Positions 1 through 64,000 of a stretch of DNA of 64,000 nt are shown here, piece after piece. Every line of letters begins with the position of its first letter. Position 1 is the stretch's first letter. This DNA is from Cellulomonas humilata (lineage in GTDB: Bacteria; Actinomycetota; Actinomycetes; Actinomycetales; Cellulomonadaceae), in assembly GCF_013359775.1 (NCBI RefSeq), contig NZ_JABMCI010000067.1:186001-250000 (forward strand). Reading direction: 5' to 3'. The notes beneath the pieces were generated by a model, which worked only from the letters and a program-made list of their open reading frames with translations, was not told the origin of the DNA and did not search any database. Made by a program: the position numbers and the translations under genes.

Positions 1-3000
1 ACCCTCGGCACGTTCCTGGGCACGCCAGCGGATGACTCGAGCCGGATGATCGACGGGACCCAAGCTCGCAAGGTTGAGACCCTGATGTTGCACGCGGGGT
101 TCGCGCCCACTCCGAAGACGCGGATGATCGGCGACTACTCGCTAGAGAAAGCCGACCCGTTGGGCGAGGGCCCGACTTGGCAGGACTTGCTGGCGATGCA
201 CCCGCACCTCCAAGGCGCGAAGCGTCGGCTCCGGCTGTTCGATGTCCCGCCCGGGGCGGGCGCGCAGCAGCGGGCCGAGATCGTCATCGGTGCCGAACGC
301 GAGTTCACCCTGACCGACGGTCTGAATCATGACGGCATCGTCAGCCCGCGCGAGTTCTACCAGACGGACAGCGGGCCTGCGCTCCTGTTCGACTACAACC
401 CGAAGGCGCGCTTCCTCGACGACTGGATCGCAGATCACGGTGCCGACCTGGACCTCGACAGTCGGCTGGCGATCATTCGGGATATCGGCGAGACGCTCCG
501 CTGGGCGCACGAGCGTCGGCTCATGCACCGTGCACTAACGCCCCGCCAGATCGAGGTCATTGGTGAGGCGGGTGCCAAGCCGCACGTCGCCATCCGGGAC
601 TGGATGACCGGGCAGCGGGTCGCCAGCTCGCGCACGACGCAGCTGACTATCCACTCCCAGGGTGCCGCCGATGTGCTCAACCTCGTCGACGTGACCTCCC
701 AGCTCTACCTGGCGCCGGAACAGCTCAGTGGTCGGGCGGACCTACCGCCAGTCCCGCTGGACGTCTACGGATTCGGCGCGCTTGCCTACCTGGTGCTCAC
801 GGGCACGGCACCCGCGACGACGTTCGCCGAGCTTGAGCAGAAGCTGGCATCGGCGGGCGGGCTCGATCCGTCAGCCGCCGCGCCGGACATCCCCGAACCG
901 TTCGCGACCGTCGTCCTGGACGCCACCCGGGCTATCGAGACAGACCGCATGGCCAGCGTCGACGAGGTGCTCGACGCCCTCACCGCCGCCTACGAGCTGG
1001 TCACCGAGCCGATCACGGAGCCGCGGCCCGAGATCGACCCCGTCGACGCCCTTAAGGGGGCGATCCTCGGCGAGCGGTTCGAGGTGACCGGCAGACGTGG
1101 CTCGGGGAGCACGGGCATCGCGCTCGAGGTCACCGACTACGACTCGGGACAAGATGGGCTCATCCTGAAAGTCGCGCGCGACGAGCGCTCGATCGCTCGG
1201 TTGGCCGACGAGGCAGGGGTGCTCGCGCGCCTCGATCACCCCCGGGTGGTCAAGCTCGTCGATGGGCCGGTGAACATCCAGGGGCGCAGCGCGATTCTGC
1301 TCACCGATGCGGGTGCGGAGACCCTCGCGGCGCGATTGGAGGCCGAAGGCAGGTCGACCATTGAACAGCTCGAGAACTACGGCCGTGACCTCTTCGAGGC
1401 CGTCGCGCACTTGGACGAGCGGGGGGTGTTCCACCGGGACATCAAGCCCGCGAACCTCGCCATCGGTCCCGATCGGTCGACGCGCCGGCCACGGCTCAAC
1501 TTGTTCGATCTGTCGCTCGCGGTCGAGCCGTTGACCAACCTGTCGTCGGGGACGGCCGACTACCTCGACCCGGGATTGGGCAAGGGGCGCCGCCGGCAGT
1601 TCGATCGGGCCGCCGAGCTCTACGCCGTCGCGGTGACCTTGTTCCAGATGGCTGCCGGTGCGATGCCGTGGTGGATGAGCGGGGGCTCGCAGCCGCAGGG
1701 CGCGTCGGACCTGGTCGGCTTCACGGAGTCGACATTTGAGCCGAGCGTGGCGTCCGGCCTGCTGGCCTTCTTCCGGTCGGCACTCGCCAGTGACCCGGAT
1801 GGCCGCTTCGGCTCGGTCGACGAGATGGCGCGTGCCTGGCAGTCGATCTTCGACGAGATCGACGACCGACCCGACGACGAGCTGGACGCAAAGGCGCGAG
1901 AGGCACTCGCGGCCGCCGCGACGCTGGACACCACCGTGGAAAACGCTGGTCTCTCGGCGCGCGCGCTGTCGGGGGTTCGACGCCTCGGTGCGTCCACGAT
2001 TCGCGAGCTCCTGGGTCGGAGCCCGGTCGAGGTCAACTCGATCGCCGGGCTGGGCGAACGGTTCCGCAAAGAAGTGCAGGCGCGGGTTCGTGAATGGCGC
2101 GGTCGCCTCCTCGACGAGGACGTGGCCGCCCTCGGCCGGATCTCGGTGCACGACGTTGACGCCTCTGCTGTTGAGGTCGTGGTCCAGCGACTTCTGGAGG
2201 CCCGGTCCGTCGCGATGACGCGATCGGTCAAGTTGATGGTTGGCGCCGCGGAGCCTGGTGACGAGGCCGCAGCAGATGCCCTTGGGATGTGGCCGGCGCT
2301 CGCGGACATCGCGACGGTGGTCGGTCTGCCGCGCTCGGAGGTCGCCGAACAGGTCGCGGCGGCCGCGACCGTATGGGCCGCTCGGAAGGCGGCCCGCCCG
2401 GATGACGACGTTGTCGCGCTGCTGCAGCAGTTGGGCGGCGTAGCGGCACTCGACGAGCTCACGCACGCCGTGCTCCGGACACACGGCTCTGCGGTCTCGG
2501 CACGGGATCGTGTGCGTCGCGCTGCGGGGTATGTCCGAGCCGCCACCGAGATCGATGCCGTGAGGCCAGCTCCCCGTCTGGCCGTGCGCCGCGTGGGGGA
2601 GCGCGTCGTCCTCGCGACCGCGCTGGAGTCGGGAGAGCGACCGGCCGCGGCAGCGGAGACGCTTCTCGACCTCGCCGAGCGGCTTGCCGCGGCGGCCGAC
2701 GGACTCGTGGCGGCGGGTGAACCCGTCCCGCATGTCCGGGCGCGGAGCACACTGCGGGGCATCGGTTCGTCGGGCGCAATGGAGGATGAGCGGTTGGTCC
2801 GGCTGGCGGCGTCGGCGTCCGCATCCGCGTTGCTCTCGAACTCCGGCGAGCTCTACCTGCGGACCCTCGACTGGCGCGTCGCGGTGCGCGCCGTTCTCGC
2901 GGGCCAGGGCCTGCGGACGATCGATGTCGCTGGCATTCGACGGCGCGTCACGGCGCGATTCCCGAGCGTGATTGACGTTCCCGGCCGCCCTCAGCTCGAC

Positions 3001-3666
3001 TCGGTCGTCGAGTCTGCTGTTCCCGGGATGCGCGCCACGGGCGACGTCTTCACGCGGGTCGAGTCCAGCACGGGCAGGACCGGAACCTCGACGGGTTCAT
3101 CGGTTCATCGGGGCTTGGTTCCTGCCAGTCAGGTTGCCGCCCAGCTTGTGTCGTCGTTGCGCACCAAGTCAGCGGTCACGCTCTGCGCGCACCCCGACGC
3201 TTACGTCAGCACGACGCGAATGCTCGGGCGGGTATTCCCCGAGATCCGAACCGTCGACGTCGGTGCTGAGCTCGTGCGTGCCGCCCGAGCCGATGCGAAG
3301 GTGGTCGGTGCGTCGTGGGAGTTCGTGCTTGGCGCGGACGTTGAGCCGCCGACTTCGCCCTTGGGCTCGGATCTACGCGTCTTCCTCGAGCCAACGGTCA
3401 CTGCGGTGTGGGATCGCCTCATGGCCGACACCTCTCCGCTTCTCCTGACGAACGCCGGCCCGCTACTGCGGTACGGCTTCACGTCGGCGCTGGCGGAGAT
3501 GCTCGACTTGGCGACCGACCGACCCGCGGCGCGGTGGCTATTGGTGCCACGCCCCAGGGCGGTCGCGATCCCGACCCTCGATGGCCACGCCATTCCCCTC
3601 GGCGCCGACCGCCCGGTCGACGTCCCTCTTGATCTGGAGTCTGCGGTGTCTGGAGCTCACGCGTGA
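1..3666 (+). CDS. pglW: BREX type 2 / Pgl serine-threonine kinase PglW, 5' end outside window
   Basis: The frame is open from base 1, so this is the C-terminal ~1,221 residues of a larger protein; PglW proteins usually also carry an N-terminal nuclease-related (NERD) region, which would lie upstream. Numbered from the Met at base 46, two kinase folds are visible. The first has HRA (H161) where kinases have the catalytic HRD, so it looks like a pseudokinase. The second (about residues 340-610) has a glycine-rich loop RRGSGSTG, a Lys in LILKVARDE, and HRDIKPAN at H463, with DLS in place of DFG, so it is probably active. A long helical C-terminal part follows. PglW is the kinase of BREX type 2, a phage-exclusion system pairing DNA methylation with a block on phage replication. 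Its stop overlaps the pglX GTG start (GTGA). The identification rests on the following pglX-Y-Z-brxD-brxHI order. Confidence 0.9.
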   Translation, partial: TLGTFLGTPADDSSRMIDGTQARKVETLMLHAGFAPTPKTRMIGDYSLEKADPLGEGPTWQDLLAMHPHLQGAKRRLRLFDVPPGAGAQQRAEIVIGAEREFTLTDGLNHDGIVSPREFYQTDSGPALLFDYNPKARFLDDWIADHGADLDLDSRLAIIRDIGETLRWAHERRLMHRALTPRQIEVIGEAGAKPHVAIRDWMTGQRVASSRTTQLTIHSQGAADVLNLVDVTSQLYLAPEQLSGRADLPPVPLDVYGFGALAYLVLTGTAPATTFAELEQKLASAGGLDPSAAAPDIPEPFATVVLDATRAIETDRMASVDEVLDALTAAYELVTEPITEPRPEIDPVDALKGAILGERFEVTGRRGSGSTGIALEVTDYDSGQDGLILKVARDERSIARLADEAGVLARLDHPRVVKLVDGPVNIQGRSAILLTDAGAETLAARLEAEGRSTIEQLENYGRDLFEAVAHLDERGVFHRDIKPANLAIGPDRSTRRPRLNLFDLSLAVEPLTNLSSGTADYLDPGLGKGRRRQFDRAAELYAVAVTLFQMAAGAMPWWMSGGSQPQGASDLVGFTESTFEPSVASGLLAFFRSALASDPDGRFGSVDEMARAWQSIFDEIDDRPDDELDAKAREALAAAATLDTTVENAGLSARALSGVRRLGASTIRELLGRSPVEVNSIAGLGERFRKEVQARVREWRGRLLDEDVAALGRISVHDVDASAVEVVVQRLLEARSVAMTRSVKLMVGAAEPGDEAAADALGMWPALADIATVVGLPRSEVAEQVAAAATVWAARKAARPDDDVVALLQQLGGVAALDELTHAVLRTHGSAVSARDRVRRAAGYVRAATEIDAVRPAPRLAVRRVGERVVLATALESGERPAAAAETLLDLAERLAAAADGLVAAGEPVPHVRARSTLRGIGSSGAMEDERLVRLAASASASALLSNSGELYLRTLDWRVAVRAVLAGQGLRTIDVAGIRRRVTARFPSVIDVPGRPQLDSVVESAVPGMRATGDVFTRVESSTGRTGTSTGSSVHRGLVPASQVAAQLVSSLRTKSAVTLCAHPDAYVSTTRMLGRVFPEIRTVDVGAELVRAARADAKVVGASWEFVLGADVEPPTSPLGSDLRVFLEPTVTAVWDRLMADTSPLLLTNAGPLLRYGFTSALAEMLDLATDRPAARWLLVPRPRAVAIPTLDGHAIPLGADRPVDVPLDLESAVSGAHA

Positions 3667-6600
3667 TCGTCTCGAGTGCCCTGCTGAAAGACCTGCGAGG
3701 CCAGCTCAAGCTGGTGGAGACTGACCTGCGCCGGCAGGCGGGGGACTCCGAGGTCGCGTGGTCGGGCGAGCTCCGTGAGCAGTTTGACCACGCGACGGCC
3801 GCGGGCCGCACAGGCCTGACCTGGTCGGCGTGGCGGGACGGAGAGATCTCGCAGGCTGCCGTGGCGTGGCTGATTGCGGCGACGTTCATCCGGTTCTGCG
3901 AGGACAACGACCTGCTCGAGGGCGCGGTTGCCGACGGGCAGATCCCCGTACCGTGGATCGCCGGTCCCACAGACACCCCGACGGGCTCCCGTGTCGCGCG
4001 CGCCGTCGAGCACCAGACCGGCTACTTCACCGATCACCCCGCCCGCAACGATCGGCATTGGTGGCGCGAGGCCTTCTCTGTGTTGGCGAACCTGCCCGCT
4101 GGCAAGGCACTGGTCGACCCGGCGCACAACCCCGTGTGGCGCGCCGACATCTCCCCGGAGGCCGCACGCGCCCTGCTCGAGTTTTTCCGCCGTACCGACG
4201 AGTCGGGTGCGCTCGCCCACGACTTCACGGACGCCGATCTCGACACGCGCTTCCTCGGCGACCTGTACCAGGACCTGTCCGAGTACGCGAAGAAGACGTT
4301 CGCCCTGCTGCAGACGCCGGTGTTCGTCGAGGAATTCATCCTCGACCGCACCCTCGAACCTGCCATCGCCGAGTTCGGGCTCAAGGATTTCAAGATGATC
4401 GACCCGACCTGCGGCTCGGGCCACTTCCTCCTCGGTGCTTTCGACCGCCTCTTAGCCCACTGGACAGACGAGGCCCCAGGCCTCGACCGCCGAGAGCGCG
4501 TTCAACGTGCGCTGGACTCCATCCACGGGGTCGACCTCAATCCGTTCGCCGTTGCGATCGCTCGATTCCGCCTCACGGTAAGCGCGCTCAGGGCGTCCGG
4601 TGACCGTTCACTGCTGGGCGCCCCTGTATACCGTCACCACGTCGCGATCGGCGACTCACTATTAGGGGAGCAAGGGACGCAGGGTGACTTGCTAGTCCCT
4701 GATGAGACCTTTTTGTATGCGACCGAGGACATCGAGGACTATCGCGGCGTGCTGACGCCGGGTAGGTACCATTCGGTTGTGGGCAATCCTCCCTACATCA
4801 CAGTAAAAGATAAGACGCTCAGCGAGTCTTACCGTCGAGCGTACTCGATGTGCCGCGGCAAGTATGCACTTTCTGTTCCATTCATGGAATTGTTCTTTCG
4901 ATTGGCGGCACGGGCTGACGGATCGCATGGCGCAGGCTTTGTTGGGCAGATCACAGCCAACTCATTTATGAAGCGAGAGTTCGGGAGGCCGCTCGTTGAG
5001 ATCCTGCTTGCCGGCCGTGACGAATCAAACCCAGTTGACTTAAGATCTGTTATCGACACGTCTGGTGCTTACATTCCTGGACATGGAACGCCGACGGTCA
5101 TTCTTATCGGCAGGAGGCGTCGTCCACTGGGCGCGACGGTCCGAGCGGCCCTAGGAGTGAGAGGTGAACCTGGTCAGCCAACTGAGCCGGCCACTGGTCT
5201 GGTCTGGACGGATATAGTCGATCATCTGGACGAGCCGGGCTATCAAGGGCCTTTCGTAACGGTGTCGGATCTCGATCGCGATGCTCTATCGACGTTCCCA
5301 TGGTCGCTTACGGGTGGCGGCGCGGGCGACCTAAAGGCGCGTATCGATTCGATGGGCACGCTCGTGCCGCGCGCCGTTGCCTATCGGATCGGCGTGTTTG
5401 GAATAATGGGCGCCGATGACGCGTTTATGGTCCCGCCCGACCTCGCTCGACGGTTGGGTGAACCCGACGACTTTCGGCCGCTGGTCGTCGGAGAGCAGGT
5501 CCGTGATTTCCAAATCATTAGTGCCGACCCAACGTTCTTTCCATACGGCAACAGTCATGTCCTGCTATCCCTCGATGCGTTTCCAGCGTCATCGCGGAGG
5601 TTGTGGAGTGTGCGTTGCGAACTCGGTAATCGAGCGACGTTCTCGGGTCAGACATATTTTGCAGAAGGGCGACCATACTACGAATGGCACCAACTGCCCA
5701 AAGATGTTGGGGCGCATGTATGGTCTATAACATTTGCGTATGTAGCTACGCATAATCATTTTGTGTTGGATCGGGGTGGGAAAGCATTCGGACGGACGGC
5801 GCCAGTGATTAAGTTGCCGGCTTCGGCGACCGAGGAGGATCACTTCAACCTCCTCGCGATCCTCAACACCAGTACCGCATGCTTCTGGCTCAAGCAGGTC
5901 AGCCATAACAAGGGTCGACCGGGGGCCGAGCTGGCCGGTGCGGACGAGCCGTGGGAGCACCGCTACGAGTTCACCAGCACGAAGGTGCAGGAGTTTCCTT
6001 TGCCGGCCATGCCTCTGGCTGAACGTGGCCGGGTACTCGATGCACTTGGCGGCGCCCTCTCAGCAACCGCCCCGGTCGAAGCGCTAGACGTAACATCCGC
6101 CCGGATGGCGAACGCCCTAGCGGAAGCCGAGGTCCGGTGGAACGAACTGCGCGGACAACTCGTGTTCGAGCAGGAGGAACTCGACTGGGCGTCCTACCAG
6201 GCGTACGGCCTCACAGACGAAGACTTCACGTATGGCGATGCAGACGTCAATTCTGTCGGTCCCTCCGAGCGTGCCTTCGCGATCGCGCTCGCTCGAGATG
6301 TCGACGCCGGACGCACGTCGACGACGTGGTTCACGCACCACAACCACAAGTTCGCTCCAACTGGCGAGATCCCGACAAAGTGGCCCAGCTCGTACCGCGC
6401 ACTTATTGAGCGGCGGCTCGTCGAGATCGAGTCCAACCCAAACATCAGGCTTCTCGAGCGGCCGGAGTACAAACGTCGGTGGGCGACGCGCGGGTGGGAC
6501 GCGCTGGAGAAGGACGCCGTGACAGCGGCGGTGCTTGACCGGCTTGAGAATGCGGAGCACTGGCGCGATGCGTCGGGTCCCGTGACTCGGTCGGTAGCTG

Positions 6601-7339
6601 AGCTGGCTGACCTGCTCCGTGACGACCGGATGCTCATCGAGCTGTTGGAGCGCCTAGCAGGCGGCGTTGACGTGGACGTCGTGCCGGCATTGGAACGTTT
6701 GATCGCTGAGGAGGCGGTGCCGTACCTCGCGGCGCTGCGCTACAAAGCGTCGGGAGTGGAGAAGTTCCGCGAGTGGCAGCACGCGTGGGAGCTTCAGCGG
6801 GAGGAGGACCGGATCGAATCCGGTGGTCCGGGGACCAAACCGACGATCGCGGTCCCGCCGAAGTACGGTCAGTTCGACTTCCTCAAGCCTGCCTACTGGA
6901 AGGCGCGCGGCAAGCTGGACGTGCCCAAGGAGCGCTTCATTGCGTATCACCGTGTGACCCGCACCGGCGAGGGCTCAACAGTGCTCGGCTGGGCAGGCTG
7001 GAACTACGCGGAGCAGGGCTTGGCACTCGCGCGGCTCGTCGGCGATGTCAAGGCGGCAGGCGCGATGGAGGAAACGGTGATCCCGCTGCTAGCAGGCCTG
7101 ACCGAGGTTGAGCCGTGGGTCGCGCAGTGGCACAACGAGATCGACCCCGCGTTCGGCACGAGCCCGGCCGCAGCGGTCAGTGGCTTCCTTGACGGAGAGC
7201 TGCACGAGTACGGCGTCACCCGTGATGGCGTGACCGCTTGGACCCCACGGGCGGCCACCCGTGGCCGCCCCCGGAAGGACGCTTGATGAGCCAGACCATC
7301 CCGCTACGTGACGTCATCGGCACGCACGTCACCGCCGCC
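3651..7339 (+). repeat. Tandem duplication unit, copy 1 (end of pglW, pglX, start of pglY)
   Basis: Left copy of a ~3.7-kb direct repeat with a 3,712-nt offset at its left edge. Bases 3651-3719 are identical to 7363-7431, covering the last codons of pglW and the first 19 codons of pglX. The right edge runs past the pglX stop into a pglY-like start. The copies diverge in the middle of pglX. Confidence 0.9.
3663..7286 (+). CDS. pglX: BREX type 2 adenine-specific DNA methyltransferase PglX, copy 1
   Basis: A 1,207-residue N6-adenine methyltransferase. Motif I is DPTCGSGHF from D247 and the catalytic motif IV is NPPY at 375-378. An N-terminal helical region precedes the fold, and a long target-recognition/C-terminal part follows. 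In BREX, PglX methylates host DNA and is needed for exclusion of unmodified phage. The GTG start overlaps the pglW stop and the stop overlaps the next ATG (ATGA), so translation is coupled on both sides. The gene is paralogous to the copy at 7375: the first ~310 and last ~290 residues are nearly the same, while the middle diverges. The middle (about 4,600-5,800) is visibly richer in A+T than the flanks, which suggests imported recognition domains. Confidence 0.94.
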
Positions 7340-7378
7340 GTTTCCCCGGCGCCCGTTGCGTTTGGAGCTCACGCGTGA
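7286..7378 (+). pseudogene. Duplication scar: 30-codon chimera of the pglY start and pglW end
   Basis: The ATG overlaps the stop of pglX copy 1 exactly as pglY overlaps copy 2. The peptide begins [15 protein letters not shown], against MSQTTPLRDVLDIPTHV in PglY. It ends in GAHA-stop, the same last residues as PglW, and its TGA overlaps the GTG of pglX copy 2. It is therefore the fused edge of a tandem duplication of pglX rather than a gene with its own function. Because the frame is open from ATGA to GTGA it can still hand ribosomes from one pglX to the next, which may explain why it stayed intact. Selection for the peptide itself cannot be judged from one sequence. Confidence 0.88.
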
Positions 7379-10300
7379 TCGTCTCGAGTGCCCTGCTGAA
7401 AGACCTGCGAGGCCAGCTCAAGCTGGTGGAGGCCGACCTGCGCAAGCAAGCGGAAGATGCCGAGGTCGCGTGGTCGGGCGAGCTCCGCGAGCAGTTCGAC
7501 TACGCGACCGCCGCAGGCCGCACGGGCCTGACCTGGTCGGCGTGGCGCGACGGCGAGATCTCCCAGGCAGCGGTGGCGTGGCTGATCGCGGCGACGTTCA
7601 TCCGCTTCTGCGAGGACAACGACTTGCTCGAGGGAGCGGTCGCCGACGGGCAGATTCCCGCGCCGTGGATCGCCGGTCCTACAGGCACGCCGACCGGCTC
7701 ACGTGTCGCGCGCGCCGTCGAGCACCAGACCGGCTACTTCACCGATCACCCTGCTCGCAACGATCGGCATTGGTGGCGGGAAGCCTTCTCGGTGCTGGCA
7801 AACCTGCCGGCGGGCAAGTCGCTGGTCGACCCGGCCCACAACCCGGTGTGGCGCGCCGACATCTCCCCGGAGGCCGCGCGCGGACTGCTTGAGTTCTTCC
7901 GGCGGACCGACGAGGCAGGAGCGCTCAACCACGACTTCACGGACGCAGACTTGGACACGCGCTTCCTGGGGGACCTCTACCAGGACCTGTCCGAGTACGC
8001 GAAGAAGACGTTCGCCCTGTTGCAGACGCCGGTGTTCGTCGAGGAGTTCATCCTGGACCGCACCCTCGAACCGGCCATCGCCGAGTTCGGGCTCAAGGAC
8101 TTCAAGATGATCGACCCGACCTGCGGCTCGGGCCACTTTTTGCTCGGCGCCTTCGACCGCCTCCTCGCGCATTGGACCGACGAGGCCCCGGCTCTCGATC
8201 GCCGAGAACGTGTTCAGCGGGCTCTCGATTCTGTCCATGGTGTTGACCTCAACCCGTTTGCGGTTGCGATCGCTCGGTTTCGGCTGACGGTCAGCGCGCT
8301 CCGAGCGTCCGGCGAACGATCGTTCGTTGGCGCACCGGCTTACGGATTCCGCCTGGCAATCGGTGATTCGCTGTTGGGCGAGCAGGGAACTCAAGGGGAT
8401 CTGCTCGCTAGCGAGGACGCATTTGCTTATGCCACGGAGGATCTGGGCGACTATAAAGGAATCCTGACGCCTGGTCAGTATCACGCGGTGGTAGGCAATC
8501 CGCCCTACATTACGCCGAAGGACAAGGCGCTCGCGGATCGGTATCGACTTGCATACCCCACTTGTCACAGACAGTACGCGCTATCGGTGCCGTTCATGGA
8601 GCTCTTCTTCCGCCTGGCTGCCCGAGAAGACCCGATCCGATCGGCGGGGTACGTCGGTCAAATCACCGCGAACTCGTTCATGAAGCGCGAGTTTGGACGG
8701 AAGCTGATCGAAGAGTTTCTCTCCGGTCGAGATTTTAGCAATCCGGTTGATCTGGAGCTCGTGGCAGACACGTCAGGCGCGTATATTCCTGGACATGGAA
8801 CTCCGACGGTCATCCTTGTGGGACGCAGACGGCGACCCGTTTCTGGTTCAATCAAGACTGTGATGGGCATTCGTGGTGAGCCTGGACAGCCGACCGAACC
8901 TGCGCGAGGACTGGTCTGGTCAGAACTGGTGGCGAACGTGCAATCGGATCACTTCGAAGGCAAGTTCGTGACGGTTGCGGCCACTCCGCGTGATCAATTC
9001 GCACGGCATCCTTGGTCGCTATCTGGGGGCGGAGCCGGAGCGCTCAAGGAGGCGATTGATCGTCGGCCTGACCAGTTGGGTGCGCGGGTCGATCGCATAG
9101 GGTTCTTCGGTGACTCACACGCAGACGAGGCATTCTTCGCCGACAGATTGCCCGCCCAATTGGGCATTCAGAAGGAGGTTCGCCGGGCAACCCGAGGTGA
9201 ACTGGTTCGCGACTACTCTGCGGAGTTCTCAGAGTCCGCGATCTTTCCGTACGACGAGTTTCACGAACTGCTAAGTGCGGAATTGCTGTCGGATGCAGTG
9301 AATCGCTTGCTGTGGCAGCGTCGAACAACACTGTGGTCGCGTCGGGTCTTTTCGGGGCAAACCTATCGGGAGGCTGGAAAGGCGTTCTACGAATGGCACC
9401 AGCTTCCGCAAGCAGGCGCAAGTCGATCCATCACGTTTGCGTTTGTGGCTACACATAATCATTTTGTGTTGGATCGTGGTGGTAAGGTTTTTAATCGGTC
9501 GGCACCCGTGATCAAGTTGCCGGCTTTGGCGACGGAGGAGGATCACCTCAACCTCCTCGCGATCCTCAACACCAGCACCGCATGCTTCTGGCTCAAGCAG
9601 GTATCCCACAGTAAGGGAAGTCAATCCGGAACCGGTGGGTTCATGCACGACGAGTGGGAGGAGTTCTACGAATTCACAGGCACCAAGCTTGAAAGATTTC
9701 CCCTGCCTGTTACTAATCTCATGGCATTTGGTAAGAAATTGGATGACCTGGCCCGAGCGCTTGATGATGGAGAACCCGATGCGCTCTTGGCTCGAAATAC
9801 TGCATCCTCACAAGTCGGGATGCTCGATGAGAGTCGTCGTAGTTGGTTGGCCGTACTCGAGGAGATGGTCTTTCAACAGGAAGAGCTCGATTGGGCCGCC
9901 TACAGCGCCTTCGGACTCGTCGACGGCAACCTGACCTATGCCGGTGCGGGGCTCGCAGGCCTTGCACTTGGCGAGCGCGCATTCGAGATCCAACTTGCCC
10001 GACGGAACGAGTCTGGCGCGGACGAGTCCACTTGGTTCGTCCGCCACGGAAGCACTCCGATCACCGGCCTCCCCACTTCTTGGCCAGCGGACTACCGCGA
10101 CGTTGTCGAGAGGCGCTTGGCGCTGATCGCGTCGGACCCGTTCATCGGCTTGCTCGAGCGGCCCGAGTACAAGCGACGGTGGGCGACGCGCGGTTGGGAC
10201 ACGCTTGAGAAGGATGCCGTGACCGCGGCGGTGCTCGACCGGCTCGAGCAGGCGGAGCTGTGGCGCGATGCGTCGGGTCCCGTGACACGGTCGGTCGCCG

Positions 10301-11045
10301 AGCTGGCTGACCTGCTCCGCGACGACCAGGTGCTTATCGATCTTCTGGAGCGCCTCGTGGGCGGTGCGGAGGTCGACGTCGTCCCTGCGTTGGAGCGGCT
10401 GATCGCGGAGGAGGCCGTTCCCTACCTTGCCGCGCTGCGCTACAAGCCGTCCGGGGTGGAGAAGTTCCGCGAGTGGCAGCACGTCTGGGACCTCCAGCGT
10501 GAGGAGGACCGCATCGATGTCGGTGGTCCAGGGACAAAGCCGACGATCGCAGTTCCGCCCAAGTTCGGTCAGGTCGATTTCGTCAGGACCGCCTACTGGA
10601 AGGCGCGCGGCAAGCTCGACGTGCCGAAGGAGCGGTTCATCGTGTACCCACGCGTGACGCGGACCGGCGAAGGTTCGACGGTGCTCGGGTGGGCGGGCTG
10701 GAACTACGCGGAGCAGGGATTGGCTCTCGCGCGCCTCGTCGGTGATGCCAAGGCTGCAGGCGCAACCCACGACACGGTGATCCCGTTGCTCGCGGGTCTT
10801 GCCGAGGTCGAGCCGTGGGTCGCGCAGTGGCACCACGAGATCGACCCGGCGTTCGGCACGAGCCCGGCCGCAGCAGTCAGCGGCTTCCTCGACGGAGAGC
10901 TGCACGAGTACGGCGTCACCCGCGATGGCGTGACGGCATGGACCCCACCGGCGGTCACCCGTGGCCGCCCCCGGAAGGACGCCTGATGAGCCAGACCACC
11001 CCGCTGCGGGATGTCCTTGACATCCCCACGCACGTCGCGGCGGCC
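7363..11045 (+). repeat. Tandem duplication unit, copy 2 (end of pglW, pglX, start of pglY)
   Basis: Right copy of the repeat starting at 3651. Its left edge carries the last residues of pglW joined to pglX copy 2, and its right edge runs into the intact pglY. Homologous arms at both ends of the two pglX genes would allow recombination that collapses the pair or builds chimeric recognition domains. Confidence 0.88.
7375..10986 (+). CDS. pglX: BREX type 2 adenine-specific DNA methyltransferase PglX, copy 2
   Basis: A 1,203-residue paralogue of the preceding gene. Motif I (DPTCGSGHF, from D247) and NPPY (375-378) fall at the same residue numbers, so both copies appear catalytically intact. The N-terminal ~310 residues and the C-terminal part from [17 protein letters not shown] onward are near-identical to copy 1. 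Residues about 520-900 differ strongly, as expected of target-recognition domains. The divergent stretch again has A+T-rich patches (for example around 9,420-9,500). The GTG start overlaps the scar ORF stop; the stop overlaps the pglY ATG. Two full-length PglX genes in one BREX operon suggest two methylation specificities, or an active/spare pair. Function is by family; specificity cannot be read from sequence. Confidence 0.94.
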   Translation: MIVSSALLKDLRGQLKLVEADLRKQAEDAEVAWSGELREQFDYATAAGRTGLTWSAWRDGEISQAAVAWLIAATFIRFCEDNDLLEGAVADGQIPAPWIAGPTGTPTGSRVARAVEHQTGYFTDHPARNDRHWWREAFSVLANLPAGKSLVDPAHNPVWRADISPEAARGLLEFFRRTDEAGALNHDFTDADLDTRFLGDLYQDLSEYAKKTFALLQTPVFVEEFILDRTLEPAIAEFGLKDFKMIDPTCGSGHFLLGAFDRLLAHWTDEAPALDRRERVQRALDSVHGVDLNPFAVAIARFRLTVSALRASGERSFVGAPAYGFRLAIGDSLLGEQGTQGDLLASEDAFAYATEDLGDYKGILTPGQYHAVVGNPPYITPKDKALADRYRLAYPTCHRQYALSVPFMELFFRLAAREDPIRSAGYVGQITANSFMKREFGRKLIEEFLSGRDFSNPVDLELVADTSGAYIPGHGTPTVILVGRRRRPVSGSIKTVMGIRGEPGQPTEPARGLVWSELVANVQSDHFEGKFVTVAATPRDQFARHPWSLSGGGAGALKEAIDRRPDQLGARVDRIGFFGDSHADEAFFADRLPAQLGIQKEVRRATRGELVRDYSAEFSESAIFPYDEFHELLSAELLSDAVNRLLWQRRTTLWSRRVFSGQTYREAGKAFYEWHQLPQAGASRSITFAFVATHNHFVLDRGGKVFNRSAPVIKLPALATEEDHLNLLAILNTSTACFWLKQVSHSKGSQSGTGGFMHDEWEEFYEFTGTKLERFPLPVTNLMAFGKKLDDLARALDDGEPDALLARNTASSQVGMLDESRRSWLAVLEEMVFQQEELDWAAYSAFGLVDGNLTYAGAGLAGLALGERAFEIQLARRNESGADESTWFVRHGSTPITGLPTSWPADYRDVVERRLALIASDPFIGLLERPEYKRRWATRGWDTLEKDAVTAAVLDRLEQAELWRDASGPVTRSVAELADLLRDDQVLIDLLERLVGGAEVDVVPALERLIAEEAVPYLAALRYKPSGVEKFREWQHVWDLQREEDRIDVGGPGTKPTIAVPPKFGQVDFVRTAYWKARGKLDVPKERFIVYPRVTRTGEGSTVLGWAGWNYAEQGLALARLVGDAKAAGATHDTVIPLLAGLAEVEPWVAQWHHEIDPAFGTSPAAAVSGFLDGELHEYGVTRDGVTAWTPPAVTRGRPRKDA

Positions 11046-14000
11046 GACTTTGTCCTCCAGCTGCACGCCGGCGTCGAGGCTGCCGACCGGACGCTGGGGG
11101 AGTACATCGTCACGGATGCGATCGCGAAGTCGTTCGACTCGGCGTTGGGACTGGTCGGGAGCGCGGTCAATTCGGGAGCGCCCAAGGGTGCGTTCGTCCA
11201 TGGCTCGTTCGGGTCCGGCAAGTCGCACTTCATGGCGGTGCTCCATCTCCTGCTGACGGGGAACGCGACGGCGCGGGCCCTGCCTCGTCTCCAGGAAGTC
11301 GTCGCCAAGCACGAAGCGACCCTGACCAAGCGGTACCTCGCTGTCGACTACCACCTGCTGGGGAAGAAGTCGCTGGAGGAAGCGTTGTTCGGCGGGTACC
11401 TCGCCGAGGTGAAACGTCGCCACCCGGATAAGGCCCTGCCGGTTCTGCACAAGTCCGACTCGTTGCTGGCGGATGCGCGCGGCCTGCGTGCCGACTTCGG
11501 GGACGGGGCCTTCTTCACACGACTGAATGAGGGTGTGGCCGCCCCGGCCGGCGGAGGGTTCGGATCGAGGGTTGCCGCCGGAGGCGCCTGGACCCCTGAG
11601 TCCTTTGATGCAGCAGCCGCTGCAGGGCCCACCGACAAGCAGCGACTGGCACTCGTCTCCAAGCTGCGGGAGACGTTCTTCACCGCATCGGTCGACAGCG
11701 GTGAATGGCTGGAGATCTCCGACGGACTGCAGGCGATGACGGATCACACCCGCTCGCTCGGGTACGACGGTCTCGTCCTCTTTCTCGACGAGCTCGTCCT
11801 CTGGTTGGCCCAGCGGCTTGCGGATCCGACGTTCATCGCCACCGAGGTGGGCAAGGTCTCCAAGCTCGTCGAGACGGAGTCCGCGTCACTTGCCGTGCCG
11901 ATCATCTCGTTCGTCGCGCGTCAGCGTGACCTGAAGGACTTCATTGGCGACGCTGGTGTGGGTGCCGAGAAGCAGGGCATCGCCCAGAATTTCGGCTTCT
12001 TCGAGGGCCGCTTCGACTCCATCACGCTCGCCGCGGCGGACCTGCCGAAGATCGTCCACCAGCGGATCCTGCAGCCGACGAGCGAGCATGCAGCGGGCGA
12101 GCTCCGCTCGGCGCTCGGGCAGATCAAGGCGAACCGCGCGGCCTGGTCGGCGTTGCTGACGGATGACGCGAACGCCGACGAGCGCGCGTTCGAGCTCGTG
12201 TACCCATTTTCGCCCGCCCTCATCGATGCGCTGGTTGCACTCTCGTCCCTGCTGCAGCGCGAGCGCACGGCGCTCAAGGTGCTCTCCGAGCTGCTGTGCC
12301 GGGGACGCGATGAGCTCGTGGTGACCGACGTGATCCCTGTCGGCGACCTGTTCGACATCGTCGTCCTCGAGCAGAAGGCGCTTGCGTCCGAGATGGAGCA
12401 GCGGTTCGAGGTGGCCCGTCGGTTCTACCGCGACCGGCTGCGTCCGCACCTGCTGGCCGAGCACGGGCTGACCGAGGAGGCCGCCGCGGACCTGCCGCGC
12501 ACGCACCCGTTCCGCAACCATGACCGGCTCGCCAAGACGCTGCTCGTCGCGGAGATCGTCCCGGAGGCCAGTTCCCTGAAGAACCTGACCGCAGGGCGCC
12601 TCGCGGCGCTGAACTTCGGGTCGGTCCGTGCGATGCTCCCCGGCCAGGAGGCGACTCAGGTCCTGCAGATGGTCAAGGGTTGGTCGAGCCACTTCGGCGA
12701 GATCCGCGTCGGCACCGGCCAGGACCCGATCATCACGCTGACCTTGTCGGGCGTGGACTACGAGTCGGTCGTCGAGCGCGTCGCCGCCGAGGACAAGGCG
12801 GAGACCCGGCGGCGCCTCATCCGGGACATCCTGGGCACGGCGCTCGACCTCCCCGCACAAGAAGGCCTGCTGACCGATCGGCTGTACCACCACGTCTGGC
12901 GCGGATCGCGGCGTGACGTGGAGGTCATGTTCGCCAACGTCCGCGACTCGAACGTGCGAGATGACCAGCTGCGCGCGAACGCAGGCCGCTGGAAGCTCGT
13001 CATCGACTACCCGTTCGACGAGGCGGACTTCTTCCCCTCCGACGACTTCGCACGCCTCGACCGGCTCAAGTCCGAGGGGCTCGAGTCGGACACCGTTGCC
13101 TGGATCCCGTACTTCTTCACCGCGGAGCGGATGAACGCCGTTGGCCGGCTGGTCCTGCTGGAGTACCTCCTCACCGGCGACCGGTTCGACCAGAACGCAG
13201 ATCACCTCGCGGTCCTGGAACGCCCACAGGCGCGACGCACACTCGAGACGCAGCGTGAGTCCCTCCGAGCGGACCTCGGGGAGGCGCTCCTGCAGGCGTA
13301 TGGCATTCACGCGCCCCGAGAGTCCGACGTCGACGCGGGTAAGTCGGAACACCGCATCTTTGCGACGCTGCGCGCGGGGCTGCAGATCAGTAAGCCCAAC
13401 GCCGCGACGTTGCGCGAGGGCCTCGCCAAGGTGCTCGACGAGGCGTATGCCGACCAGTACCCCATGCACCCACGCTTCGAGCCCAGCGCGTCCGAGGTCA
13501 AGCGGAGCGAGGTCACTACCGTTCTCGCCGCAGTCCGGCAGGCCATCTCCACGCCAGCCGGCCGTCTCGACGCGCTCGACCGCCCTCGTGCGCAGGTGCT
13601 TCGTCGCGTGACCATGCCCCTCGGACTGGGCGAGGCGCACGAGAATGTCTTCGCCATCTCGCAGGCGACGTTCCGCTGGTGGGGAGAGATCACGCAGTCC
13701 GTGGCGACTGCCGCCGCAGTGAACGGCGCGATCCGTGTCGGCGATATTCGGTCCGGGCTGTCGGGCTTCGGCATGGCACGCGACGTCGAAGATCTGCTCA
13801 TCCTGACGTGGGCGGCTCTCGACGACCGGGAATACCGGCGGCACGGGGGTCGGTTGCCCGAGCCCGCCATCGGGGCACTTCCCGACGATGTCGAGATGTC
13901 CTCGCCGACCTTGCCGGACGAGGGGGAGTGGGCGGCGGCAGTCGCCCGCGCGGCGTCGCTCTTCGGAATCTCGGGCGAGCACCGCCGGTCGGCTCCCGCT

Positions 14001-14759
14001 GTGCAGCGGCTGGCCGCCAAAATCCGCGAAACGGCACGAGGTTTCGCTGCCCCCAACGAGCAACTCGTCGACGCACTGCTCCGACACGGGCCCGAGCTCG
14101 GCATCGACGTTGCCGGAGCGAACGCTCGCTTACAGACCGCCGAACGCGGGCGCGACCTTATCGTCGTGCTTAGTTCTCACGGTGACGACACGGACTTGCT
14201 CGTTGCTCTCGCTCGCGCGGACGTGCCGACCGAGGTCCAGCCGTTGGCGAAGTCGATGGCCTCCGCAGGTGAGGTGGCGAAAGCCATCTCCGGCGTCCGT
14301 TGGGACCAGGTTCGCGCTGCCACCAAGTTGCTTGGTGGCGGCGAGATTCTCGACCGCGTGCACGGTGCGGCCCGGGCGGAGGAACTGCACGCGCCGCTCG
14401 CACCGGCACTGCTGGCTGCGGGCGCGGACGCGGACTCTCTTGTCCTCGCGGAACTGGAGCAGGTTCGTCGCGAACGCGAGGAGCGGGAACGGCTCGAACA
14501 TGAGCGGCTCGAACGTGAGCGGCTCGAAAATGAGCGGCTCGAACGGGAGCGCCTGGCTCGCGAGGCAGAAGAGCGCCATCGGCGGGAGCAGGGCGGATCG
14601 GGGGAATCCCATCGACCAATCACCGATCCCGATCACGTTGACCTCGTCGTCGAGGGCGCAGGGTCGGTGGATATTGACCGCGTGCGACGCGGCGTTGCGC
14701 AGTTTGCACAAGACCACCCGGGCAAGACGATCCGGGTCACATGGAGCGTCGTGGAATGA
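10986..14759 (+). CDS. pglY: BREX type 2 ATPase PglY
   Basis: A 1,257-residue P-loop protein. Walker A is GSFGSGKSH at 73-81 and a Walker B-like LVLFLDEL has D268/E269. PglY is the large ATPase of BREX type 2 (counterpart of BrxC) and is required for exclusion with PglZ. The ATG overlaps the stop of pglX copy 2 (ATGA), and the stop overlaps the pglZ start in the same way. The long helical middle is typical of the family. Near the C-terminus (about residues 1,155-1,200) lies a charged coiled-coil stretch rich in Arg, Glu and Leu, encoded in part by a 15-bp tandem repeat. An in-frame start further upstream (10,815) would lie wholly inside pglX, so it was not used. Confidence 0.92.
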   Translation: MSQTTPLRDVLDIPTHVAAADFVLQLHAGVEAADRTLGEYIVTDAIAKSFDSALGLVGSAVNSGAPKGAFVHGSFGSGKSHFMAVLHLLLTGNATARALPRLQEVVAKHEATLTKRYLAVDYHLLGKKSLEEALFGGYLAEVKRRHPDKALPVLHKSDSLLADARGLRADFGDGAFFTRLNEGVAAPAGGGFGSRVAAGGAWTPESFDAAAAAGPTDKQRLALVSKLRETFFTASVDSGEWLEISDGLQAMTDHTRSLGYDGLVLFLDELVLWLAQRLADPTFIATEVGKVSKLVETESASLAVPIISFVARQRDLKDFIGDAGVGAEKQGIAQNFGFFEGRFDSITLAAADLPKIVHQRILQPTSEHAAGELRSALGQIKANRAAWSALLTDDANADERAFELVYPFSPALIDALVALSSLLQRERTALKVLSELLCRGRDELVVTDVIPVGDLFDIVVLEQKALASEMEQRFEVARRFYRDRLRPHLLAEHGLTEEAAADLPRTHPFRNHDRLAKTLLVAEIVPEASSLKNLTAGRLAALNFGSVRAMLPGQEATQVLQMVKGWSSHFGEIRVGTGQDPIITLTLSGVDYESVVERVAAEDKAETRRRLIRDILGTALDLPAQEGLLTDRLYHHVWRGSRRDVEVMFANVRDSNVRDDQLRANAGRWKLVIDYPFDEADFFPSDDFARLDRLKSEGLESDTVAWIPYFFTAERMNAVGRLVLLEYLLTGDRFDQNADHLAVLERPQARRTLETQRESLRADLGEALLQAYGIHAPRESDVDAGKSEHRIFATLRAGLQISKPNAATLREGLAKVLDEAYADQYPMHPRFEPSASEVKRSEVTTVLAAVRQAISTPAGRLDALDRPRAQVLRRVTMPLGLGEAHENVFAISQATFRWWGEITQSVATAAAVNGAIRVGDIRSGLSGFGMARDVEDLLILTWAALDDREYRRHGGRLPEPAIGALPDDVEMSSPTLPDEGEWAAAVARAASLFGISGEHRRSAPAVQRLAAKIRETARGFAAPNEQLVDALLRHGPELGIDVAGANARLQTAERGRDLIVVLSSHGDDTDLLVALARADVPTEVQPLAKSMASAGEVAKAISGVRWDQVRAATKLLGGGEILDRVHGAARAEELHAPLAPALLAAGADADSLVLAELEQVRREREERERLEHERLERERLENERLERERLAREAEERHRREQGGSGESHRPITDPDHVDLVVEGAGSVDIDRVRRGVAQFAQDHPGKTIRVTWSVVE
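14487..14546 (+). repeat. Four 15-bp tandem repeats inside pglY
   Basis: Four direct copies of a 15-bp unit close to gagcggctcgaacgt encode a five-residue R/L/E/x/E coiled-coil repeat. The unit is a multiple of three, so copy-number change would lengthen or shorten the coil without shifting frame. Confidence 0.85.
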
Positions 14760-17488
14760 GTGTGGACAGCAGTCGCCGGATTCGCCCTGCCGATGCGGGC
14801 TATGTCCGGCAACGAGCGGCCGCGTTGGTCGAGCGCGCGTCCGAGCGAGTCGAGATTCTTCGCGCCGCTCCCGTGTGGGACGGGCCTGAAGCCCTCGTCG
14901 AGGCGGGATTCACTGTCCGTGTGCGAGCTTGCGTCTCAGCGTTGGCGGTGCTGGATGCGTACGAGCAGCTCGGTGCGGAGGACTACCTCGTCGTGCTGAC
15001 GGACCGGGACGCCCATGATCTTGGCGACACGATCCTGCTTCGGGCGCGAGGTCACCGACCGCACGTCATCGATCCGTGGTCGGCGGTCCCCGAGATGTTC
15101 GGCGCACGAACCGCTGATCGGGACCTTCGTGCGCGGGGCTCATGGGTGCCCGAGGCCCTGCTCAGCCAGCGGCCGTCCCCTGGATGGCCGGCGGCTCCGG
15201 CCGGGACAGTGACCGAGGCCCACGCCCTGAGCAATCTGCTCTCCCACGTGTTGGGCATGCGGTTGCCGACGACCCTCGACGAGGGGAGCTTGCTCCTGCG
15301 GCTCGACACCCCCGAGGGGCGGCTGGCGTGGCAGTCGACGTCGCCCACGCTCCGCGATGGGCTCGCGGGCTGGGCCGGCGACGGCCTCGGCGCTGCGGCC
15401 GAGCTCGCTCTGCGCATCGCCGCGGCCCAGCAGGTTTCGGTCTGCGGGGTAGGCCTCGCGCTCGACGTCGTCTGGCCGCGTCCTGAAGATCACGCGGTGG
15501 TGACGGAGGACCAGAAGGCGGCGCGCATTCGCGCGGAGGCGAAGATTCACCCTGCCGCCAACGGGATCAGGTCGCGCGCCCTAGCCGATGCGGCCAGGTT
15601 GATCGCCACCCGCCACGAAGACTCCGGCGATGCGGCGTTGGGTGTCGCGCTCGACGCAGCGGAAGCCGTCCTCGGCGACCTTCAATGGGCCGACGGTGCC
15701 GAACGAAGTGACTGGTTGGCCACCGGGCTCCGAGCGCGGCTGCGGCATCTGACCGAGCACATCCGCGCCAATCTTTTGATGAACCCGGCCGGGGCTGGTC
15801 CCGAGAGCCAGTTGGCAGAGCTGCTCGAACACCGGCTCGCGCGCAGGAATGCGCGGGAGATCGTCGCCGCGCAGATGGCCGTGCGGCTGGTTCGGTGGCT
15901 TGGCTCACCGGACGGCGCCGGGCGCCCGCCGGCCGGCTCCCTGACAGAGGCGCTCCACATCCAGGTCGACGATGGCGCGTGGGTTGATCATGCCCTCGCC
16001 GCCGTGCACACGGGCTCGGCATTCCCCGAGGTCGCGCTGGTCTACGGAGAACTCGTTACGCGTGTTCGCGGGCAGCGACGCGAGCGTGACGCGATGGCGG
16101 CGGCCCTGCTCGCTCGTGCAACGGCCGATGACCAACCCCTCGACGACGTCGTTCCCCTCGAAGACCTGCGCCAGCGGGTCGTGGTTCCCGTGGCCAAGGC
16201 CACAGGCACGCTCGTTGTCGTCGTAGATGGAATGTCCGCGGCCGTCGCAACCGAGATCGTCGACTCGGGGCTCGCGCGGACGTGGACCGAGTTGCTCCCA
16301 GCCAACTCTGCACGCCGGGCCGTTGGGCTCGCCGTGCTGCCGAGCATGACCACGTACTCACGGACCTCGCTGTTCGCCGGTGCGTTGCAGACGGGCACGC
16401 AAGACGCCGAGAAGAAGCGGTGGCGCGACGATCTCGGTGCCGCGATCTTCCACAAGGAACAGCTGCAGACGGTGGCTGGCGCCATGCTCCCCGCGAGCCT
16501 GGTCGAGGCGCTCGAGGGACCGGACCGCGTCATCGGCGTCGTGCTGAACACCGTCGACGACGCGCTCAAGAGCGCCGACCCGGGCGGGACAGCATGGACC
16601 GACGAGACAGTCCGCTACCTGGCGCCGCTGCTCAACGCGGCGTACATCGCCGGCCGCACCGTCATCCTGACCTCCGACCACGGGCACGTGATCGAACGCG
16701 GCGGGGCGCTGCGCAACTACGCCGGCTCGGATGCACGCTGGCGTACCGCCGACTCCGTCGCGGCGGATGGCGAGGTGTTGGTGGCGGGACGCCGCGTTCT
16801 TACTCCCGGCGGTCGCGCGGTACTGGCGTGGGATGAGGACATCCGCTTCGGGAAGCGGTCCGCCGGTTACCACGGCGGGGCGAGCCTTGCCGAGATCACC
16901 GTGCCGATCATCGTTCTGGCCCCTACGCCCGATGCCGAGATCGCGGGATGGCGCGCGGGGCCACCGCAGATGCCGAGCTGGTGGAACGACCCAGTCATCG
17001 CTCGTCCGGATCCGTCGGTGGGTGGCAGGCGCGCTCTTCGAGCCGGCCCAGTGGTCGTGTCGGACCCGCCGGCCGCACGATCAAGCAAGTTGCGCCGGGA
17101 CGCTGAGGATGCCGGGCAGGGAATGCTCGGCTTCGACGTTGCCGACCCTGTCACGCCCAAACCCGTTGATGCGGAGTCCGCGCTGGTGGACGCACTCCTA
17201 CAGTCCCCGACTTACGCGGAGCAGCGTCGGCACAGCGGTCGCCACCCTCTCGACGACGGCGTCGTGCAAGCTTTCGTGCTCGGTGCGATTCGACGCGGTG
17301 GGCGAGCGCATCGATACACCCTTGCGGCAGAGGCAGGGGTGGCAACGCCGCTTGTGGCGGGGACGATCGTGAGTCTCCGTCGGCTCCTGAATGTGGACAT
17401 GTACCCCGTCATCAAGGAGGACGAGGACGGAGTCACCCTCGTGCTCGACGCGGCGCTCCTCCGTCAGCAGTTCGACCTGGGATCCTGA
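14756..17488 (+). CDS. pglZ: BREX type 2 alkaline-phosphatase-fold protein PglZ
   Basis: A 910-residue PglZ. The phosphatase-fold core shows VVVVDGM with D491 and a metal-site DHGH at 641-644. PglZ is the signature protein of BREX and Pgl systems. The ATG overlaps the pglY stop (ATGA), which fixes the start over an in-frame alternative at 14,741. The last ~100 residues (807-910) form a separate, winged-helix-like domain beginning ESALVDALLQSPT. That domain is clearly homologous to the C-terminus of the minus-strand gene at 20,933-21,766. brxD starts 4 nt after the stop. Confidence 0.94.
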   Translation: MSVDSSRRIRPADAGYVRQRAAALVERASERVEILRAAPVWDGPEALVEAGFTVRVRACVSALAVLDAYEQLGAEDYLVVLTDRDAHDLGDTILLRARGHRPHVIDPWSAVPEMFGARTADRDLRARGSWVPEALLSQRPSPGWPAAPAGTVTEAHALSNLLSHVLGMRLPTTLDEGSLLLRLDTPEGRLAWQSTSPTLRDGLAGWAGDGLGAAAELALRIAAAQQVSVCGVGLALDVVWPRPEDHAVVTEDQKAARIRAEAKIHPAANGIRSRALADAARLIATRHEDSGDAALGVALDAAEAVLGDLQWADGAERSDWLATGLRARLRHLTEHIRANLLMNPAGAGPESQLAELLEHRLARRNAREIVAAQMAVRLVRWLGSPDGAGRPPAGSLTEALHIQVDDGAWVDHALAAVHTGSAFPEVALVYGELVTRVRGQRRERDAMAAALLARATADDQPLDDVVPLEDLRQRVVVPVAKATGTLVVVVDGMSAAVATEIVDSGLARTWTELLPANSARRAVGLAVLPSMTTYSRTSLFAGALQTGTQDAEKKRWRDDLGAAIFHKEQLQTVAGAMLPASLVEALEGPDRVIGVVLNTVDDALKSADPGGTAWTDETVRYLAPLLNAAYIAGRTVILTSDHGHVIERGGALRNYAGSDARWRTADSVAADGEVLVAGRRVLTPGGRAVLAWDEDIRFGKRSAGYHGGASLAEITVPIIVLAPTPDAEIAGWRAGPPQMPSWWNDPVIARPDPSVGGRRALRAGPVVVSDPPAARSSKLRRDAEDAGQGMLGFDVADPVTPKPVDAESALVDALLQSPTYAEQRRHSGRHPLDDGVVQAFVLGAIRRGGRAHRYTLAAEAGVATPLVAGTIVSLRRLLNVDMYPVIKEDEDGVTLVLDAALLRQQFDLGS

Positions 17489-17492
17489 CGCC

Positions 17493-18848
17493 GTGGTCGT
17501 CATCAGCCCCCGTCGCCGTTCCGAAGTCATCGACGCACTCCGTCGTGGCACCGTGCCCCAACAGGGGCTTGACGTGCTTGCCGTCGGCCTGGAGAAGTTC
17601 GAATCCGCAATCGACGGCGAGCTCACGACCGTCGCCAACGGCGGCGGTCAGTTCAAGGCGGTTCGCGGCGAGTACGGCTCAGGCAAGACCTTCTTCACTC
17701 GCTGGCTCGTGGAGCGCGCTAAGCGTGAACGCTTTGCCGCCGCGGAGATTCAGATCTCCGAGACAGAGACCCCGCTGCACAAGCTCGAGACCGTGTATCG
17801 CCGCCTCGTCGAGAGCCTGTCGACTGCCGAGGCGCCTCCAAGTGCACTGCGGGACGTTGTCGACGGCTGGTTCCACGTCCTGACCGAGGACGTCATCGCG
17901 ACCGGCACGGTGGACCCCTCTGATGCGACAGCACTCGAGCGCGCGACCGACGAGCTGATGGAACTGCGTCTCGCCGGCGTCAGTCGCACTGCACCCGCGT
18001 TTGCCACAGTGCTCCGTGGCTATCGACGTGCTCGGGCCGAGGGGGACGCGGTTCAGGCAGAGGGTTTGTTGGCGTGGTTGGGCGGTCAACCGCACGTCGC
18101 GGCATCGGTGCGACGTGCCGCGGGAGTGCGCGGGGAGCTGGACCATTTCGGCGCACTCGGATTCCTTCAGGGGCTGCTGACGGTCCTGCGGGACTCCGAC
18201 TACCGAGGTCTGGTCGTCGTGCTGGACGAGGTCGAGACCTTGCAGCGAGTGCGCTCCGACGTCCGCGAGAAGTCGCTGAACGCGTTGCGCCAGCTCATCG
18301 ACGAAGTCGACGGTGGCCGGTTCCCCGGCCTCTATCTGGTGATGACCGGGACGCCTGCGTTCTTCGATGGACAGCAGGGCGTGCAGCGCCTCGCTCCTCT
18401 GGCGCAGCGGCTTGCCGTGGACTTCGACACCGATGCGCGGTTCGACAACCCGCGGGCTGTCCAGATTCGGCTTCCCGGCTTCACGCCCGACTCGTTGCGG
18501 TCGCTCGGCATGCGGGTGCGCGACATCTACGCCGCGGGCGCAACGTCGCCCGACCGGATCGAGACGGTGGTCGACGACCGGTACATCGAGCTGCTCGCAG
18601 GTGCGGTTGCGGGGGAGCTCGGCGGCCGCGTCGGTGTCGCCCCCAGACTGTTCCTCAAGAAGCTGGTAGGCGATGTGCTCGACCGGGTCGATCAGTTCGC
18701 CGACTTCGACCCTCGCCAGCACTACAAGCTCACCATCTCGGGCTCCGAGCTGACCGAGACCGAGCTCGAAGCGAGCCACCTGGGCGATGCGCGCGCGGCG
18801 ATCCGCACCGCACCTGCGAGCGTCGACGACATCGACCTCGATCTGTGA
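17493..18848 (+). CDS. brxD: BREX type 2 ATP-binding protein BrxD
   Basis: A 451-residue ATPase with Walker A GEYGSGKT (K65) and Walker B VVLDEVETL (D245). BrxD is a marker of BREX type 2 and is normally encoded between pglZ and brxHI, as here. I chose the GTG at 17,493, four bases after the pglZ stop, because the protein then begins VVVISPRRRSEVIDALRRG, a usual N-terminus for the family. The next gene starts 7 nt after the stop. No unusual residues were seen in the nucleotide-binding motifs. Confidence 0.92.
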   Translation: MVVISPRRRSEVIDALRRGTVPQQGLDVLAVGLEKFESAIDGELTTVANGGGQFKAVRGEYGSGKTFFTRWLVERAKRERFAAAEIQISETETPLHKLETVYRRLVESLSTAEAPPSALRDVVDGWFHVLTEDVIATGTVDPSDATALERATDELMELRLAGVSRTAPAFATVLRGYRRARAEGDAVQAEGLLAWLGGQPHVAASVRRAAGVRGELDHFGALGFLQGLLTVLRDSDYRGLVVVLDEVETLQRVRSDVREKSLNALRQLIDEVDGGRFPGLYLVMTGTPAFFDGQQGVQRLAPLAQRLAVDFDTDARFDNPRAVQIRLPGFTPDSLRSLGMRVRDIYAAGATSPDRIETVVDDRYIELLAGAVAGELGGRVGVAPRLFLKKLVGDVLDRVDQFADFDPRQHYKLTISGSELTETELEASHLGDARAAIRTAPASVDDIDLDL

Positions 18849-18855
18849 GCTCCGC

Positions 18856-20928
18856 GTGAGCGAGACGGGGCTGGACTCGGCGCTCGAGTACCACATCGTC
18901 AACACCCTCGGGTGGCCCGCCCTGCGCCCTTTGCAGCGGGCAGCGGTGCGGCCGGTGCTCTCGGGGGCCGACACGCTGCTCGTCGCTCCGACAGCGGGAG
19001 GCAAGACCGAAGCGGCAATGTTTCCCCTGCTCAGCAGGATGATCGCCGAAGAGTGGACGGGCACCTCGATCATCTATGTGACACCCCTGCGTGCCCTCCT
19101 CAACAATCTGCACCCACGCCTCGAGGCGTACGCCGGGTGGCTCGGCCGAACAGTCGGACTCTGGCACGGTGACGTCGGTGACGGCGCCCGGCGCAAGATC
19201 CGATCGGAGCGGCCCGACATCTTGTTGACCACGCCGGAGTCCCTCGAGGCGATGCTGGTCTCCCGGCGCACCGACCACCGGATCATGTTCGCGAACGTTC
19301 GCGCTGTCGTCGTAGACGAGCTCCACGCATTCGCGGGTGCGGACCGCGGATGGCACCTGCTCGCGGTCCTCGAACGCATCCAGCGCATCGCGAATGCACC
19401 GCTGCAGCGCATCGGGCTTTCCGCCACCGTGGGCAACCCTGCCGACATGATCACGTGGCTGCGGGGGAGCAGTGAGTCGTCTGCATCGCGGCCACCGGGA
19501 GTGTTCGTCGACATCCCACCTGCTGCAGACGCGCCCGCCGCCCAGATCACGCTCGACTACGTCGGCTCGCTGACCAACGCAGCCGTGCTGCTCTCGCAGA
19601 TGTTCCGCGGCGAGAAGCGTCTCGTCTTCTGCGAAGCGCGCGCTCAGGCCGAGGAGCTGGCGTTCGAGCTCCGGGAGCGTGGAGTCACCACGTACGTCTC
19701 GCACTCATCGCTCTCGGTCGACGAACGACGGCTTAGCGAGCGGGCCTTTGCCGACGCGCACGACTGCGTCATCGTCGCGACCTCCACCCTCGAGCTCGGC
19801 ATCGACATCGGCGACCTCGACCGCGTGATCCAGATCGACGCACCCCGAACTGTCGCATCGCTGCTGCAGCGCCTTGGGCGTACCGGTCGACGTCCAGGGT
19901 CGGTGCGCAACATGCTCGTCGTCGCCACGAGCAGTGACGCTTTGCTTCGTGCTGCCGGGCTCCTGCTTCTCTGGGGACGGGGGTACGTCGAGCCGGTCGA
20001 GCCGCCGCCGTCCCCAAGGCATCTGGCAGCACAGCAGTTCCTTGCGCTCGCGCTCCAAGAAGGGCGGTTCGGCCCGAGCACGTGGCGGCGATGGTGGGGT
20101 GACAGTGAGGTCATGGCCGACGGCGACGTCGTGCTGGACTACCTGCGCGCCGAAGAGTTCTTGGTCGAGGACGAAGGCATCTGCTTCATGGGTCCGCGCG
20201 CGGAGAGGGAGTTCGGGCGGCGGCACTTCATGGATCTGCTCGCGACGTTCACGGCCGACCTGGAGCTGCGAGTTCTTGCCGGAACGAAGGAGATCGGCTT
20301 CGTCTCGCCGCTTTCGGTCGGGAGCCATGCCCCGGGCGCCGAGTCGCGACTGCTCTTGTCCGGGTACGCATGGTTTATCGAGCACGTCGACTGGGAGAAG
20401 CACACAGTTTTCGTCCGGCCGGAGCCGGAGAAGGGGGTCTCGCGGTGGTCGGGCGGAGCAGTGTCCGAGTCGTTTGCCTTGAGCCGAGCTCAACGCGACG
20501 TGCTGCTTGGCGCAGATCCCCGCGTCACGCTCTCCAAGAGGGCCGTGGACCGACTTGCGTCCGTGCGTGAGGAGGAGCTCTGGACCGTTGACCGCGGCGG
20601 GCTCGTGCTGGAGCGTCGCGGACCGCGGAGCCGGTTGTGGACCTGGGCGGGCCGGCGGGCGAACGAGACCATCGTCGGCGCACTCGGCATCGCCGCCGAC
20701 GCCGCGTCGAACAACCCGTACATCGATATGCCGGCCGAGATCGGCCCCGCCGAGCTGCGGGCTGCGGACATCTCCACGGCGCTGCCGGTAATCAGCCCCG
20801 AGGCCATCGAGGGGTTGAAATTCTCAGCAGCACTGCCCGCGGATCTCGCTCGTGCCACGCTCGCCGAGCGATTCGTCGATCGTCCCGGCGCCCTCGACGT
20901 TGTCCGTTCGTCGATCGTCGTCCTGTGA
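18856..20928 (+). CDS. brxHI: BREX type 2 Lhr-like helicase BrxHI
   Basis: A 690-residue superfamily 2 helicase. Motif I is APTAGGKTE (K50), motif II DELH (154-157), and motif VI sits in LLQRLGRTGRRPG. It resembles Lhr-type helicases and is the last core gene of BREX type 2. The GTG at 18,856 lies 7 nt after the brxD stop. The stop is only 4 nt from the stop of the convergent gene at 20,933, so there is no room for a separate terminator and transcripts from the two sides must meet here. Confidence 0.92.
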   Translation: MSETGLDSALEYHIVNTLGWPALRPLQRAAVRPVLSGADTLLVAPTAGGKTEAAMFPLLSRMIAEEWTGTSIIYVTPLRALLNNLHPRLEAYAGWLGRTVGLWHGDVGDGARRKIRSERPDILLTTPESLEAMLVSRRTDHRIMFANVRAVVVDELHAFAGADRGWHLLAVLERIQRIANAPLQRIGLSATVGNPADMITWLRGSSESSASRPPGVFVDIPPAADAPAAQITLDYVGSLTNAAVLLSQMFRGEKRLVFCEARAQAEELAFELRERGVTTYVSHSSLSVDERRLSERAFADAHDCVIVATSTLELGIDIGDLDRVIQIDAPRTVASLLQRLGRTGRRPGSVRNMLVVATSSDALLRAAGLLLLWGRGYVEPVEPPPSPRHLAAQQFLALALQEGRFGPSTWRRWWGDSEVMADGDVVLDYLRAEEFLVEDEGICFMGPRAEREFGRRHFMDLLATFTADLELRVLAGTKEIGFVSPLSVGSHAPGAESRLLLSGYAWFIEHVDWEKHTVFVRPEPEKGVSRWSGGAVSESFALSRAQRDVLLGADPRVTLSKRAVDRLASVREEELWTVDRGGLVLERRGPRSRLWTWAGRRANETIVGALGIAADAASNNPYIDMPAEIGPAELRAADISTALPVISPEAIEGLKFSAALPADLARATLAERFVDRPGALDVVRSSIVVL

Positions 20929-20932
20929 CGCT

Positions 20933-21766
20933 CTACGCGGCGTCGACCCGGAACTGGTCGCGCAGCAGCGGCAGATCCAGGCGCACAGTCGTGCCGTCAG
21001 CGTCCAGCGCTAGCACGGTGTAGCCCTCGAGGTTCAAGAGCCGGCGCATCGCTGCGCAGGTCGGATCAAAGGAACGGCCTTCGAGTCCAGCGGCGGCAGC
21101 GAGCTCACGCGAAGACGCACGGCCATCGCCCGCGGCGAGCTGAGCGACGACCGCGTGGACGAGTCCGATCCGAAGGGCGTGGCGGCCGGATTTCACGTGC
21201 TGTTCGCGGAAGGTCGGGCTCTCGACCAGAGCCGAAGCCAGGGCCGCCTCGGGGCCGCTCGGATCGATGGCGCGCGGCTGGAGCGCTGGCTGGGTGCGGC
21301 GTTCAGCAAGCGTCGGTCGATCGGCGACTCGCGACAGCGGAGCGGCTGTGGGCCGTGTGCGTCCCACGCTCGGAATCGTTGGGTCCGGTAGCAGGCCCCA
21401 GTCACCGTTGTCGATCCGGAGGGTCAGCTCGCCCGCCGCCGCTGCCATCGCCACTGGATCCTCGAGGAACTCCTCCAACACGACCCGATCAAGACGGCCG
21501 CCTTTCGTCGCCTTGCCCTGGTAGTGAGGGAGCTGGGTCATGAGGTCTGCCGTCTTGCGGGAGACGCCGTTGATGTTCCGGAAGTTGGCTGGACGCCCTT
21601 CCGTCGGATGGACGAACGGCACCTGCAGTCGGCGCGAGAGCTCCGCGACGCGTGGATCGGACGGTCGCAGTTCCCACCAGTCGTTCTGGCGGACGAGATC
21701 ACACGCCAGGATCAGCTCCTCGCGGCTCCAGTTGATCTGCACGTACCCATTCTCCGCGATGCTCAC
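20933..21766 (-). CDS. Fusion of an HNH-nuclease-type N-terminal domain with a PglZ C-terminal domain
   Basis: A 277-residue protein. Residues ~1-110 (WSREELILACDLV, ELSRRLQVP, NFRNINGVSRKTADL) resemble the N-terminal domain that precedes HNH nuclease domains in many actinobacterial restriction proteins, but no HNH motif follows. Residues 173-274 align without gaps to residues 807-907 of the PglZ in this locus; I count about 46 identities in 101 positions, with shared blocks SPT, SGRH, RRLLN and LLR.QF. The GTG start overlaps the stop of the upstream helicase gene (GTGA), so the two are coupled. By inference it is a BREX accessory or docking protein, or a modification-sensing factor that contacts PglZ's partners. 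The function is unknown. Confidence 0.75.
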   Translation of the reverse strand: MSIAENGYVQINWSREELILACDLVRQNDWWELRPSDPRVAELSRRLQVPFVHPTEGRPANFRNINGVSRKTADLMTQLPHYQGKATKGGRLDRVVLEEFLEDPVAMAAAAGELTLRIDNGDWGLLPDPTIPSVGRTRPTAAPLSRVADRPTLAERRTQPALQPRAIDPSGPEAALASALVESPTFREQHVKSGRHALRIGLVHAVVAQLAAGDGRASSRELAAAAGLEGRSFDPTCAAMRRLLNLEGYTVLALDADGTTVRLDLPLLRDQFRVDAA

Positions 21767-23514
21767 CTAGGTCCGATGTGCCGGTGGAGGTACGCGCGAA
21801 GTGCTGGATCGCACGCGTACACATACGTCCCCTGCATGCCTCGGGTCAGGAGGACTCGGTAGATGTTGACGATGAACTCGAGCAGGTCATCGTCGGAGTA
21901 GACCCGACCGAGCCGCGGGTTGTTCTCCTTGCCCTTGCGATCGCGGTAGTGATGGCGATGGACTACGAGCCGCCCACTGGCCATGTCGTAGGCGAGCTCG
22001 GGGCCGATGATGACGCCGGCGTAGTTCAGGTCGTAGCCCTGGACCGTGTGGATCGACCCGACCTCGTTGAGCGAGCCGGACGAATTGATCCAGTCCTTGT
22101 CGGTGCTGTTCCAGCGCAGCCTGCAGCCGTCGAGCTCGATGTCGAACGCGTCACTGTCCTTCTTGCTCCTCCATTCCCAGGCGTACCCCGCTACGAGACG
22201 CGCAAGGCCGATGTCGTGGTCCCGGGAGACGATCGCGCTCTGCATGTCGCCGAGGTCGTCGAAGACACGCAGGTCGTAGCCCTCGTATGCCCGGCGATCG
22301 GGCGCGAGCTGCGCCGGAGCAGGATGGAGGAGCTGTCGCACGAACTCCACGTAGTCGGCTCCAGCCTTGACGCGCATCTGCGTCCTCAAGGTGTACAGCC
22401 TGTCCGTCTGCCGTGCGGATCGAGCAAGTTGACCCAGGGTTTCGTTAGGCAGGTCTGCCGGACGGATTCGTTGCTCGGCGTCGACGAGAAAGATCTGGTG
22501 ACTGCTCTGTGCGCGGATCCAGTCCAGCTGAGTCTTTGCGTTGTCGTCCGCCCCGAACAGGCGCTCGTTGATCTCGCCGAACTTCTTGTTCTGCGCTGCC
22601 GAGGGCTGGTTCGCGCGTTGATTTAGCCGGTGGGTCTCGTCGACGATCAGCAGGTCGAACTTGTCTCCGCCGCCGACTTGGGATGGGGAGAGCACCATGC
22701 TCTTGTCGAGTCCCGGAGTGCGGTGGAACACCCGCTGGATCGAGGTGCGCAGGGACTGCTGCGGCACGACGAGGCCCATGCGGAAGCCTGCGAGCAGCTC
22801 CCTATGGCCCTCAGCGAAGTAGTCGGCAAACATCCAGTCCCGATCGAGCACGTCCGCGGGTGCGGTCGAGGCGATGTCGGTGAGCAGCTTCATCAGGTAG
22901 ATCGCGACGATTGTCTTTCCGGTGCCTGGCTGCCCCTGGATCACCATCGTGCTAGGCGCGCTAGCCTCGAGATCCGCAAACAAGCCCTCGAGGATGTCGT
23001 CTACGGCGACGGCCTGGTCTTCCGTCAACGCCTTGAACGGTGACAGCTTGAATAAATCGCTGTTCTCGATCTCGGTGATCGTGCTCGAGAACAGGCCCTC
23101 GTGACGTAGCCGCTCGAAGATGTCCTTGAACCGCGTCCGGTAGGACTCGCGGTGAAAATAGTCTGCGTCGGTGATGCCGCCGTTGAGATTGAGGACGGCA
23201 AAGTTGCCGTCGCCGGAGAACCACCGGATCAGATGGGACTCGAGGTCGAGGCACACCGACTTGTTGAACTCGTCGTCGACCACGACTCGGACGTTGCGCA
23301 TCCCGCTTTTCGAGCCTGAGTCGATGTGCTGCCGGATGCGCGTCCGGACGTTCAGCGTCTCGCCGACATACACGGACGACGTGGTTGGTGCCGATGTCGG
23401 GAGGCCGTCAATGACGTAGACGACGGGCCAGTTGGCGCCTCGGGGATCGGAAGCAGCCCAGGCGTCAAACGCGCGGGCGGTGAACTCGAGACGCTCAAGC
23501 TCAGAGCTGGTCAT
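21763..23514 (-). CDS. GIY-YIG nuclease domain fused to a DUF2075 helicase/ATPase
   Basis: A 583-residue protein. The N-terminal ~120 residues form a GIY-YIG nuclease-like fold (VVYVIDG, then SVYVGETLNVRTRIRQH, then a Glu in LDLESHLI). The rest is a DUF2075 P-loop ATPase of the superfamily 1/Schlafen-like kind, with Walker A GQPGTGKT and DEXX-type LLIVDETHRLN. Such proteins occur in defence islands, often beside a small MazG-like pyrophosphohydrolase, as here. The ATG lies inside the mazG 3' end (14-bp overlap) and the stop overlaps the next start, so all three genes form one coupled operon. It probably acts on DNA or RNA; the substrate is not evident. Confidence 0.85.
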   Translation of the reverse strand: MTSSELERLEFTARAFDAWAASDPRGANWPVVYVIDGLPTSAPTTSSVYVGETLNVRTRIRQHIDSGSKSGMRNVRVVVDDEFNKSVCLDLESHLIRWFSGDGNFAVLNLNGGITDADYFHRESYRTRFKDIFERLRHEGLFSSTITEIENSDLFKLSPFKALTEDQAVAVDDILEGLFADLEASAPSTMVIQGQPGTGKTIVAIYLMKLLTDIASTAPADVLDRDWMFADYFAEGHRELLAGFRMGLVVPQQSLRTSIQRVFHRTPGLDKSMVLSPSQVGGGDKFDLLIVDETHRLNQRANQPSAAQNKKFGEINERLFGADDNAKTQLDWIRAQSSHQIFLVDAEQRIRPADLPNETLGQLARSARQTDRLYTLRTQMRVKAGADYVEFVRQLLHPAPAQLAPDRRAYEGYDLRVFDDLGDMQSAIVSRDHDIGLARLVAGYAWEWRSKKDSDAFDIELDGCRLRWNSTDKDWINSSGSLNEVGSIHTVQGYDLNYAGVIIGPELAYDMASGRLVVHRHHYRDRKGKENNPRLGRVYSDDDLLEFIVNIYRVLLTRGMQGTYVYACDPALRAYLHRHIGPR

Positions 23515-23767
23515 ACTTCGTGCTTCGTCCGCGAGCCTTCTTGGCTGGGTACTTCGCTCGAGTTACGAGCAGCTTGTCGAGGATCAGGTGCCGCGAGTTC
23601 GTGCGAATCTGGTCAGGGTCGGCTTCAGCAACCCATTGGAAGCATTCGAGCAGCTCTCCCGCCTCGATCGCAATGCACTTTGTGAGATTCTCCGGAGTGT
23701 GGAATTGCGCCCAGTCTCGCTGCGCTACGAATGCGGCGGGCTCGGCTCGGACCTTCGGGTCGACCAT
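23501..23767 (-). CDS. MazG-like nucleotide pyrophosphohydrolase, internally shortened
   Basis: An 88-residue protein of the MazG/dCTPase type: QFHTPENLTKCIAIEAGELLECFQW carries the first EXXE metal motif, and the C-terminus LILDKLLVTRAKYP...STKYDQL matches the family end. Full-length relatives have ~105-115 residues, and their second metal motif (ExxD, usually in an EELADV-type helix) lies between these parts. Here about 25 residues including that motif are absent, with no frameshift. The protein is therefore probably inactive as a pyrophosphohydrolase, or works only as a partner of the downstream GIY-YIG/DUF2075 protein. It is the first gene of the minus-strand operon and has a likely leaderless start. 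Confidence 0.75.
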   Translation of the reverse strand: MVDPKVRAEPAAFVAQRDWAQFHTPENLTKCIAIEAGELLECFQWVAEADPDQIRTNSRHLILDKLLVTRAKYPAKKARGRSTKYDQL

Positions 23768-23773
23768 TTGGGC

Positions 23774-23779
23774 ACGCTA
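23774..23779 (-). promoter_or_regulatory. -10 box of a probable leaderless promoter for the mazG operon
   Basis: On the minus strand TAGCGT stands 6 nt before the ATG, the spacing seen for leaderless actinobacterial mRNAs. No good -35 is visible. Confidence 0.5.
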
Positions 23780-23846
23780 GCAGAGGCGTACGTCGCCACG
23801 GTGACGACGTCTCGCTCGTTCGATAGCTCGTGCCCGACGGCGCGCG

Positions 23847-23878
23847 GGCAACGACCGTGGCGGCGCGAACTGTGCTGG
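23847..23878 (+). repeat. 32-bp perfect direct repeat, left copy
   Basis: Starts ggcaacgaccgtggcggcgc and is identical over 32 nt to 29,733-29,764. The two copies bracket the GTPase gene pair. This copy lies 79 bp upstream of the mazG start (opposite strand) and about 300 bp upstream of the first GTPase gene. Confidence 0.93.
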
Positions 23879-24075
23879 CGTCATGCGCTGCGATATCTGT
23901 CCGATCGGAGCTGGAGGCCGTCGCACGGGCGTCGAGCACGTACCGGGACGCCGTGCGGTTGCACTGGGCGATACCCCGGACGTCGCCCGCGAGGTGCCTT
24001 TGACTTCCGATTGAGAGGCCGTAGGTCAGAGCAAGCGCCAACGGGTGTCGGACGGGCTGACTAGCCTTGGCGACG

Positions 24076-24183
24076 ATGACACTGACATCCCATGCAGCGA
24101 CCGGCTCTCGTGCAATGCCATTGCTGTCTTGTCGCGGCTGTGCCGGGACCGGTCCCGCACGGGGGTGGCGTGGTGAGTGCTGA
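24076..24183 (+). CDS. Possible 35-residue leader peptide upstream of the GTPase gene
   Basis: An ATG 8 nt after a TAGCCT box (24,062-24,067) opens a 35-codon frame. It ends in a TGA at 24,181, overlapping the chosen GTG start of the GTPase gene by 11 nt. It could be a leaderless leader ORF coupling translation into the GTPase gene. The peptide matches nothing I recognise. The evidence is only the promoter-like box and the overlap, and chance is quite possible in DNA this rich in G+C. The other ~300 bp of the gap 23,768-24,172 hold the 32-bp repeat and no other gene that I can see. Confidence 0.25.
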   Translation: MTLTSHAATGSRAMPLLSCRGCAGTGPARGWRGEC

Positions 24184-27100
24184 AGGGACGAATTCTGTGG
24201 CAAAGAGTGTCGACGATGTCGTCCCCGACCGCCCGACCTGGAACGGGGATCTGGCTGAACTCGAAGCGGCGCAACAGCCGGGCCTGACGGGTGCCGTCGC
24301 TGAAGCCGCAGCCTCCGGGCTCGCAGAATTGACCCGTTTGGACGCGATCGTCGCCGAGGCCGAGTCGCGCCTGCTGGACGCGTGGCTCGAGATATCGTCC
24401 CCCGGATCAGTCCTGTCCAAGGACGACGACGGGTTCTACGTCATTCTGGAGACCGTCGTAGCCGACCTGAGAGATCGGCTCGAAGACAGTCGTCGCGTGG
24501 CGTCGACATTCAACATCGCGTTCTTCGGCCGAACCGGAGCCGGTAAGAGCACCCTGCTATCGGCTCTCGGCAGGCTCGACGGACAGTTGGTCTCAGACGG
24601 CCGAAGTGACTTCACCACTGACGTCCAGCCGCTCGACTGGCACGGCTGCCGTCTCTTTGACACCCCCGGAATCAATGGGTGGGGCCGGACGCGCCCACGA
24701 CGGGACCTCGAAGAGGCCGCCAGAGAAGCCGTCGAGGTCGCCGACATCGTGTTGCTCTGCTTCGACAGCCAGAGTCAACAGGCATCAGAATTCACCAAGG
24801 TCGCCGCATGGGTGCGCGCCTACCGGAAGCCGGTCATCGCCGTTCTCAACGTCCGCAACACGATGTGGCGCCACCCCGCCAGGGTCGCCGCCGCCGCTCA
24901 GCGCCAGGGGCTGTCCCGAACGGCACAACAGCACGCCGACAACATCACCAGCGAACTCGAAGCGATCGGTCTTCAGGATGTGCCAGTTGTGGCCATCCAC
25001 TCGAAGCGCAGCCTGTTCGCCCGCGCCTCGACACCGTTCTTTGGCCCCGCGGCAACGGAGCTCGAGGCCGAGAGATCGACGTACGGACTCGCCTACCTGG
25101 ACCGGATGTCTAACCTGCCGGTCCTCGAGCGATTGATCTCTGCGTGCGTTGTCGAGGGAGCTGCCGACCTCAGGCTCGCTGCGCTGCGTGAGGGCCTCCA
25201 GGCTGCACTGCTGGCCTGGGCGGACGAGATCGAGTTTCTCGCAAACCAACAGCAGCGTCGCGGGAAGACGATCGAAGGGGTCGTTGCAGAGGGTCTGAAC
25301 ATCCTCGGCTATCCCGATCCGAAGAGACGCCGAGCGCTCTTGCCGCACGACGATGGCGCCGACTTGGTGGAAAGGTTGGAGGCTGCGCGGGGCGAGCCAT
25401 TCACGGCGCCTTCCTCGGGACGTTTGGAAAGCCACGTGAGGCATCTCCTCCGATCACACCTCTACCAGCATCGCGATCATTCGCACGGGGCAGCTGACGA
25501 GCTAATTCTTGACGCCTTCGACCGGCGCCGTCAGGTTTCCAAGGACGAGTTCGAGTCGAAGGTCTTCGATGTCGAGGAGGTCGCCAAGTCAATAGCAGCT
25601 GTAGGCAACCTTGCAGCGGACTTCCTCGTGGAGAATTTGGACATCGTGAGAATCGACGCGCGGATCGACCTGGACCTGATCGACCGCTCTCCGACCGCGA
25701 TCAGGGGAAACACGGGCCTAGGGCGTCGCCGCGCTGCTGACGCGCTCAAGGCCGGCGGACTTCTCAGCAGCGGAACGGGGGCCGCCCTCGGAGTCGTGCT
25801 GTTGACGAACTTCTGGAACCCCGCCGGCTGGACCGCAGCCGCCATACTCGGCGGGCTGGGCATCGCGAGCGCCGTGCTCGGTTTCTTCGGCAAGCGCAGT
25901 CGAAGGAGCTCAGAGGAGCGTCGCGTCGAAACCCGCGCTCGCGCCTTGGCGGACGCACGGACCAGCGTCAACACGTTCTTCGATGAGTGCGAGGCCCAGC
26001 AGTTGGCCAAGATCATGGACGACGCTTGGGCGAGCGCCCGGAAGTCCTTGGCGGGTCAGCTTGCTGAGGCGCTTCATGTTCGCGCCGGCTGCCACAGGCT
26101 CGCGGCGGATGCGGTGTGGTTGCGTGAACAGGCAGCCAGTCAACCGCCGGTGCCGTCACCGGCCGACATCATCCTCTGCGCGTCCGGACGGGTGCTCGCG
26201 GACGCGTCTTCGAGCCTGCCCGTGCGAGCCTTGCTCCTTGGCGAGGACTGGCTTGACGACAGCAGCCACGGCGACCCATCGGAACAACTGTCCGAGGCAG
26301 ATCGCGAGTTCCTCGCAGCGGTAGAGCAGGAGAACAGACATTCCTTCGCTTCCTACCTCGCGAGCACTTACCGGGAATTTGTAGAACCGGTCGAGAGCTG
26401 GTTGGACAGTCTCGCGTCATCCGCCTACCTGGACGAGACCGCCCAGACGGAGGTGCGGCGGGCCAGAGCACTTCTCGGCCAGCCACCGAGGGTCGTCCTC
26501 TTGGGTGACTACAGCTCCGGAAAGACAAGCCTCATCAAACGGTTACTGGCAGAAGCCGGGGTGGAGACCCCTCGAAACATGCAGGTCGACGCGCGTGCGG
26601 CCACGAGCACGCCGAGCCGCTACGCGTTCGGCCGCCTGGAGCTGGTCGATTCCCCCGGATTCCAGAGCGGGCACGATGAGCACGACGCCGCGGCGCTGGA
26701 GGCGTCCGACGTGTCGGCCATGACCGTCGTCGTGCTCCACGTCAACCTGCTGATCGGTGACACGTCTCGACTGGACCGGTTGCTCCTCGGCGACGAAACC
26801 AGCGTCGGCAAGGGTCGCCGCACGATCTTCGTGGTCGGCCGCATCGACGAGATTGGTGTCGATCCCATCGCCTCGCCCCGCGAGTTCGTCGTGCGCAGAC
26901 GCCAGAAGGTGGACGAGTTGCTCAGCATCCTTGAATCCAAAGGCATGGGCATCGCGCGGGATCAGGTGCTCACGCTCGCTGCTGATCCGTACGGACTGGT
27001 TGCGGACAAGCCGGCGGTGACGGCAGCGGACTACGCCGCAGGCAATCGCATCTGGGATGGTGCAGGCGCGATGAGCGCGCCCCTCCTTAGCGCCGACGAT

Positions 27101-28075
27101 CAGACGCTGTCCGGGATGGCCGCTGTGACGGCGATTGATCTCGGCCGGTCAGCCCTCCTGGCCGCACAACACCGAACCAAGTTGGAGATTGACGATCTGG
27201 AAGGCGCCCAGGCCGCGGGTGAGCGCTTCGAGCAACTCATGGAGACTTCGCTCGCGGAGCTCAGATTGTTGGAGCAGTCTGTCGAGCGGCGCGTGCGTGG
27301 AGCGATCGATGACCACGCCAACGAGGTCTTGGCTGAGGCGTTGGGCGCTGGTCCCGACGAGGTCGAGACCATGTCGAAGCGCTTGCAGTTCTGGTGGCAG
27401 GACCCTCGACTGGGTAGCGCGATCGCCGCGCTTGAGCCCGAGATCAGACGCAATCTCACCGATTGGTCGCGCCGTCACGCCTCCGAGTTCGAGCGTGAGG
27501 TTCGACGCATGATGTTCACGGTGGAGGCTGACGAATACGACGCGATGGGCAAGGACGCGAAGAACAGCGTCAAAGACGGGGTCCGCGTTGCGGGCGAGAT
27601 CACAAAGCACACGGCGACGATGGTGAAGGCGGCAGGAACTCGCGACGCCGTCTACGCCATCGTCAAGTCATTCGGAGGCAAGTTCAAGCCGTGGGGGGCC
27701 GTCAAGCTCGGTACGAAGGTGGCCAAGGTTGGCGCCGTCCTGGGCGTGATAGCGGTCGGATTCGATATAGTCGAATGGGTGGTCGCTGCAAAGAAGGAAG
27801 ACAATCGCGAGAGCGCGCGACTGGAGGCCGTGCGACATGTGCGCGCCACCCGAGAGATCGTCGCGAAGGATCTCTTGAGTCAACCAGATAGCCCGATCGA
27901 AGCATTGCAGGAATTGGGAGCCGGCATCACCGAGAGCCTGGGACGCCTCCAGATCGCCGCTGACGAGCGGCGAAGGTCAGCGCAGGAGGCCAGTCAGCGG
28001 CTCGATAGTGTGAGCACACTTCTTGACGCTGGCGACACGTTGTCCCACCGAGCCACAACCGAGGTAACCACGTGA
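24173..28075 (+). CDS. Large dynamin-like protein with two GTPase domains
   Basis: About 1,300 residues with two G domains. The first has G1 GRTGAGKST (from G119) and G3 DTPG (163-166). The second has G1 GDYSSGKTS (from G778) and G3 DSPG (826-829). Between them a hydrophobic hairpin (about residues 536-575) and, near the C-terminus, VLGVIAVGFDIVEWVVA could enter the membrane. Helical regions surround them. This fits bacterial dynamin-like GTPases, some of which protect membranes during phage attack. I chose the GTG at 24,173 (GGGGG 7 nt before it); an in-frame ATG at 24,092 would add 27 residues. The stop overlaps the next start (GTGA). The pair lies between 32-bp direct repeats, as though it were a cassette. 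Confidence 0.85.
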   Translation: MSAEGTNSVAKSVDDVVPDRPTWNGDLAELEAAQQPGLTGAVAEAAASGLAELTRLDAIVAEAESRLLDAWLEISSPGSVLSKDDDGFYVILETVVADLRDRLEDSRRVASTFNIAFFGRTGAGKSTLLSALGRLDGQLVSDGRSDFTTDVQPLDWHGCRLFDTPGINGWGRTRPRRDLEEAAREAVEVADIVLLCFDSQSQQASEFTKVAAWVRAYRKPVIAVLNVRNTMWRHPARVAAAAQRQGLSRTAQQHADNITSELEAIGLQDVPVVAIHSKRSLFARASTPFFGPAATELEAERSTYGLAYLDRMSNLPVLERLISACVVEGAADLRLAALREGLQAALLAWADEIEFLANQQQRRGKTIEGVVAEGLNILGYPDPKRRRALLPHDDGADLVERLEAARGEPFTAPSSGRLESHVRHLLRSHLYQHRDHSHGAADELILDAFDRRRQVSKDEFESKVFDVEEVAKSIAAVGNLAADFLVENLDIVRIDARIDLDLIDRSPTAIRGNTGLGRRRAADALKAGGLLSSGTGAALGVVLLTNFWNPAGWTAAAILGGLGIASAVLGFFGKRSRRSSEERRVETRARALADARTSVNTFFDECEAQQLAKIMDDAWASARKSLAGQLAEALHVRAGCHRLAADAVWLREQAASQPPVPSPADIILCASGRVLADASSSLPVRALLLGEDWLDDSSHGDPSEQLSEADREFLAAVEQENRHSFASYLASTYREFVEPVESWLDSLASSAYLDETAQTEVRRARALLGQPPRVVLLGDYSSGKTSLIKRLLAEAGVETPRNMQVDARAATSTPSRYAFGRLELVDSPGFQSGHDEHDAAALEASDVSAMTVVVLHVNLLIGDTSRLDRLLLGDETSVGKGRRTIFVVGRIDEIGVDPIASPREFVVRRRQKVDELLSILESKGMGIARDQVLTLAADPYGLVADKPAVTAADYAAGNRIWDGAGAMSAPLLSADDQTLSGMAAVTAIDLGRSALLAAQHRTKLEIDDLEGAQAAGERFEQLMETSLAELRLLEQSVERRVRGAIDDHANEVLAEALGAGPDEVETMSKRLQFWWQDPRLGSAIAALEPEIRRNLTDWSRRHASEFEREVRRMMFTVEADEYDAMGKDAKNSVKDGVRVAGEITKHTATMVKAAGTRDAVYAIVKSFGGKFKPWGAVKLGTKVAKVGAVLGVIAVGFDIVEWVVAAKKEDNRESARLEAVRHVRATREIVAKDLLSQPDSPIEALQELGAGITESLGRLQIAADERRRSAQEASQRLDSVSTLLDAGDTLSHRATTEVTT

Positions 28076-29715
28076 GCACAGCACCCATCGCCGACCTGCG
28101 AGCCTGGATCAGCGAAGCGGCGGGAGCCGCCGCGCTCGACGTGCTCGATTCTCGATGGGCGGAGTTCCTGTCCTACGGGCAGCCGGTCGTCACGCTGTTC
28201 GGTGCCTACGACACCGGCAAGAGCTCGATCCTGCGCCGCCTCGTCGTCGACTCGGGCCAGCCGATCCCCGACTGGCTCACCGTCAGCGCTCGACACGAGA
28301 CCTCTGTGTCCAGCCTCATTGAGGTGGACGGCTGCCTCGTCCGAGACACGCCCGGCTTGTCACCCGAAGGGCAGGACGCCCGATCGCTCAAGAACTCGGA
28401 TGCCGCCCGAGCAAGTCTTGGGCTCACGGATGTGCTGCTCGTGACTCTCAACACGCAGCTACCCACCGGGGAACGTCCTGAGCTCCTCGCCACCTTGGCC
28501 GCCGGGTGGCCGGTCTCGTGCGTCTGGTTCTTGATCTCGCGAGCCGACGAGGGAACGGTTGATCCCGCAAGTGACCAGATCGGCTTTCAGGAGTGGGCGG
28601 AGAGAAAGCGACAGGAGCTACGTGAATCCTTAGCTCTTGACGCCGACAGCCCGATCCACGTCGTTGTTCCCGACTACGCGGGTCTCGGCGCGTTCGAGCC
28701 TCAGCCAGAGCCCGCGACATGGGACATCTCCCGGGCCTGGGACGGTATGGACACACTCAGCAACGCCCTCAGCCAGCTCTCGAACGACGAGCTCACGAGC
28801 TCCCGAGCTGCGGCGGAGCAGCGCTTCTGGAGCATCGCGGTCGGCCAGCGTCTAACGGGGCTGCGCGCTGAGCTTGCAGAGCTGACGATGTCCAGTGATG
28901 TCGCAACCTCCTCGCTTCGCAGGGCGACTGTCTATCTGAAGAGGGTGGACGCGCTGGTCGACGCTGCCAGGGTTTCGCTCGGCGGTGCCATCGATTCTGC
29001 GATCCGACGCACGCTCAATGGCCCCCAGATTGACGAGACCTCGATCCGGGAAGCGGTCGACCCAGTTCTGAGTGAGTGGTGGCACGAGCAGCAAGCCCAG
29101 CTCGCGCGCATCCGCCAAGACGCGATCCAGGCATTCGTCACGGAGCGCTCGGGGCGCGGTTGGGCCCAGCTCGAGTCCCTGTACTCGACCTTCGCCCGGC
29201 CGGACGAGGGCACCAGCCAACCAGGTCTGAGTTTTGCCCCACTCATCCAATCCCTGGGTAGAGAGGCTGCTGATGCCCTGAAGGCCATGGACAAAGTTCG
29301 CCGCGCTCAGGAAACCGCGAAGCGCCCGTCGCGGGCCGGCGAGGTCCTCGAATCGGCTCTCGATCTCGGCCACGCGGCAGACGTCGTCAACGCGGTGCTG
29401 CCATTTGTCACCGAGCTAGCTTCGCTGATAGAAGGCAAGGTCCAGTCGGAGGCTGAGAGGACACGCGAGCGCACTCGACGCCAACAAGTCGAGGCCGAGG
29501 TACGGCGCATCGTCACCGACGCGGCCGACAGGGCAATGCTCAGCCTTGAGCCCGACGTCGAAGCGCTTCGGCAGGAGATCAGCGAGCACGCGATCGGAGA
29601 GGACGCGGTGGCCGACCTGCAGAAGGCGTGCGACCTCGCCGACGACCTCGTCCGGCGCGGCTCGGCGCTCCTGTCATTCGAGGGGCAGAAGGCGGCCACG
29701 GCCGCGTCGTCTTGA
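28072..29715 (+). CDS. Second dynamin-like GTPase, partner of the preceding gene
   Basis: A 547-residue protein with an N-terminal G domain: G1 GAYDTGKSS (from G44) and G3 DTPG (92-95). SRAD stands where NKxD is expected for G4. The rest is mainly helical, with charged segments near residues 400-470 that look like coiled coil. The GTG start overlaps the stop of the larger GTPase gene, so both should be made together; paired dynamin-like proteins commonly work as hetero-oligomers. The stop is 17 nt before the right 32-bp repeat. No transmembrane segment is obvious, so membrane contact probably comes through the partner. Confidence 0.82.
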   Translation: MSTAPIADLRAWISEAAGAAALDVLDSRWAEFLSYGQPVVTLFGAYDTGKSSILRRLVVDSGQPIPDWLTVSARHETSVSSLIEVDGCLVRDTPGLSPEGQDARSLKNSDAARASLGLTDVLLVTLNTQLPTGERPELLATLAAGWPVSCVWFLISRADEGTVDPASDQIGFQEWAERKRQELRESLALDADSPIHVVVPDYAGLGAFEPQPEPATWDISRAWDGMDTLSNALSQLSNDELTSSRAAAEQRFWSIAVGQRLTGLRAELAELTMSSDVATSSLRRATVYLKRVDALVDAARVSLGGAIDSAIRRTLNGPQIDETSIREAVDPVLSEWWHEQQAQLARIRQDAIQAFVTERSGRGWAQLESLYSTFARPDEGTSQPGLSFAPLIQSLGREAADALKAMDKVRRAQETAKRPSRAGEVLESALDLGHAADVVNAVLPFVTELASLIEGKVQSEAERTRERTRRQQVEAEVRRIVTDAADRAMLSLEPDVEALRQEISEHAIGEDAVADLQKACDLADDLVRRGSALLSFEGQKAATAASS

Positions 29716-29732
29716 GGTCTGCGCACAATTCA

Positions 29733-29764
29733 GGCAACGACCGTGGCGGCGCGAACTGTGCTGG
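29733..29764 (+). repeat. 32-bp perfect direct repeat, right copy
   Basis: Identical to 23,847-23,878 and in the same orientation. It ends 42 nt before the start of the AddB-like gene, so it may also contain promoter elements for that operon. Confidence 0.93.
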
Positions 29765-29806
29765 GATGGACATGCGACGCCGTGCAAGGTCTTCCGAAAG
29801 GTGCCC

Positions 29807-32800
29807 ATGTTCGACGTGACAACGACGGCATACGGCGTGCCCGCGCTGACTGCCCTGCGAACGATCGTCTCGCACCTGAAGCGTGACGACCCGATGGCCC
29901 CGGTCGTCGTCGTGTCACCCAGCCAGCTCGCGGGCACGGTTGCTCGCCGGCATCTCGCGCAGCACGGGTCGACGGCGACCGACGTCCCGGGGATCGCCGG
30001 GATCGAGGTCACGACCCTCGATCGGCTGGCCGAGCGGCTCGTTGCGCAGAGCCTCGCGCCGCGCCGGCCCGCGACCAGACCTGTTGTCGCAGCCGCGTGG
30101 AGGCGAGCCCTGCGCGACGACGCGGGCGTCTTTGCCGAGGTCGCGGACCATCCGGCGACGGTGCGTGCTCTGACGCGGGCGCACCGTGAGCTGCGGGACC
30201 TGTCCGACGACGAGCTGGAGGCCGCCGCGGCGGCGTCGAGTACGGCGCGGGACACGGTGCGGCTACATCGGGTGGTCACGCAGACCCTGGCGCGCGACTG
30301 GTACGACGTGCGCGATCTGCTCGACCGGGCTACCGAGCGCGTCACACAGACCGCGTCCGTCGTCGTCTACCTGCCGCAGGATCTGAGTGCGGCGCAGCGG
30401 CGGTTTCTCGAGGCGCTCGCGGGCGTGGGCGACGTGCACGTGCTGGTGGGGACCACGCATACCGAGCGGGCGGACGCGGGAGTTCGTTGGCTCCTCAACA
30501 CGCACGACACGACGGGCAAGGTCGCGACCGCGACCCGCGTGCTCAACACCTCCGACTCCGACGACGAGGTCCGGGCGGTCGTCCGGGACGTAGTCGAGAC
30601 CCTGAAAACCACCCCGGCTGAGCGGGTCGCGGTGCTGTACGCGAGCGCCAACCCGTATGGGCGGCTTCTGCACGAGCAGCTCCAGGCGGCACAGATCCGG
30701 GTGCAGGGGCCGGGGACGCGGCCCGTGGCGGAGCGGGCGATCGCCCGGGCGGTTCTCGGCATTCTGCACCTCGCCGACGGGGACGTGCCGCGCGCGGAGC
30801 TGTTCCGGGCGCTCGCGGATGCGCCCGTGCGCGACTACACCGGGCGGCGCGTCCCCGTGTCGCGGTGGGAGCGGACGTCGCGCGAGGCGGGAATCGTGCG
30901 CGGTGACGACTGGGACGGGCGCCTGGCGGCCTACGTCGCGAAGCAAACGGCCAAGGCGAACGTAGCGCCAGACGACGCCGACCAGCGGGCACGCCGGCGG
31001 GCCGAGGCGGGCGCCGAGCTGCGCGCATTCGTCGGGCGGTTGCGCGACGAGCTCGCCGCCGCCGACCGCACGACCTCGTGGGCGGAGCTGTCGGCGTGGT
31101 GTCTGGAGCTGGTGAGCGACCTGATCGGCGTCGGCGACGATCTCGCCACCCTGCCGCCTGAGGAGCGGAACGCGCTCGCAACCATCACGTCGGTGCTGCG
31201 CGGGTTGGATGTCCTGGACGACATCGGCGACGACGCGTCGCTGACCGCGCTGCGCGAGACCCTGGAACTAGAGCTCGACGACGCACTGCCGCGGGTCGGT
31301 CGGGTCGGGGACGGGGTACTCGTTGCGCCGCTGTCCGAGGCCATCGGGCTCGACCTAGACGTCGTGCACATCGTCGGGCTGAGCGAGGACTTGTATCCGG
31401 GGCGGCCTCGGGTCGATGCTCTCTTGCCGGACGCCGTGCGCACGGTCGCCGCGGGGGGTCTGCGGACTTCTCGTGACGCACAGAATCGCGCGTTCCGGCA
31501 CCTGCTTGCCGCGTTCTCGTCGGCACCCGAGGTTGTGGCGTCCTTCCCGCGCGGGGACCTGCGCAGCTCGAGCCGCCGGCTGCCCAGCCGCTGGCTGCTG
31601 GGGTCCCTGCGAGAACTGAGCGGCAACAAGGAGCTCGCTGCCACTGAGTGGCAGCAGGCGCAGTACACCGAGGACTCGCTGGCGACCGCCGGGTCGTTCG
31701 CGAACGCCTTGCTCACGACGCCGCACGTGGCGACGGACCAGGAGTGGCGCACGCGCCGGGCAGTCGAGGGTGGGCTCGAGGACGGCGTCGTCACCGCCGC
31801 GGGGGAGATGCGGCGGGCCCGGGGCAGCGAGGTGTTCTCGCGCTTCGACGGAAACCTGGGTGCTTTGGCGGGGCTGCCGGACTTCGCCGACGGAAGCCGG
31901 AGCATCTCGCCGACGGCCCTCGAGAGCTACGTCTCCTGCCCGCACTCGTTCTTCGTGCAACGGCTTCTCGGTGTCAGTCCGATCGAGGCCCCCGAAGACC
32001 TGGTCACCGTCAGCCCGGCCGATGTCGGGACCCTCGTGCACGAGTGCCTCGACCGACTCGTGCAGGACTTTGCCGACGACCTGCCCGGAGCCGGCGTGCC
32101 GTGGTCTCCGGACCAGCGGGCGCGGCTCGTCACGATCGCGCAGGAGCTGGCCGCCGGTGTCGAAGCCGAGGGGCTGAGCGGGCATCCGAGGCTGTGGGAG
32201 CGGGAGCGTGAGCGGATCGAGGCGGACCTGCAGGAGATGCTGGATCGCGACGACGAGTGGCGCGCGTCGGTCGGGGCGCGGGTCGTCGCGAGCGAGATGC
32301 CGTTCGGCGCGGACGACGTCCCTGCTCTCGGCGTCGCCGTCACCGGGGGCACGGTGCTCCTGCGCGGTAGCGCTGACAAGGTTGACATCGGATCGGACGG
32401 GACCATCTACGTCACCGACCTCAAGACCGGCAGCCGGCGCTCGTTCAAGGAGATTACGCAGGACGACCCGCTGGCGGGCGCGACGAAGTTCCAGCTCCCG
32501 GTGTACGCGCTCGCCGCGCGCGAGCAGTTCGGCGCGACGACCTCGGCCGTCAAGGCCGGCTACTGGTTCGTGCGCAAGGACCCCGGACGCATCGATATCG
32601 ACTTGACGCCCGAGGTCGAGGAGTCCCTCGCGCACGGCGTCGACGTCATCGTGCGCTCCATCGCGGCCGGTCGGTTCCCGCTGCGGGCGCCCGACGCGCC
32701 GGACTTCGCCTGGGTCCAGTGCCCGTACTGCAACCCCGACGGGATCGGGCACGGCGCCAACCGTGAGCGGTGGGAGCGCAAGCGTCACGATGTCGACCTG

Positions 32801-32842
32801 CGCGAGCTCGTCGAGCTGATCGAGCCGGAGGCGCTCTCATGA
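29807..32842 (+). CDS. AddB-like PD-(D/E)XK nuclease with inactive helicase part
   Basis: A 1,011-residue protein. The N-terminal two-thirds resemble the helicase-like part of AddB/AdnA proteins but lack a Walker A motif (VVVVSPSQLAGTVARRHL stands in its place), so this part is probably structural. The C-terminal nuclease domain has SPTALESYVSCPHSFF, GSADKVDIG and the catalytic VTDLKTG. A final CPYC pair together with the earlier Cys may bind an iron-sulfur cluster, as in AddB. The ATG at 29,807 follows an AAAGG ribosome site. The next gene overlaps by 4 nt. The pair should form a DNA-end-processing helicase-nuclease. It is separate from the RecB/RecD genes at the end of the window, so it is probably part of the defence island. 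Confidence 0.82.
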   Translation: MFDVTTTAYGVPALTALRTIVSHLKRDDPMAPVVVVSPSQLAGTVARRHLAQHGSTATDVPGIAGIEVTTLDRLAERLVAQSLAPRRPATRPVVAAAWRRALRDDAGVFAEVADHPATVRALTRAHRELRDLSDDELEAAAAASSTARDTVRLHRVVTQTLARDWYDVRDLLDRATERVTQTASVVVYLPQDLSAAQRRFLEALAGVGDVHVLVGTTHTERADAGVRWLLNTHDTTGKVATATRVLNTSDSDDEVRAVVRDVVETLKTTPAERVAVLYASANPYGRLLHEQLQAAQIRVQGPGTRPVAERAIARAVLGILHLADGDVPRAELFRALADAPVRDYTGRRVPVSRWERTSREAGIVRGDDWDGRLAAYVAKQTAKANVAPDDADQRARRRAEAGAELRAFVGRLRDELAAADRTTSWAELSAWCLELVSDLIGVGDDLATLPPEERNALATITSVLRGLDVLDDIGDDASLTALRETLELELDDALPRVGRVGDGVLVAPLSEAIGLDLDVVHIVGLSEDLYPGRPRVDALLPDAVRTVAAGGLRTSRDAQNRAFRHLLAAFSSAPEVVASFPRGDLRSSSRRLPSRWLLGSLRELSGNKELAATEWQQAQYTEDSLATAGSFANALLTTPHVATDQEWRTRRAVEGGLEDGVVTAAGEMRRARGSEVFSRFDGNLGALAGLPDFADGSRSISPTALESYVSCPHSFFVQRLLGVSPIEAPEDLVTVSPADVGTLVHECLDRLVQDFADDLPGAGVPWSPDQRARLVTIAQELAAGVEAEGLSGHPRLWERERERIEADLQEMLDRDDEWRASVGARVVASEMPFGADDVPALGVAVTGGTVLLRGSADKVDIGSDGTIYVTDLKTGSRRSFKEITQDDPLAGATKFQLPVYALAAREQFGATTSAVKAGYWFVRKDPGRIDIDLTPEVEESLAHGVDVIVRSIAAGRFPLRAPDAPDFAWVQCPYCNPDGIGHGANRERWERKRHDVDLRELVELIEPEALS

Positions 32843-35800
32843 CGGTCCCCGTCGATCAGGCCGCGCGCGACCGGATCAGGACGGACACCGCGTCGACCCT
32901 CTTTGTGAACGCCGGCGCGGGCTCGGGCAAGACGACGGCCCTGATCAGCCGGATCCTCACGCTCGTTCTCGACGACGGCGTCCCGCTCGCCTCGATCGCG
33001 GCGGTCACGTTCACCGAGAAGGCCGGCGCCGAGCTGCGGGATCGCCTGCGCGCCCAGCTCGAGGCCGAGAGGCGCACCTCCGAGGGCGAACGCCGGGTCT
33101 GTGCGTCGCAGGCGCTCGATGACCTTGACGGTGCCGCGATCGGCACGTTGCACGCCTTCGCGCAGCGGATCCTCGCGCAGCACGCGATCGCCGCGGGGCT
33201 GCCGCCGGTGCTCGAGGTGCTGGACGAGGTGGGGTCGTCCGTCGCGTTCGCGGAGCGGTGGGCCGTCCTGCAGACCGCGCTGCTCGACGACGACGATATG
33301 GAGGAGCCGCTCCTGCTCGGGCTGGCGATCGGGCTCAAGCTTGAGCACGTGCGCTCTCTCGCCAAGGCGCTGGGCGCGAACTGGGACCTGATCGCGTCTC
33401 GCGTCCTGGTGGGCGATCCCGGTCCCATACGGCTGCCCGACCTGACGGCGTTCCTTCGCCAGGCACGCGACGTGGTGGCAAGCGCCGCGACCTGCACCAA
33501 TGCCGACGACCTGCTCCTGCCGAAAATCCTCGCGGTGTCCGAACCGCTTACCGCCCTCGAAGCCGCAATCGACGACGGCGCCCGCATGTCCGCGATCCGC
33601 GCGATCAGCGCTCTGAAGTTCTCGCACGGTCGAGCAGGCTCGTGGGCCGACATCGACGCGATCCGGACAGCGGCGAAGGACCTCGCCGCCGACGCCACCG
33701 AGCTCGTCGCCGGTCTACTCGACGCGTGCCTGCGCCGCGTGACCCGCTGGACCGCGGAGCGAGTGCTCGACACCGCCGCCGCGCGTCGGCGCGACGGACG
33801 CCTCGAGTTCCACGACCTGCTCGTGCTAGCCCGCGAGCTGCTGGCGCGCGATGCCGCCGCCCGCGCCGACCTGCACGACACCTACCAGCGGCTGCTCCTC
33901 GACGAGTTCCAGGACACAGACCCGATCCAGATTGAGATCGCTGTCCGGATCGCCGGAGGCGCCGACGCGGACCAGGCGCAGTGGACCGACGTCGTCGTGC
34001 CGTCGGGACGGCTGTTTGTCGTCGGCGATGCCAAGCAGTCGATCTACAAATTCCGCCGCGCCAGCATCGCCACCTACCTCGACGCTCAGGAGCACGTGGG
34101 CGAGCCCGTCAGCCTCACGACGAACTTCCGGACCGTCGCGCCCGTCCTCGACTGGGTCAACACCGCCTTCTCGCAGCTCATCACGGCTACCCCGCAAGCG
34201 CAGCCCGCCTACGAGCCGCTGGACCAGTTTCGCGACGAGCTGGGCCGCGGCTCCGCCGTCGTCCTCCTGGGTGCCGACGCCCACACCGACCTGCCCCGGG
34301 CCGCGGCCGCGATCCTGCGGGAGCGCGAGGCGACGGACGTCGCAGGCATCGTGCGGCACGCGATCGACGACCATTGGCAGGTCTACGAAGAGTCCGCACA
34401 CGCGTGGAGAGCCGCGGAGTTGAGTGACGTCGCGATCCTCGTCCCGGCGCGCACCTCGTTGCCATTCCTCGAGGACGCGTTCGAGGCGGCCGGTGTGCCG
34501 TACCGGGCCGAGTCCAGCTCGCTCGTCTACGAGGCCGCCGAGGTCCGTGACCTACTCGCCTGCGCGCGTGCCATCGCCGACCCGACGGATGAGCTCTCCC
34601 TGGTCACGGCGTTGCGCTCGCCGTTGTTCGGGTGCGGCGACGACGACCTGTGGCGGTGGAAGCGAGACGGCGGCCGCTTCGTGCTCTGGTCGCGAAAGGA
34701 CGAAGACGCCACGGGACCGGTCGCGGACGCGTTGCTGGCGCTTCGACGGCTCTCGGCGGCGGCACGGTGGAGTTCGCCGAGTGAGCTCCTCGGCGCGATC
34801 ATCGACGACCGTCGCATGCTCGAAGTCGCCGCCACCGGGCCGCGTGCCAGGGACGGCTGGCGCCGGCTGCGGTTCGTCGTCGATCAGGCTCGCGCCTGGT
34901 CCGAGGTGTCGCACGGCGGCCTGCGGGCGTACCTCGCATGGGCCGCGTTCCAGGGGCAGGAGGCAACGCGTGTCGCCGAGTCCGTGCTACCCGAGACCGA
35001 CGTCAACGCCGTGCGCGTGATGACCATCCACGCGGCGAAGGGGCTCGAGTTCCCGATCGTCATCATGTCCGGCATGACGGCCCAGCCCAACCGACCTCGC
35101 GGTGTGCAGCTGCTGTGGCCGCCTGCCGGCGGGTACGCCGTCAAGCTCGGGGCGGGGGTGCAGACCGGGGACTTCGACGACGTGGCGCCCGTCGACGAGC
35201 AGATGGACGCGATGGAACGGGTGCGCTTGCTCTACGTCGCCGCCACTCGGGCGCGCGACCACCTGGTGGTCTCGCTGCACCGCGCCGCGGGATCTACCGC
35301 GGGAACTTCGGCGGCGATTCTCGCGGGGGCTGCGGGTGCGACAGATGGTTTGTCGTTTGTGGCCCCGACTCTCCAGACACCGCATCGACAGGTCCCGCAG
35401 GCCACTGTGGTGTCAGTCCCGCCCTACGACGAGTGGCAGCGCGGGATCGTCGCGGCACGGGCCTCTGCGGCGAAGGACGCCTCGATCGTCGCCTCCGGCC
35501 TGGAAGGCACCGAGCCGGAGGTAGTCCTGACCGACGTCATCGACCCGGGGCTCGCCAAGGGTCCGCGCGACCTCGAGCTGCCGCCGTGGTCGAAGGGCCG
35601 CTACGGCTCGGCCATCGGTCGCGCGGTACACGCGGTCCTGCAGACCGCCGACCTCGCGACCGGTGACGGGCTGCCCTCCGCGGCCGCGGCGCAGGCCGTG
35701 GCGGAGGGTGTAACGGCGCAGGTGCAGCTCGTCGAAGACTTGGCCCGGTCCGCGATCGTCAGCGACCTCGTGCGCCGGGCCGCCACCCGGGAGAACTGGC

Positions 35801-36096
35801 GAGAGACGTACGTCGGGACGCTCCAGGACGACGGGACGATTCTCGAGGGGTACGTCGACCTGATCTTCCGCGACGACGACGGGACGCTCGTGGTCGTCGA
35901 CTACAAGACCGACGCCATCCCGGCCGGGGCTGTCGAAAGCCGGGTCGTCTACTACCGCCCCCAGCTCGAGGCCTACGCGCGGTGCGTCCGCGACGCGACC
36001 GGCGCACCGGTCCGGGCGGTGCTGTTGTTCCTGCACCCGGAAGGATCCGTGGAACGGGAAGTCGGCCTCGACCCGTCCTTCGCCGGAGATCGTTGA
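32839..36096 (+). CDS. AddA-like UvrD-family helicase-nuclease
   Basis: A 1,085-residue superfamily 1A helicase. Walker A is NAGAGSGKTT near the N-terminus, motif II LLLDEFQDTDP, motif V-like VMTIHAAKGLEFP, and the C-terminal nuclease carries EGYVDLIF and VVVDYKTD. This is the active motor plus nuclease partner of the AddB-like protein just upstream (ATGA overlap). Known relatives resect double-strand DNA ends, which fits either repair or destruction of foreign DNA. Whether it serves BREX or acts alone cannot be told from the sequence; its place in the island favours defence. Confidence 0.87.
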   Translation: MTVPVDQAARDRIRTDTASTLFVNAGAGSGKTTALISRILTLVLDDGVPLASIAAVTFTEKAGAELRDRLRAQLEAERRTSEGERRVCASQALDDLDGAAIGTLHAFAQRILAQHAIAAGLPPVLEVLDEVGSSVAFAERWAVLQTALLDDDDMEEPLLLGLAIGLKLEHVRSLAKALGANWDLIASRVLVGDPGPIRLPDLTAFLRQARDVVASAATCTNADDLLLPKILAVSEPLTALEAAIDDGARMSAIRAISALKFSHGRAGSWADIDAIRTAAKDLAADATELVAGLLDACLRRVTRWTAERVLDTAAARRRDGRLEFHDLLVLARELLARDAAARADLHDTYQRLLLDEFQDTDPIQIEIAVRIAGGADADQAQWTDVVVPSGRLFVVGDAKQSIYKFRRASIATYLDAQEHVGEPVSLTTNFRTVAPVLDWVNTAFSQLITATPQAQPAYEPLDQFRDELGRGSAVVLLGADAHTDLPRAAAAILREREATDVAGIVRHAIDDHWQVYEESAHAWRAAELSDVAILVPARTSLPFLEDAFEAAGVPYRAESSSLVYEAAEVRDLLACARAIADPTDELSLVTALRSPLFGCGDDDLWRWKRDGGRFVLWSRKDEDATGPVADALLALRRLSAAARWSSPSELLGAIIDDRRMLEVAATGPRARDGWRRLRFVVDQARAWSEVSHGGLRAYLAWAAFQGQEATRVAESVLPETDVNAVRVMTIHAAKGLEFPIVIMSGMTAQPNRPRGVQLLWPPAGGYAVKLGAGVQTGDFDDVAPVDEQMDAMERVRLLYVAATRARDHLVVSLHRAAGSTAGTSAAILAGAAGATDGLSFVAPTLQTPHRQVPQATVVSVPPYDEWQRGIVAARASAAKDASIVASGLEGTEPEVVLTDVIDPGLAKGPRDLELPPWSKGRYGSAIGRAVHAVLQTADLATGDGLPSAAAAQAVAEGVTAQVQLVEDLARSAIVSDLVRRAATRENWRETYVGTLQDDGTILEGYVDLIFRDDDGTLVVVDYKTDAIPAGAVESRVVYYRPQLEAYARCVRDATGAPVRAVLLFLHPEGSVEREVGLDPSFAGDR

Positions 36097-36168
36097 GTTG
36101 CTGTCGAGCGCCGCGCCGTTGAGGTCTCCATCCTGACGAAGTCGCGGATCGATGTCGGTGGTTGCCGA

Positions 36169-36174
36169 TAGCGT
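36169..36174 (+). promoter_or_regulatory. -10 box of a probable leaderless promoter for the HNH gene
   Basis: TAGCGT stands 7 nt before the ATG at 36,182. The same hexamer is used before the mazG-like gene. Confidence 0.45.
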
Positions 36175-36181
36175 GAAGCAC

Positions 36182-37441
36182 ATGCGGCGACCTGAGGAAC
36201 GCGACACAGACCTGTCGAGGCGCGAGCTGGTCGCTCTGTCCGGGGCCTTCGCGGACGACGACGCCGCCGATCCGCATTCCCTGTCGCGGGCAGACCTTCG
36301 GCGTCGCGTGAGGCACGCGTCGAGTCGTCAGGACGACATCCGCCGACGAGCCGAACCGCGGAATCTACCCGCCTGGTTGACCGACTTCACCGGCCGCGCG
36401 CACGTCGGTTGGGAGGACGACTGGCTCGACGGTGCTGCGGCCCTAGTGCTCGGCGACGGCGAGCGGACGTGGGAGCTCCCCGCCGGCATGACGGATGGCG
36501 ACGTTCTGCTGACAGTGCTTGGCACCGACCCTGCTCTGGTTGTGAGTGCGGAGCTCGTGAGCGACGAAGGCCGAGCGTTCGAGCGAATCATGCTGACCGA
36601 CGCGATCCCGTGGGACGGGCTCGCCGTCACCGTCGATGGCGAGCCGGTGGCGGACACCACGACACTCGACACCTGTGGCCGGGCCATCGACGCGTTGGTC
36701 GCGATGGTGAATGCGCCGCACGCCGTTCTTATCGACGGGTCGCAATGCTTCGAAGCGCACAGTGCGGCCCACGTTTTGAAGCTGCTTCAGGACCGCGACG
36801 AGTCCACCGTGTGCGGTAGCTGCGACGAGCCGTTGCACCCTGCCGACTCCTCGCTGCATCACGAGCCGCTCCCGAGTCGCGTAGAGCTCCAGGACCTTGT
36901 CGACGAGGCGAGCCTGCTGTGCGTTCCGTGCCATCGCCTCCTGCATTTCCCGACCCTCGACGGACTGCGGCGGCGGACCCGTCCGTCCTGCCCGAGGTGT
37001 GGCCTGCGAGAAATGGTGCGTCCGATCGTCTGGGGATTGCCGTCGATCGATGACGCCTCACGCGAGGACGTCATGTTCGCCGGTTGCGTGGTTCCGGCCG
37101 GCGTCCTGCCGACTTGGTCCTGCGACGCCTGTGATCTGCCGTTCGCGAGCGTCAGCGTGCTCGACGGTGACATTCGCGAGTCGGATCCCCGTGGCTTGTC
37201 CCGAAGTGCCGGAGGGTTCATCGCCTCGCCGCGGGCGTTGTGCTGGTATCTCGGTGCGCGCGACCTGGACGACGCTGCGGTTGAACTGTCGGACGACGAG
37301 CCGTGGACCTTCGCACTCGAGAGCGACGAGGCGGACCTCGACATCCGGTACCGGGCGGTGAAAATCACGCTCGCCTATCCGTTCACGGTGCGTGAGTTCC
37401 ATGGCGTGCTCGAGGATTTGACCAGTGGAGAACTCGGCTGA
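36182..37441 (+). CDS. HNH endonuclease with an extra zinc ribbon
   Basis: A 419-residue protein. A classic HNH zinc nuclease motif lies at about residues 215-265: CGSC, then SSLHHEPL, then LCVPCHRLLH. A second zinc ribbon follows (CPRCG ... CDAC). The N-terminal ~200 residues are unfamiliar and may recognise DNA or its modification. HNH nucleases with such added domains are common in restriction loci; sitting at the end of the BREX island, it could be a type IV-like enzyme or an independent defence gene. The start at 36,182 is supported by the TAGCGT box 7 nt upstream, which implies a leaderless mRNA and separate transcription from the AddAB-like operon. Confidence 0.75.
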   Translation: MRRPEERDTDLSRRELVALSGAFADDDAADPHSLSRADLRRRVRHASSRQDDIRRRAEPRNLPAWLTDFTGRAHVGWEDDWLDGAAALVLGDGERTWELPAGMTDGDVLLTVLGTDPALVVSAELVSDEGRAFERIMLTDAIPWDGLAVTVDGEPVADTTTLDTCGRAIDALVAMVNAPHAVLIDGSQCFEAHSAAHVLKLLQDRDESTVCGSCDEPLHPADSSLHHEPLPSRVELQDLVDEASLLCVPCHRLLHFPTLDGLRRRTRPSCPRCGLREMVRPIVWGLPSIDDASREDVMFAGCVVPAGVLPTWSCDACDLPFASVSVLDGDIRESDPRGLSRSAGGFIASPRALCWYLGARDLDDAAVELSDDEPWTFALESDEADLDIRYRAVKITLAYPFTVREFHGVLEDLTSGELG

Positions 37442-38115
37442 GCGCGGCGATGTCAGCGGTCCTGACTACGGTTCGGTGGTATGAGCAGCGCACACCGCCA
37501 TGGTTCCGGGGTTTCCAACCCCAGCCCACCCGGGCGGGATTGAGCCTCGAGGATTCAACATGTCGTTCTCCCCGTCTTCGTTCCGCGCGTTTCTGAACGA
37601 GCGCGGCTTCCACTCCGGCGCCTACGTGCGTCCGACGCCACTGCGCGCTCGGCTGGGCCACGCCCCTAGAGTTCGAGAACACCACCCGCCCGCAGCCGAC
37701 CGCTCCTCACCAATGAGTCCGTCGAACCGGGCCAAGATCAAACTGTCCGGGAAACCGGGCCAGGCTCCCTGGCGCCATGGTGCTGCTCGGGGTGTGCGCA
37801 GCTCGTAGGGGATGCCCTTCTGGCGGCGCAGGGCCGACAGCACGGCGAGTATCTCGTGCCGGGCTAGGTCCGGAATGAGGGTGACGTGTATCGGCCGGCC
37901 TTCGCCGATCTTGTTTTGCGCGGTGATCACACCGTCGTCCCGCCACCGCTCACCCGCCGACCTGCGCCGACACCGCCACCACTGCTGGTCGAGGCTGACG
38001 AGTTCGTCCTCCCCGCAGTGGTGCCGGCTCTGGCGGTCACGACCTGGGTCGCTACGCTCGGATGGTTGGTGCACCACACCAGGGGGCGCTCTCGTCTCGT
38101 CATCAGGAGGCAGTC
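37442..38115. other. Stretch without a supportable gene
   Basis: Apart from the hairpin at 37,508 I see only short frames that could be debris: a plus-strand frame from 37,561 (MSFSPSSFRAFLNERGFH...) and a minus-strand stretch near 37,780-37,920 (DLARHEILAVLSALRRQKG). Neither has a convincing full-length reading or a known match. Together with the pseudogene downstream this suggests an eroded mobile-element segment. Confidence 0.5.
37508..37522 (+). terminator. Short hairpin downstream of the HNH gene
   Basis: GGGGTT and AACCCC form a perfect 6-bp stem with a 3-nt loop 66 nt after the HNH stop. No T-run follows, so it is only a weak terminator candidate. Confidence 0.3.
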
Positions 38116-38679
38116 GTGGGACGCAAGGTGGACACGTCCCTGATGACGCACGCCGAAGTGTTGGAGTACGAGCGCCGCACAGGGGTGCTGCGGTACATCT
38201 CGCAGACGAATGCGACCGACCATCTCCCGGAAACGGCCATGTCCCGGCTGCACCGGTTGAAGGTCGGGTACTGGGTTGGTGGGCTGACCGCTACCGGTCT
38301 GGCGGTGCTCGCCCCGTTCATCGTGGGTGCAGAACCGATCATGGGCATGGTCGCGGGGATTCTCACTGCGTTCACGTTGGGCTGCTTGTTGTCGGTTACG
38401 TACTCATGCCAGGTTCAGCTCGCGACCCAGCGGTGGAAGCGCGGCTACTTGATGGAGATCGGATACCACACCCGTACGGAACGTCCCGGCTCGGCCCCAT
38501 CAGGCTCAAGCAGCAGTGGTGGTGGGTATTCGTCCGGTCAGTCGTACCCGGTGACTGATGGCATGCACGACCCGGTGACGTACTCCCACCGTGGTGGGTA
38601 TGACACGTTCGGGCGCATGGAGGCGTTCGGCATCGATGACTACGAGACGTACAAGAACAACGTCGAGGAAGCCGAGTAA
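38116..38679 (+). CDS. Small membrane protein of unknown function
   Basis: A 187-residue protein with two adjacent hydrophobic segments at about residues 55-100 (VGYWVGGLTATGLAVLAPF and MVAGILTAFTLGCLLSV). The C-terminal tail is Ser/Gly/Tyr-rich. The GTG at 38,116 was chosen because AGGAGG lies 5 nt upstream; an in-frame ATG at 38,062 lacks such a site. The following pseudogene belongs to a family found with actinobacterial conjugative or integrative elements, so this is probably mobile-element cargo. I do not recognise a named family. Confidence 0.6.
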   Translation: MGRKVDTSLMTHAEVLEYERRTGVLRYISQTNATDHLPETAMSRLHRLKVGYWVGGLTATGLAVLAPFIVGAEPIMGMVAGILTAFTLGCLLSVTYSCQVQLATQRWKRGYLMEIGYHTRTERPGSAPSGSSSSGGGYSSGQSYPVTDGMHDPVTYSHRGGYDTFGRMEAFGIDDYETYKNNVEEAE

Positions 38680-38703
38680 CCCGACCGGCGGTGTGCCGCA
38701 CAC

Positions 38704-39197
38704 GTGACGGTTCGTCGCGTTGACCCTCAACCACTTGGGGGAGCACTTACCTGTGGTGACCACCTCGGTGCCGGGTTGGTGGTGACTGTTCACGGTGCGA
38801 CGTCCCCGGACCGCGCCGAGGGCGACCGGGGCGCGATCGCTCGCATGCAACTGACCGGGCCAGCGATCCCCTTGACGATCGAGGGCCCAGCGATGGGCGT
38901 CGTCGGGGTGCCGCTGTGACTATGGACCGACGTCGGCCCGACGACGCGGGGTTCGAACTTCGCCATGGGGTCCGTGACCGGGCTGGCCGTGACCGAGACC
39001 GCGCAGGTTCGGCAGATCGTGTGGGACATGGGTGACGGCCGCGCCGAGACGTGCCGAAGCGACGCGACGGCGCACTACACGGGGGGATCGTGTCCCCCAC
39101 GTGTCAGCACATCTACGAGAAGTCATCTGCCGGGCAGTCAGGTGAGGCCTACCCGGTCACCGCGACTACCACGTGGATCGTGGAGAGCGATACCTAG
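38704..39197 (+). pseudogene. Broken gene of a PKD-type mobile-element-associated protein
   Basis: Reading across two defects gives pieces such as AMGVVGVPL, LWTDVG, GSVTGLAVTETAQV, IVWDMGDG, SPTCQHIYEKSS and YPVTATTTWIV. These match a common actinobacterial family (PKD-like fold, often mislabelled ATP/GTP-binding) encoded on conjugative elements. The TGA at 38,917 stands exactly where the family has Trp, so TGG became TGA. A one-base shift near the G-run at about 39,077-39,082 moves the C-terminal third to another frame. The 5' end is also weak. The gene is dead, and it marks this stretch as a decayed mobile element. Confidence 0.7.
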
Positions 39198-39229
39198 AAC
39201 AACGAGCAGCTGGGCCGCGACGCCGGCAG

Positions 39230-39841
39230 CTACCATTCGCTCGCCTCGACCGCGTCCAAGATCCGGCTTATTAGGACGTCCGGACGGTCGGTCAAAGCTA
39301 GCAAGCCCGCCGGTACCGGACGAGCCAGGTCGACACTGCCGATGTAGCCAATCACCGGAATGCCGTATTGCTCAGCGACGTCGCGGGCCAGGTCGATGCC
39401 GGCCGTTGGTGACTCGGCTCGCTCAATGTCCGTGATGACGACGCCGAAATCGTCCTCGTCGAGTAGCTGGAACGCGCGCTTGGATGTCCTGGCGTTCACG
39501 ACAGTCAACCCCGCCACGCGTAGGAAACGGCGCTCGACCTTGTTGCCGTGCGGTTGATCGTCGACCCATAGGACCTGGACGCCCATCAGTCGCGGCGCGA
39601 GGCGAGCAGCGCGTTCCTCGATACCTCGGGCGATGCCTGCCGAGACCTTTTGATTGGGTTTCGCTTCGATCAATGCCTGCGTCGCCAGCTCAAGCTCGAA
39701 TCCGGCGACCTTGATCCGGGTCGTGCGGCTGGTCAATCCCGCGATCTGCTTCCGGAACACTACGAGGACGATCCCGATGACCAGGAGCGAGCACACAGGC
39801 ACGATCAGGCCTATCAGTGCGACCTGCACGTCGTCGCTCAC
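39230..39841 (-). CDS. Membrane-anchored receiver-like domain protein
   Basis: A 203-residue protein. Residues ~8-28 form one transmembrane helix (LIGLIVPVCSLLVIGIVLVV). After a ~55-residue linker comes a receiver-like fold (about 87-200): VQVLWVDDQPHGN gives the acidic pair D94/D95, and GVVITDIERAE puts D138 at the phospho-acceptor position. Receiver-like proteins with this extended pattern have been proposed as nucleotide or stress sensors in prokaryotic immune loci. No kinase or output domain is nearby. The GTG start has AAGGA about 7 nt upstream. It sits among degraded mobile-element genes inside the proposed attachment site, so it is probably island cargo. Confidence 0.65.
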   Translation of the reverse strand: MSDDVQVALIGLIVPVCSLLVIGIVLVVFRKQIAGLTSRTTRIKVAGFELELATQALIEAKPNQKVSAGIARGIEERAARLAPRLMGVQVLWVDDQPHGNKVERRFLRVAGLTVVNARTSKRAFQLLDEDDFGVVITDIERAESPTAGIDLARDVAEQYGIPVIGYIGSVDLARPVPAGLLALTDRPDVLISRILDAVEASEW

Positions 39842-40470
39842 GGTCTTTCCTTCCGTTGCATCTCCGCACGGTAGCGGCTCCTACTAGCGAGCGCCGATCA
39901 TCTGTGAGGCCGCCACTTGAAGTCCTGCGTCTCGCCCCTCGACGCGCTCGGCGGTACGCGAGCGAGACCGGTCGCAGGGCTTGAGCGGCCGGGCTGGCCT
40001 CGATCTGTCTCGCCCCGGGTTCAGTTGATGCTCGCACCTGAAGCTTCGGCCTCCGCCGCAGCGGTGTTCAGGCCTCATCCTCGGTTCCAAGGTCAGGATC
40101 ATCCAAGCGACCCAGGGCGATTCAAGTGGGGCGAGACGGTCCGTCTCGACCCCTTCACAGCCGCGGCAACCAGACCGATAGCTCACCGACTAAACGCGAT
40201 CGTCGCGAAGCTAGTCAGCAGTGGCAACGCTGTTGAAGGCGGAGCCGTGACTGCGCTGACGTCCTCGAGCGCAATGGGTGCTCTTCACGAGGAACTCGAG
40301 CGGATAGTTCAGATGAGAGCCGCGGATCTCATCTCCGACGATGAAGGAGCGGTGTTTCGAGCCAGGCTTATGGGCTGATTCGAACGACAGGCTTGTTCTG
40401 GTCGGTTCGTGGAATGGCAGATGCCGCGGTTACCGTCCCGCGATTGCCGATACAGGGCTACCCTCCGACC
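39842..40470. other. Stretch without an intact gene; possible 3' gene fragment
   Basis: A plus-strand frame ending at 40,378 has a coding-like last ~65 residues (IAHRLNAIVAKLVSSGNAV, then HEELERIVQMRAADLISDDE). The N-terminal side reads as random high-GC translation. It may be the remaining 3' end of a deleted gene. Nothing else is supportable before the leaderless start at 40,471. Confidence 0.4.
40459..40464 (+). promoter_or_regulatory. -10 box of a probable leaderless promoter
   Basis: TACCCT stands 6 nt before the ATG at 40,471. Confidence 0.4.
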
Positions 40471-41007
40471 ATGAGCGAGGATCCGTTCGCGCCCGAGCCC
40501 TTCCTAATCGTCTTGGGCAAGGTCGTCATGGAACTCGCGATCCTCGAGTCCTCCCTCATCGGACTGATCGGCCAGCTCCGGCCTTCGGCTGACGCGTCGG
40601 GCGACCACTTCATCAAAAAGGTGTACGCGTCAACCACTGCGACGATTCGATCTGAGCTCGCCGCGACCGCCACCCGACACGAGGACAACCACCCGGCAGT
40701 CGTCGCGCTGAGCGAAGGGTTCGGTGCACTCGCCGACCGTCGTAACCTGTTCATACATGGGGTCTGGACCGACTTCGATCCTGAGCGAAATTCAGCAACT
40801 ATCACGAAGCAAGACGCGGGCGTTCGACGGTCGAAGAAGTTGGCAGATGCACGCGTCTCGACCACGATCACACTTGAGGAGTTCCTCACATTCGCAGATG
40901 AGGTCGAGAGGCTCAATCGTGAAACAGCTCGTATCTGGGCTGGGATCCGAGGCGCAGAGGTTGCAGACGTGGCCGATGGTGAGCCTCCACGGGATCCGGC
41001 CCGGTAA
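40471..41007 (+). CDS. HEPN-like protein of unknown function
   Basis: A 178-residue, mainly helical protein. It contains RNLFIHG, an R-X4-H motif (R91, H96) of the kind found in HEPN RNase folds and in abortive-infection proteins. The preceding helix (VALSEGFGALADR) and the following GVW are also usual around that motif. No antitoxin-like partner is adjacent. The ATG at 40,471 is chosen over an in-frame upstream ATG because of the TACCCT box 6 nt before it. It is the last gene before the putative attachment site. RNase activity is inference from the short motif only. Confidence 0.5.
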   Translation: MSEDPFAPEPFLIVLGKVVMELAILESSLIGLIGQLRPSADASGDHFIKKVYASTTATIRSELAATATRHEDNHPAVVALSEGFGALADRRNLFIHGVWTDFDPERNSATITKQDAGVRRSKKLADARVSTTITLEEFLTFADEVERLNRETARIWAGIRGAEVADVADGEPPRDPAR

Positions 41008-41043
41008 ATGCGCTCGGCCGGGAGTGCGCATTCAACGAGCTCC

Positions 41044-41227
41044 CGTTGACCACGTCAACGAAACGGCTCCGAATCTGAAGATCGCGCCGGAGGGACCGTA
41101 GCGGAGCTGCAGGTCAGACGTCCGCCGGCTCGTGTCAACGAGAGCCGTATCGTCTTCGATTCCCGCCACCTCCATCTGCCCGCCCTGCGGAAACGCATGG
41201 CCATGTAGGAAGGAGCGTCTCGTTGAC
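41044..41227. repeat. Four GTCAACG heptamers around the attachment-site core
   Basis: GTCAACG or its complement occurs at 41,044-41,050 (minus), 41,054-41,060 (plus), 41,134-41,140 (plus) and 41,221-41,227 (minus). The first two make a perfect 7-bp inverted repeat with a 3-nt spacer. Short repeats of this kind around a core site are typical arm-type sites for a tyrosine integrase or excisionase. Confidence 0.6.
41155..41174 (+). other. Putative att site: 3' end of a tmRNA or tRNA-Ala gene
   Basis: TTCGATTCCCGCCACCTCCA fits the last 20 nt before CCA of a tmRNA or alanine tRNA: T-loop TTCGATT, 3' half of the T-stem CCCGC, 3' strand of the acceptor CACCTCC with U70 (partner of the G3-U70 pair), and discriminator A. 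The upstream bases do not complete a T-stem, so only the 3' fragment is here. Integrative elements using such genes leave the whole gene at one end and this fragment at the other. The orientation predicts an intact gene to the left, outside the window, with the island in between. Confidence 0.6.
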
Positions 41228-41241
41228 GTGGAGCTGCTTTA

Positions 41242-41270
41242 GTGTCTGTGGCCCCCCATCAGGGAGACAC
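41242..41270 (-). terminator. Weak hairpin downstream of the ZIP gene
   Basis: GTGTCT and AGACAC pair 12 nt past the stop of the minus-strand ZIP gene, with a loop rich in C and G. There is no T-run. It may be the terminator of that gene. Confidence 0.25.
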
Positions 41271-41281
41271 GGCCTAGAACA

Positions 41282-41989
41282 TCACGTCAGCGCCGACAGG
41301 CCCGCGGCGACGGCGAATCCCAGGACAGCTGCCAGGCCAGCCTTGTCCCGGGCCTTCTCCGTGGCCTCGGGGATCATCGAGCCCACGAGCATGACGAGCA
41401 GGGCGCCTGCGGCGAAGCCGTCGACCGCGGCCTCGAACCGCTCTGCGGTGACCCGTGCGACCGCGTAGCCACCGAGTGTCGCCAGCGTGCAGGCGACAGC
41501 GACCAGCGCCCACAACCTCATGATGCGTCCAGGGGACTGGCCGGCCGCTCTCATGTCGCTGGACGAGCCGATCGCCTCGGGCAGGTTCGACACGAAGATC
41601 GAGACCAGCAGCGCGACGCCGACGCCTGCACCTTCAGCCAGCCCGAGCCCGAGCACCGCTTGCTCGGGGATGCCGTCGAGCAGGGCCCCGAGAGCGAGGG
41701 GGAGGCCGGCGAGACCGGCAGCCGACCGGGTGCCCAGTCGCTGGACGAGGCGATCGGCGATGTAGAACGTCACGGCGCCGGCGGCGAGGCCAGTCGCCAG
41801 CGCCAGTCCTCCGCCCTTGACGTAGCCCTCCTTGACCAGCTCGAACGAGACGCTCGAGATGAGAGCTCCGGCACCGAAACCGAGGACGACCCCGATCAGT
41901 CCGCGGGGCCATCGTCGTGAGATGCCCAACGCGGCGCCGATGACGAGCGACGATGCAGCTACACCGCCCCAGCCCAGTGCTTCCCACAT
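41282..41989 (-). CDS. ZIP-family metal permease
   Basis: A 235-residue integral membrane protein with about eight hydrophobic helices. The region ALGALLDGIPEQAVLGLGLAEG and IFVSNLPEAIGSSSDM fits the metal-binding helices of ZIP transporters, although the usual second His-rich site is mostly replaced. It should import divalent metal such as zinc across the cytoplasmic membrane. The ATG at 41,989 has GGAGGG about 7 nt upstream; longer in-frame starts read through non-coding sequence. It is the first intact gene to the right of the putative att site and is probably chromosomal backbone. Confidence 0.8.
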   Translation of the reverse strand: MWEALGWGGVAASSLVIGAALGISRRWPRGLIGVVLGFGAGALISSVSFELVKEGYVKGGGLALATGLAAGAVTFYIADRLVQRLGTRSAAGLAGLPLALGALLDGIPEQAVLGLGLAEGAGVGVALLVSIFVSNLPEAIGSSSDMRAAGQSPGRIMRLWALVAVACTLATLGGYAVARVTAERFEAAVDGFAAGALLVMLVGSMIPEATEKARDKAGLAAVLGFAVAAGLSALT

Positions 41990-42149
41990 CGTTGGTCCCT
42001 CCGCCCTCAGAAGCCTCCGGCGGGCTGTCTGAGCTCCGAAACTCCCATCCCCAATGCCACGACGTCCACGGTTGCGGCGAGCTCTGAATGAGCGTGGACA
42101 GGCGACGACCTCCCGGCGTGGAGTGGGGACTGCTGAAGGTTCGCACTCG

Positions 42150-42565
42150 ATGACCAGGAGGTCGTCGTGTGATGCTGCTTTGACCCCGGTGGTGCCCCTG
42201 CGCATCGCGCGGCTGATCGTCGATGAAGGGTGGCCGGTCGCCCGGTCGGCCGAGGGGTTTCACGTCTCGCGGCCGACCGCGAAGCTGGAAGAAGCGGTTG
42301 TCCCCGATCGCGATCGGTGCCCGCCTGGGCATGCCGGCCACGACGGTGCACACCGTGCTGACCCCTGCCGGCTCAACCGGCGCTCCCACGTGGACATCCG
42401 CACCGGGGAACCGATCCGCCGCTGCGAGCCCCCTACGCCGGGGCGATGACTCACGTCGACGTGAAGAAGCTCGGCAACATCGACGGCGGCGGGGTGGCGG
42501 TTCGTCGGCCGCCAGCAAGGCGACCGACACCGCTCAGCGACGCCGGTCGAGACCAAGAGTGAGCG
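42150..42565 (+). mobile_element. IS481-family transposase remnant
   Basis: Pieces of an IS481-type transposase N-terminus follow each other in different frames. They are DAALTPVVPLRIARLIVDEGW and VARSAEGFHVSRPTAK, then KKRLSPIAIGARLGMPATTV, then CRLNRRSHVDIRTGEPIRR, then THVDVKKLGNIDGGG, then FVGRQQGD. About 40 residues are missing after SRPTAK, and at least three frameshifts are needed. The DDE catalytic part is absent, so this is a dead fragment. I saw no terminal inverted repeats. Confidence 0.8.
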
Positions 42566-42657
42566 GTTCAGCTAGCCCTCTCACCAGGCCCTTCGTCCCG
42601 CACGAGAGCCGGGGACTACTCACTAGCGTCCTGGGGAGGACCACCCGGGAGGCTCAC

Positions 42658-43470
42658 GTGGACGAACGCCGGAACACGGCACGACAAGCGTTGGCGTCGG
42701 TGCCGGTCAACGCGATGTTCGCCCAGGCGGCGCTCGACCTCGGAGCGCCGCTGTGGTCCGACCGAGAGGCCGACGCGCGCGCGTTCCACGTCGTGCACCC
42801 GTACGGCATGTCGTTCGTGTGGGGGCCGGCGGTCGACGAGGCCTTCCCGCTAGTCGTCTCGCACCTCGCCGGCCGGCGCGCGGGCGAGGAGTGGCTCCAG
42901 GTCGAGCCGCGATGGACGGGGCTCGGCTGGGACGACGCCTTGAGAGTCGCGGACGCCTCGTCGCCCGGCTGTGGCGGCGTGACGACGGCCCGGCACACAC
43001 GCGTGAACTTCGCCTTCGACGAGGCTGCGCACGCGGTGCGCCGGGGGGAGTCCGTCCCGCCGGATGGGTGGGTCGCTCGACGGGCCACCGCCGAGGACTT
43101 CGGCTGGGCGGGGTCGGTCGTGCCGAGTCGTTTCTGGTCCGACGCCGGGTCGTTCCTCGCGCAGGGCGGCGGCGTCGCTCTCGCGCGTGGCGACGAGGTC
43201 GGTGCGATGGCGTTCGCCTCGTACCGTCAGGGGAGTCGGGTAGAGCTGGGGATCGAGACCGCGCCACCGTGGCGACGGCGGGGATTCGCGGCCGCCGCTG
43301 CAGCGACGATGATCGACGTGGCACTCGATGCGGGCCTCGTTCCCGTGTGGTCCTGCCGGGAGGACAACGTCGGTTCGTTCCGCCTCGCCACCGCGCTCGG
43401 CTTCACGCCGACCACACGGACCCCGTACTTCCACCTGGTCGCGTCCGGTCGGGGCGGCCTGGCCTCCTGA
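42658..43470 (+). CDS. GNAT-family N-acetyltransferase
   Basis: A 270-residue protein. The C-terminal half is a GCN5-related acetyltransferase fold: VALARGDEVGAMAFASY, the acetyl-CoA loop PPWRRRGFA, and DNVGSFRLATALGF. The N-terminal ~130 residues form a different, uncharacterised domain. It should transfer an acetyl group from acetyl-CoA to an amine; the substrate is unknown. The GTG at 42,658 has GGGAGG 5 nt before it, and a TAGCGT box lies at 42,624-42,629. It stands alone between the IS remnant and a convergent operon. Confidence 0.8.
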   Translation: MDERRNTARQALASVPVNAMFAQAALDLGAPLWSDREADARAFHVVHPYGMSFVWGPAVDEAFPLVVSHLAGRRAGEEWLQVEPRWTGLGWDDALRVADASSPGCGGVTTARHTRVNFAFDEAAHAVRRGESVPPDGWVARRATAEDFGWAGSVVPSRFWSDAGSFLAQGGGVALARGDEVGAMAFASYRQGSRVELGIETAPPWRRRGFAAAAAATMIDVALDAGLVPVWSCREDNVGSFRLATALGFTPTTRTPYFHLVASGRGGLAS

Positions 43471-43625
43471 GGGGCGCCCCATCCGGCGGTAGCCGCGCCG
43501 AGACGCTATCGGCCCTCACGCCTGGCGTGACACTCCGGACCAGTCCAGGTGCTTCGCGGCGAGGACGAACCGGTCGGCCTTGATCGCGGCGGACGCTAGC
43601 CAGCGCGCTAACACGCGGCAGGTGC

Positions 43626-44405
43626 CTAAGGCTCAACCGGAAGCGGGATCTCCTCAAGCACGACGCCGGTCTCGATCAACGTGCTCAGGGTCTGGGTGAA
43701 CCGCGCTGCAGGTGCCCCGTCGATCACGGCGTGATCAAAGCTCAAGGTCAGCGGCAGCATCGGCCGAACGACCACGACTCCGTCGCGCACGACTGAGCGG
43801 TCCGCGATCCGCCCCACCGTCGCGATCACCGTCAGAGGTGCGAGCGGAATGGCCCACCCCCACCCGCCGGCGAACATCCCGATCGACGTGACTCCGACCG
43901 CGGGTCCGAACGTGGCGGCGATGTCGGGTCTGGTGGCGGCGACTCGGATGGCGGTCCGCCGAAGGGGTCCGGGCAGGCGGATCAGCGCCCCGATGAGCCC
44001 GCTCGGGCGGTGCAGCTCACCCGGCCCGTGCTTCGCGCACTGCAGGGTCTGCGAGATCGTCGCGCAGGACTGCCGGTCGGCGTCGGCCACGGTGATGGCG
44101 TCGAGGACGGTGCGTCCCTGCCAGTGCCGCTCCACGGTCGCGCCGATGTCGACGCGGTCGAAGGAGACGATCGCGTTGCCGGCCTTGCGGGCGTTCACCT
44201 CGGGGTGCATCGCGACCGCCCGTGCCACGCTCGCGATGACGAAGGCGGTCCACGACACGTGCGGCTCGGATGCGGCGATGCGCGCCATGGGGGCGGTCAC
44301 GTCGAGCTCGAGCAGGGCGTGGACCGGGAACCGTCGACTCGCGCCCGCCAGCCTGTCCAGGATCGGCTGGCGTTCCCGGGGCACAGCCCGCACGACGTAG
44401 GCCAT
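43626..44405 (-). CDS. Stand-alone E2-type acyltransferase (2-oxoacid dehydrogenase fold)
   Basis: A 259-residue protein with the catalytic domain fold of E2 acyltransferases and chloramphenicol acetyltransferase. The motif SFDHAVIDGAPAARF holds the catalytic His and the DG pair. There is no lipoyl domain or E1-binding domain, so it is not a regular dehydrogenase E2; lone proteins of this kind are frequent in actinobacteria and their acyl acceptors are unknown. It starts 2 nt after the stop of the esterase gene, so the two are probably translated together. Confidence 0.8.
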   Translation of the reverse strand: MAYVVRAVPRERQPILDRLAGASRRFPVHALLELDVTAPMARIAASEPHVSWTAFVIASVARAVAMHPEVNARKAGNAIVSFDRVDIGATVERHWQGRTVLDAITVADADRQSCATISQTLQCAKHGPGELHRPSGLIGALIRLPGPLRRTAIRVAATRPDIAATFGPAVGVTSIGMFAGGWGWAIPLAPLTVIATVGRIADRSVVRDGVVVVRPMLPLTLSFDHAVIDGAPAARFTQTLSTLIETGVVLEEIPLPVEP

Positions 44406-44407
44406 GG

Positions 44408-45949
44408 TCAGCGGATGCCCTCCCAGAGCGCCCGCTCCCAGGCCCGGGGGTCGTCGACGACCTCGGAGGTGGTGCCGAATCGCATCGTGGCCCTGCGGTG
44501 GTGGTCGTACGGGGGCCAGCCGGGGTCACCGGTTCTGGCGAAGGCGATCCAGGTGGCGTGCATCCGATGTGCGAGGTCCTGCGGCGGGTGGGCGCCGAGC
44601 ATCGGGCCGAACAGCGGCGCGTCGGGAGTCGCTGTGTCGAAGACGAAGGGCACCTCGACGGCATGGACCGCGCCGAGCCCGGGGGCGGGCCAGGCGAACT
44701 CGTACATGTAGGTGCGGCCGGTCGCGGGCGTGCGCGTGCGGGCCTCGGCGAGGCGGAGGGCCGGCACCCGCATCCACCAGTCGGTCTGGACGTTCGCGAG
44801 CAGGTCGCCGGGGGAGGCCCGCGGATACCTGTCCCGGTAGGCGGCGAGCGCGGTCGACGGATCGAGGCCGTAGGCCGCCAGCGCCTGGTAGCCGTGACCG
44901 TGGACGGGGCCGGTCAGGATCTCGTCGGTGATCCGGCCGAGGGCGCCGCTGACCAGGAGCCAGAGTCTCCAGTCGTCGGTGTTCGTGCCGACGATGACGT
45001 CGACCTCGCCGCCGGCGCCGGCCGAGATCTGGTCGATCGGGACGCCAGGCAGGACCTGGCCGTCGACGACCGGTTGCCACGGCATCGTGCTGGTCACCAC
45101 GGCCTGGCCCCAGCGCTCCGGATCCGGGGCGGTGAGCAGCTCGGTCTTCAGCTGTGCCTGGGCCGCGAGCAGGCGCTCCACACCGACCGCCGCGATCGCC
45201 TGGCGGGTCGGCGGCACGCCGAGGATGTCGGCCAGGTAGCCGGCGATGCGTCGGGCCTCGTCGGCCGGGGTCACCTGGTGTGCCGCGCCGCTCTGCAGGA
45301 TGGCCCGTCGGAACAGGCCCTTGGCGTGAGGCATCGCGAGCAGGGTGCCGATGCTCATCGCGCCCGCGGACTCGCCGAAGACGGTGACGTTGCCGGGGTC
45401 TCCGCCGAACGCGTCGATGTTCTCCTGCACCCACTCCAGGGCGGCGACCTGGTCGAGCAGGCCGATGTTCGCGATGCCGTCGCCTAGGTAGAGGAAGCCC
45501 TCGGCGCCGGGGCGCCAGTTGATGACGACGCAGACGACGCCGTCGCGGGCGAAGTGCGCACCGTCGTAGGCCGAGGTCGAGCTGAGCTCGAACATGCCGC
45601 CCTGGATCCACACCATCACGGGCAGGCCGGTCGCCGTGGGATCGGGCGTCCACAGGTTGAGGTTCAGGCAGTCCTGCGACGGTGTGGCGCGCTCGACGGC
45701 GGCGAAGGCTCCAGAGACGTCATGCCAGTCCTCAGTCGGTCCGCCGGTGGTCGGCGGAGCGACCTGCGGGGGCTCCGGGCCCGGGGCGGTGGCGTCGCGC
45801 ACGCCGCCCCAGGGCTCGACGCTCTGCGGGGGTCGAAGCCGGTTCGCACCGAAGGGCGGTGCGGCGTACGGGACTCCCAGGAACGCGTACACGCCATCGG
45901 CGACGCTGCCACGCAGGACGCCCTGAACGGTCTTGACCGTTGCACCCAT
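44408..45949 (-). CDS. Carboxylesterase family protein (type B)
   Basis: A 513-residue alpha/beta hydrolase of the para-nitrobenzyl esterase/carboxylesterase B family. It begins with the usual VQGVLRG ... AFLGVPYAAPPFG. The nucleophile elbow is FGESAGAMS, and HAVEVPFVF near the C-terminus is the usual His region. No signal peptide is visible, so it is probably cytoplasmic and cleaves small esters. It is the first gene of a two-gene operon with the lone E2-type acyltransferase, a pairing that could mean esters are cleaved and acyl groups moved in one pathway. The start faces the divergent RlmG-like gene 77 nt away. Confidence 0.88.
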   Translation of the reverse strand: MGATVKTVQGVLRGSVADGVYAFLGVPYAAPPFGANRLRPPQSVEPWGGVRDATAPGPEPPQVAPPTTGGPTEDWHDVSGAFAAVERATPSQDCLNLNLWTPDPTATGLPVMVWIQGGMFELSSTSAYDGAHFARDGVVCVVINWRPGAEGFLYLGDGIANIGLLDQVAALEWVQENIDAFGGDPGNVTVFGESAGAMSIGTLLAMPHAKGLFRRAILQSGAAHQVTPADEARRIAGYLADILGVPPTRQAIAAVGVERLLAAQAQLKTELLTAPDPERWGQAVVTSTMPWQPVVDGQVLPGVPIDQISAGAGGEVDVIVGTNTDDWRLWLLVSGALGRITDEILTGPVHGHGYQALAAYGLDPSTALAAYRDRYPRASPGDLLANVQTDWWMRVPALRLAEARTRTPATGRTYMYEFAWPAPGLGAVHAVEVPFVFDTATPDAPLFGPMLGAHPPQDLAHRMHATWIAFARTGDPGWPPYDHHRRATMRFGTTSEVVDDPRAWERALWEGIR

Positions 45950-46012
45950 GTCGTCCAGGTTTCGTCGGCCCGGGCCCCGCCCGGTAGGGGCGGAAGTCCC
46001 GGGGGAGCCCGT

Positions 46013-46018
46013 TAGCCT
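46013..46018 (+). promoter_or_regulatory. -10 box of a probable leaderless promoter
   Basis: TAGCCT stands 7 nt before the GTG at 46,026 and decides that start over an in-frame ATG at 45,933 that lies inside the divergent esterase gene. Confidence 0.5.
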
Positions 46019-46025
46019 CGGTGGC

Positions 46026-47177
46026 GTGGAAGCGGCTGCGGGACATGACGAGACCGACGTGCTCGCCGACCTCCGCCGCTACCCCGATCTCGAGGCGCCG
46101 AACCTGCACGCGGTCGACGCGAGCGACCGGCTGATCCTCGACGAGGCCGCGCCCACGCTGTCGAGAGCGGGGGACGGCGTCGTGGTGATCGGCGATCACC
46201 ACGGCGCGCTGACGCTCGGTGCGATCGCGCGGCACGGGCTCTCCGGGGTCCGCACGCATCAGGACCGCCTGCTCGGCGAGCGGGCGCTCCAGGTAAACGC
46301 GGGGCGGCTCGGATTGAGCGGGTTCACCCAGCTCGGCCTGACGCCGGAGCTCGTCCACCAAGCGAGGGTGGTTCTGCTCCAGCTCCCGCGGTCGCTCGAT
46401 GCGCTCGACGAGATTGCGAGCCTGATCGCCGAGCACGCGGACCCCGACGTGGCGGTCATCGCCGGTGGCCGGGTCAAGCACATGACGATCGCGATGAACG
46501 ACGTCCTCGGGCGCCACTTCACCGACGTGCAGGCGCGCCTGGCCCGGCAGAAGTCTCGCGTGCTGGTGGCGTCACGACCGCGACCGGCCGGCCAGCGCTG
46601 GCCCAAGACAGAGGAGCACCGCGACCTCCGGATCACGGTGTGCGCCCACGGCGGCGCGTTCGCCGGGACGGGGATCGACATCGGCACGCGCGCGCTGCTG
46701 CAGCACCTCGACGCGATGCCGCGGGACGTCGCACAGGCCGTCGACCTCGGCTGCGGCACGGGGGTGCTGGCCGCTCTGCTGGCACGGGCGAACGAGGGGC
46801 TGACCGTCACGGCGACCGACGAGTCCGCCGCCGCGGTGGCCTCCGCCCGCGCCACGGTCGCGGCGAACGGTCTGGAGGGTCGAGTCGTCGTCGTGCGCGC
46901 GGACGGTGCGGAGACGATCCCCGACGCGAGCGTCGACCTTGTCGTGCTCAACCCGCCGTTCCACGTCGGCGCGGCGGTCCACGACGGGGTGGCCCGGACG
47001 CTCTTCGCCGAAGCCGCGCGCGTGCTCACGAACGGCGGGGAGCTGTGGGCTGTGTGGAACTCGCACCTGCGCTATCGGCCGACGCTGGAGCGTGTCGTCG
47101 GCCCGACCCGCCAGGTCAGCCGAGACCCGAAGTTCACGGTCACGGTCTCCACTCGCGCGGCTCAGCGACCGATCTGA
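46026..47177 (+). CDS. RsmC/RlmG-like rRNA guanine-N2 methyltransferase
   Basis: A 383-residue class I methyltransferase with the two-domain layout of RlmG/RsmC: a degenerate N-terminal half (VVVIGDHHGALTL) and a catalytic C-terminal half with motif I DLGCGTGVLA and motif IV VVLNPPFH. Such enzymes methylate N2 of guanines in 23S or 16S rRNA using S-adenosylmethionine; which site cannot be settled by eye. The GTG start fits a leaderless mRNA (TAGCCT 7 nt before). The 3' end overlaps the convergent gene by 16 bp. Confidence 0.8.
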   Translation: MEAAAGHDETDVLADLRRYPDLEAPNLHAVDASDRLILDEAAPTLSRAGDGVVVIGDHHGALTLGAIARHGLSGVRTHQDRLLGERALQVNAGRLGLSGFTQLGLTPELVHQARVVLLQLPRSLDALDEIASLIAEHADPDVAVIAGGRVKHMTIAMNDVLGRHFTDVQARLARQKSRVLVASRPRPAGQRWPKTEEHRDLRITVCAHGGAFAGTGIDIGTRALLQHLDAMPRDVAQAVDLGCGTGVLAALLARANEGLTVTATDESAAAVASARATVAANGLEGRVVVVRADGAETIPDASVDLVVLNPPFHVGAAVHDGVARTLFAEAARVLTNGGELWAVWNSHLRYRPTLERVVGPTRQVSRDPKFTVTVSTRAAQRPI

Positions 47178-47617
47178 TCCCTCGGTTCGCCATCGACGGC
47201 ATCGTCGATGAGCGACGTCAGGACCTCCGCGACGAGCGAGTCCGCCATCGCCTCGATGCGGGGGAGCTGCGACTTCTGCATCTTGCGGGGCTGGTGCTGG
47301 AGGATCCGGAGGGCCCGCTCGACCTGATCGGCCCGCTGCTTCCAGCCCATGGCTTGGACCGAGGCCACCGACTCGGCAGCGCTGGTCTCCGAACGCAGGA
47401 CGATCTCGGCCTGCTCCCGCACCGACTCCATCGCACGCGCGATCTTGGCCTCCGGAGTTCGGGCGCGCTGGACGTCGGCGAACTTCTTGCCCAGGTTCTC
47501 GAGGCGCTTCTGGATCTCGGGGTTGTTGGCGACGATCACGCTGACCTGTGCCGCGACCTTCTTCGCCAACGGCCACGCGACCGCCAGGGCGACACCAGTG
47601 GATTTCTTCTTCGCCAT
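47162..47617 (-). CDS. Hypothetical protein, basic N-terminus and helical
   Basis: A 151-residue protein starting MAKKKSTG. It is basic at the N-terminus and predicted to be nearly all helix, with regular charged stretches (EIQKRLENLGKKFADVQ, AESVASVQAMGWKQRADQVE) that could form a coiled coil. I do not know the family; similar small proteins occur in Micrococcales. The start is the ATG at 47,617. Longer readings in the same frame run antisense through the moxR-like gene and were discarded. It is divergent from that gene (66 nt between starts). Confidence 0.65.
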   Translation of the reverse strand: MAKKKSTGVALAVAWPLAKKVAAQVSVIVANNPEIQKRLENLGKKFADVQRARTPEAKIARAMESVREQAEIVLRSETSAAESVASVQAMGWKQRADQVERALRILQHQPRKMQKSQLPRIEAMADSLVAEVLTSLIDDAVDGEPRDQIGR

Positions 47618-47670
47618 TGCACCGACCCTGCCCCCGCGACCCTCCATCGGCAACTGGTCGCAACCGGACG

Positions 47671-47676
47671 TACTCT
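47671..47676 (+). promoter_or_regulatory. -10 box of a probable leaderless promoter for the MoxR/VWA operon
   Basis: TACTCT stands 7 nt before the first ATG of an ATG-ATG pair at 47,684. Confidence 0.5.
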
Positions 47677-47683
47677 CGACCGG

Positions 47684-49069
47684 ATGATGCGTCCCACTGC
47701 CGCAACTGTCGGCGAGCTCCGCGCTTCCGGGCAGGTCCACACGTCGGTGCGCGAGGAAGTCCGCACCAACCTCCTCGCCGCCCTCAGAGAGGGACGCGAC
47801 CCCTGGCCGGGCATCCACGGCTTCGACGACACCGTGATTCCGCAGCTGGAACGCGCCCTCATCGCCGGCCACGACATCGTCCTGCTCGGCGAGCGCGGCC
47901 AGGGCAAGACGCGGATCCTGCGCACCCTCCAGGGTCTGCTCGACGAGTGGTCCCCGGTGATCGAGGGGTCGGAGATCGGCGAGCACCCGTTCGAACCGAT
48001 CACGGCGGCGAGCAAGCGACGCGCGGCCGAGCAGGGCGACGACCTCCCGGTCACCTGGCGCCACCGCGACGAGCGGTACGTCGAGAAGCTCGCGACGCCG
48101 GACACGAGCGTCGCGGACCTCATCGGCGACGTGGACCCGATGAAGGTCGCCGAGGGGCGCGCCCTGGGTGACCCGGAGACGATCCACTTCGGCCTGGTCC
48201 CACGGGGGCACCGCGGCATCGTCGCCATCAACGAGCTTCCGGACCTCGCCGAGCGCATCCAGGTCGCGATGCTCAACGTGATGGAGGAGCGCGACATCCA
48301 GATCCGCGGCTACGTGCTGCGCCTGCCGCTCGACGTGCTCGTGGTGGCGACGGCCAACCCGGAGGACTACACCAACCGTGGGCGGATCATCACGCCGCTG
48401 AAGGACCGGTTCGGCGCGGAGATCCGGACGCACTATCCGACCGAGCTTGCCGACGAGGTCGCGGTGATCCGACAGGAGGCCCTGCTCCACGCGGAGGTGC
48501 CGGATCACCTGATCGAGATCCTGGCGCGCTTCACCAAGGCGCTGCGCGCGTCGAGCGCGGTGGACCAGCGCAGCGGGGTGAGCGCGCGGTTCGCCATCGC
48601 GGGCGCGGAGACCGTCGCCGCCTCAGCCCTGCACCGGGCCGCACGGCAGGGCGAGGAGCGTGCGGTCGCCCGGCCCGTCGACCTGGAGACCGCGGTCGAC
48701 GTGCTTGCGGGAAAGATCGAGTTCGAGTCAGGGGAGGAGGGTCGCGAGAACGAGATCCTCGACCACCTGCTGCGCACCGCGACGGCGGAGACCGTCCGCG
48801 CGCACCTCCGCGGCATCGACTTCAGCCTGCTGGTGGACGCGATCCAAGGCGGGGCCATGGTGACCACCGGCGAGCAGGTCACGGCCCGCGACGTCCTGAC
48901 CGGTCTGCCCGCGCTCGGGGAGTCCGAGCTCTACGACGAGATCTGCGAGCGGCTCCACGCCACGACCGACGGCGAGCGGGCGGCCGCGATCGAGCTGGCG
49001 CTGGAGGGTCTGTACCTGTCCCGCCGGATCAGCAAGGAGTCCGGAGGCGGCGAGACGATCTATGGCTAG
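47684..49069 (+). CDS. MoxR/magnesium-chelatase-type AAA+ ATPase
   Basis: A 461-residue AAA+ protein with Walker A GERGQGKTR, a Walker B region reading VAINELPDL (Asn where Asp is usual before Glu), sensor 1 VVATANPEDYTNRG, and an Arg-rich later part. It resembles the ChlI/MoxR group that works with a VWA-domain partner to remodel or insert metals into client proteins. The partner is the next gene, which overlaps by 8 nt. No chelatase H subunit or obvious client is nearby, so the substrate is unknown. Confidence 0.85.
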   Translation: MMRPTAATVGELRASGQVHTSVREEVRTNLLAALREGRDPWPGIHGFDDTVIPQLERALIAGHDIVLLGERGQGKTRILRTLQGLLDEWSPVIEGSEIGEHPFEPITAASKRRAAEQGDDLPVTWRHRDERYVEKLATPDTSVADLIGDVDPMKVAEGRALGDPETIHFGLVPRGHRGIVAINELPDLAERIQVAMLNVMEERDIQIRGYVLRLPLDVLVVATANPEDYTNRGRIITPLKDRFGAEIRTHYPTELADEVAVIRQEALLHAEVPDHLIEILARFTKALRASSAVDQRSGVSARFAIAGAETVAASALHRAARQGEERAVARPVDLETAVDVLAGKIEFESGEEGRENEILDHLLRTATAETVRAHLRGIDFSLLVDAIQGGAMVTTGEQVTARDVLTGLPALGESELYDEICERLHATTDGERAAAIELALEGLYLSRRISKESGGGETIYG

Positions 49070-51047
49070 GCCCAACCGCCGACTCGCGAGGTACACGACC
49101 TACACGGACGGGCCGGACCCGCTCGCGCCGCCGGTCGACCTGGCCGAGGCGCTGGACGCGATCGGCGCGGACGTCATGGCGGGCTCCTCGCCCGAGCGCG
49201 CGATGCGGGAGTTCCTGCGCCGCGGCGGTCAGGATCGGGCCGGACTGGACGAGCTGGCTCGGCGGGTCGCCGAGCGGCGCAGGGCGCTGACGCGCGAGAA
49301 CAACCTCGACGGCACGTTGCAGCAGGTCAAGGAGCTGCTCGACCGGGCGGTGCTGGCCGAGCGCAAGCAGCTGGCGCGCGACGTCGACATGGACGAGGGC
49401 GACCGTGCCCTGGCGCAGCTCCAGCTCGACAACCTCCCGTCGTCGCCCGCAGCCGCCGTCAACGAGCTCAACGGGTACGACTGGCGCAGCAGGGAGGCGC
49501 GGGCGGAGTTCGACAAGATCAAGGACCTGCTCGGCCGGGAGGTCCTCGACCAGCGGTTCGCGGGCATGAAGCAGGCGCTGGAGAACGCGACCGACGACGA
49601 CCGGGCCGCGCTGAACGAGATGCTCGCGGACCTCAACGGGCTCCTCGACGCGCGGAAGCAGGGCACGGACACCCAGGAGCAGTTCGACGACTTCATGGCG
49701 AAGCACGGCGAGTACTTCCCGGAGGATCCCCAGAACCTCGATGAGCTCCTCGACGCCCTCGCGCAGAGAGCCGCCGCCGCACAGCGGACGCGGAACTCCA
49801 TGACGCAGGAGCAGCGCGACGAGCTCGACGCGCTCGCGCAGCAGGCCTTCGGCTCGTCGGACCTCATGGACGCGCTGGGGCAGCTCGACGACAACCTCAG
49901 AGCCCTGCGACCCGGCGAGGACTGGGGCGGCTCGGAGCGGATGGACGGCCAGAACGGGCTCGGGCTCGGCGACGGCACCGGCGTGTTCCAGGACCTCGCC
50001 GACCTCGACGCGCTCGCGGACCAGCTCGCGCAGTCCTACGAGGGCTCGCAGCTGGACGACCTGGACCTCGAGAAGCTGTCCCGCCAGCTCGGGTCCGACG
50101 CGGTGGTCGACGCCCGCACCCTCCAGCGGCTGGAGAAGGCGCTGCGCGACTCCGGCACGATGCGGCGCGGCTCGGACGGGCAGCTCCTGCTGACGCCGAA
50201 GGCCATGCGCCAGCTGGGCAAGGCGGTCCTCAAGGCGGTCGCCGACTCGGTGTCCGGTCGCCAGGGCGGCCACGACGTCCGCCGCTCCGGTGCCGCCGGC
50301 GAGCCGTCGGGATCCACCCGCCAGTGGGCGTTCGGAGACACGGAGCCGTGGGACGTGAGCCGGACCATCACCAACGCGCTGGCCCGCGGGTCGCGGACGA
50401 TCCAGGTGGACGACGTCGAGATCCAGGAGACCGAGGCGCGCACCCAGGCGTGCGTGGCGCTGCTCGTCGACACCTCGTTCTCGATGGCCATGGAAGGGCG
50501 CTGGGTGCCGATGAAGCGCACCGCGCTGGCGCTGCACACCCTGGTCACCACCCGGTTCCGCGGGGACAACCTGCAGCTGATCGGCTTCGGACGCAGTGCG
50601 TCGGTCATGCAGATCGAGGAGCTCGTCGGGCTCGACGAGAAGTGGGAGAAGGGCACCAACCTGCACCACGCCCTGCTGCTGGCCAACCGGCACTTCCGCA
50701 AGCACCCGAACGCCCAGCCCGTGCTCCTGGTCGTCACCGACGGCGAGCCGACGTCCCACCTGCAACCCGACGGCGAGGTCTTCTTCGACTACCCGCCGAA
50801 CCCGGTCACGATCGCCCTGGCGGTGCGCGAGCTCGACGGCTCGATGCGCCTGGGTGCGCGCACGACGTTCTTCCGCCTCGGCGACGACCCGGGCCTCGCG
50901 CGGTTCGTCGACGCGATGGCCAAGCGGGCGGGCGGCACCGTCGTCACGCCCGAGACCGACGACCTGGGCGCCGCGGTGATCGACTCGTACCTGAGCTCGC
51001 GCCGCAACGGCGCCTTCGGCGGCTGGGGTCGCGACGACGAGTGGTGA
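49062..51047 (+). CDS. VWA-domain protein, partner of the MoxR-type ATPase
   Basis: A 661-residue protein. The first ~430 residues are charged and helical with Asp/Gln-rich coiled-coil segments. The C-terminal ~200 residues are a von Willebrand A domain with a complete MIDAS site: DTSFSM, the Thr in EKGTNLHHAL, and the Asp in VVTDGEPT. Pairs of MoxR-type ATPase and VWA protein act as metal-dependent chaperones. There is no signal peptide or membrane anchor, so it should be cytoplasmic. The start ATG overlaps the ATPase stop. The protein ends in a Gly/Asp-rich tail. Confidence 0.85.
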   Translation: MARPNRRLARYTTYTDGPDPLAPPVDLAEALDAIGADVMAGSSPERAMREFLRRGGQDRAGLDELARRVAERRRALTRENNLDGTLQQVKELLDRAVLAERKQLARDVDMDEGDRALAQLQLDNLPSSPAAAVNELNGYDWRSREARAEFDKIKDLLGREVLDQRFAGMKQALENATDDDRAALNEMLADLNGLLDARKQGTDTQEQFDDFMAKHGEYFPEDPQNLDELLDALAQRAAAAQRTRNSMTQEQRDELDALAQQAFGSSDLMDALGQLDDNLRALRPGEDWGGSERMDGQNGLGLGDGTGVFQDLADLDALADQLAQSYEGSQLDDLDLEKLSRQLGSDAVVDARTLQRLEKALRDSGTMRRGSDGQLLLTPKAMRQLGKAVLKAVADSVSGRQGGHDVRRSGAAGEPSGSTRQWAFGDTEPWDVSRTITNALARGSRTIQVDDVEIQETEARTQACVALLVDTSFSMAMEGRWVPMKRTALALHTLVTTRFRGDNLQLIGFGRSASVMQIEELVGLDEKWEKGTNLHHALLLANRHFRKHPNAQPVLLVVTDGEPTSHLQPDGEVFFDYPPNPVTIALAVRELDGSMRLGARTTFFRLGDDPGLARFVDAMAKRAGGTVVTPETDDLGAAVIDSYLSSRRNGAFGGWGRDDEW

Positions 51048-51062
51048 CGGCCGCTCGGAGCC

Positions 51063-51146
51063 TCAGTGCTCGCCCTTGATCACGAAGAAGGAGCCACGGA
51101 TCGTGCCGGCCCTGGCGCCGATTCTCGAGTAGCCGGGCGGGTTCAC
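51063..51146 (-). CDS. Possible 27-residue small ORF
   Basis: A GTG-started frame (VNPPGYSRIGARAGTIRGSF... ending IKGEH) lies just inside an A+T-rich patch at 51,148-51,162. It reads like coding sequence, but there is no known match and no clear ribosome site. It may equally be the 3' relic of a lost gene. Confidence 0.25.
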   Translation of the reverse strand: MNPPGYSRIGARAGTIRGSFFVIKGEH

Positions 51147-51147
51147 C

Positions 51148-51163
51148 GATATCGTTATCGATC
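51148..51163. promoter_or_regulatory. A+T-rich operator-like patch upstream of the SDR gene
   Basis: GATATCGTTATCGATC, with overlapping GATATC and ATCGAT palindromes, is the only A+T-rich stretch in this intergenic region and sits 25 nt before the SDR start. It may be a promoter or a repressor site; no regulator gene is adjacent. Confidence 0.3.
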
Positions 51164-51187
51164 TTGCCCGCCGTGGAGGAGATGACG

Positions 51188-52084
51188 ATGTCGTCCGACC
51201 AGCTCACGTTCGACAACCCCGTCGAGAGGCACTCGCACATCAAGCCGCACGCCTCGTGGCAGCCGGTGCCGGGCCTCGACGCGGAGCTCGACCCCAAGGC
51301 CGATCACGGCGAGACCAGCTACCGCGGCACCGGACGTCTGCCGGGCCGGAAGGCGCTCATCACCGGCGGTGACTCGGGCATCGGCGCGGCGGTGGCCATC
51401 GCGTTCGCGCGCGAGGGGGCGGACGTGGCCCTGAGCTACCTGCCCGAGGAGCAGGTGGATGCGGAGGCCATCGCGGAGCACGTGCGTGCGGCCGGGCGGA
51501 CGGCGGTCCTGCTTCCCGGTGACATCCGGGACCGCGCGTTCTGCCGCTCGCTGGTTGCCGACGCGGTCGAGGGTCTCGGTGGGCTCGACATCCTGGTGAA
51601 CAACGCGGCGCACCAGGTGTACCACCAGACGTTCGACGAGCTGGACGAGGCCGACCTGGACCGCACCATCCAGACGAACCTGTACGCGATGTTCTGGATC
51701 ACCCGCGACGCTCTGCCGCACCTCGGCCCGGGCTCGACCATCATCAACAGCACCTCGATCCAGGGGTACAACCCCTCGCCGATGATCATCAACTACGCGT
51801 CCACCAAGTTCGCGATCATCGGCTTCACCAAGGCGCTGGCCGCCGACCTGGCGCCCCGCGGCATCCGGGTGAACGCCGTCGCACCCGGGCCGGTATGGAC
51901 GCCGCTGCAGGTGTCGGACGGGCAGCCCACGGAGAAGCTGAACGGCTTCGGGGACTCATGCTGGCTCGGCCGGACGAGCCAGCCCGTCGAGCAGGCGCCG
52001 GCGTACGTGTTCCTCGCGTCGCCGGAGTCCAGCTTCGTGGTCGGCGAGGTCATCAACGTCAACGGCGGGGCGAACGTGCCCTGA
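51188..52084 (+). CDS. Short-chain dehydrogenase/reductase
   Basis: A 298-residue SDR with a ~45-residue N-terminal extension, as in the YghA/glucose-1-dehydrogenase-like group. The cofactor site is ITGGDSGIGAAVA, the NNAA motif is VNNAAHQ, and the active site is the Tyr and Lys in INYASTKFAI with a preceding Ser. It should reduce or oxidise a carbonyl/alcohol with NAD(P)H. The ATG at 51,188 is chosen because GGAGGA lies 7 nt upstream; the in-frame ATG at 51,182 is too close to it. Substrate unknown. Confidence 0.87.
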   Translation: MSSDQLTFDNPVERHSHIKPHASWQPVPGLDAELDPKADHGETSYRGTGRLPGRKALITGGDSGIGAAVAIAFAREGADVALSYLPEEQVDAEAIAEHVRAAGRTAVLLPGDIRDRAFCRSLVADAVEGLGGLDILVNNAAHQVYHQTFDELDEADLDRTIQTNLYAMFWITRDALPHLGPGSTIINSTSIQGYNPSPMIINYASTKFAIIGFTKALAADLAPRGIRVNAVAPGPVWTPLQVSDGQPTEKLNGFGDSCWLGRTSQPVEQAPAYVFLASPESSFVVGEVINVNGGANVP

Positions 52085-52090
52085 CGGGGC

Positions 52091-52855
52091 TCAGAAGAAC
52101 GGCCACGGGAACGCCGGCATCTGGCCGCGCGGGCCGGGGAACGTGGCCCTCCCGAGCAACCGGTCGCACCGGGTGGCGAGGGCCGCCAGCTCGTCGTCGC
52201 TGAGGAGCTCGGTCAGGCGCTGACCGAGGTAGCCGTCGAGCGCCGTGCGCACGCGCTCGACCCCCGCGATCTCATCGGGGTCGAGGCCGTCGCCCTGCCA
52301 GCCCCACAGGACCGTCCGCAGCTTGTGCTCGACGTGGAAGCTCACGCCGTGGTCGACGCCGTAGCGGTGGCCCTGCTGCGTCGGCAGGATGTGGCCGCCC
52401 TTGCGGTCGGCGTTGTTCACGACGACGTCGAAGACGGCCATCCGACGCAGCGCGGGGGAGTCCTCGTGGATCAGGGTGAGCGGCTGGTCGTCGTCGTCGA
52501 TGCCCTCGAAGACTGCGCGCCAGCCCTCCGGCGGCACGGCGTGCGCGGGGACGACGTCGACCGGGTCCTGCTCGGGGTCCGGCTCCTGCCAGAGCTGCAC
52601 CATGCCCGGCCCCAGCGGCCCGTCGCGCAGACAGGTGACCGGCACGACGTCCCAGCCGAACGCCTCCGAGACCAGGTAGGCCGCCAGCTCGCGGTCGGCC
52701 AGCGTCCCGTCCGGGAAGTCCCACAGAGGCTTCTCCCCGGCGACGGGCTTGTAGACGACGCGGGCGTCGCCGATCGTCGCGAGGAAGGTCGCGTTCGACG
52801 CGACCGTGATGCGACCGACGAGCTCGAGCTCACCCCCAGGGAGGTCGGTCAGCAC
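52091..52855 (-). CDS. SCO1664-family protein (PI3/4-kinase-like fold)
   Basis: A 254-residue protein. VVYKPVAGEKPLWDFPDGTLA and VFDVVVNNADRKGGHIL fit the nucleotide-binding Lys and catalytic Asn/Asp region of the phosphatidylinositol 3/4-kinase-like fold of the SCO1664 family. The substrate is not known. The GTG at 52,855 overlaps the stop of the DUF3090 gene by 7 bp. It is the third gene of a cluster (phosphatase, DUF3090, SCO1664) conserved in actinobacteria, often near mycothiol genes, and supports the taxonomic call. Confidence 0.85.
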   Translation of the reverse strand: MLTDLPGGELELVGRITVASNATFLATIGDARVVYKPVAGEKPLWDFPDGTLADRELAAYLVSEAFGWDVVPVTCLRDGPLGPGMVQLWQEPDPEQDPVDVVPAHAVPPEGWRAVFEGIDDDDQPLTLIHEDSPALRRMAVFDVVVNNADRKGGHILPTQQGHRYGVDHGVSFHVEHKLRTVLWGWQGDGLDPDEIAGVERVRTALDGYLGQRLTELLSDDELAALATRCDRLLGRATFPGPRGQMPAFPWPFF

Positions 52856-53379
52856 ACGTGGCCGTCGTCGATCGGCGCGCCGCAGAGCGGGCACAGCGGC
52901 CTGCCCGACCGGACGACCTGCCGGGTGCGCTCGACGAACGCCCGCGCAGTCCCGACCGGCATCCGGACCAGGAGCATCTCGCTCGCGTCCTCCGGCTCGG
53001 GGGTCTCCTCCTCGGTGTCCTCCAGGGGGAACGCCTCGACGATCACCTGCGCGGTCGACGGGTCCCAGCCCAGACGCAGCAGCCCCGTGCGGAACTGCTC
53101 CTCCACGGGCTGGTCCAGGGGCTCGTTGTCGACGAGCTCGGCGGGCGTGGCGGCGGGGACGCTGAACCGGTTCCCCTCGTCGGCCATGAGCGCGCCCAGG
53201 ATCTCGTCGATCTTCTCGGCGAGGACCGCGGACTGCTCCTTCTCGAGCCCCACGCTGGTGCTCCGGGCGCCGTCGCGCACCTGGAGGTAGAAGCTGCGCG
53301 AACCTGGGCTTCCGACGGTGCCGACGATGACACGGTCGGGCCAGTCGAACTGGTGGACAAGAGCCGGCATGCCGCCCAT
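52849..53379 (-). CDS. DUF3090 family protein
   Basis: A 176-residue protein typical of DUF3090: HQFDWPDRVIVGTVGSPG near the N-terminus and, at the C-terminus, a zinc-ribbon-like CPLCGAPIDDGHVC. The function is unknown. It starts 1 nt after the stop of the phosphatase gene (an in-frame ATG at 53,370 is an alternative) and overlaps the SCO1664-type gene by 7 bp. This tight coupling suggests the three products act together. Confidence 0.88.
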   Translation of the reverse strand: MGGMPALVHQFDWPDRVIVGTVGSPGSRSFYLQVRDGARSTSVGLEKEQSAVLAEKIDEILGALMADEGNRFSVPAATPAELVDNEPLDQPVEEQFRTGLLRLGWDPSTAQVIVEAFPLEDTEEETPEPEDASEMLLVRMPVGTARAFVERTRQVVRSGRPLCPLCGAPIDDGHVC

Positions 53380-53380
53380 G

Positions 53381-54076
53381 TTAAGAGTGCGGAGGCGATT
53401 CCGGCCCGGCGCCGCCGCCGACCTGCGCCTCGCCGACCGGCCCGGCGGCCCGCAGCCACGAGAGGTCGCCGGAGTCTGTGTTGGTGGCGACCACCTCCGG
53501 GCGGGTCGACCCGTACCGGATGATCGAGACGGATCCGGGGTTGACCGTGATGCGCTGGAACAGGTCGAGACCCATGCCCAGCGCGTCCGCCAGGACGGAC
53601 TTGATGATGTCGCCGTGCGTGACCGCCACCCACACCGCGCCGCCGCCGTGCTCCGCCTCCAGCGCAGCGTCGCGGGTGCGGATCGCCGCCACCGACCGTG
53701 CCTGCATGGCGGCCAGCGACTCGCCGCCCGGGAACACCGCCGCGGACGGCTGGGTCTGCACCACCGACCACAGCGGCTCGCGCGCGAGGTCCTTGAGCGG
53801 TCGCCCCTGCCACTGCCCGTAGTCGCACTCGACGATGCCCGGGTCGGTGTCCAGCCGCAGCGCGTGGGGCTCCGCGATGGTCCGCGCCGTCTGCCGGCAC
53901 CGCGCGAGCGGGCTCGAGACCACGGCGACGAGGGGTACCACGGCGATCCGCTCCGACGCGCGCTCGGCCTGGCTGCGCCCGACCGCGTCGAGATCAACCC
54001 CGGGGGCCCGCCCGGTCAGGATCCCGGCGACGTTCGCGGTGCTGCGGCCGTGCCGGACGAGGATGACGGTGGGCAT
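53381..54076 (-). CDS. Histidine phosphatase family protein (MSMEG_4193 type)
   Basis: A 231-residue phosphoglycerate-mutase-like phosphatase. The catalytic RHG lies in ILVRHGRSTAN, and the second His is in VAVTHGDIIKS. The order phosphatase, DUF3090, SCO1664 identifies the MSMEG_4193 subfamily. It should remove phosphate from a small metabolite through a phospho-His intermediate. It is the first gene of the three-gene operon. The C-terminal ~25 residues are Gly/Pro-rich and probably disordered. Confidence 0.87.
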   Translation of the reverse strand: MPTVILVRHGRSTANVAGILTGRAPGVDLDAVGRSQAERASERIAVVPLVAVVSSPLARCRQTARTIAEPHALRLDTDPGIVECDYGQWQGRPLKDLAREPLWSVVQTQPSAAVFPGGESLAAMQARSVAAIRTRDAALEAEHGGGAVWVAVTHGDIIKSVLADALGMGLDLFQRITVNPGSVSIIRYGSTRPEVVATNTDSGDLSWLRAAGPVGEAQVGGGAGPESPPHS

Positions 54077-54098
54077 GCCCTGGAGCCTAGGCAGAAAC

Positions 54099-54743
54099 CT
54101 ACCGGTCCTCCTCCGAGGGCCTCCCGGCCGGTCCGGGTTCGGGCGTCGCTGCGTGCAGCGGTGTCTCGTCGCCCGGCCACTCGAGAACCGGCGGGTACGG
54201 GACGTCCTCGCCGTGGCTGGGCACCAGCTCCTCGACCTCGCGACGATGCTGCTCGATCGCCTTCGCGACCTCGTCGACGAGCCCGCGGAACGCGTCGAGG
54301 CTCACGCGCCCGCGGTCGTCGGCGCCCAGGCGCTCACGCGTCCGCTCGTCCAGCGCGTCCTCGGCCACGATCACCGCCTCGCCGTCCTCGACCGGGAAGA
54401 CGCTCGCCTCGACCGGCGCGTACGTGTCGTCGGGGAGGTCCGGACCCACGTCGCGGGCCAGCAGCAGGAGCATCGGGACCTCCGGATCCATCGGCACCAC
54501 CCAGGACTCCTCGCCCTTGTCCGTCCGGTCGGGCGCGGACAGCACCCGGACGACGAGGCGGCGCGGGGGGCGGCCGAGCAGGACGTCGTCGACGTCGACG
54601 TCGAACAGAGCGAAGGACCGGGGCTCGTCGAACCCGTCCGCGGCGCGCACCTCCCGCAGGTCGCGGACGCGGCCGAGCACCACGAGGTGCGCGCCGACGA
54701 TGCGCTCGACGAGCGTCGGCGCCTGCCCCAGGCGTGTGGTCAT
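54099..54743 (-). CDS. Hypothetical protein
   Basis: A 214-residue acidic protein that I do not recognise. The N-terminal ~110 residues contain alternating hydrophobic strands (LVVLGRVRDLREV, FALFDVDVDDVLLG, RLVVRVLSAP), suggesting a small beta-barrel or OB-like fold, and resemble short secreted or surface proteins that lack any signal peptide here. The C-terminal half is charged and Pro-rich. It lies 25 nt downstream of the metalloprotease gene on the same strand and may be co-transcribed with it. Confidence 0.6.
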   Translation of the reverse strand: MTTRLGQAPTLVERIVGAHLVVLGRVRDLREVRAADGFDEPRSFALFDVDVDDVLLGRPPRRLVVRVLSAPDRTDKGEESWVVPMDPEVPMLLLLARDVGPDLPDDTYAPVEASVFPVEDGEAVIVAEDALDERTRERLGADDRGRVSLDAFRGLVDEVAKAIEQHRREVEELVPSHGEDVPYPPVLEWPGDETPLHAATPEPGPAGRPSEEDR

Positions 54744-54768
54744 GCGCGTCTCCCTCGCGATCGGGCGG

Positions 54769-56259
54769 CTACTCGTGGGCGTACCAGAGCACGGTCTCGC
54801 CGAGCTCGGGGGAGCTCGCCAGGGCGGGCGCGACGTGGCTGGCGTGGGCGAGCAGCCACACCCGGCCGCTCCACGCCGGGGCGCCCGGGGGGAGCACCGC
54901 GACGCCGAGCGTCGTGTTGAAGTTCTGCTCGCGCCACGCGAGGACGAACGTGTCCCGGGCACGGTCGTACGCCAGCGCCGGCTGGATGCGGGTCCGCTCG
55001 CCCGTGAACACCGGAGCCGAGGCCTGGAGCTGCTGCCCGACGACCGCAGCCGGGACGGTGACGATCTCATTGAGGTTGGCGGTGCCGGCCGTGTTGGCGA
55101 ACGCCAGGGCGACCATCAGGCGGTTGGTGTCGGAGGCGGCGACCGAGACGCCGGAGAGGGCCTTGAGGGTCGGGTGCAGCACGGTCGGCGCGCTCCAGGT
55201 GGCACCGTCGTCGAACGAGGTGCTCGCGCGCACCTGCCCCGTGGCGGCGTCGTTGCTGCGGTTGAAGTCCGCCCAGACGAGCACCCAGCACGACTGACCG
55301 GCGACGCGGGTCCACGCGAGGCCCGGGGTTCCTGCGGTGCGCGCCCCCGCCAGACCGGCCGCGAACCAGGAGCGCCCGTGGTTCCTCGACACGGACAGGC
55401 GCAGGGCGCCCGAGTCGTCGTTCGTCACCCGCGCCCAGAGGACCGTCCCGCGGTCGTCGGACGCGTAGGCGGGCCCGTGCACCGTCCGCTCGCCGCCGAA
55501 GTAGTACCAGAGGCGGGTCAGGAACTTCTCGCCGTCGTTGCGCAGCCAGGTGGGGATCCGGTTGGAGTGCGTCCAGCCGAGCACGTACAGGCCCGAGCCG
55601 CGGAAGGCCGCGACGCCGGGGCTCTGGTTGGTGCGCGTGTGCCAGTGCGGATGGGAGGTCAGCTCGTTCGGGACGGGAACCCAGGTCGCCGCACCGTCGG
55701 ACGACCGCAGCTGCCGCAGACGGTTCTGCTGGTAGTCGGGATACAGCGCCTTCAGCGGCGCGACGTCCCCCTCGAACGGCCCGTACCGGTACGGGTAGCC
55801 GTAGAAGGGGAACATCGCGTCGTTGCCGGACGCGCTGTGGTCCAGACCCAGCGCGTGCCCGAGCTCGTGGAGCGCGACGGCCTGCATGTCGATCTGCCCC
55901 GGCATCGCGTTCCACGGCACGAAGTTCCACAGTGAGCCGTTCACACCCGACCGGCGATGGAACTCGATGAAGATCGAGTTCCACCCACCGAGGGTCGTCG
56001 CGATGTTCGGTGCACCCCCGCCGTGCCACGGGGTCATGAGGATCAGCAGGTCGCCCTGGTTCGTGGGCGGAAGCTGGGTGGTGTACCCGAAGAACTGGGG
56101 CCGCACGTCGACGCCCGCCACATTCATCCACCGGGTGTACGCGTTGATGACCGCGTCGGTGAAGGGGCCCTGCCACGCCGCGTTGATGCCCTGCGCGACG
56201 AAGGTGTCCCAGTTGATGAGGACGCGTGGGCGGCTGCCCACCGGATACCACGCAGGCAC
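54769..56259 (-). CDS. Matrixin-like zinc metalloprotease with sialidase-type repeats, no signal peptide
   Basis: A 496-residue protein. The N-terminal ~190 residues are an M10-type metalloprotease domain with the full zinc motif HELGHALGLDH. The remaining ~300 residues consist of repeated units with Asp-box-like SSDGAATWVP, SRNHGRSWFA and SFDDGATWSA, typical of a sialidase-type beta-propeller. Proteases of this kind are normally exported, but the chosen GTG (GGGGGG about 5 nt upstream) gives a protein that begins almost directly in the catalytic domain. No Sec or Tat signal is seen, and no better upstream start exists. Confidence 0.8.
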   Translation of the reverse strand: MPAWYPVGSRPRVLINWDTFVAQGINAAWQGPFTDAVINAYTRWMNVAGVDVRPQFFGYTTQLPPTNQGDLLILMTPWHGGGAPNIATTLGGWNSIFIEFHRRSGVNGSLWNFVPWNAMPGQIDMQAVALHELGHALGLDHSASGNDAMFPFYGYPYRYGPFEGDVAPLKALYPDYQQNRLRQLRSSDGAATWVPVPNELTSHPHWHTRTNQSPGVAAFRGSGLYVLGWTHSNRIPTWLRNDGEKFLTRLWYYFGGERTVHGPAYASDDRGTVLWARVTNDDSGALRLSVSRNHGRSWFAAGLAGARTAGTPGLAWTRVAGQSCWVLVWADFNRSNDAATGQVRASTSFDDGATWSAPTVLHPTLKALSGVSVAASDTNRLMVALAFANTAGTANLNEIVTVPAAVVGQQLQASAPVFTGERTRIQPALAYDRARDTFVLAWREQNFNTTLGVAVLPPGAPAWSGRVWLLAHASHVAPALASSPELGETVLWYAHE

Positions 56260-56407
56260 GGTTTCCCCCCGATCTCGCGCCGAGCAGGTCCTCTGTCGAT
56301 CCTGGACCTGCCCTCAACCGGCGTCAACCAAGGCGACGACGGGCGCAGACGAGCGACTAGGATTTTCTGGCAACAATGAGCATCGCGATCGTGAGGGGAT
56401 GAGAGCG

Positions 56408-56830
56408 GTGGCACGGTTGGATCATTTCTGGGTCATTCACACGACATCGTCGACACCCGACGCCGACACCGACGACGGCGTCAGCATCGGGCTGTTGTTC
56501 ACGCAGCCCAACCCGCAGTTCGAGATCTGGATGGACTTTCCTGACCTGCCGCACGACGAACGGGAGCGGGGGAGGACCGACCAGTACAGGTTCAACATCG
56601 TCGAGAGCGAGACGAACATCTCGATGGACCTGTTGGGACCGCGCAACTTCGCCCTCCGGACCAAGGGCAGGGACGCGTGGCTGCCGGAGTCGATCTGGGT
56701 GATCGGCCAGGACGTCGACGGGAACCGTCGCCTGCTCGTCGGGTTGCCCCGATGGCCCGCCACCATGTGGTTCAGCACGGACCTGGCGGAGGGCCGGCCG
56801 CAGCGAGTCCTTGCCGACGGCGCGGCCTGA
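56408..56830 (+). CDS. PLAT/LH2-like small protein next to the patatin gene
   Basis: A 140-residue protein (143 if the ATG at 56,399 is used; the GTG has GAGGGG 9 nt upstream). Features such as DADTDDGVSIGLLF, GRTDQYRFNIV, LRTKGRDAWLPESIWVIG and RWPATMWFS fit a PLAT/LH2 beta-sandwich, a fold that often binds lipid or a lipase. The match is by pattern only. It precedes the patatin phospholipase gene by 84 nt on the same strand, so it may recruit that enzyme to membrane or regulate it. Confidence 0.5.
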   Translation: MARLDHFWVIHTTSSTPDADTDDGVSIGLLFTQPNPQFEIWMDFPDLPHDERERGRTDQYRFNIVESETNISMDLLGPRNFALRTKGRDAWLPESIWVIGQDVDGNRRLLVGLPRWPATMWFSTDLAEGRPQRVLADGAA

Positions 56831-56914
56831 GCGGGTCGACGCAGACCTGTCGCTGGGGTGCCCTGGCGCACCAGACTGGATCCCGAGGTGAAGGCTCCCA
56901 TCGGAGAGGTCGCC

Positions 56915-58039
56915 ATGTCGTACCGGGATCGCATCGCGGCCGTCGGCCCCAAGAAGCTGCTCGCGCTCGACGGCGGGGGGATCCGCGGGGTCCTGACCCT
57001 CGAGATCCTCGCCGCGATCGAGGACGTGATCCGCACGGAGACGGGCGCCGGGGACGACTTCGTCCTTGCCGACTACTTCGACTACGTCGCGGGCACCAGC
57101 ACGGGCGCGATCATCGCCGCGGGCCTCGCGTGCGGGATGCGGGTGGACGAGCTGCGCGACCTGTACGCCCGCCACGGTGAGGAGATGTTCGACAAGGCCG
57201 CGCTGTTCCGGCGGTTGCAGTACAAGTACGACAGCCGACGACTGGAGCGGATGCTCCAGAGCACGTTCGGGCCGACGACGACCCTGGGCGACGACCGGCT
57301 GCGGACGCTGCTCATGATGGTGCTGCGCAACGCGACGACGGACTCGCCGTGGCCGTTGAGCAACAACCCGGGGGCCAGGTACAACCAGACCGACCACCCC
57401 GACAACAACCTCGGGCTCCCGCTGTGGCAGCTGGTGCGCGCGTCGACCGCCGCGCCGGTCTTCTTCCCTCCCGAGGTCGTCACGGTGGGGGAGCACGCCT
57501 TCGTGTTCGTCGACGGCGGCCTGACGATGTACAACAACCCGGCGTTCCAGCTCTTCCTGATGGCGACCCACGACGCGTACGGGCTCCGGTGGCCGACGGG
57601 GGAGGACGCGCTGCTCCTCGTGTCCGTCGGCACCGGGACGGCCCCGAAGGCCAACGACCAGCTGCGTCCGGGGGACATGAACCTGCTGTTCAACGCGGCC
57701 TCCGTGCCCGCCGCACTCATGGCCGCGGCCCTGCACGAGCAGGACCTGCTGTGCCGGGTGTTCGGCCGGTGCCGGCACGGCGCGGTCATCGACCGCGAGA
57801 TCGGAGACCTGGTGACGGCGGACGGCGTCGGCGGACCGCGCTCGTTCACCTACCTCCGGTACAACGCGGACCTGACGCGTGAGGGCCTGGACCGGCTCGA
57901 GCTGCGGGACGTGGAACCCGAGAGCGTGCAGCGCCTCGACTCCGTGGCGCACATCCGCGACCTCCAGCGGGTGGGGATGCGGGCGGGTCGGGCCGTCGAC
58001 CGTCGGCACTTCCAGGGTTTCCTGGAGGTGACCCGATAG
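56915..58039 (+). CDS. Patatin-like phospholipase, candidate immune effector
   Basis: A 374-residue patatin. The oxyanion loop is DGGGIRG (19-25), the nucleophile elbow GTSTG has Ser62, and the catalytic Asp is in VDGG (D200). The protein begins directly with the catalytic domain, as do the CapV-type phospholipases that act as effectors in CBASS, so it is expected in the cytosol, where it could cleave inner-membrane phospholipid. GGAGAGG 5 nt before the ATG supports the start. No cyclic-nucleotide synthase is nearby. The adjacent genes are a SLOG protein and a TPR scaffold with a deoxyribosyltransferase-like domain, which suggests control by an NAD- or nucleotide-derived signal instead. Confidence 0.85.
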   Translation: MSYRDRIAAVGPKKLLALDGGGIRGVLTLEILAAIEDVIRTETGAGDDFVLADYFDYVAGTSTGAIIAAGLACGMRVDELRDLYARHGEEMFDKAALFRRLQYKYDSRRLERMLQSTFGPTTTLGDDRLRTLLMMVLRNATTDSPWPLSNNPGARYNQTDHPDNNLGLPLWQLVRASTAAPVFFPPEVVTVGEHAFVFVDGGLTMYNNPAFQLFLMATHDAYGLRWPTGEDALLLVSVGTGTAPKANDQLRPGDMNLLFNAASVPAALMAAALHEQDLLCRVFGRCRHGAVIDREIGDLVTADGVGGPRSFTYLRYNADLTREGLDRLELRDVEPESVQRLDSVAHIRDLQRVGMRAGRAVDRRHFQGFLEVTR

Positions 58040-58045
58040 GCCGCG

Positions 58046-58756
58046 TCAGCCCGGTCGCGGAGGAGTCAGCGCGGCGTCGACGGCAGCGGCCAGCTGGTCC
58101 GGGCTGTCGATCGAGTAGGTGGTGACCAGCGGGGACGCGGCGATGCGTGCCGTCCGCGCGTCGGTCGCACCACCCGAGGCGGCCGACGCGATCGCGTCGG
58201 CCGCGCGGCCGGAACCGGCCACGACCAGCACCCGGCGCCCTGCCCCGAGGCTCTCCTCGACGTCCCGGTAGGTCACCGTCCCGCCGTTGACCACCAGCGT
58301 GGCCGACGGCAGGGCACCGGCCACGAGGTCGGCGACAGCCGCGAGCCAGGGCGACTCGTCACCCCACGTCGCCCCCGGGACCAGGACGACGGCGCTGTGG
58401 TGCCGCTCCAGGCCGACGCCGTCCCGACCGGGGCCGACGGTCTGCGCGGCTGCCACCCCGAGGAGCGTGAAGCCCGCGTCGGCGGCGTGGCGCGCGCGCC
58501 CCAGGACGCTCATGAGGCCCGAGTCCGTCCCGCCGTCGACCACGACCGCACGGTGTCGCTCGAGGACCGCGACAAGGTTGTCGGCGACGAAGCGCTCCAC
58601 CTTGGCCAGGTCGGCGGCGCTCATCCCGTCGGCGCCGCCCACGCACACCAGCACAGGGCGGCGGGCGGGGATGCCGAGGGCCGCGAGGGCGTCGGGCAGC
58701 TGGTCCGGTGCAGTGACCTCGGCGACGGGCGGGGTGCCGGCGGGCGTGACCGTCAT
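58046..58756 (-). CDS. SLOG-domain protein of the TRPM/LSDAT type
   Basis: A 236-residue Rossmann-like protein with the marks of the prokaryotic LSDAT/TRPM SLOG family: VLVCVGGADGMSAADL, AVVVDGGTDSGLMSVLG, and a later VLVPGATWGDESPWL. SLOG domains bind or process nucleotide- and NAD-derived ligands; the animal TRPM version senses such compounds. No effector domain is attached, so it may be the sensor or ligand-handling part of a system with its neighbours. GAGAGG 6 nt before the ATG fixes the start. It converges on the patatin gene (6 nt between stops) and diverges from the TPR-scaffold gene. Confidence 0.8.
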   Translation of the reverse strand: MTVTPAGTPPVAEVTAPDQLPDALAALGIPARRPVLVCVGGADGMSAADLAKVERFVADNLVAVLERHRAVVVDGGTDSGLMSVLGRARHAADAGFTLLGVAAAQTVGPGRDGVGLERHHSAVVLVPGATWGDESPWLAAVADLVAGALPSATLVVNGGTVTYRDVEESLGAGRRVLVVAGSGRAADAIASAASGGATDARTARIAASPLVTTYSIDSPDQLAAAVDAALTPPRPG

Positions 58757-58884
58757 CGGGGCCTCTCGACTCGGCGGTGTGGATGCGACCTCGCGGCCCA
58801 GCCAACCGCGTCGGAGCACCCCCCGCCAAGCCGCGCGACCTCTCCCCCCTCCCGTCCACCGGGGTCCACGCGCCAGACTGAAGG

Positions 58885-60288
58885 GTGGTCAGTCCTCTCT
58901 GCTTCGTGATCATGCCCTTCGGCACCAAGCCCGACCCCGCCCAGGGCGCCCCGATCGACTTCAACCGCGTCTACGACGCGGCGATCAGGCCGGGCGTCGT
59001 CGCCGCGGGGATGGAGCCGATCCGGGCGGACGAGGAAGAGCTGGGCGGGATCATCCACAAGGCCATGTTCGAGCGGCTCCTGCTGTGCGAGTTCGCCGTG
59101 GCGGACCTGACCACCAGCAACGCGAACGTGCTCTACGAGCTCGGCATCCGGCACGCCGCGCGTCCCCGGTCGACCCTCACGCTGTTCGCAGCCCACAAGC
59201 CGCTGCCCTTCGACGTCAACCTGTTGCGGACGGTCCGTTACGACCTCGGGGGGGACAACACGCTCTCCGACGAGGAGGCGTACGCCCTGCGGGACACGAT
59301 CGCCGAGCAGCTGACCGCGCTGCGCGCCCGCGCCCGGACCGACCCCGGGGTCGACAGCCCGCTCTTCCAGATGATCGACGGCTGGCGGCCGCGCCTCCCC
59401 TCACCGGCCGCGTCCCAGCTCTTCCTGGCGCAGGCGAGGTCGACCGAGGAGCTGAACCGCAGGCTGCGCGACGTCCGTGCGGCCGCGATGGACGGGGCCG
59501 GCCGGGAGCACGCGGCACAGGAGCTCGCGCAGCTGCGCGCCGACGCGGGCGCGGCGGAGGGCGTCGACGTGTCGGTCCGCGTCGGCCTGATGCTCGCCTA
59601 CCGCGCCCTGGAGGACTGGGCCGGCATGATCCAGGCCCACGGCGAGCTGCCGGAGGAGCTGGCGAGCCAGCCGGCCGTTCTCCAGCAGCTGGCGTTCGCC
59701 CACAACCGCCGCGCTGACGCCACCGGCTCCCTGGCCGACCGCGGGCGGGCGCTCGACATCCTCCGCGAGCTGGAGGTGACGCGGGGGCCGACCGCGGAGA
59801 CCAGCGGCCTGATCGGTCGGATCTACAAGTCGCAGTGGAGACGCGCTGTCGACGAGGGCAAGTCCACCCTGGCGCAGGGCCTTCTGGAGCAGGCGATCGA
59901 GGCCTACGTCCGAGGGTTCGAGACGGACTGGCGGGACGTGTACCCCGGCGTCAACGCCGCGACCCTGCTGGACGTCGAGGGCAGCCCCGAGAGCACGGCG
60001 CGCAAGGATCGGATGCTCCCCGTCGTCCAGTTCGCGGCCGACCAGCGCATCCGGTCGCCACGGCCCGGGTACTGGGACTGGGCCACACAGCTGGAGCTCG
60101 CGGTGCTCGCCCGCGAGCAGGAGAAGGCCAGAGCGTACCTGTCCAAGGCCCTGGCGGCGGTCGAGGAGTCCTGGGAGCCGGAGTCGACGGCGAGCAACCT
60201 GCGCATGGTGGCGGGTGCGCGAGCCGCCCGCGGGGAGTCGACGGGGTGGGTGCAGTCGCTGGTCGACGAGCTGGACCCGGGAGGGTAG
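58885..60288 (+). CDS. Nucleoside-deoxyribosyltransferase-like domain fused to a TPR scaffold
   Basis: A 467-residue protein. The N-terminal ~130 residues (CFVIMPFG, IDFNRVYDAAIRPGV, ADLTTSNANVLYELGIRHA) match the deoxyribosyltransferase/TIR-like nucleotide hydrolase group seen in conflict systems. From about residue 170 the protein is an all-helical repeat array that resembles the MAP3K TRAFs-binding (DUF4071/TPR-S) region, which has been predicted to recognise NAD-derived signals. Together this resembles the sensor part of ASK1-like signalling complexes. The GTG start is supported only by conservation of the VSPLCFVIMPFG opening; a good ribosome site is not visible. It is divergent from the SLOG gene (128 nt between starts). 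Confidence 0.78.
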   Translation: MVSPLCFVIMPFGTKPDPAQGAPIDFNRVYDAAIRPGVVAAGMEPIRADEEELGGIIHKAMFERLLLCEFAVADLTTSNANVLYELGIRHAARPRSTLTLFAAHKPLPFDVNLLRTVRYDLGGDNTLSDEEAYALRDTIAEQLTALRARARTDPGVDSPLFQMIDGWRPRLPSPAASQLFLAQARSTEELNRRLRDVRAAAMDGAGREHAAQELAQLRADAGAAEGVDVSVRVGLMLAYRALEDWAGMIQAHGELPEELASQPAVLQQLAFAHNRRADATGSLADRGRALDILRELEVTRGPTAETSGLIGRIYKSQWRRAVDEGKSTLAQGLLEQAIEAYVRGFETDWRDVYPGVNAATLLDVEGSPESTARKDRMLPVVQFAADQRIRSPRPGYWDWATQLELAVLAREQEKARAYLSKALAAVEESWEPESTASNLRMVAGARAARGESTGWVQSLVDELDPGG

Positions 60289-60305
60289 GCGTCGGGCGTG
60301 CGGGG

Positions 60306-62003
60306 TCAGCGGGGCTCGCGCAGACCGCTGGCGCGACGTACCGGACGCTCGACGGCCGCGCGGACGGCATCCTCGGTGCCGATCACCCGCACGTGCTCGC
60401 GAGCGCGGGTCACTGCCGTGTAGAGCAGCTCGCGGGTGAGCAGGGGCGACGGGACCGGCGGCAGCACCAGGGTCACGCGGGCGAACTGGCTGCCCTGGCC
60501 GCGGTGGACCGTCATGGCGTGGACGGGCTGGACGGCGGGCAGTCGGTACGGGCGGACCAGGCGGGGGTCGTCGGGCTCGCCGAACGCGACCGCGACGCCG
60601 CCGAGCCCGTCGGCCACCACGACCCCGGTGTCGCCGTTGTAGAGCCCGCTGGCGCGGTCGTTCTCGGTGACCAGGAGCGGGCGGCCGAGCGGCCACGGAC
60701 CGCCGCCGGCACCGACCCACGCCTCCACGGTGGCTGCCCAGTGCGCGACGCCGAACGGACCCTCGCGGTGGGCGAGCAGGAGGCGGTGGGCACCCAGGGC
60801 CTGCAGGGCAGCGGGGGCGTCGCCGGCCCGGGCCGCCGCCACGAGTGCGCGGCTGCTGGCCTCGACGTCCTCCCGCAGTCCGGCGACGTCCTGGGGTGAG
60901 AGCCTGTCGCCCGTCGGCTCGACCAGCGAGAGGTGCTCGTCACCGGAGCGCAGCACCGCCAGGGCAGTGTCGGCGTCGCCGAGCCGGATCGCCTCGGCGA
61001 GGGCGGCGAGCGAGGGACCGTAGCGATGCGTCCGCGTGAGGCGGACGACGTCCCGCGGGAAGGCCGCGACGAGGTCGCCGAGGACGGCACCGGCCTCGAC
61101 GCTCACGAGCTGGTCGGGATCGCCGACGAGCACGAGCCGCGCCGTGGGGCGCAGCGCCTCGACGAGCCGGGCCATCAGCGACAACGACACCATCGACGAC
61201 TCGTCGACGACGACGACGTCGTGCGGCAGGCGGCGCAGCCGGTCGTGCCGGAAACGGGTCGACGAGCCGGGACGCCGGCCGAGCAGGCGGTGCACCGTCA
61301 TGGCGTGCAGGGAGCCGACGGCGGCGACGTCGGCCGCGCCGAGGAGGGCGACCTCCGCGTTGACCGACTCCTGGAGGCGGGCGGCGGCCTTGCCGGTGGG
61401 GGCCGCCAGCGCGACCCGCAGCCTGGGGCCGGCGGCGGACTGGAGGGCGGCGACCAGGCGCGCGACCGTCGTGGTCTTGCCGGTGCCGGGTCCGCCCGTC
61501 AGCACGGTCAGGTGGGAGGTGGCCGCCGTGCGGAGCGCGAGGCGCTGGGCGTCGTCGGCGGCCGACGGGTAGAGGCGGTCGACAGCCGCCGCCAGGACGT
61601 CCGGGTCGACGGTCGCCGGACGGGCAAGACGGTCGTGCACCGCCGCGCGGACCGTCTGCTCGTCGCGCCAGTAGCGGTCGAGGTAGACGCGCCCGTCCAC
61701 CCAGCGCAGCGGGCGGTCGGCGGGGCCGTGCGGGCCGTCCGCGACGAGCGGGCTGCGGCGGATGGCCTCCTGCCAGTCGGTGGGTGCGTCTTCGACGTCG
61801 TCGAGCACGACGCACACCGACCCGCTGCGCAGCGCCTGCACGGCAAGGGCAGCAGCGAGCAGGACCCGCTCGTCGTCCTCCCCGCCGATCGCGCCGAGGC
61901 GGCGGGCGACGTGCACGTCGGCGGCCGTGAGGTCGGACGCCGCGAGCAGACCGGTCGCGCGCCACGGGAGGTTGGCGGCGTACGGGTCGTCGGCGATCGT
62001 CAT
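60306..62003 (-). CDS. recD: Exodeoxyribonuclease V alpha subunit RecD
   Basis: A 565-residue superfamily 1B helicase with Walker A GGPGTGKTT, motif II VVVDESSMV, and the C-terminal UvrD-like part MTVHRGQGSQF and LLYTAVTRAR. RecD is the 5'-3' motor of the RecBCD nuclease that processes double-strand ends and degrades phage DNA. The ATG overlaps the recB stop by 4 nt (ATGA). The same reading frame stays open further upstream, but that part is recB read out of frame. Confidence 0.92.
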   Translation of the reverse strand: MTIADDPYAANLPWRATGLLAASDLTAADVHVARRLGAIGGEDDERVLLAAALAVQALRSGSVCVVLDDVEDAPTDWQEAIRRSPLVADGPHGPADRPLRWVDGRVYLDRYWRDEQTVRAAVHDRLARPATVDPDVLAAAVDRLYPSAADDAQRLALRTAATSHLTVLTGGPGTGKTTTVARLVAALQSAAGPRLRVALAAPTGKAAARLQESVNAEVALLGAADVAAVGSLHAMTVHRLLGRRPGSSTRFRHDRLRRLPHDVVVVDESSMVSLSLMARLVEALRPTARLVLVGDPDQLVSVEAGAVLGDLVAAFPRDVVRLTRTHRYGPSLAALAEAIRLGDADTALAVLRSGDEHLSLVEPTGDRLSPQDVAGLREDVEASSRALVAAARAGDAPAALQALGAHRLLLAHREGPFGVAHWAATVEAWVGAGGGPWPLGRPLLVTENDRASGLYNGDTGVVVADGLGGVAVAFGEPDDPRLVRPYRLPAVQPVHAMTVHRGQGSQFARVTLVLPPVPSPLLTRELLYTAVTRAREHVRVIGTEDAVRAAVERPVRRASGLREPR

Positions 62004-64000
62004 GAGCCGGCCAGGAGGTCGGAGAGGGCGACGACGAGCCCGGCCGGCGGGCGCCAGGACACCACGCCGAACGGGACGCCGTCGACGGTCGGCGTCGCCG
62101 GGCCGGCCATCCCTCGCAGGAACAGGTACAGGCCCCCGCCCAGGTGCTCGGCCGGGTCGTAGAGCGGGAGACGCCAGCGCAGGTAGCGGTGCAGCGCCGC
62201 CGAGTACAGCAGCAGCTGGAGCGGGTAGTGGGCGTCGATCATCGCGGCGAGCGTCGACGCCGGCCGGTAGTGCCACAGCGAGAGCGGCTCGTCGAACGCG
62301 CCGAGGCGGTTGGTCTTGTAGTCGACGACGACGTAGCGGTGGCCGCCGGGCACGTCCGCGGGCACGCGCAGCACCGCGTCGATGGAGCCCGTGAGGTAGC
62401 CGCGCAGGCGGGCGCCGGACAGCGACTCGTCGCCGAGGCGGTCGGCGTAGGCCCCGAACGGGTCGTCGGCGGGCAGGTGGGTGCGCAGCAGACCGGCGAC
62501 GTCCCGCAGGGCGCCGGCGTCCCGCCCACGGCCGAGGTCCCCACCGGCGAGCGGCAGCTCGAACTCGAGCTCGGCCAGGCGGTCCGGCGGGCCGATCGCG
62601 GCCAGGGACAGTCCGCCGGCCAGCGGTCCGAGCGGGGTGCGCAGCGACGGGAGCATCGCCGCGGCCACCGCGCCGGCATCGACGGCCAGGAGCGCGCCCG
62701 TCCCGGCCTCGGCGCAGCGGGTCGCGAGCTCCCCGGCCAGGTCCGGCGCGCTGGTGTCCACGAGCTCCAGCACGCGGTGCGCGAACGTGCCGAACGTGGT
62801 GCCGGACGGCAGGTCGGCCATCGGAGAGGGCAGGTCGCGGGCGGCCGCGTGGTCGTCGCCCGCCGGCGCGATCACGTCCGGCTCGTCCTGCACCCCGGGC
62901 GCCTCCGGCTCCGACCCGACGCGCTCCCGCCCGGCCGCAGGCTCGTGCGCGGCAGCGGTGAGCGCCGAGTAGGACGTCCGACGCCACGTCACGTCCGGTC
63001 GTCGTCCCAGCGTCGCCGCTCGGAGGTCCGCGGCCGGGGAGGCCGGTGGCGCCCACGGCCGGGTGGCGGTCGCCGAGGTCACGACCTCGAGCTCCAGCTC
63101 GCCTCTGCCCCGTGCGGCGAGGGCCTGCAGCGTGTCCGTGGTCCGGGCGTCGGTGGTCGTCCGCACCAGCTCCGCCGGGTTGCCGTCCCCGTCGCGGGCG
63201 CCGAGCAGGAGGCGGGTGAGCGCGCCGCGCACGGAGATCGTGGAGGGTGCCCACCAGACCACGACCTGGCTGGTGGCCCGCGTGAGAGCGACGTACGCGA
63301 GGCGCAGGCCCTCCCCGTCGTCGGCGGCAGAACCCGCCGCGCGCGCCTCGTCGTAACCCGGGCTGCCCTTCCCGCCGACGTGCAGCCGGCGGACGTCGTC
63401 GCGGTCGTACCCGATCGTCGCCGGGGTGGGCGGCGTGTACTTGTCCCAGAGGAACGGCACCAGCACGACGGGGAACTGGAGCCCCTTGCTCGCGTGCACC
63501 GTGATGACCTGCACGGCTGCGGCGTCGGTCTCCAGCCGGCGGCTGCGCTCCTCGGTGTAGTCCCGACCGGCCTCGTCGACCCGGGCGCGCAGCCACTCGA
63601 GGAGCGCAGCCGCGCCGAGGCCGTCGTCCGTCGCGGCGGCGTGCAGCGCCTCGCCGACGTGCCGGACGTCGGTCAGGCGGCGCTCGCCGTCCGGAAGTCG
63701 GACCAGACGCTCCCGCAGGCCGGCGGTGGCAGCGGCCTCGAGCAGGGAGGCGACGCCGTGGTCGTCGAGCACGCGCGACCACGTGCGCAGCAGGTCGGCC
63801 AGCTGGTCGCGGCGCTCGTCGGACGCCTCCGCGAGCTCGGTCGTGGTCCAGCCGACGAACGGCGTGAGGGCGGCCGCCGAGACGAACCCGCTGACGCCGG
63901 GGCGCGCGAGCGCCGAGAGCAGGGTGAGCCAGTCGCGCGCCGACGGCGTGCCGAACACGCTGGTCAGCATCGAGATGACGGCCGGCACGCCGACCGCCGC
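62000..64000 (-). CDS. recB: Exodeoxyribonuclease V beta subunit RecB, 3' part
   Basis: The C-terminal ~666 residues of RecB; the gene continues beyond the window. Visible are the helicase motif VITVHASKGLQFPVVLVP, LAYVALTRAT, and the nuclease domain with GSIDAVLRV and VVDYKTNRLG, holding the catalytic Asp and Lys. With recD it forms the regular RecBCD enzyme, so this genome has that complex in addition to the AddAB-like pair in the island. Confidence 0.92.
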   Translation of the reverse strand, partial: AAVGVPAVISMLTSVFGTPSARDWLTLLSALARPGVSGFVSAAALTPFVGWTTTELAEASDERRDQLADLLRTWSRVLDDHGVASLLEAAATAGLRERLVRLPDGERRLTDVRHVGEALHAAATDDGLGAAALLEWLRARVDEAGRDYTEERSRRLETDAAAVQVITVHASKGLQFPVVLVPFLWDKYTPPTPATIGYDRDDVRRLHVGGKGSPGYDEARAAGSAADDGEGLRLAYVALTRATSQVVVWWAPSTISVRGALTRLLLGARDGDGNPAELVRTTTDARTTDTLQALAARGRGELELEVVTSATATRPWAPPASPAADLRAATLGRRPDVTWRRTSYSALTAAAHEPAAGRERVGSEPEAPGVQDEPDVIAPAGDDHAAARDLPSPMADLPSGTTFGTFAHRVLELVDTSAPDLAGELATRCAEAGTGALLAVDAGAVAAAMLPSLRTPLGPLAGGLSLAAIGPPDRLAELEFELPLAGGDLGRGRDAGALRDVAGLLRTHLPADDPFGAYADRLGDESLSGARLRGYLTGSIDAVLRVPADVPGGHRYVVVDYKTNRLGAFDEPLSLWHYRPASTLAAMIDAHYPLQLLLYSAALHRYLRWRLPLYDPAEHLGGGLYLFLRGMAGPATPTVDGVPFGVVSWRPPAGLVVALSDLLAGS

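Follow-up and report, generated by a model that had tools for sequence, protein, structure and literature searches.

A PglZ-type winged-helix domain on an accessory protein beside a type-2 BREX operon: a candidate portable docking module

Introduction

In the window, the whole stretch of 64,000 nucleotides of DNA analysed here, a type-2 BREX operon is followed by a convergent gene whose small product ends in a domain resembling the C-terminus of PglZ. This arrangement raises the question of what the tail of PglZ is doing on another protein, and which partner it engages there. The first-pass annotation, made from the sequence alone, took it for a separate copy of the PglZ domain and suggested that its protein shares a docking partner or DNA target with PglZ, in the role of a regulator or a decoy.

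Results

The BREX operon and the accessory gene

The operon beside the accessory gene is a type-2 BREX operon, in which PglW, PglX, PglY, PglZ, BrxD and BrxHI are encoded together (Table 1). The two tandem pglX genes scored 1498 and 1503 bits against a cut-off of 400, and the catalytic domain PF08665 of the resident PglZ was matched with 30.7 bits.

Table 1. Position of the BREX genes, the accessory gene and the other carriers of the PglZ C-terminal (PglZ-C) domain
Feature	Position	Strand	Remarks
pglW	46-3666	plus	969 bits against a cut-off of 990; cut by the window edge, with the match starting at position 177 of the profile
pglX, first copy	3663-7286	plus	BREX-2 methyltransferase model, ~1500 bits
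pglX, second copy	7375-10986	plus	BREX-2 methyltransferase model, ~1500 bits
pglY (ORF)	10815-14759	plus	PADLOC model
pglZ of type-2 BREX, 915 aa	14741..17488	plus	NF033446 723 bits, cut-off 200; PDLC02565 726 bits
PglZ-C domain (predicted winged helix) in PglZ, residues 811-913 of 915	17171..17479	plus	gapless alignment; profiles
brxD, ATPase	17466..18848	plus	PDLC02494 3.5e-205; Pfam BrxC_BrxD 1.4e-145; ORF opens at 17391, start codon not fixed
brxHI, helicase	18787..20928	plus	PDLC02503 3.6e-276
accessory gene, 277 aa	20933..21766	minus	ORF, GTG start; convergent with BREX operon
PglZ-C domain (predicted winged helix) of accessory, residues 172-274	20945..21253	minus	BLASTP; PADLOC and NCBIfam PglZ profiles; AlphaFold2
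N-terminal domain of accessory, ~residues 10-112	21431..21739	minus	also present at the front of HNH restriction nucleases
GIY-YIG-like / Schlafen group 3 helicase gene	21763..23514	minus	overlaps accessory gene by GTGA
433-aa carrier, same genome as window	L012:8613-9914		11 kb before window, between ZacC-like and DrmD-like helicases
386-aa ORF, C. endophytica (G058), full-length accessory relative	L013:3905-5065		adjoins pglW (pglW confirmed)
350-aa carrier, G046	L014:6257-7309		inside operon, between pglZ and brxD
353-aa carrier with two hydrophobic segments, G393	L075:10857-11918		directly downstream of brxHI
kinase-like carrier with BrxD-BrxHI, G592	L080:6322-13085		carrier abuts brxD-brxHI; vWA and PP2C genes precede it
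kinase-like carrier with BrxD-BrxHI, G693	L079:6238-10930		carrier abuts brxD-brxHI

The accessory protein matched no Pfam family at E <= 1, and so neither the PglZ catalytic domain PF08665 nor an HNH domain, and a sequence search for a solved-structure relative of the whole protein returned nothing convincing. A full-length relative, about 45-47% identical overall with both halves kept, is encoded in C. endophytica. It was the one full-length relative recovered from 84,980 genomes scanned with two exact peptide patterns, which miss divergent relatives.

The product of the overlapping gene matched SLFN-g3_helicase in Pfam (2.7e-66) and gave a GIY-YIG match of 21.2 bits, below the cut-off of 22.6. 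Relatives of this helicase, 54-65% identical, were present in 9 other genomes of 98 and had neither half of the accessory within 1.5 kb on each side, so the overlap of the two genes looks local and a fixed partnership between the helicase and the accessory was rejected.

The surroundings are rich in other defence genes. At 24092-28075 of the window, a 1327-aa ORF matched the LeoBC (residues 66-660) and LeoA (782-1303) models, constituting a dynamin-like fusion beside BREX. In the 20 kb before the window (L012:3253-19309), a defence island lies directly ahead of the BREX operon and encodes ZacB- and ZacC-like, DrmD-like, Hsp70-like, EVE/NOV_C-like and PDC-S11 proteins.

The C-terminal domain is shared with PglZ

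The first-pass annotation had counted by eye about 46 identities in 101 positions of a gapless alignment of the two C-termini, and this was borne out by the best register found, accessory residues 173-274 against PglZ residues 812-913, with 46 of 102 residues identical. The local alignment score of the two C-termini was 193, compared with 28.8 +/- 5.1 (maximum 62) in 1,000 shuffles, and BLASTP of the accessory against the resident PglZ gave E = 4e-20. Two independent PglZ profiles matched this part of the accessory and no other, placing both C-termini in one family. The PADLOC model PDLC02565 covered residues 149-275 (1.4e-21, model positions 786-908 of 910), and NCBIfam NF033446 (BREX_PglZ_2) covered residues 142-273 (1.5e-20, positions 757-890 of 890), its score of 73.1 bits coming from the C-terminal part only and lying below the curated cut-off of 200. 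The remainder of the protein, described earlier as unrelated to PglZ, indeed behaved as such, since residues 1-150 scored 44 and shuffled sequences 37.8 +/- 5.7 (maximum 62, n = 200). In PglZ the domain occupies the extreme C-terminus, ending within 9 residues of the stop codon in 58 of the 58 proteins examined.

In the AlphaFold2 model, built from three sequences, a pair of helices precedes a winged helix that has three short strands and ends in a further helix. The pLDDT per 10-residue block was 74-91 over residues 171-277 of the accessory and poor, about 50-65, in its N-terminal half. The structural neighbours proposed by VIA-align (best Z 7.1; TrmBL2, Z 6.9; Zur, Z 6.7) were largely DNA-binding winged helices; as all Z values were below 8, a level that common arrangements also reach, they speak for the fold and nothing more. 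Foldseek with the predicted structure gave no match at E <= 0.001, and the sequence search for solved-structure relatives of the domain gave nothing convincing, the best being an HTH regulator at 0.032.

DNA binding is frequent among winged helices. The domain examined here is not basic, its net charge averaging -1.2 in 58 PglZ copies, with a range of -5 to +6, and being -5 and -10 in the two kinase-borne copies. Among the polar residues, conservation over the 66 copies was highest at S183, Q189, R195, N245 and Q271 (83-98%), and the middle of the recognition helix was variable. The C-terminal domain of the accessory is predicted to be a winged helix, as published for type-2 PglZ, for which a three-stranded winged helix has been described where type 1 has a beta-sandwich (PMC12839542, in part).

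The N-terminal half resembles the front of HNH restriction nucleases

Residues 10-112 of the accessory matched proteins in Nocardia, Rhodococcus, Psychrobacter, Priestia and Sinorhizobium plasmid records, with residues 13-111 being 52.5% identical over 99 residues to the Nocardia protein. A Pfam HNH domain (PF01844) was located behind this N-domain in four of five relatives examined; the fifth, from Sinorhizobium, is without HNH and is followed by a separate gene annotated as an HNH endonuclease. Judged by sequence, the N-terminal half corresponds to the front domain found in HNH restriction nucleases, the HNH part itself being absent. Because most of the relatives have HNH and the accessory does not, the latter resembles an HNH restriction enzyme in which a PglZ tail has taken the place of the nuclease, and by analogy its N-terminal half may recognise DNA. 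The search for a solved-structure relative of the N-domain by sequence gave nothing convincing (best 0.4).

Other proteins carry the same domain

The notion of a separate copy held insofar as the domain is detached from PglZ. There is, however, more than one such copy: Cellulomonas has no fewer than four accessory carriers, with three kinds of N-terminus, and one further carrier was found in another family of the same order, and kinase-like carriers in two more genomes (Table 1). All the other carriers were matched by the PglZ model, were encoded by full-length open frames and kept the conserved positions. Such extra copies are rare, being present near type-2 BREX loci in 4 of 57 genomes (G000, G046, G058 and G393) in a survey of 58 PglZ copies with flanks of up to about 10 kb on each side. 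This survey left out G448, G450 and G777, which lie on short contigs, and G625:C7. Weak partial matches to the domain (14/26 genomes, E 1e-7 to 1e-3), many of which resemble Lrp- or TetR-type helix-turn-helix regulators by eye, were left out of the counts.

The N-termini of the carriers differ widely. That of the 433-aa carrier gave no Pfam family and no plasmid match. Pieces of it were found in three other Cellulomonas (L161, L162 and L163), with one stop codon inside each aligned stretch and no PglZ-C domain within 1.5 kb on each side. For the N-terminus of the 350-aa carrier, a Pfam match below the cut-off and one partial, unannotated plasmid match were obtained. The N-termini of the G592 and G693 carriers look kinase-like by eye and had no Pfam match at E <= 0.1, and PADLOC matched only the tail, BrxD and BrxHI in both loci. 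In these two genomes no full PglZ, no PglX over the cut-off and no PglY was found. The kinase-type BrxD-BrxHI loci possibly represent a separate defence system.

A different situation was encountered in G511, which has a 97-codon domain fragment and is without BrxD. This fragment is probably the decayed end of a pglZ gene, because the tree sets it beside another PglZ copy (100/95).

A tree was computed from 112 columns of 66 domains, and many of its forks were unresolved. In it, the accessory copy and that of the 433-aa carrier formed a pair (100/96) away from the window genome's own PglZ, and were joined by C. endophytica at 99/74 and by G046 at 95/70. The kinase-type copies grouped elsewhere (94/94); the G393 copy was unplaced and the position of the G046 copy was unsure. 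Since carrier copies pair together and apart from the resident PglZ, the domain has moved as a unit among unrelated N-termini. By this tree, the four Cellulomonas carriers belong to one domain lineage and are not copies of their own resident PglZ, the case being weak for G046.

BrxD-BrxHI is the constant companion of the domain

In a class sample of 394 genomes, the domain was detected in 48, BrxD (E < 1e-100) in 50 and both in 47. Accordingly, 47 of the 48 domain-bearing genomes had BrxD, most of this overlap being simply BREX-2 itself. Of the three genomes with BrxD only, G563 and G727 revealed the domain with a better profile, and in G680 brxD is on a 4.4-kb contig. Six genomes of the sample with only a distant, SngB-like BrxD had no domain match. 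The end of the domain was within 200 bp of the aligned brxD start in 50 of 60 copies, including both kinase-type carriers.

Wide occurrence of the domain without BREX, which would speak against a BREX role, was not seen in the same sample, as just three of the 48 domain genomes were without a full PglZ: one has the decayed fragment and two keep BrxD-BrxHI. The latter, G592 and G693, are the informative cases, with BrxD-BrxHI kept and the BREX core not found. That the accessory docks where PglZ does, on a common partner or DNA, is therefore a reasonable proposal, given that the C-termini belong to one family and that the domain travels on unrelated proteins. The part of the earlier claim that did not stand is the breadth of the partner: because BrxD-BrxHI is the component that stays constant, it is a likelier partner than PglX or PglY.

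In part of PMC12839542, BrxD and BrxHI are described as a tightly linked dyad, in which BrxD, an ORC/Cdc6-type ATPase, is suggested to load BrxHI. Published genetics bears on the same point. According to part of PMC4365076, S. coelicolor J1934, with a pglZ1-834 allele without the last 130 codons, is Pgl-negative and phage-sensitive, and the truncated allele still suppresses PglX toxicity. The deletion of 130 residues should remove the domain, as the latter ends no more than 9 residues from the stop codon in all PglZ examined. By analogy, the domain may serve the attack side and not the PglX-restraining side of the system.

Discussion

The reading preferred here, to which we give a probability of about 0.4, is that the domain is a portable docking winged helix, by which type-2 PglZ would engage BrxD-BrxHI and the accessory would recruit BREX attack to DNA recognised by its nuclease-derived half. 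The PglZ-C winged helix would dock PglZ on the dyad of ORC/Cdc6-like ATPase and helicase, and the other carriers would plug into the same site. The accessory would be an HNH restriction nuclease with its nuclease part replaced by the docking domain; its front half would find some DNA, to which its tail would then call BrxD-BrxHI and, through that module, the BREX attack. The presence of the same tail on several unrelated proteins suggests a portable plug linking different sensors to BREX. Direct binding of the domain to BrxD or BrxHI would fit the gene linkage and the published genetics, and recruitment rather than competition would be the role of the accessory. Against docking count the location of the accessory gene on the strand opposite to the operon, the distance of the 433-aa carrier from brxD, the G511 fragment without BrxD and the rarity of accessory carriers. 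A further point against it is that TerB_C, which occupies the corresponding position before the SngB-SngC pair in four loci, gave no profile similarity to the domain in a comparison of shallow alignments.

An unlikely, though serious, alternative is that the shared property of the domain is DNA binding, for example to an operator or target common with PglZ, which would make the accessory a regulator or a second DNA anchor. It agrees with the winged-helix model and its largely DNA-binding structural neighbours, and such modules are treated mainly as DNA anchors in part of PMC12839542. The lack of an excess of basic charge and a recognition helix that varies while a polar set elsewhere is conserved fit this explanation poorly, and a BREX operator would leave unexplained the linkage to BrxD where PglX, PglY and PglZ were not found. 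The main rival reading, though still harder to credit, is that the accessory is a competitor or brake, filling the docking site of PglZ on BrxD-BrxHI and holding BREX off, or acting as a decoy for phage inhibitors of that site. The accessory has the domain without any PglZ catalytic part and is encoded in a separate, convergent transcription unit; moreover, the loss of the domain from PglZ suffices to lose defence (PMC4365076, in part), so blocking the site should switch defence off. However, a conserved recognition domain of nuclease type would be superfluous in a pure competitor, and so would N-termini as diverse as those of the other carriers. Nor was a phage copy of the domain found when the accessory was used as the query in viral contigs and phages, single-protein queries being prone to miss distant copies.

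The least credible explanation, and a very improbable one, is recombination debris, in which the pglZ end was fused by chance to neighbouring defence genes and is functionless on its new carriers. The pglZ end adjoins brxD, where recombination would be easy, defence genes are crowded together in the region, and the G511 fragment shows that remnants occur. As pglZ ends against brxD, the domain of the kinase-like carriers could also be a functionless passenger that recombination moved together with brxD. Debris is hard to reconcile with the intact frames and conserved positions of all listed carriers, with the presence of the accessory form, conserved in both its halves, in two Cellulomonas species, or with the single domain lineage of the four Cellulomonas carriers, the last point being weak for G046.

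Returning to the docking module, a broader and rather doubtful version of it can be envisaged, in which BrxD-BrxHI would form an attack module in its own right, able to accept different front ends, with PglZ-C as the universal socket adaptor. Its clients would be PglZ, restriction-derived sensors, a membrane-type protein and the vWA-PP2C-kinase cassette. The kinase-type loci suggest that BrxD-BrxHI also works outside BREX. Under this broader version, BREX-2 could be called by triggers unrelated to PglX methylation. The locus would also be a case of sensor exchange among defence systems, in which a restriction enzyme appears to have swapped its nuclease for a BREX plug. A mobile domain keeping company with BrxD-BrxHI also provides a concrete, testable partner for the C-terminus of PglZ.

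Several known systems are comparable to parts of this locus. In Shango (SngA with TerB_C, SngB and SngC), a BrxD-like ATPase and a BrxHI-like helicase likewise come after a front protein, and no profile similarity was found between the TerB_C of SngA and the PglZ-C domain. The idea that TerB_C is a distant relative of PglZ-C was unsupported, with an hhalign probability of 0.3% obtained from shallow alignments and only four TerB_C sequences. It had come from the four TerB_C proteins found in 118 genomes (L088-L091), each of which is encoded immediately before BrxD-like and BrxHI-like genes, in the position that PglZ takes in type-2 BREX. Restriction-type proteins beside BREX also include accessory nucleases, BrxU (GmrSD family) being one, and the auxiliary effectors presented in part of PMC12839542; those are catalytic nucleases, and none is described in that part with a PglZ docking domain.

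The C-terminal winged helix of type-2 PglZ (PMC12839542, in part) is like the accessory domain in family, by profile and gapless alignment, and in its C-terminal position. The difference is that the copy in the window is also found on a protein without the PglZ catalytic part, and the portion of PMC12839542 covered describes no free copies. No free copies on other proteins were described in the main-text parts of the open-access literature searched either; what is new here is the free PglZ-C copies on non-PglZ proteins, the domain and the BREX system themselves being already known. The other half of the accessory has its counterpart in the HNH restriction endonucleases of Nocardia, Rhodococcus, Psychrobacter and Priestia, which have the N-domain in common with it (up to 52.5% over 99 residues). 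Unlike these enzymes, the accessory is without the HNH catalytic part and has a predicted PglZ winged helix in its place.
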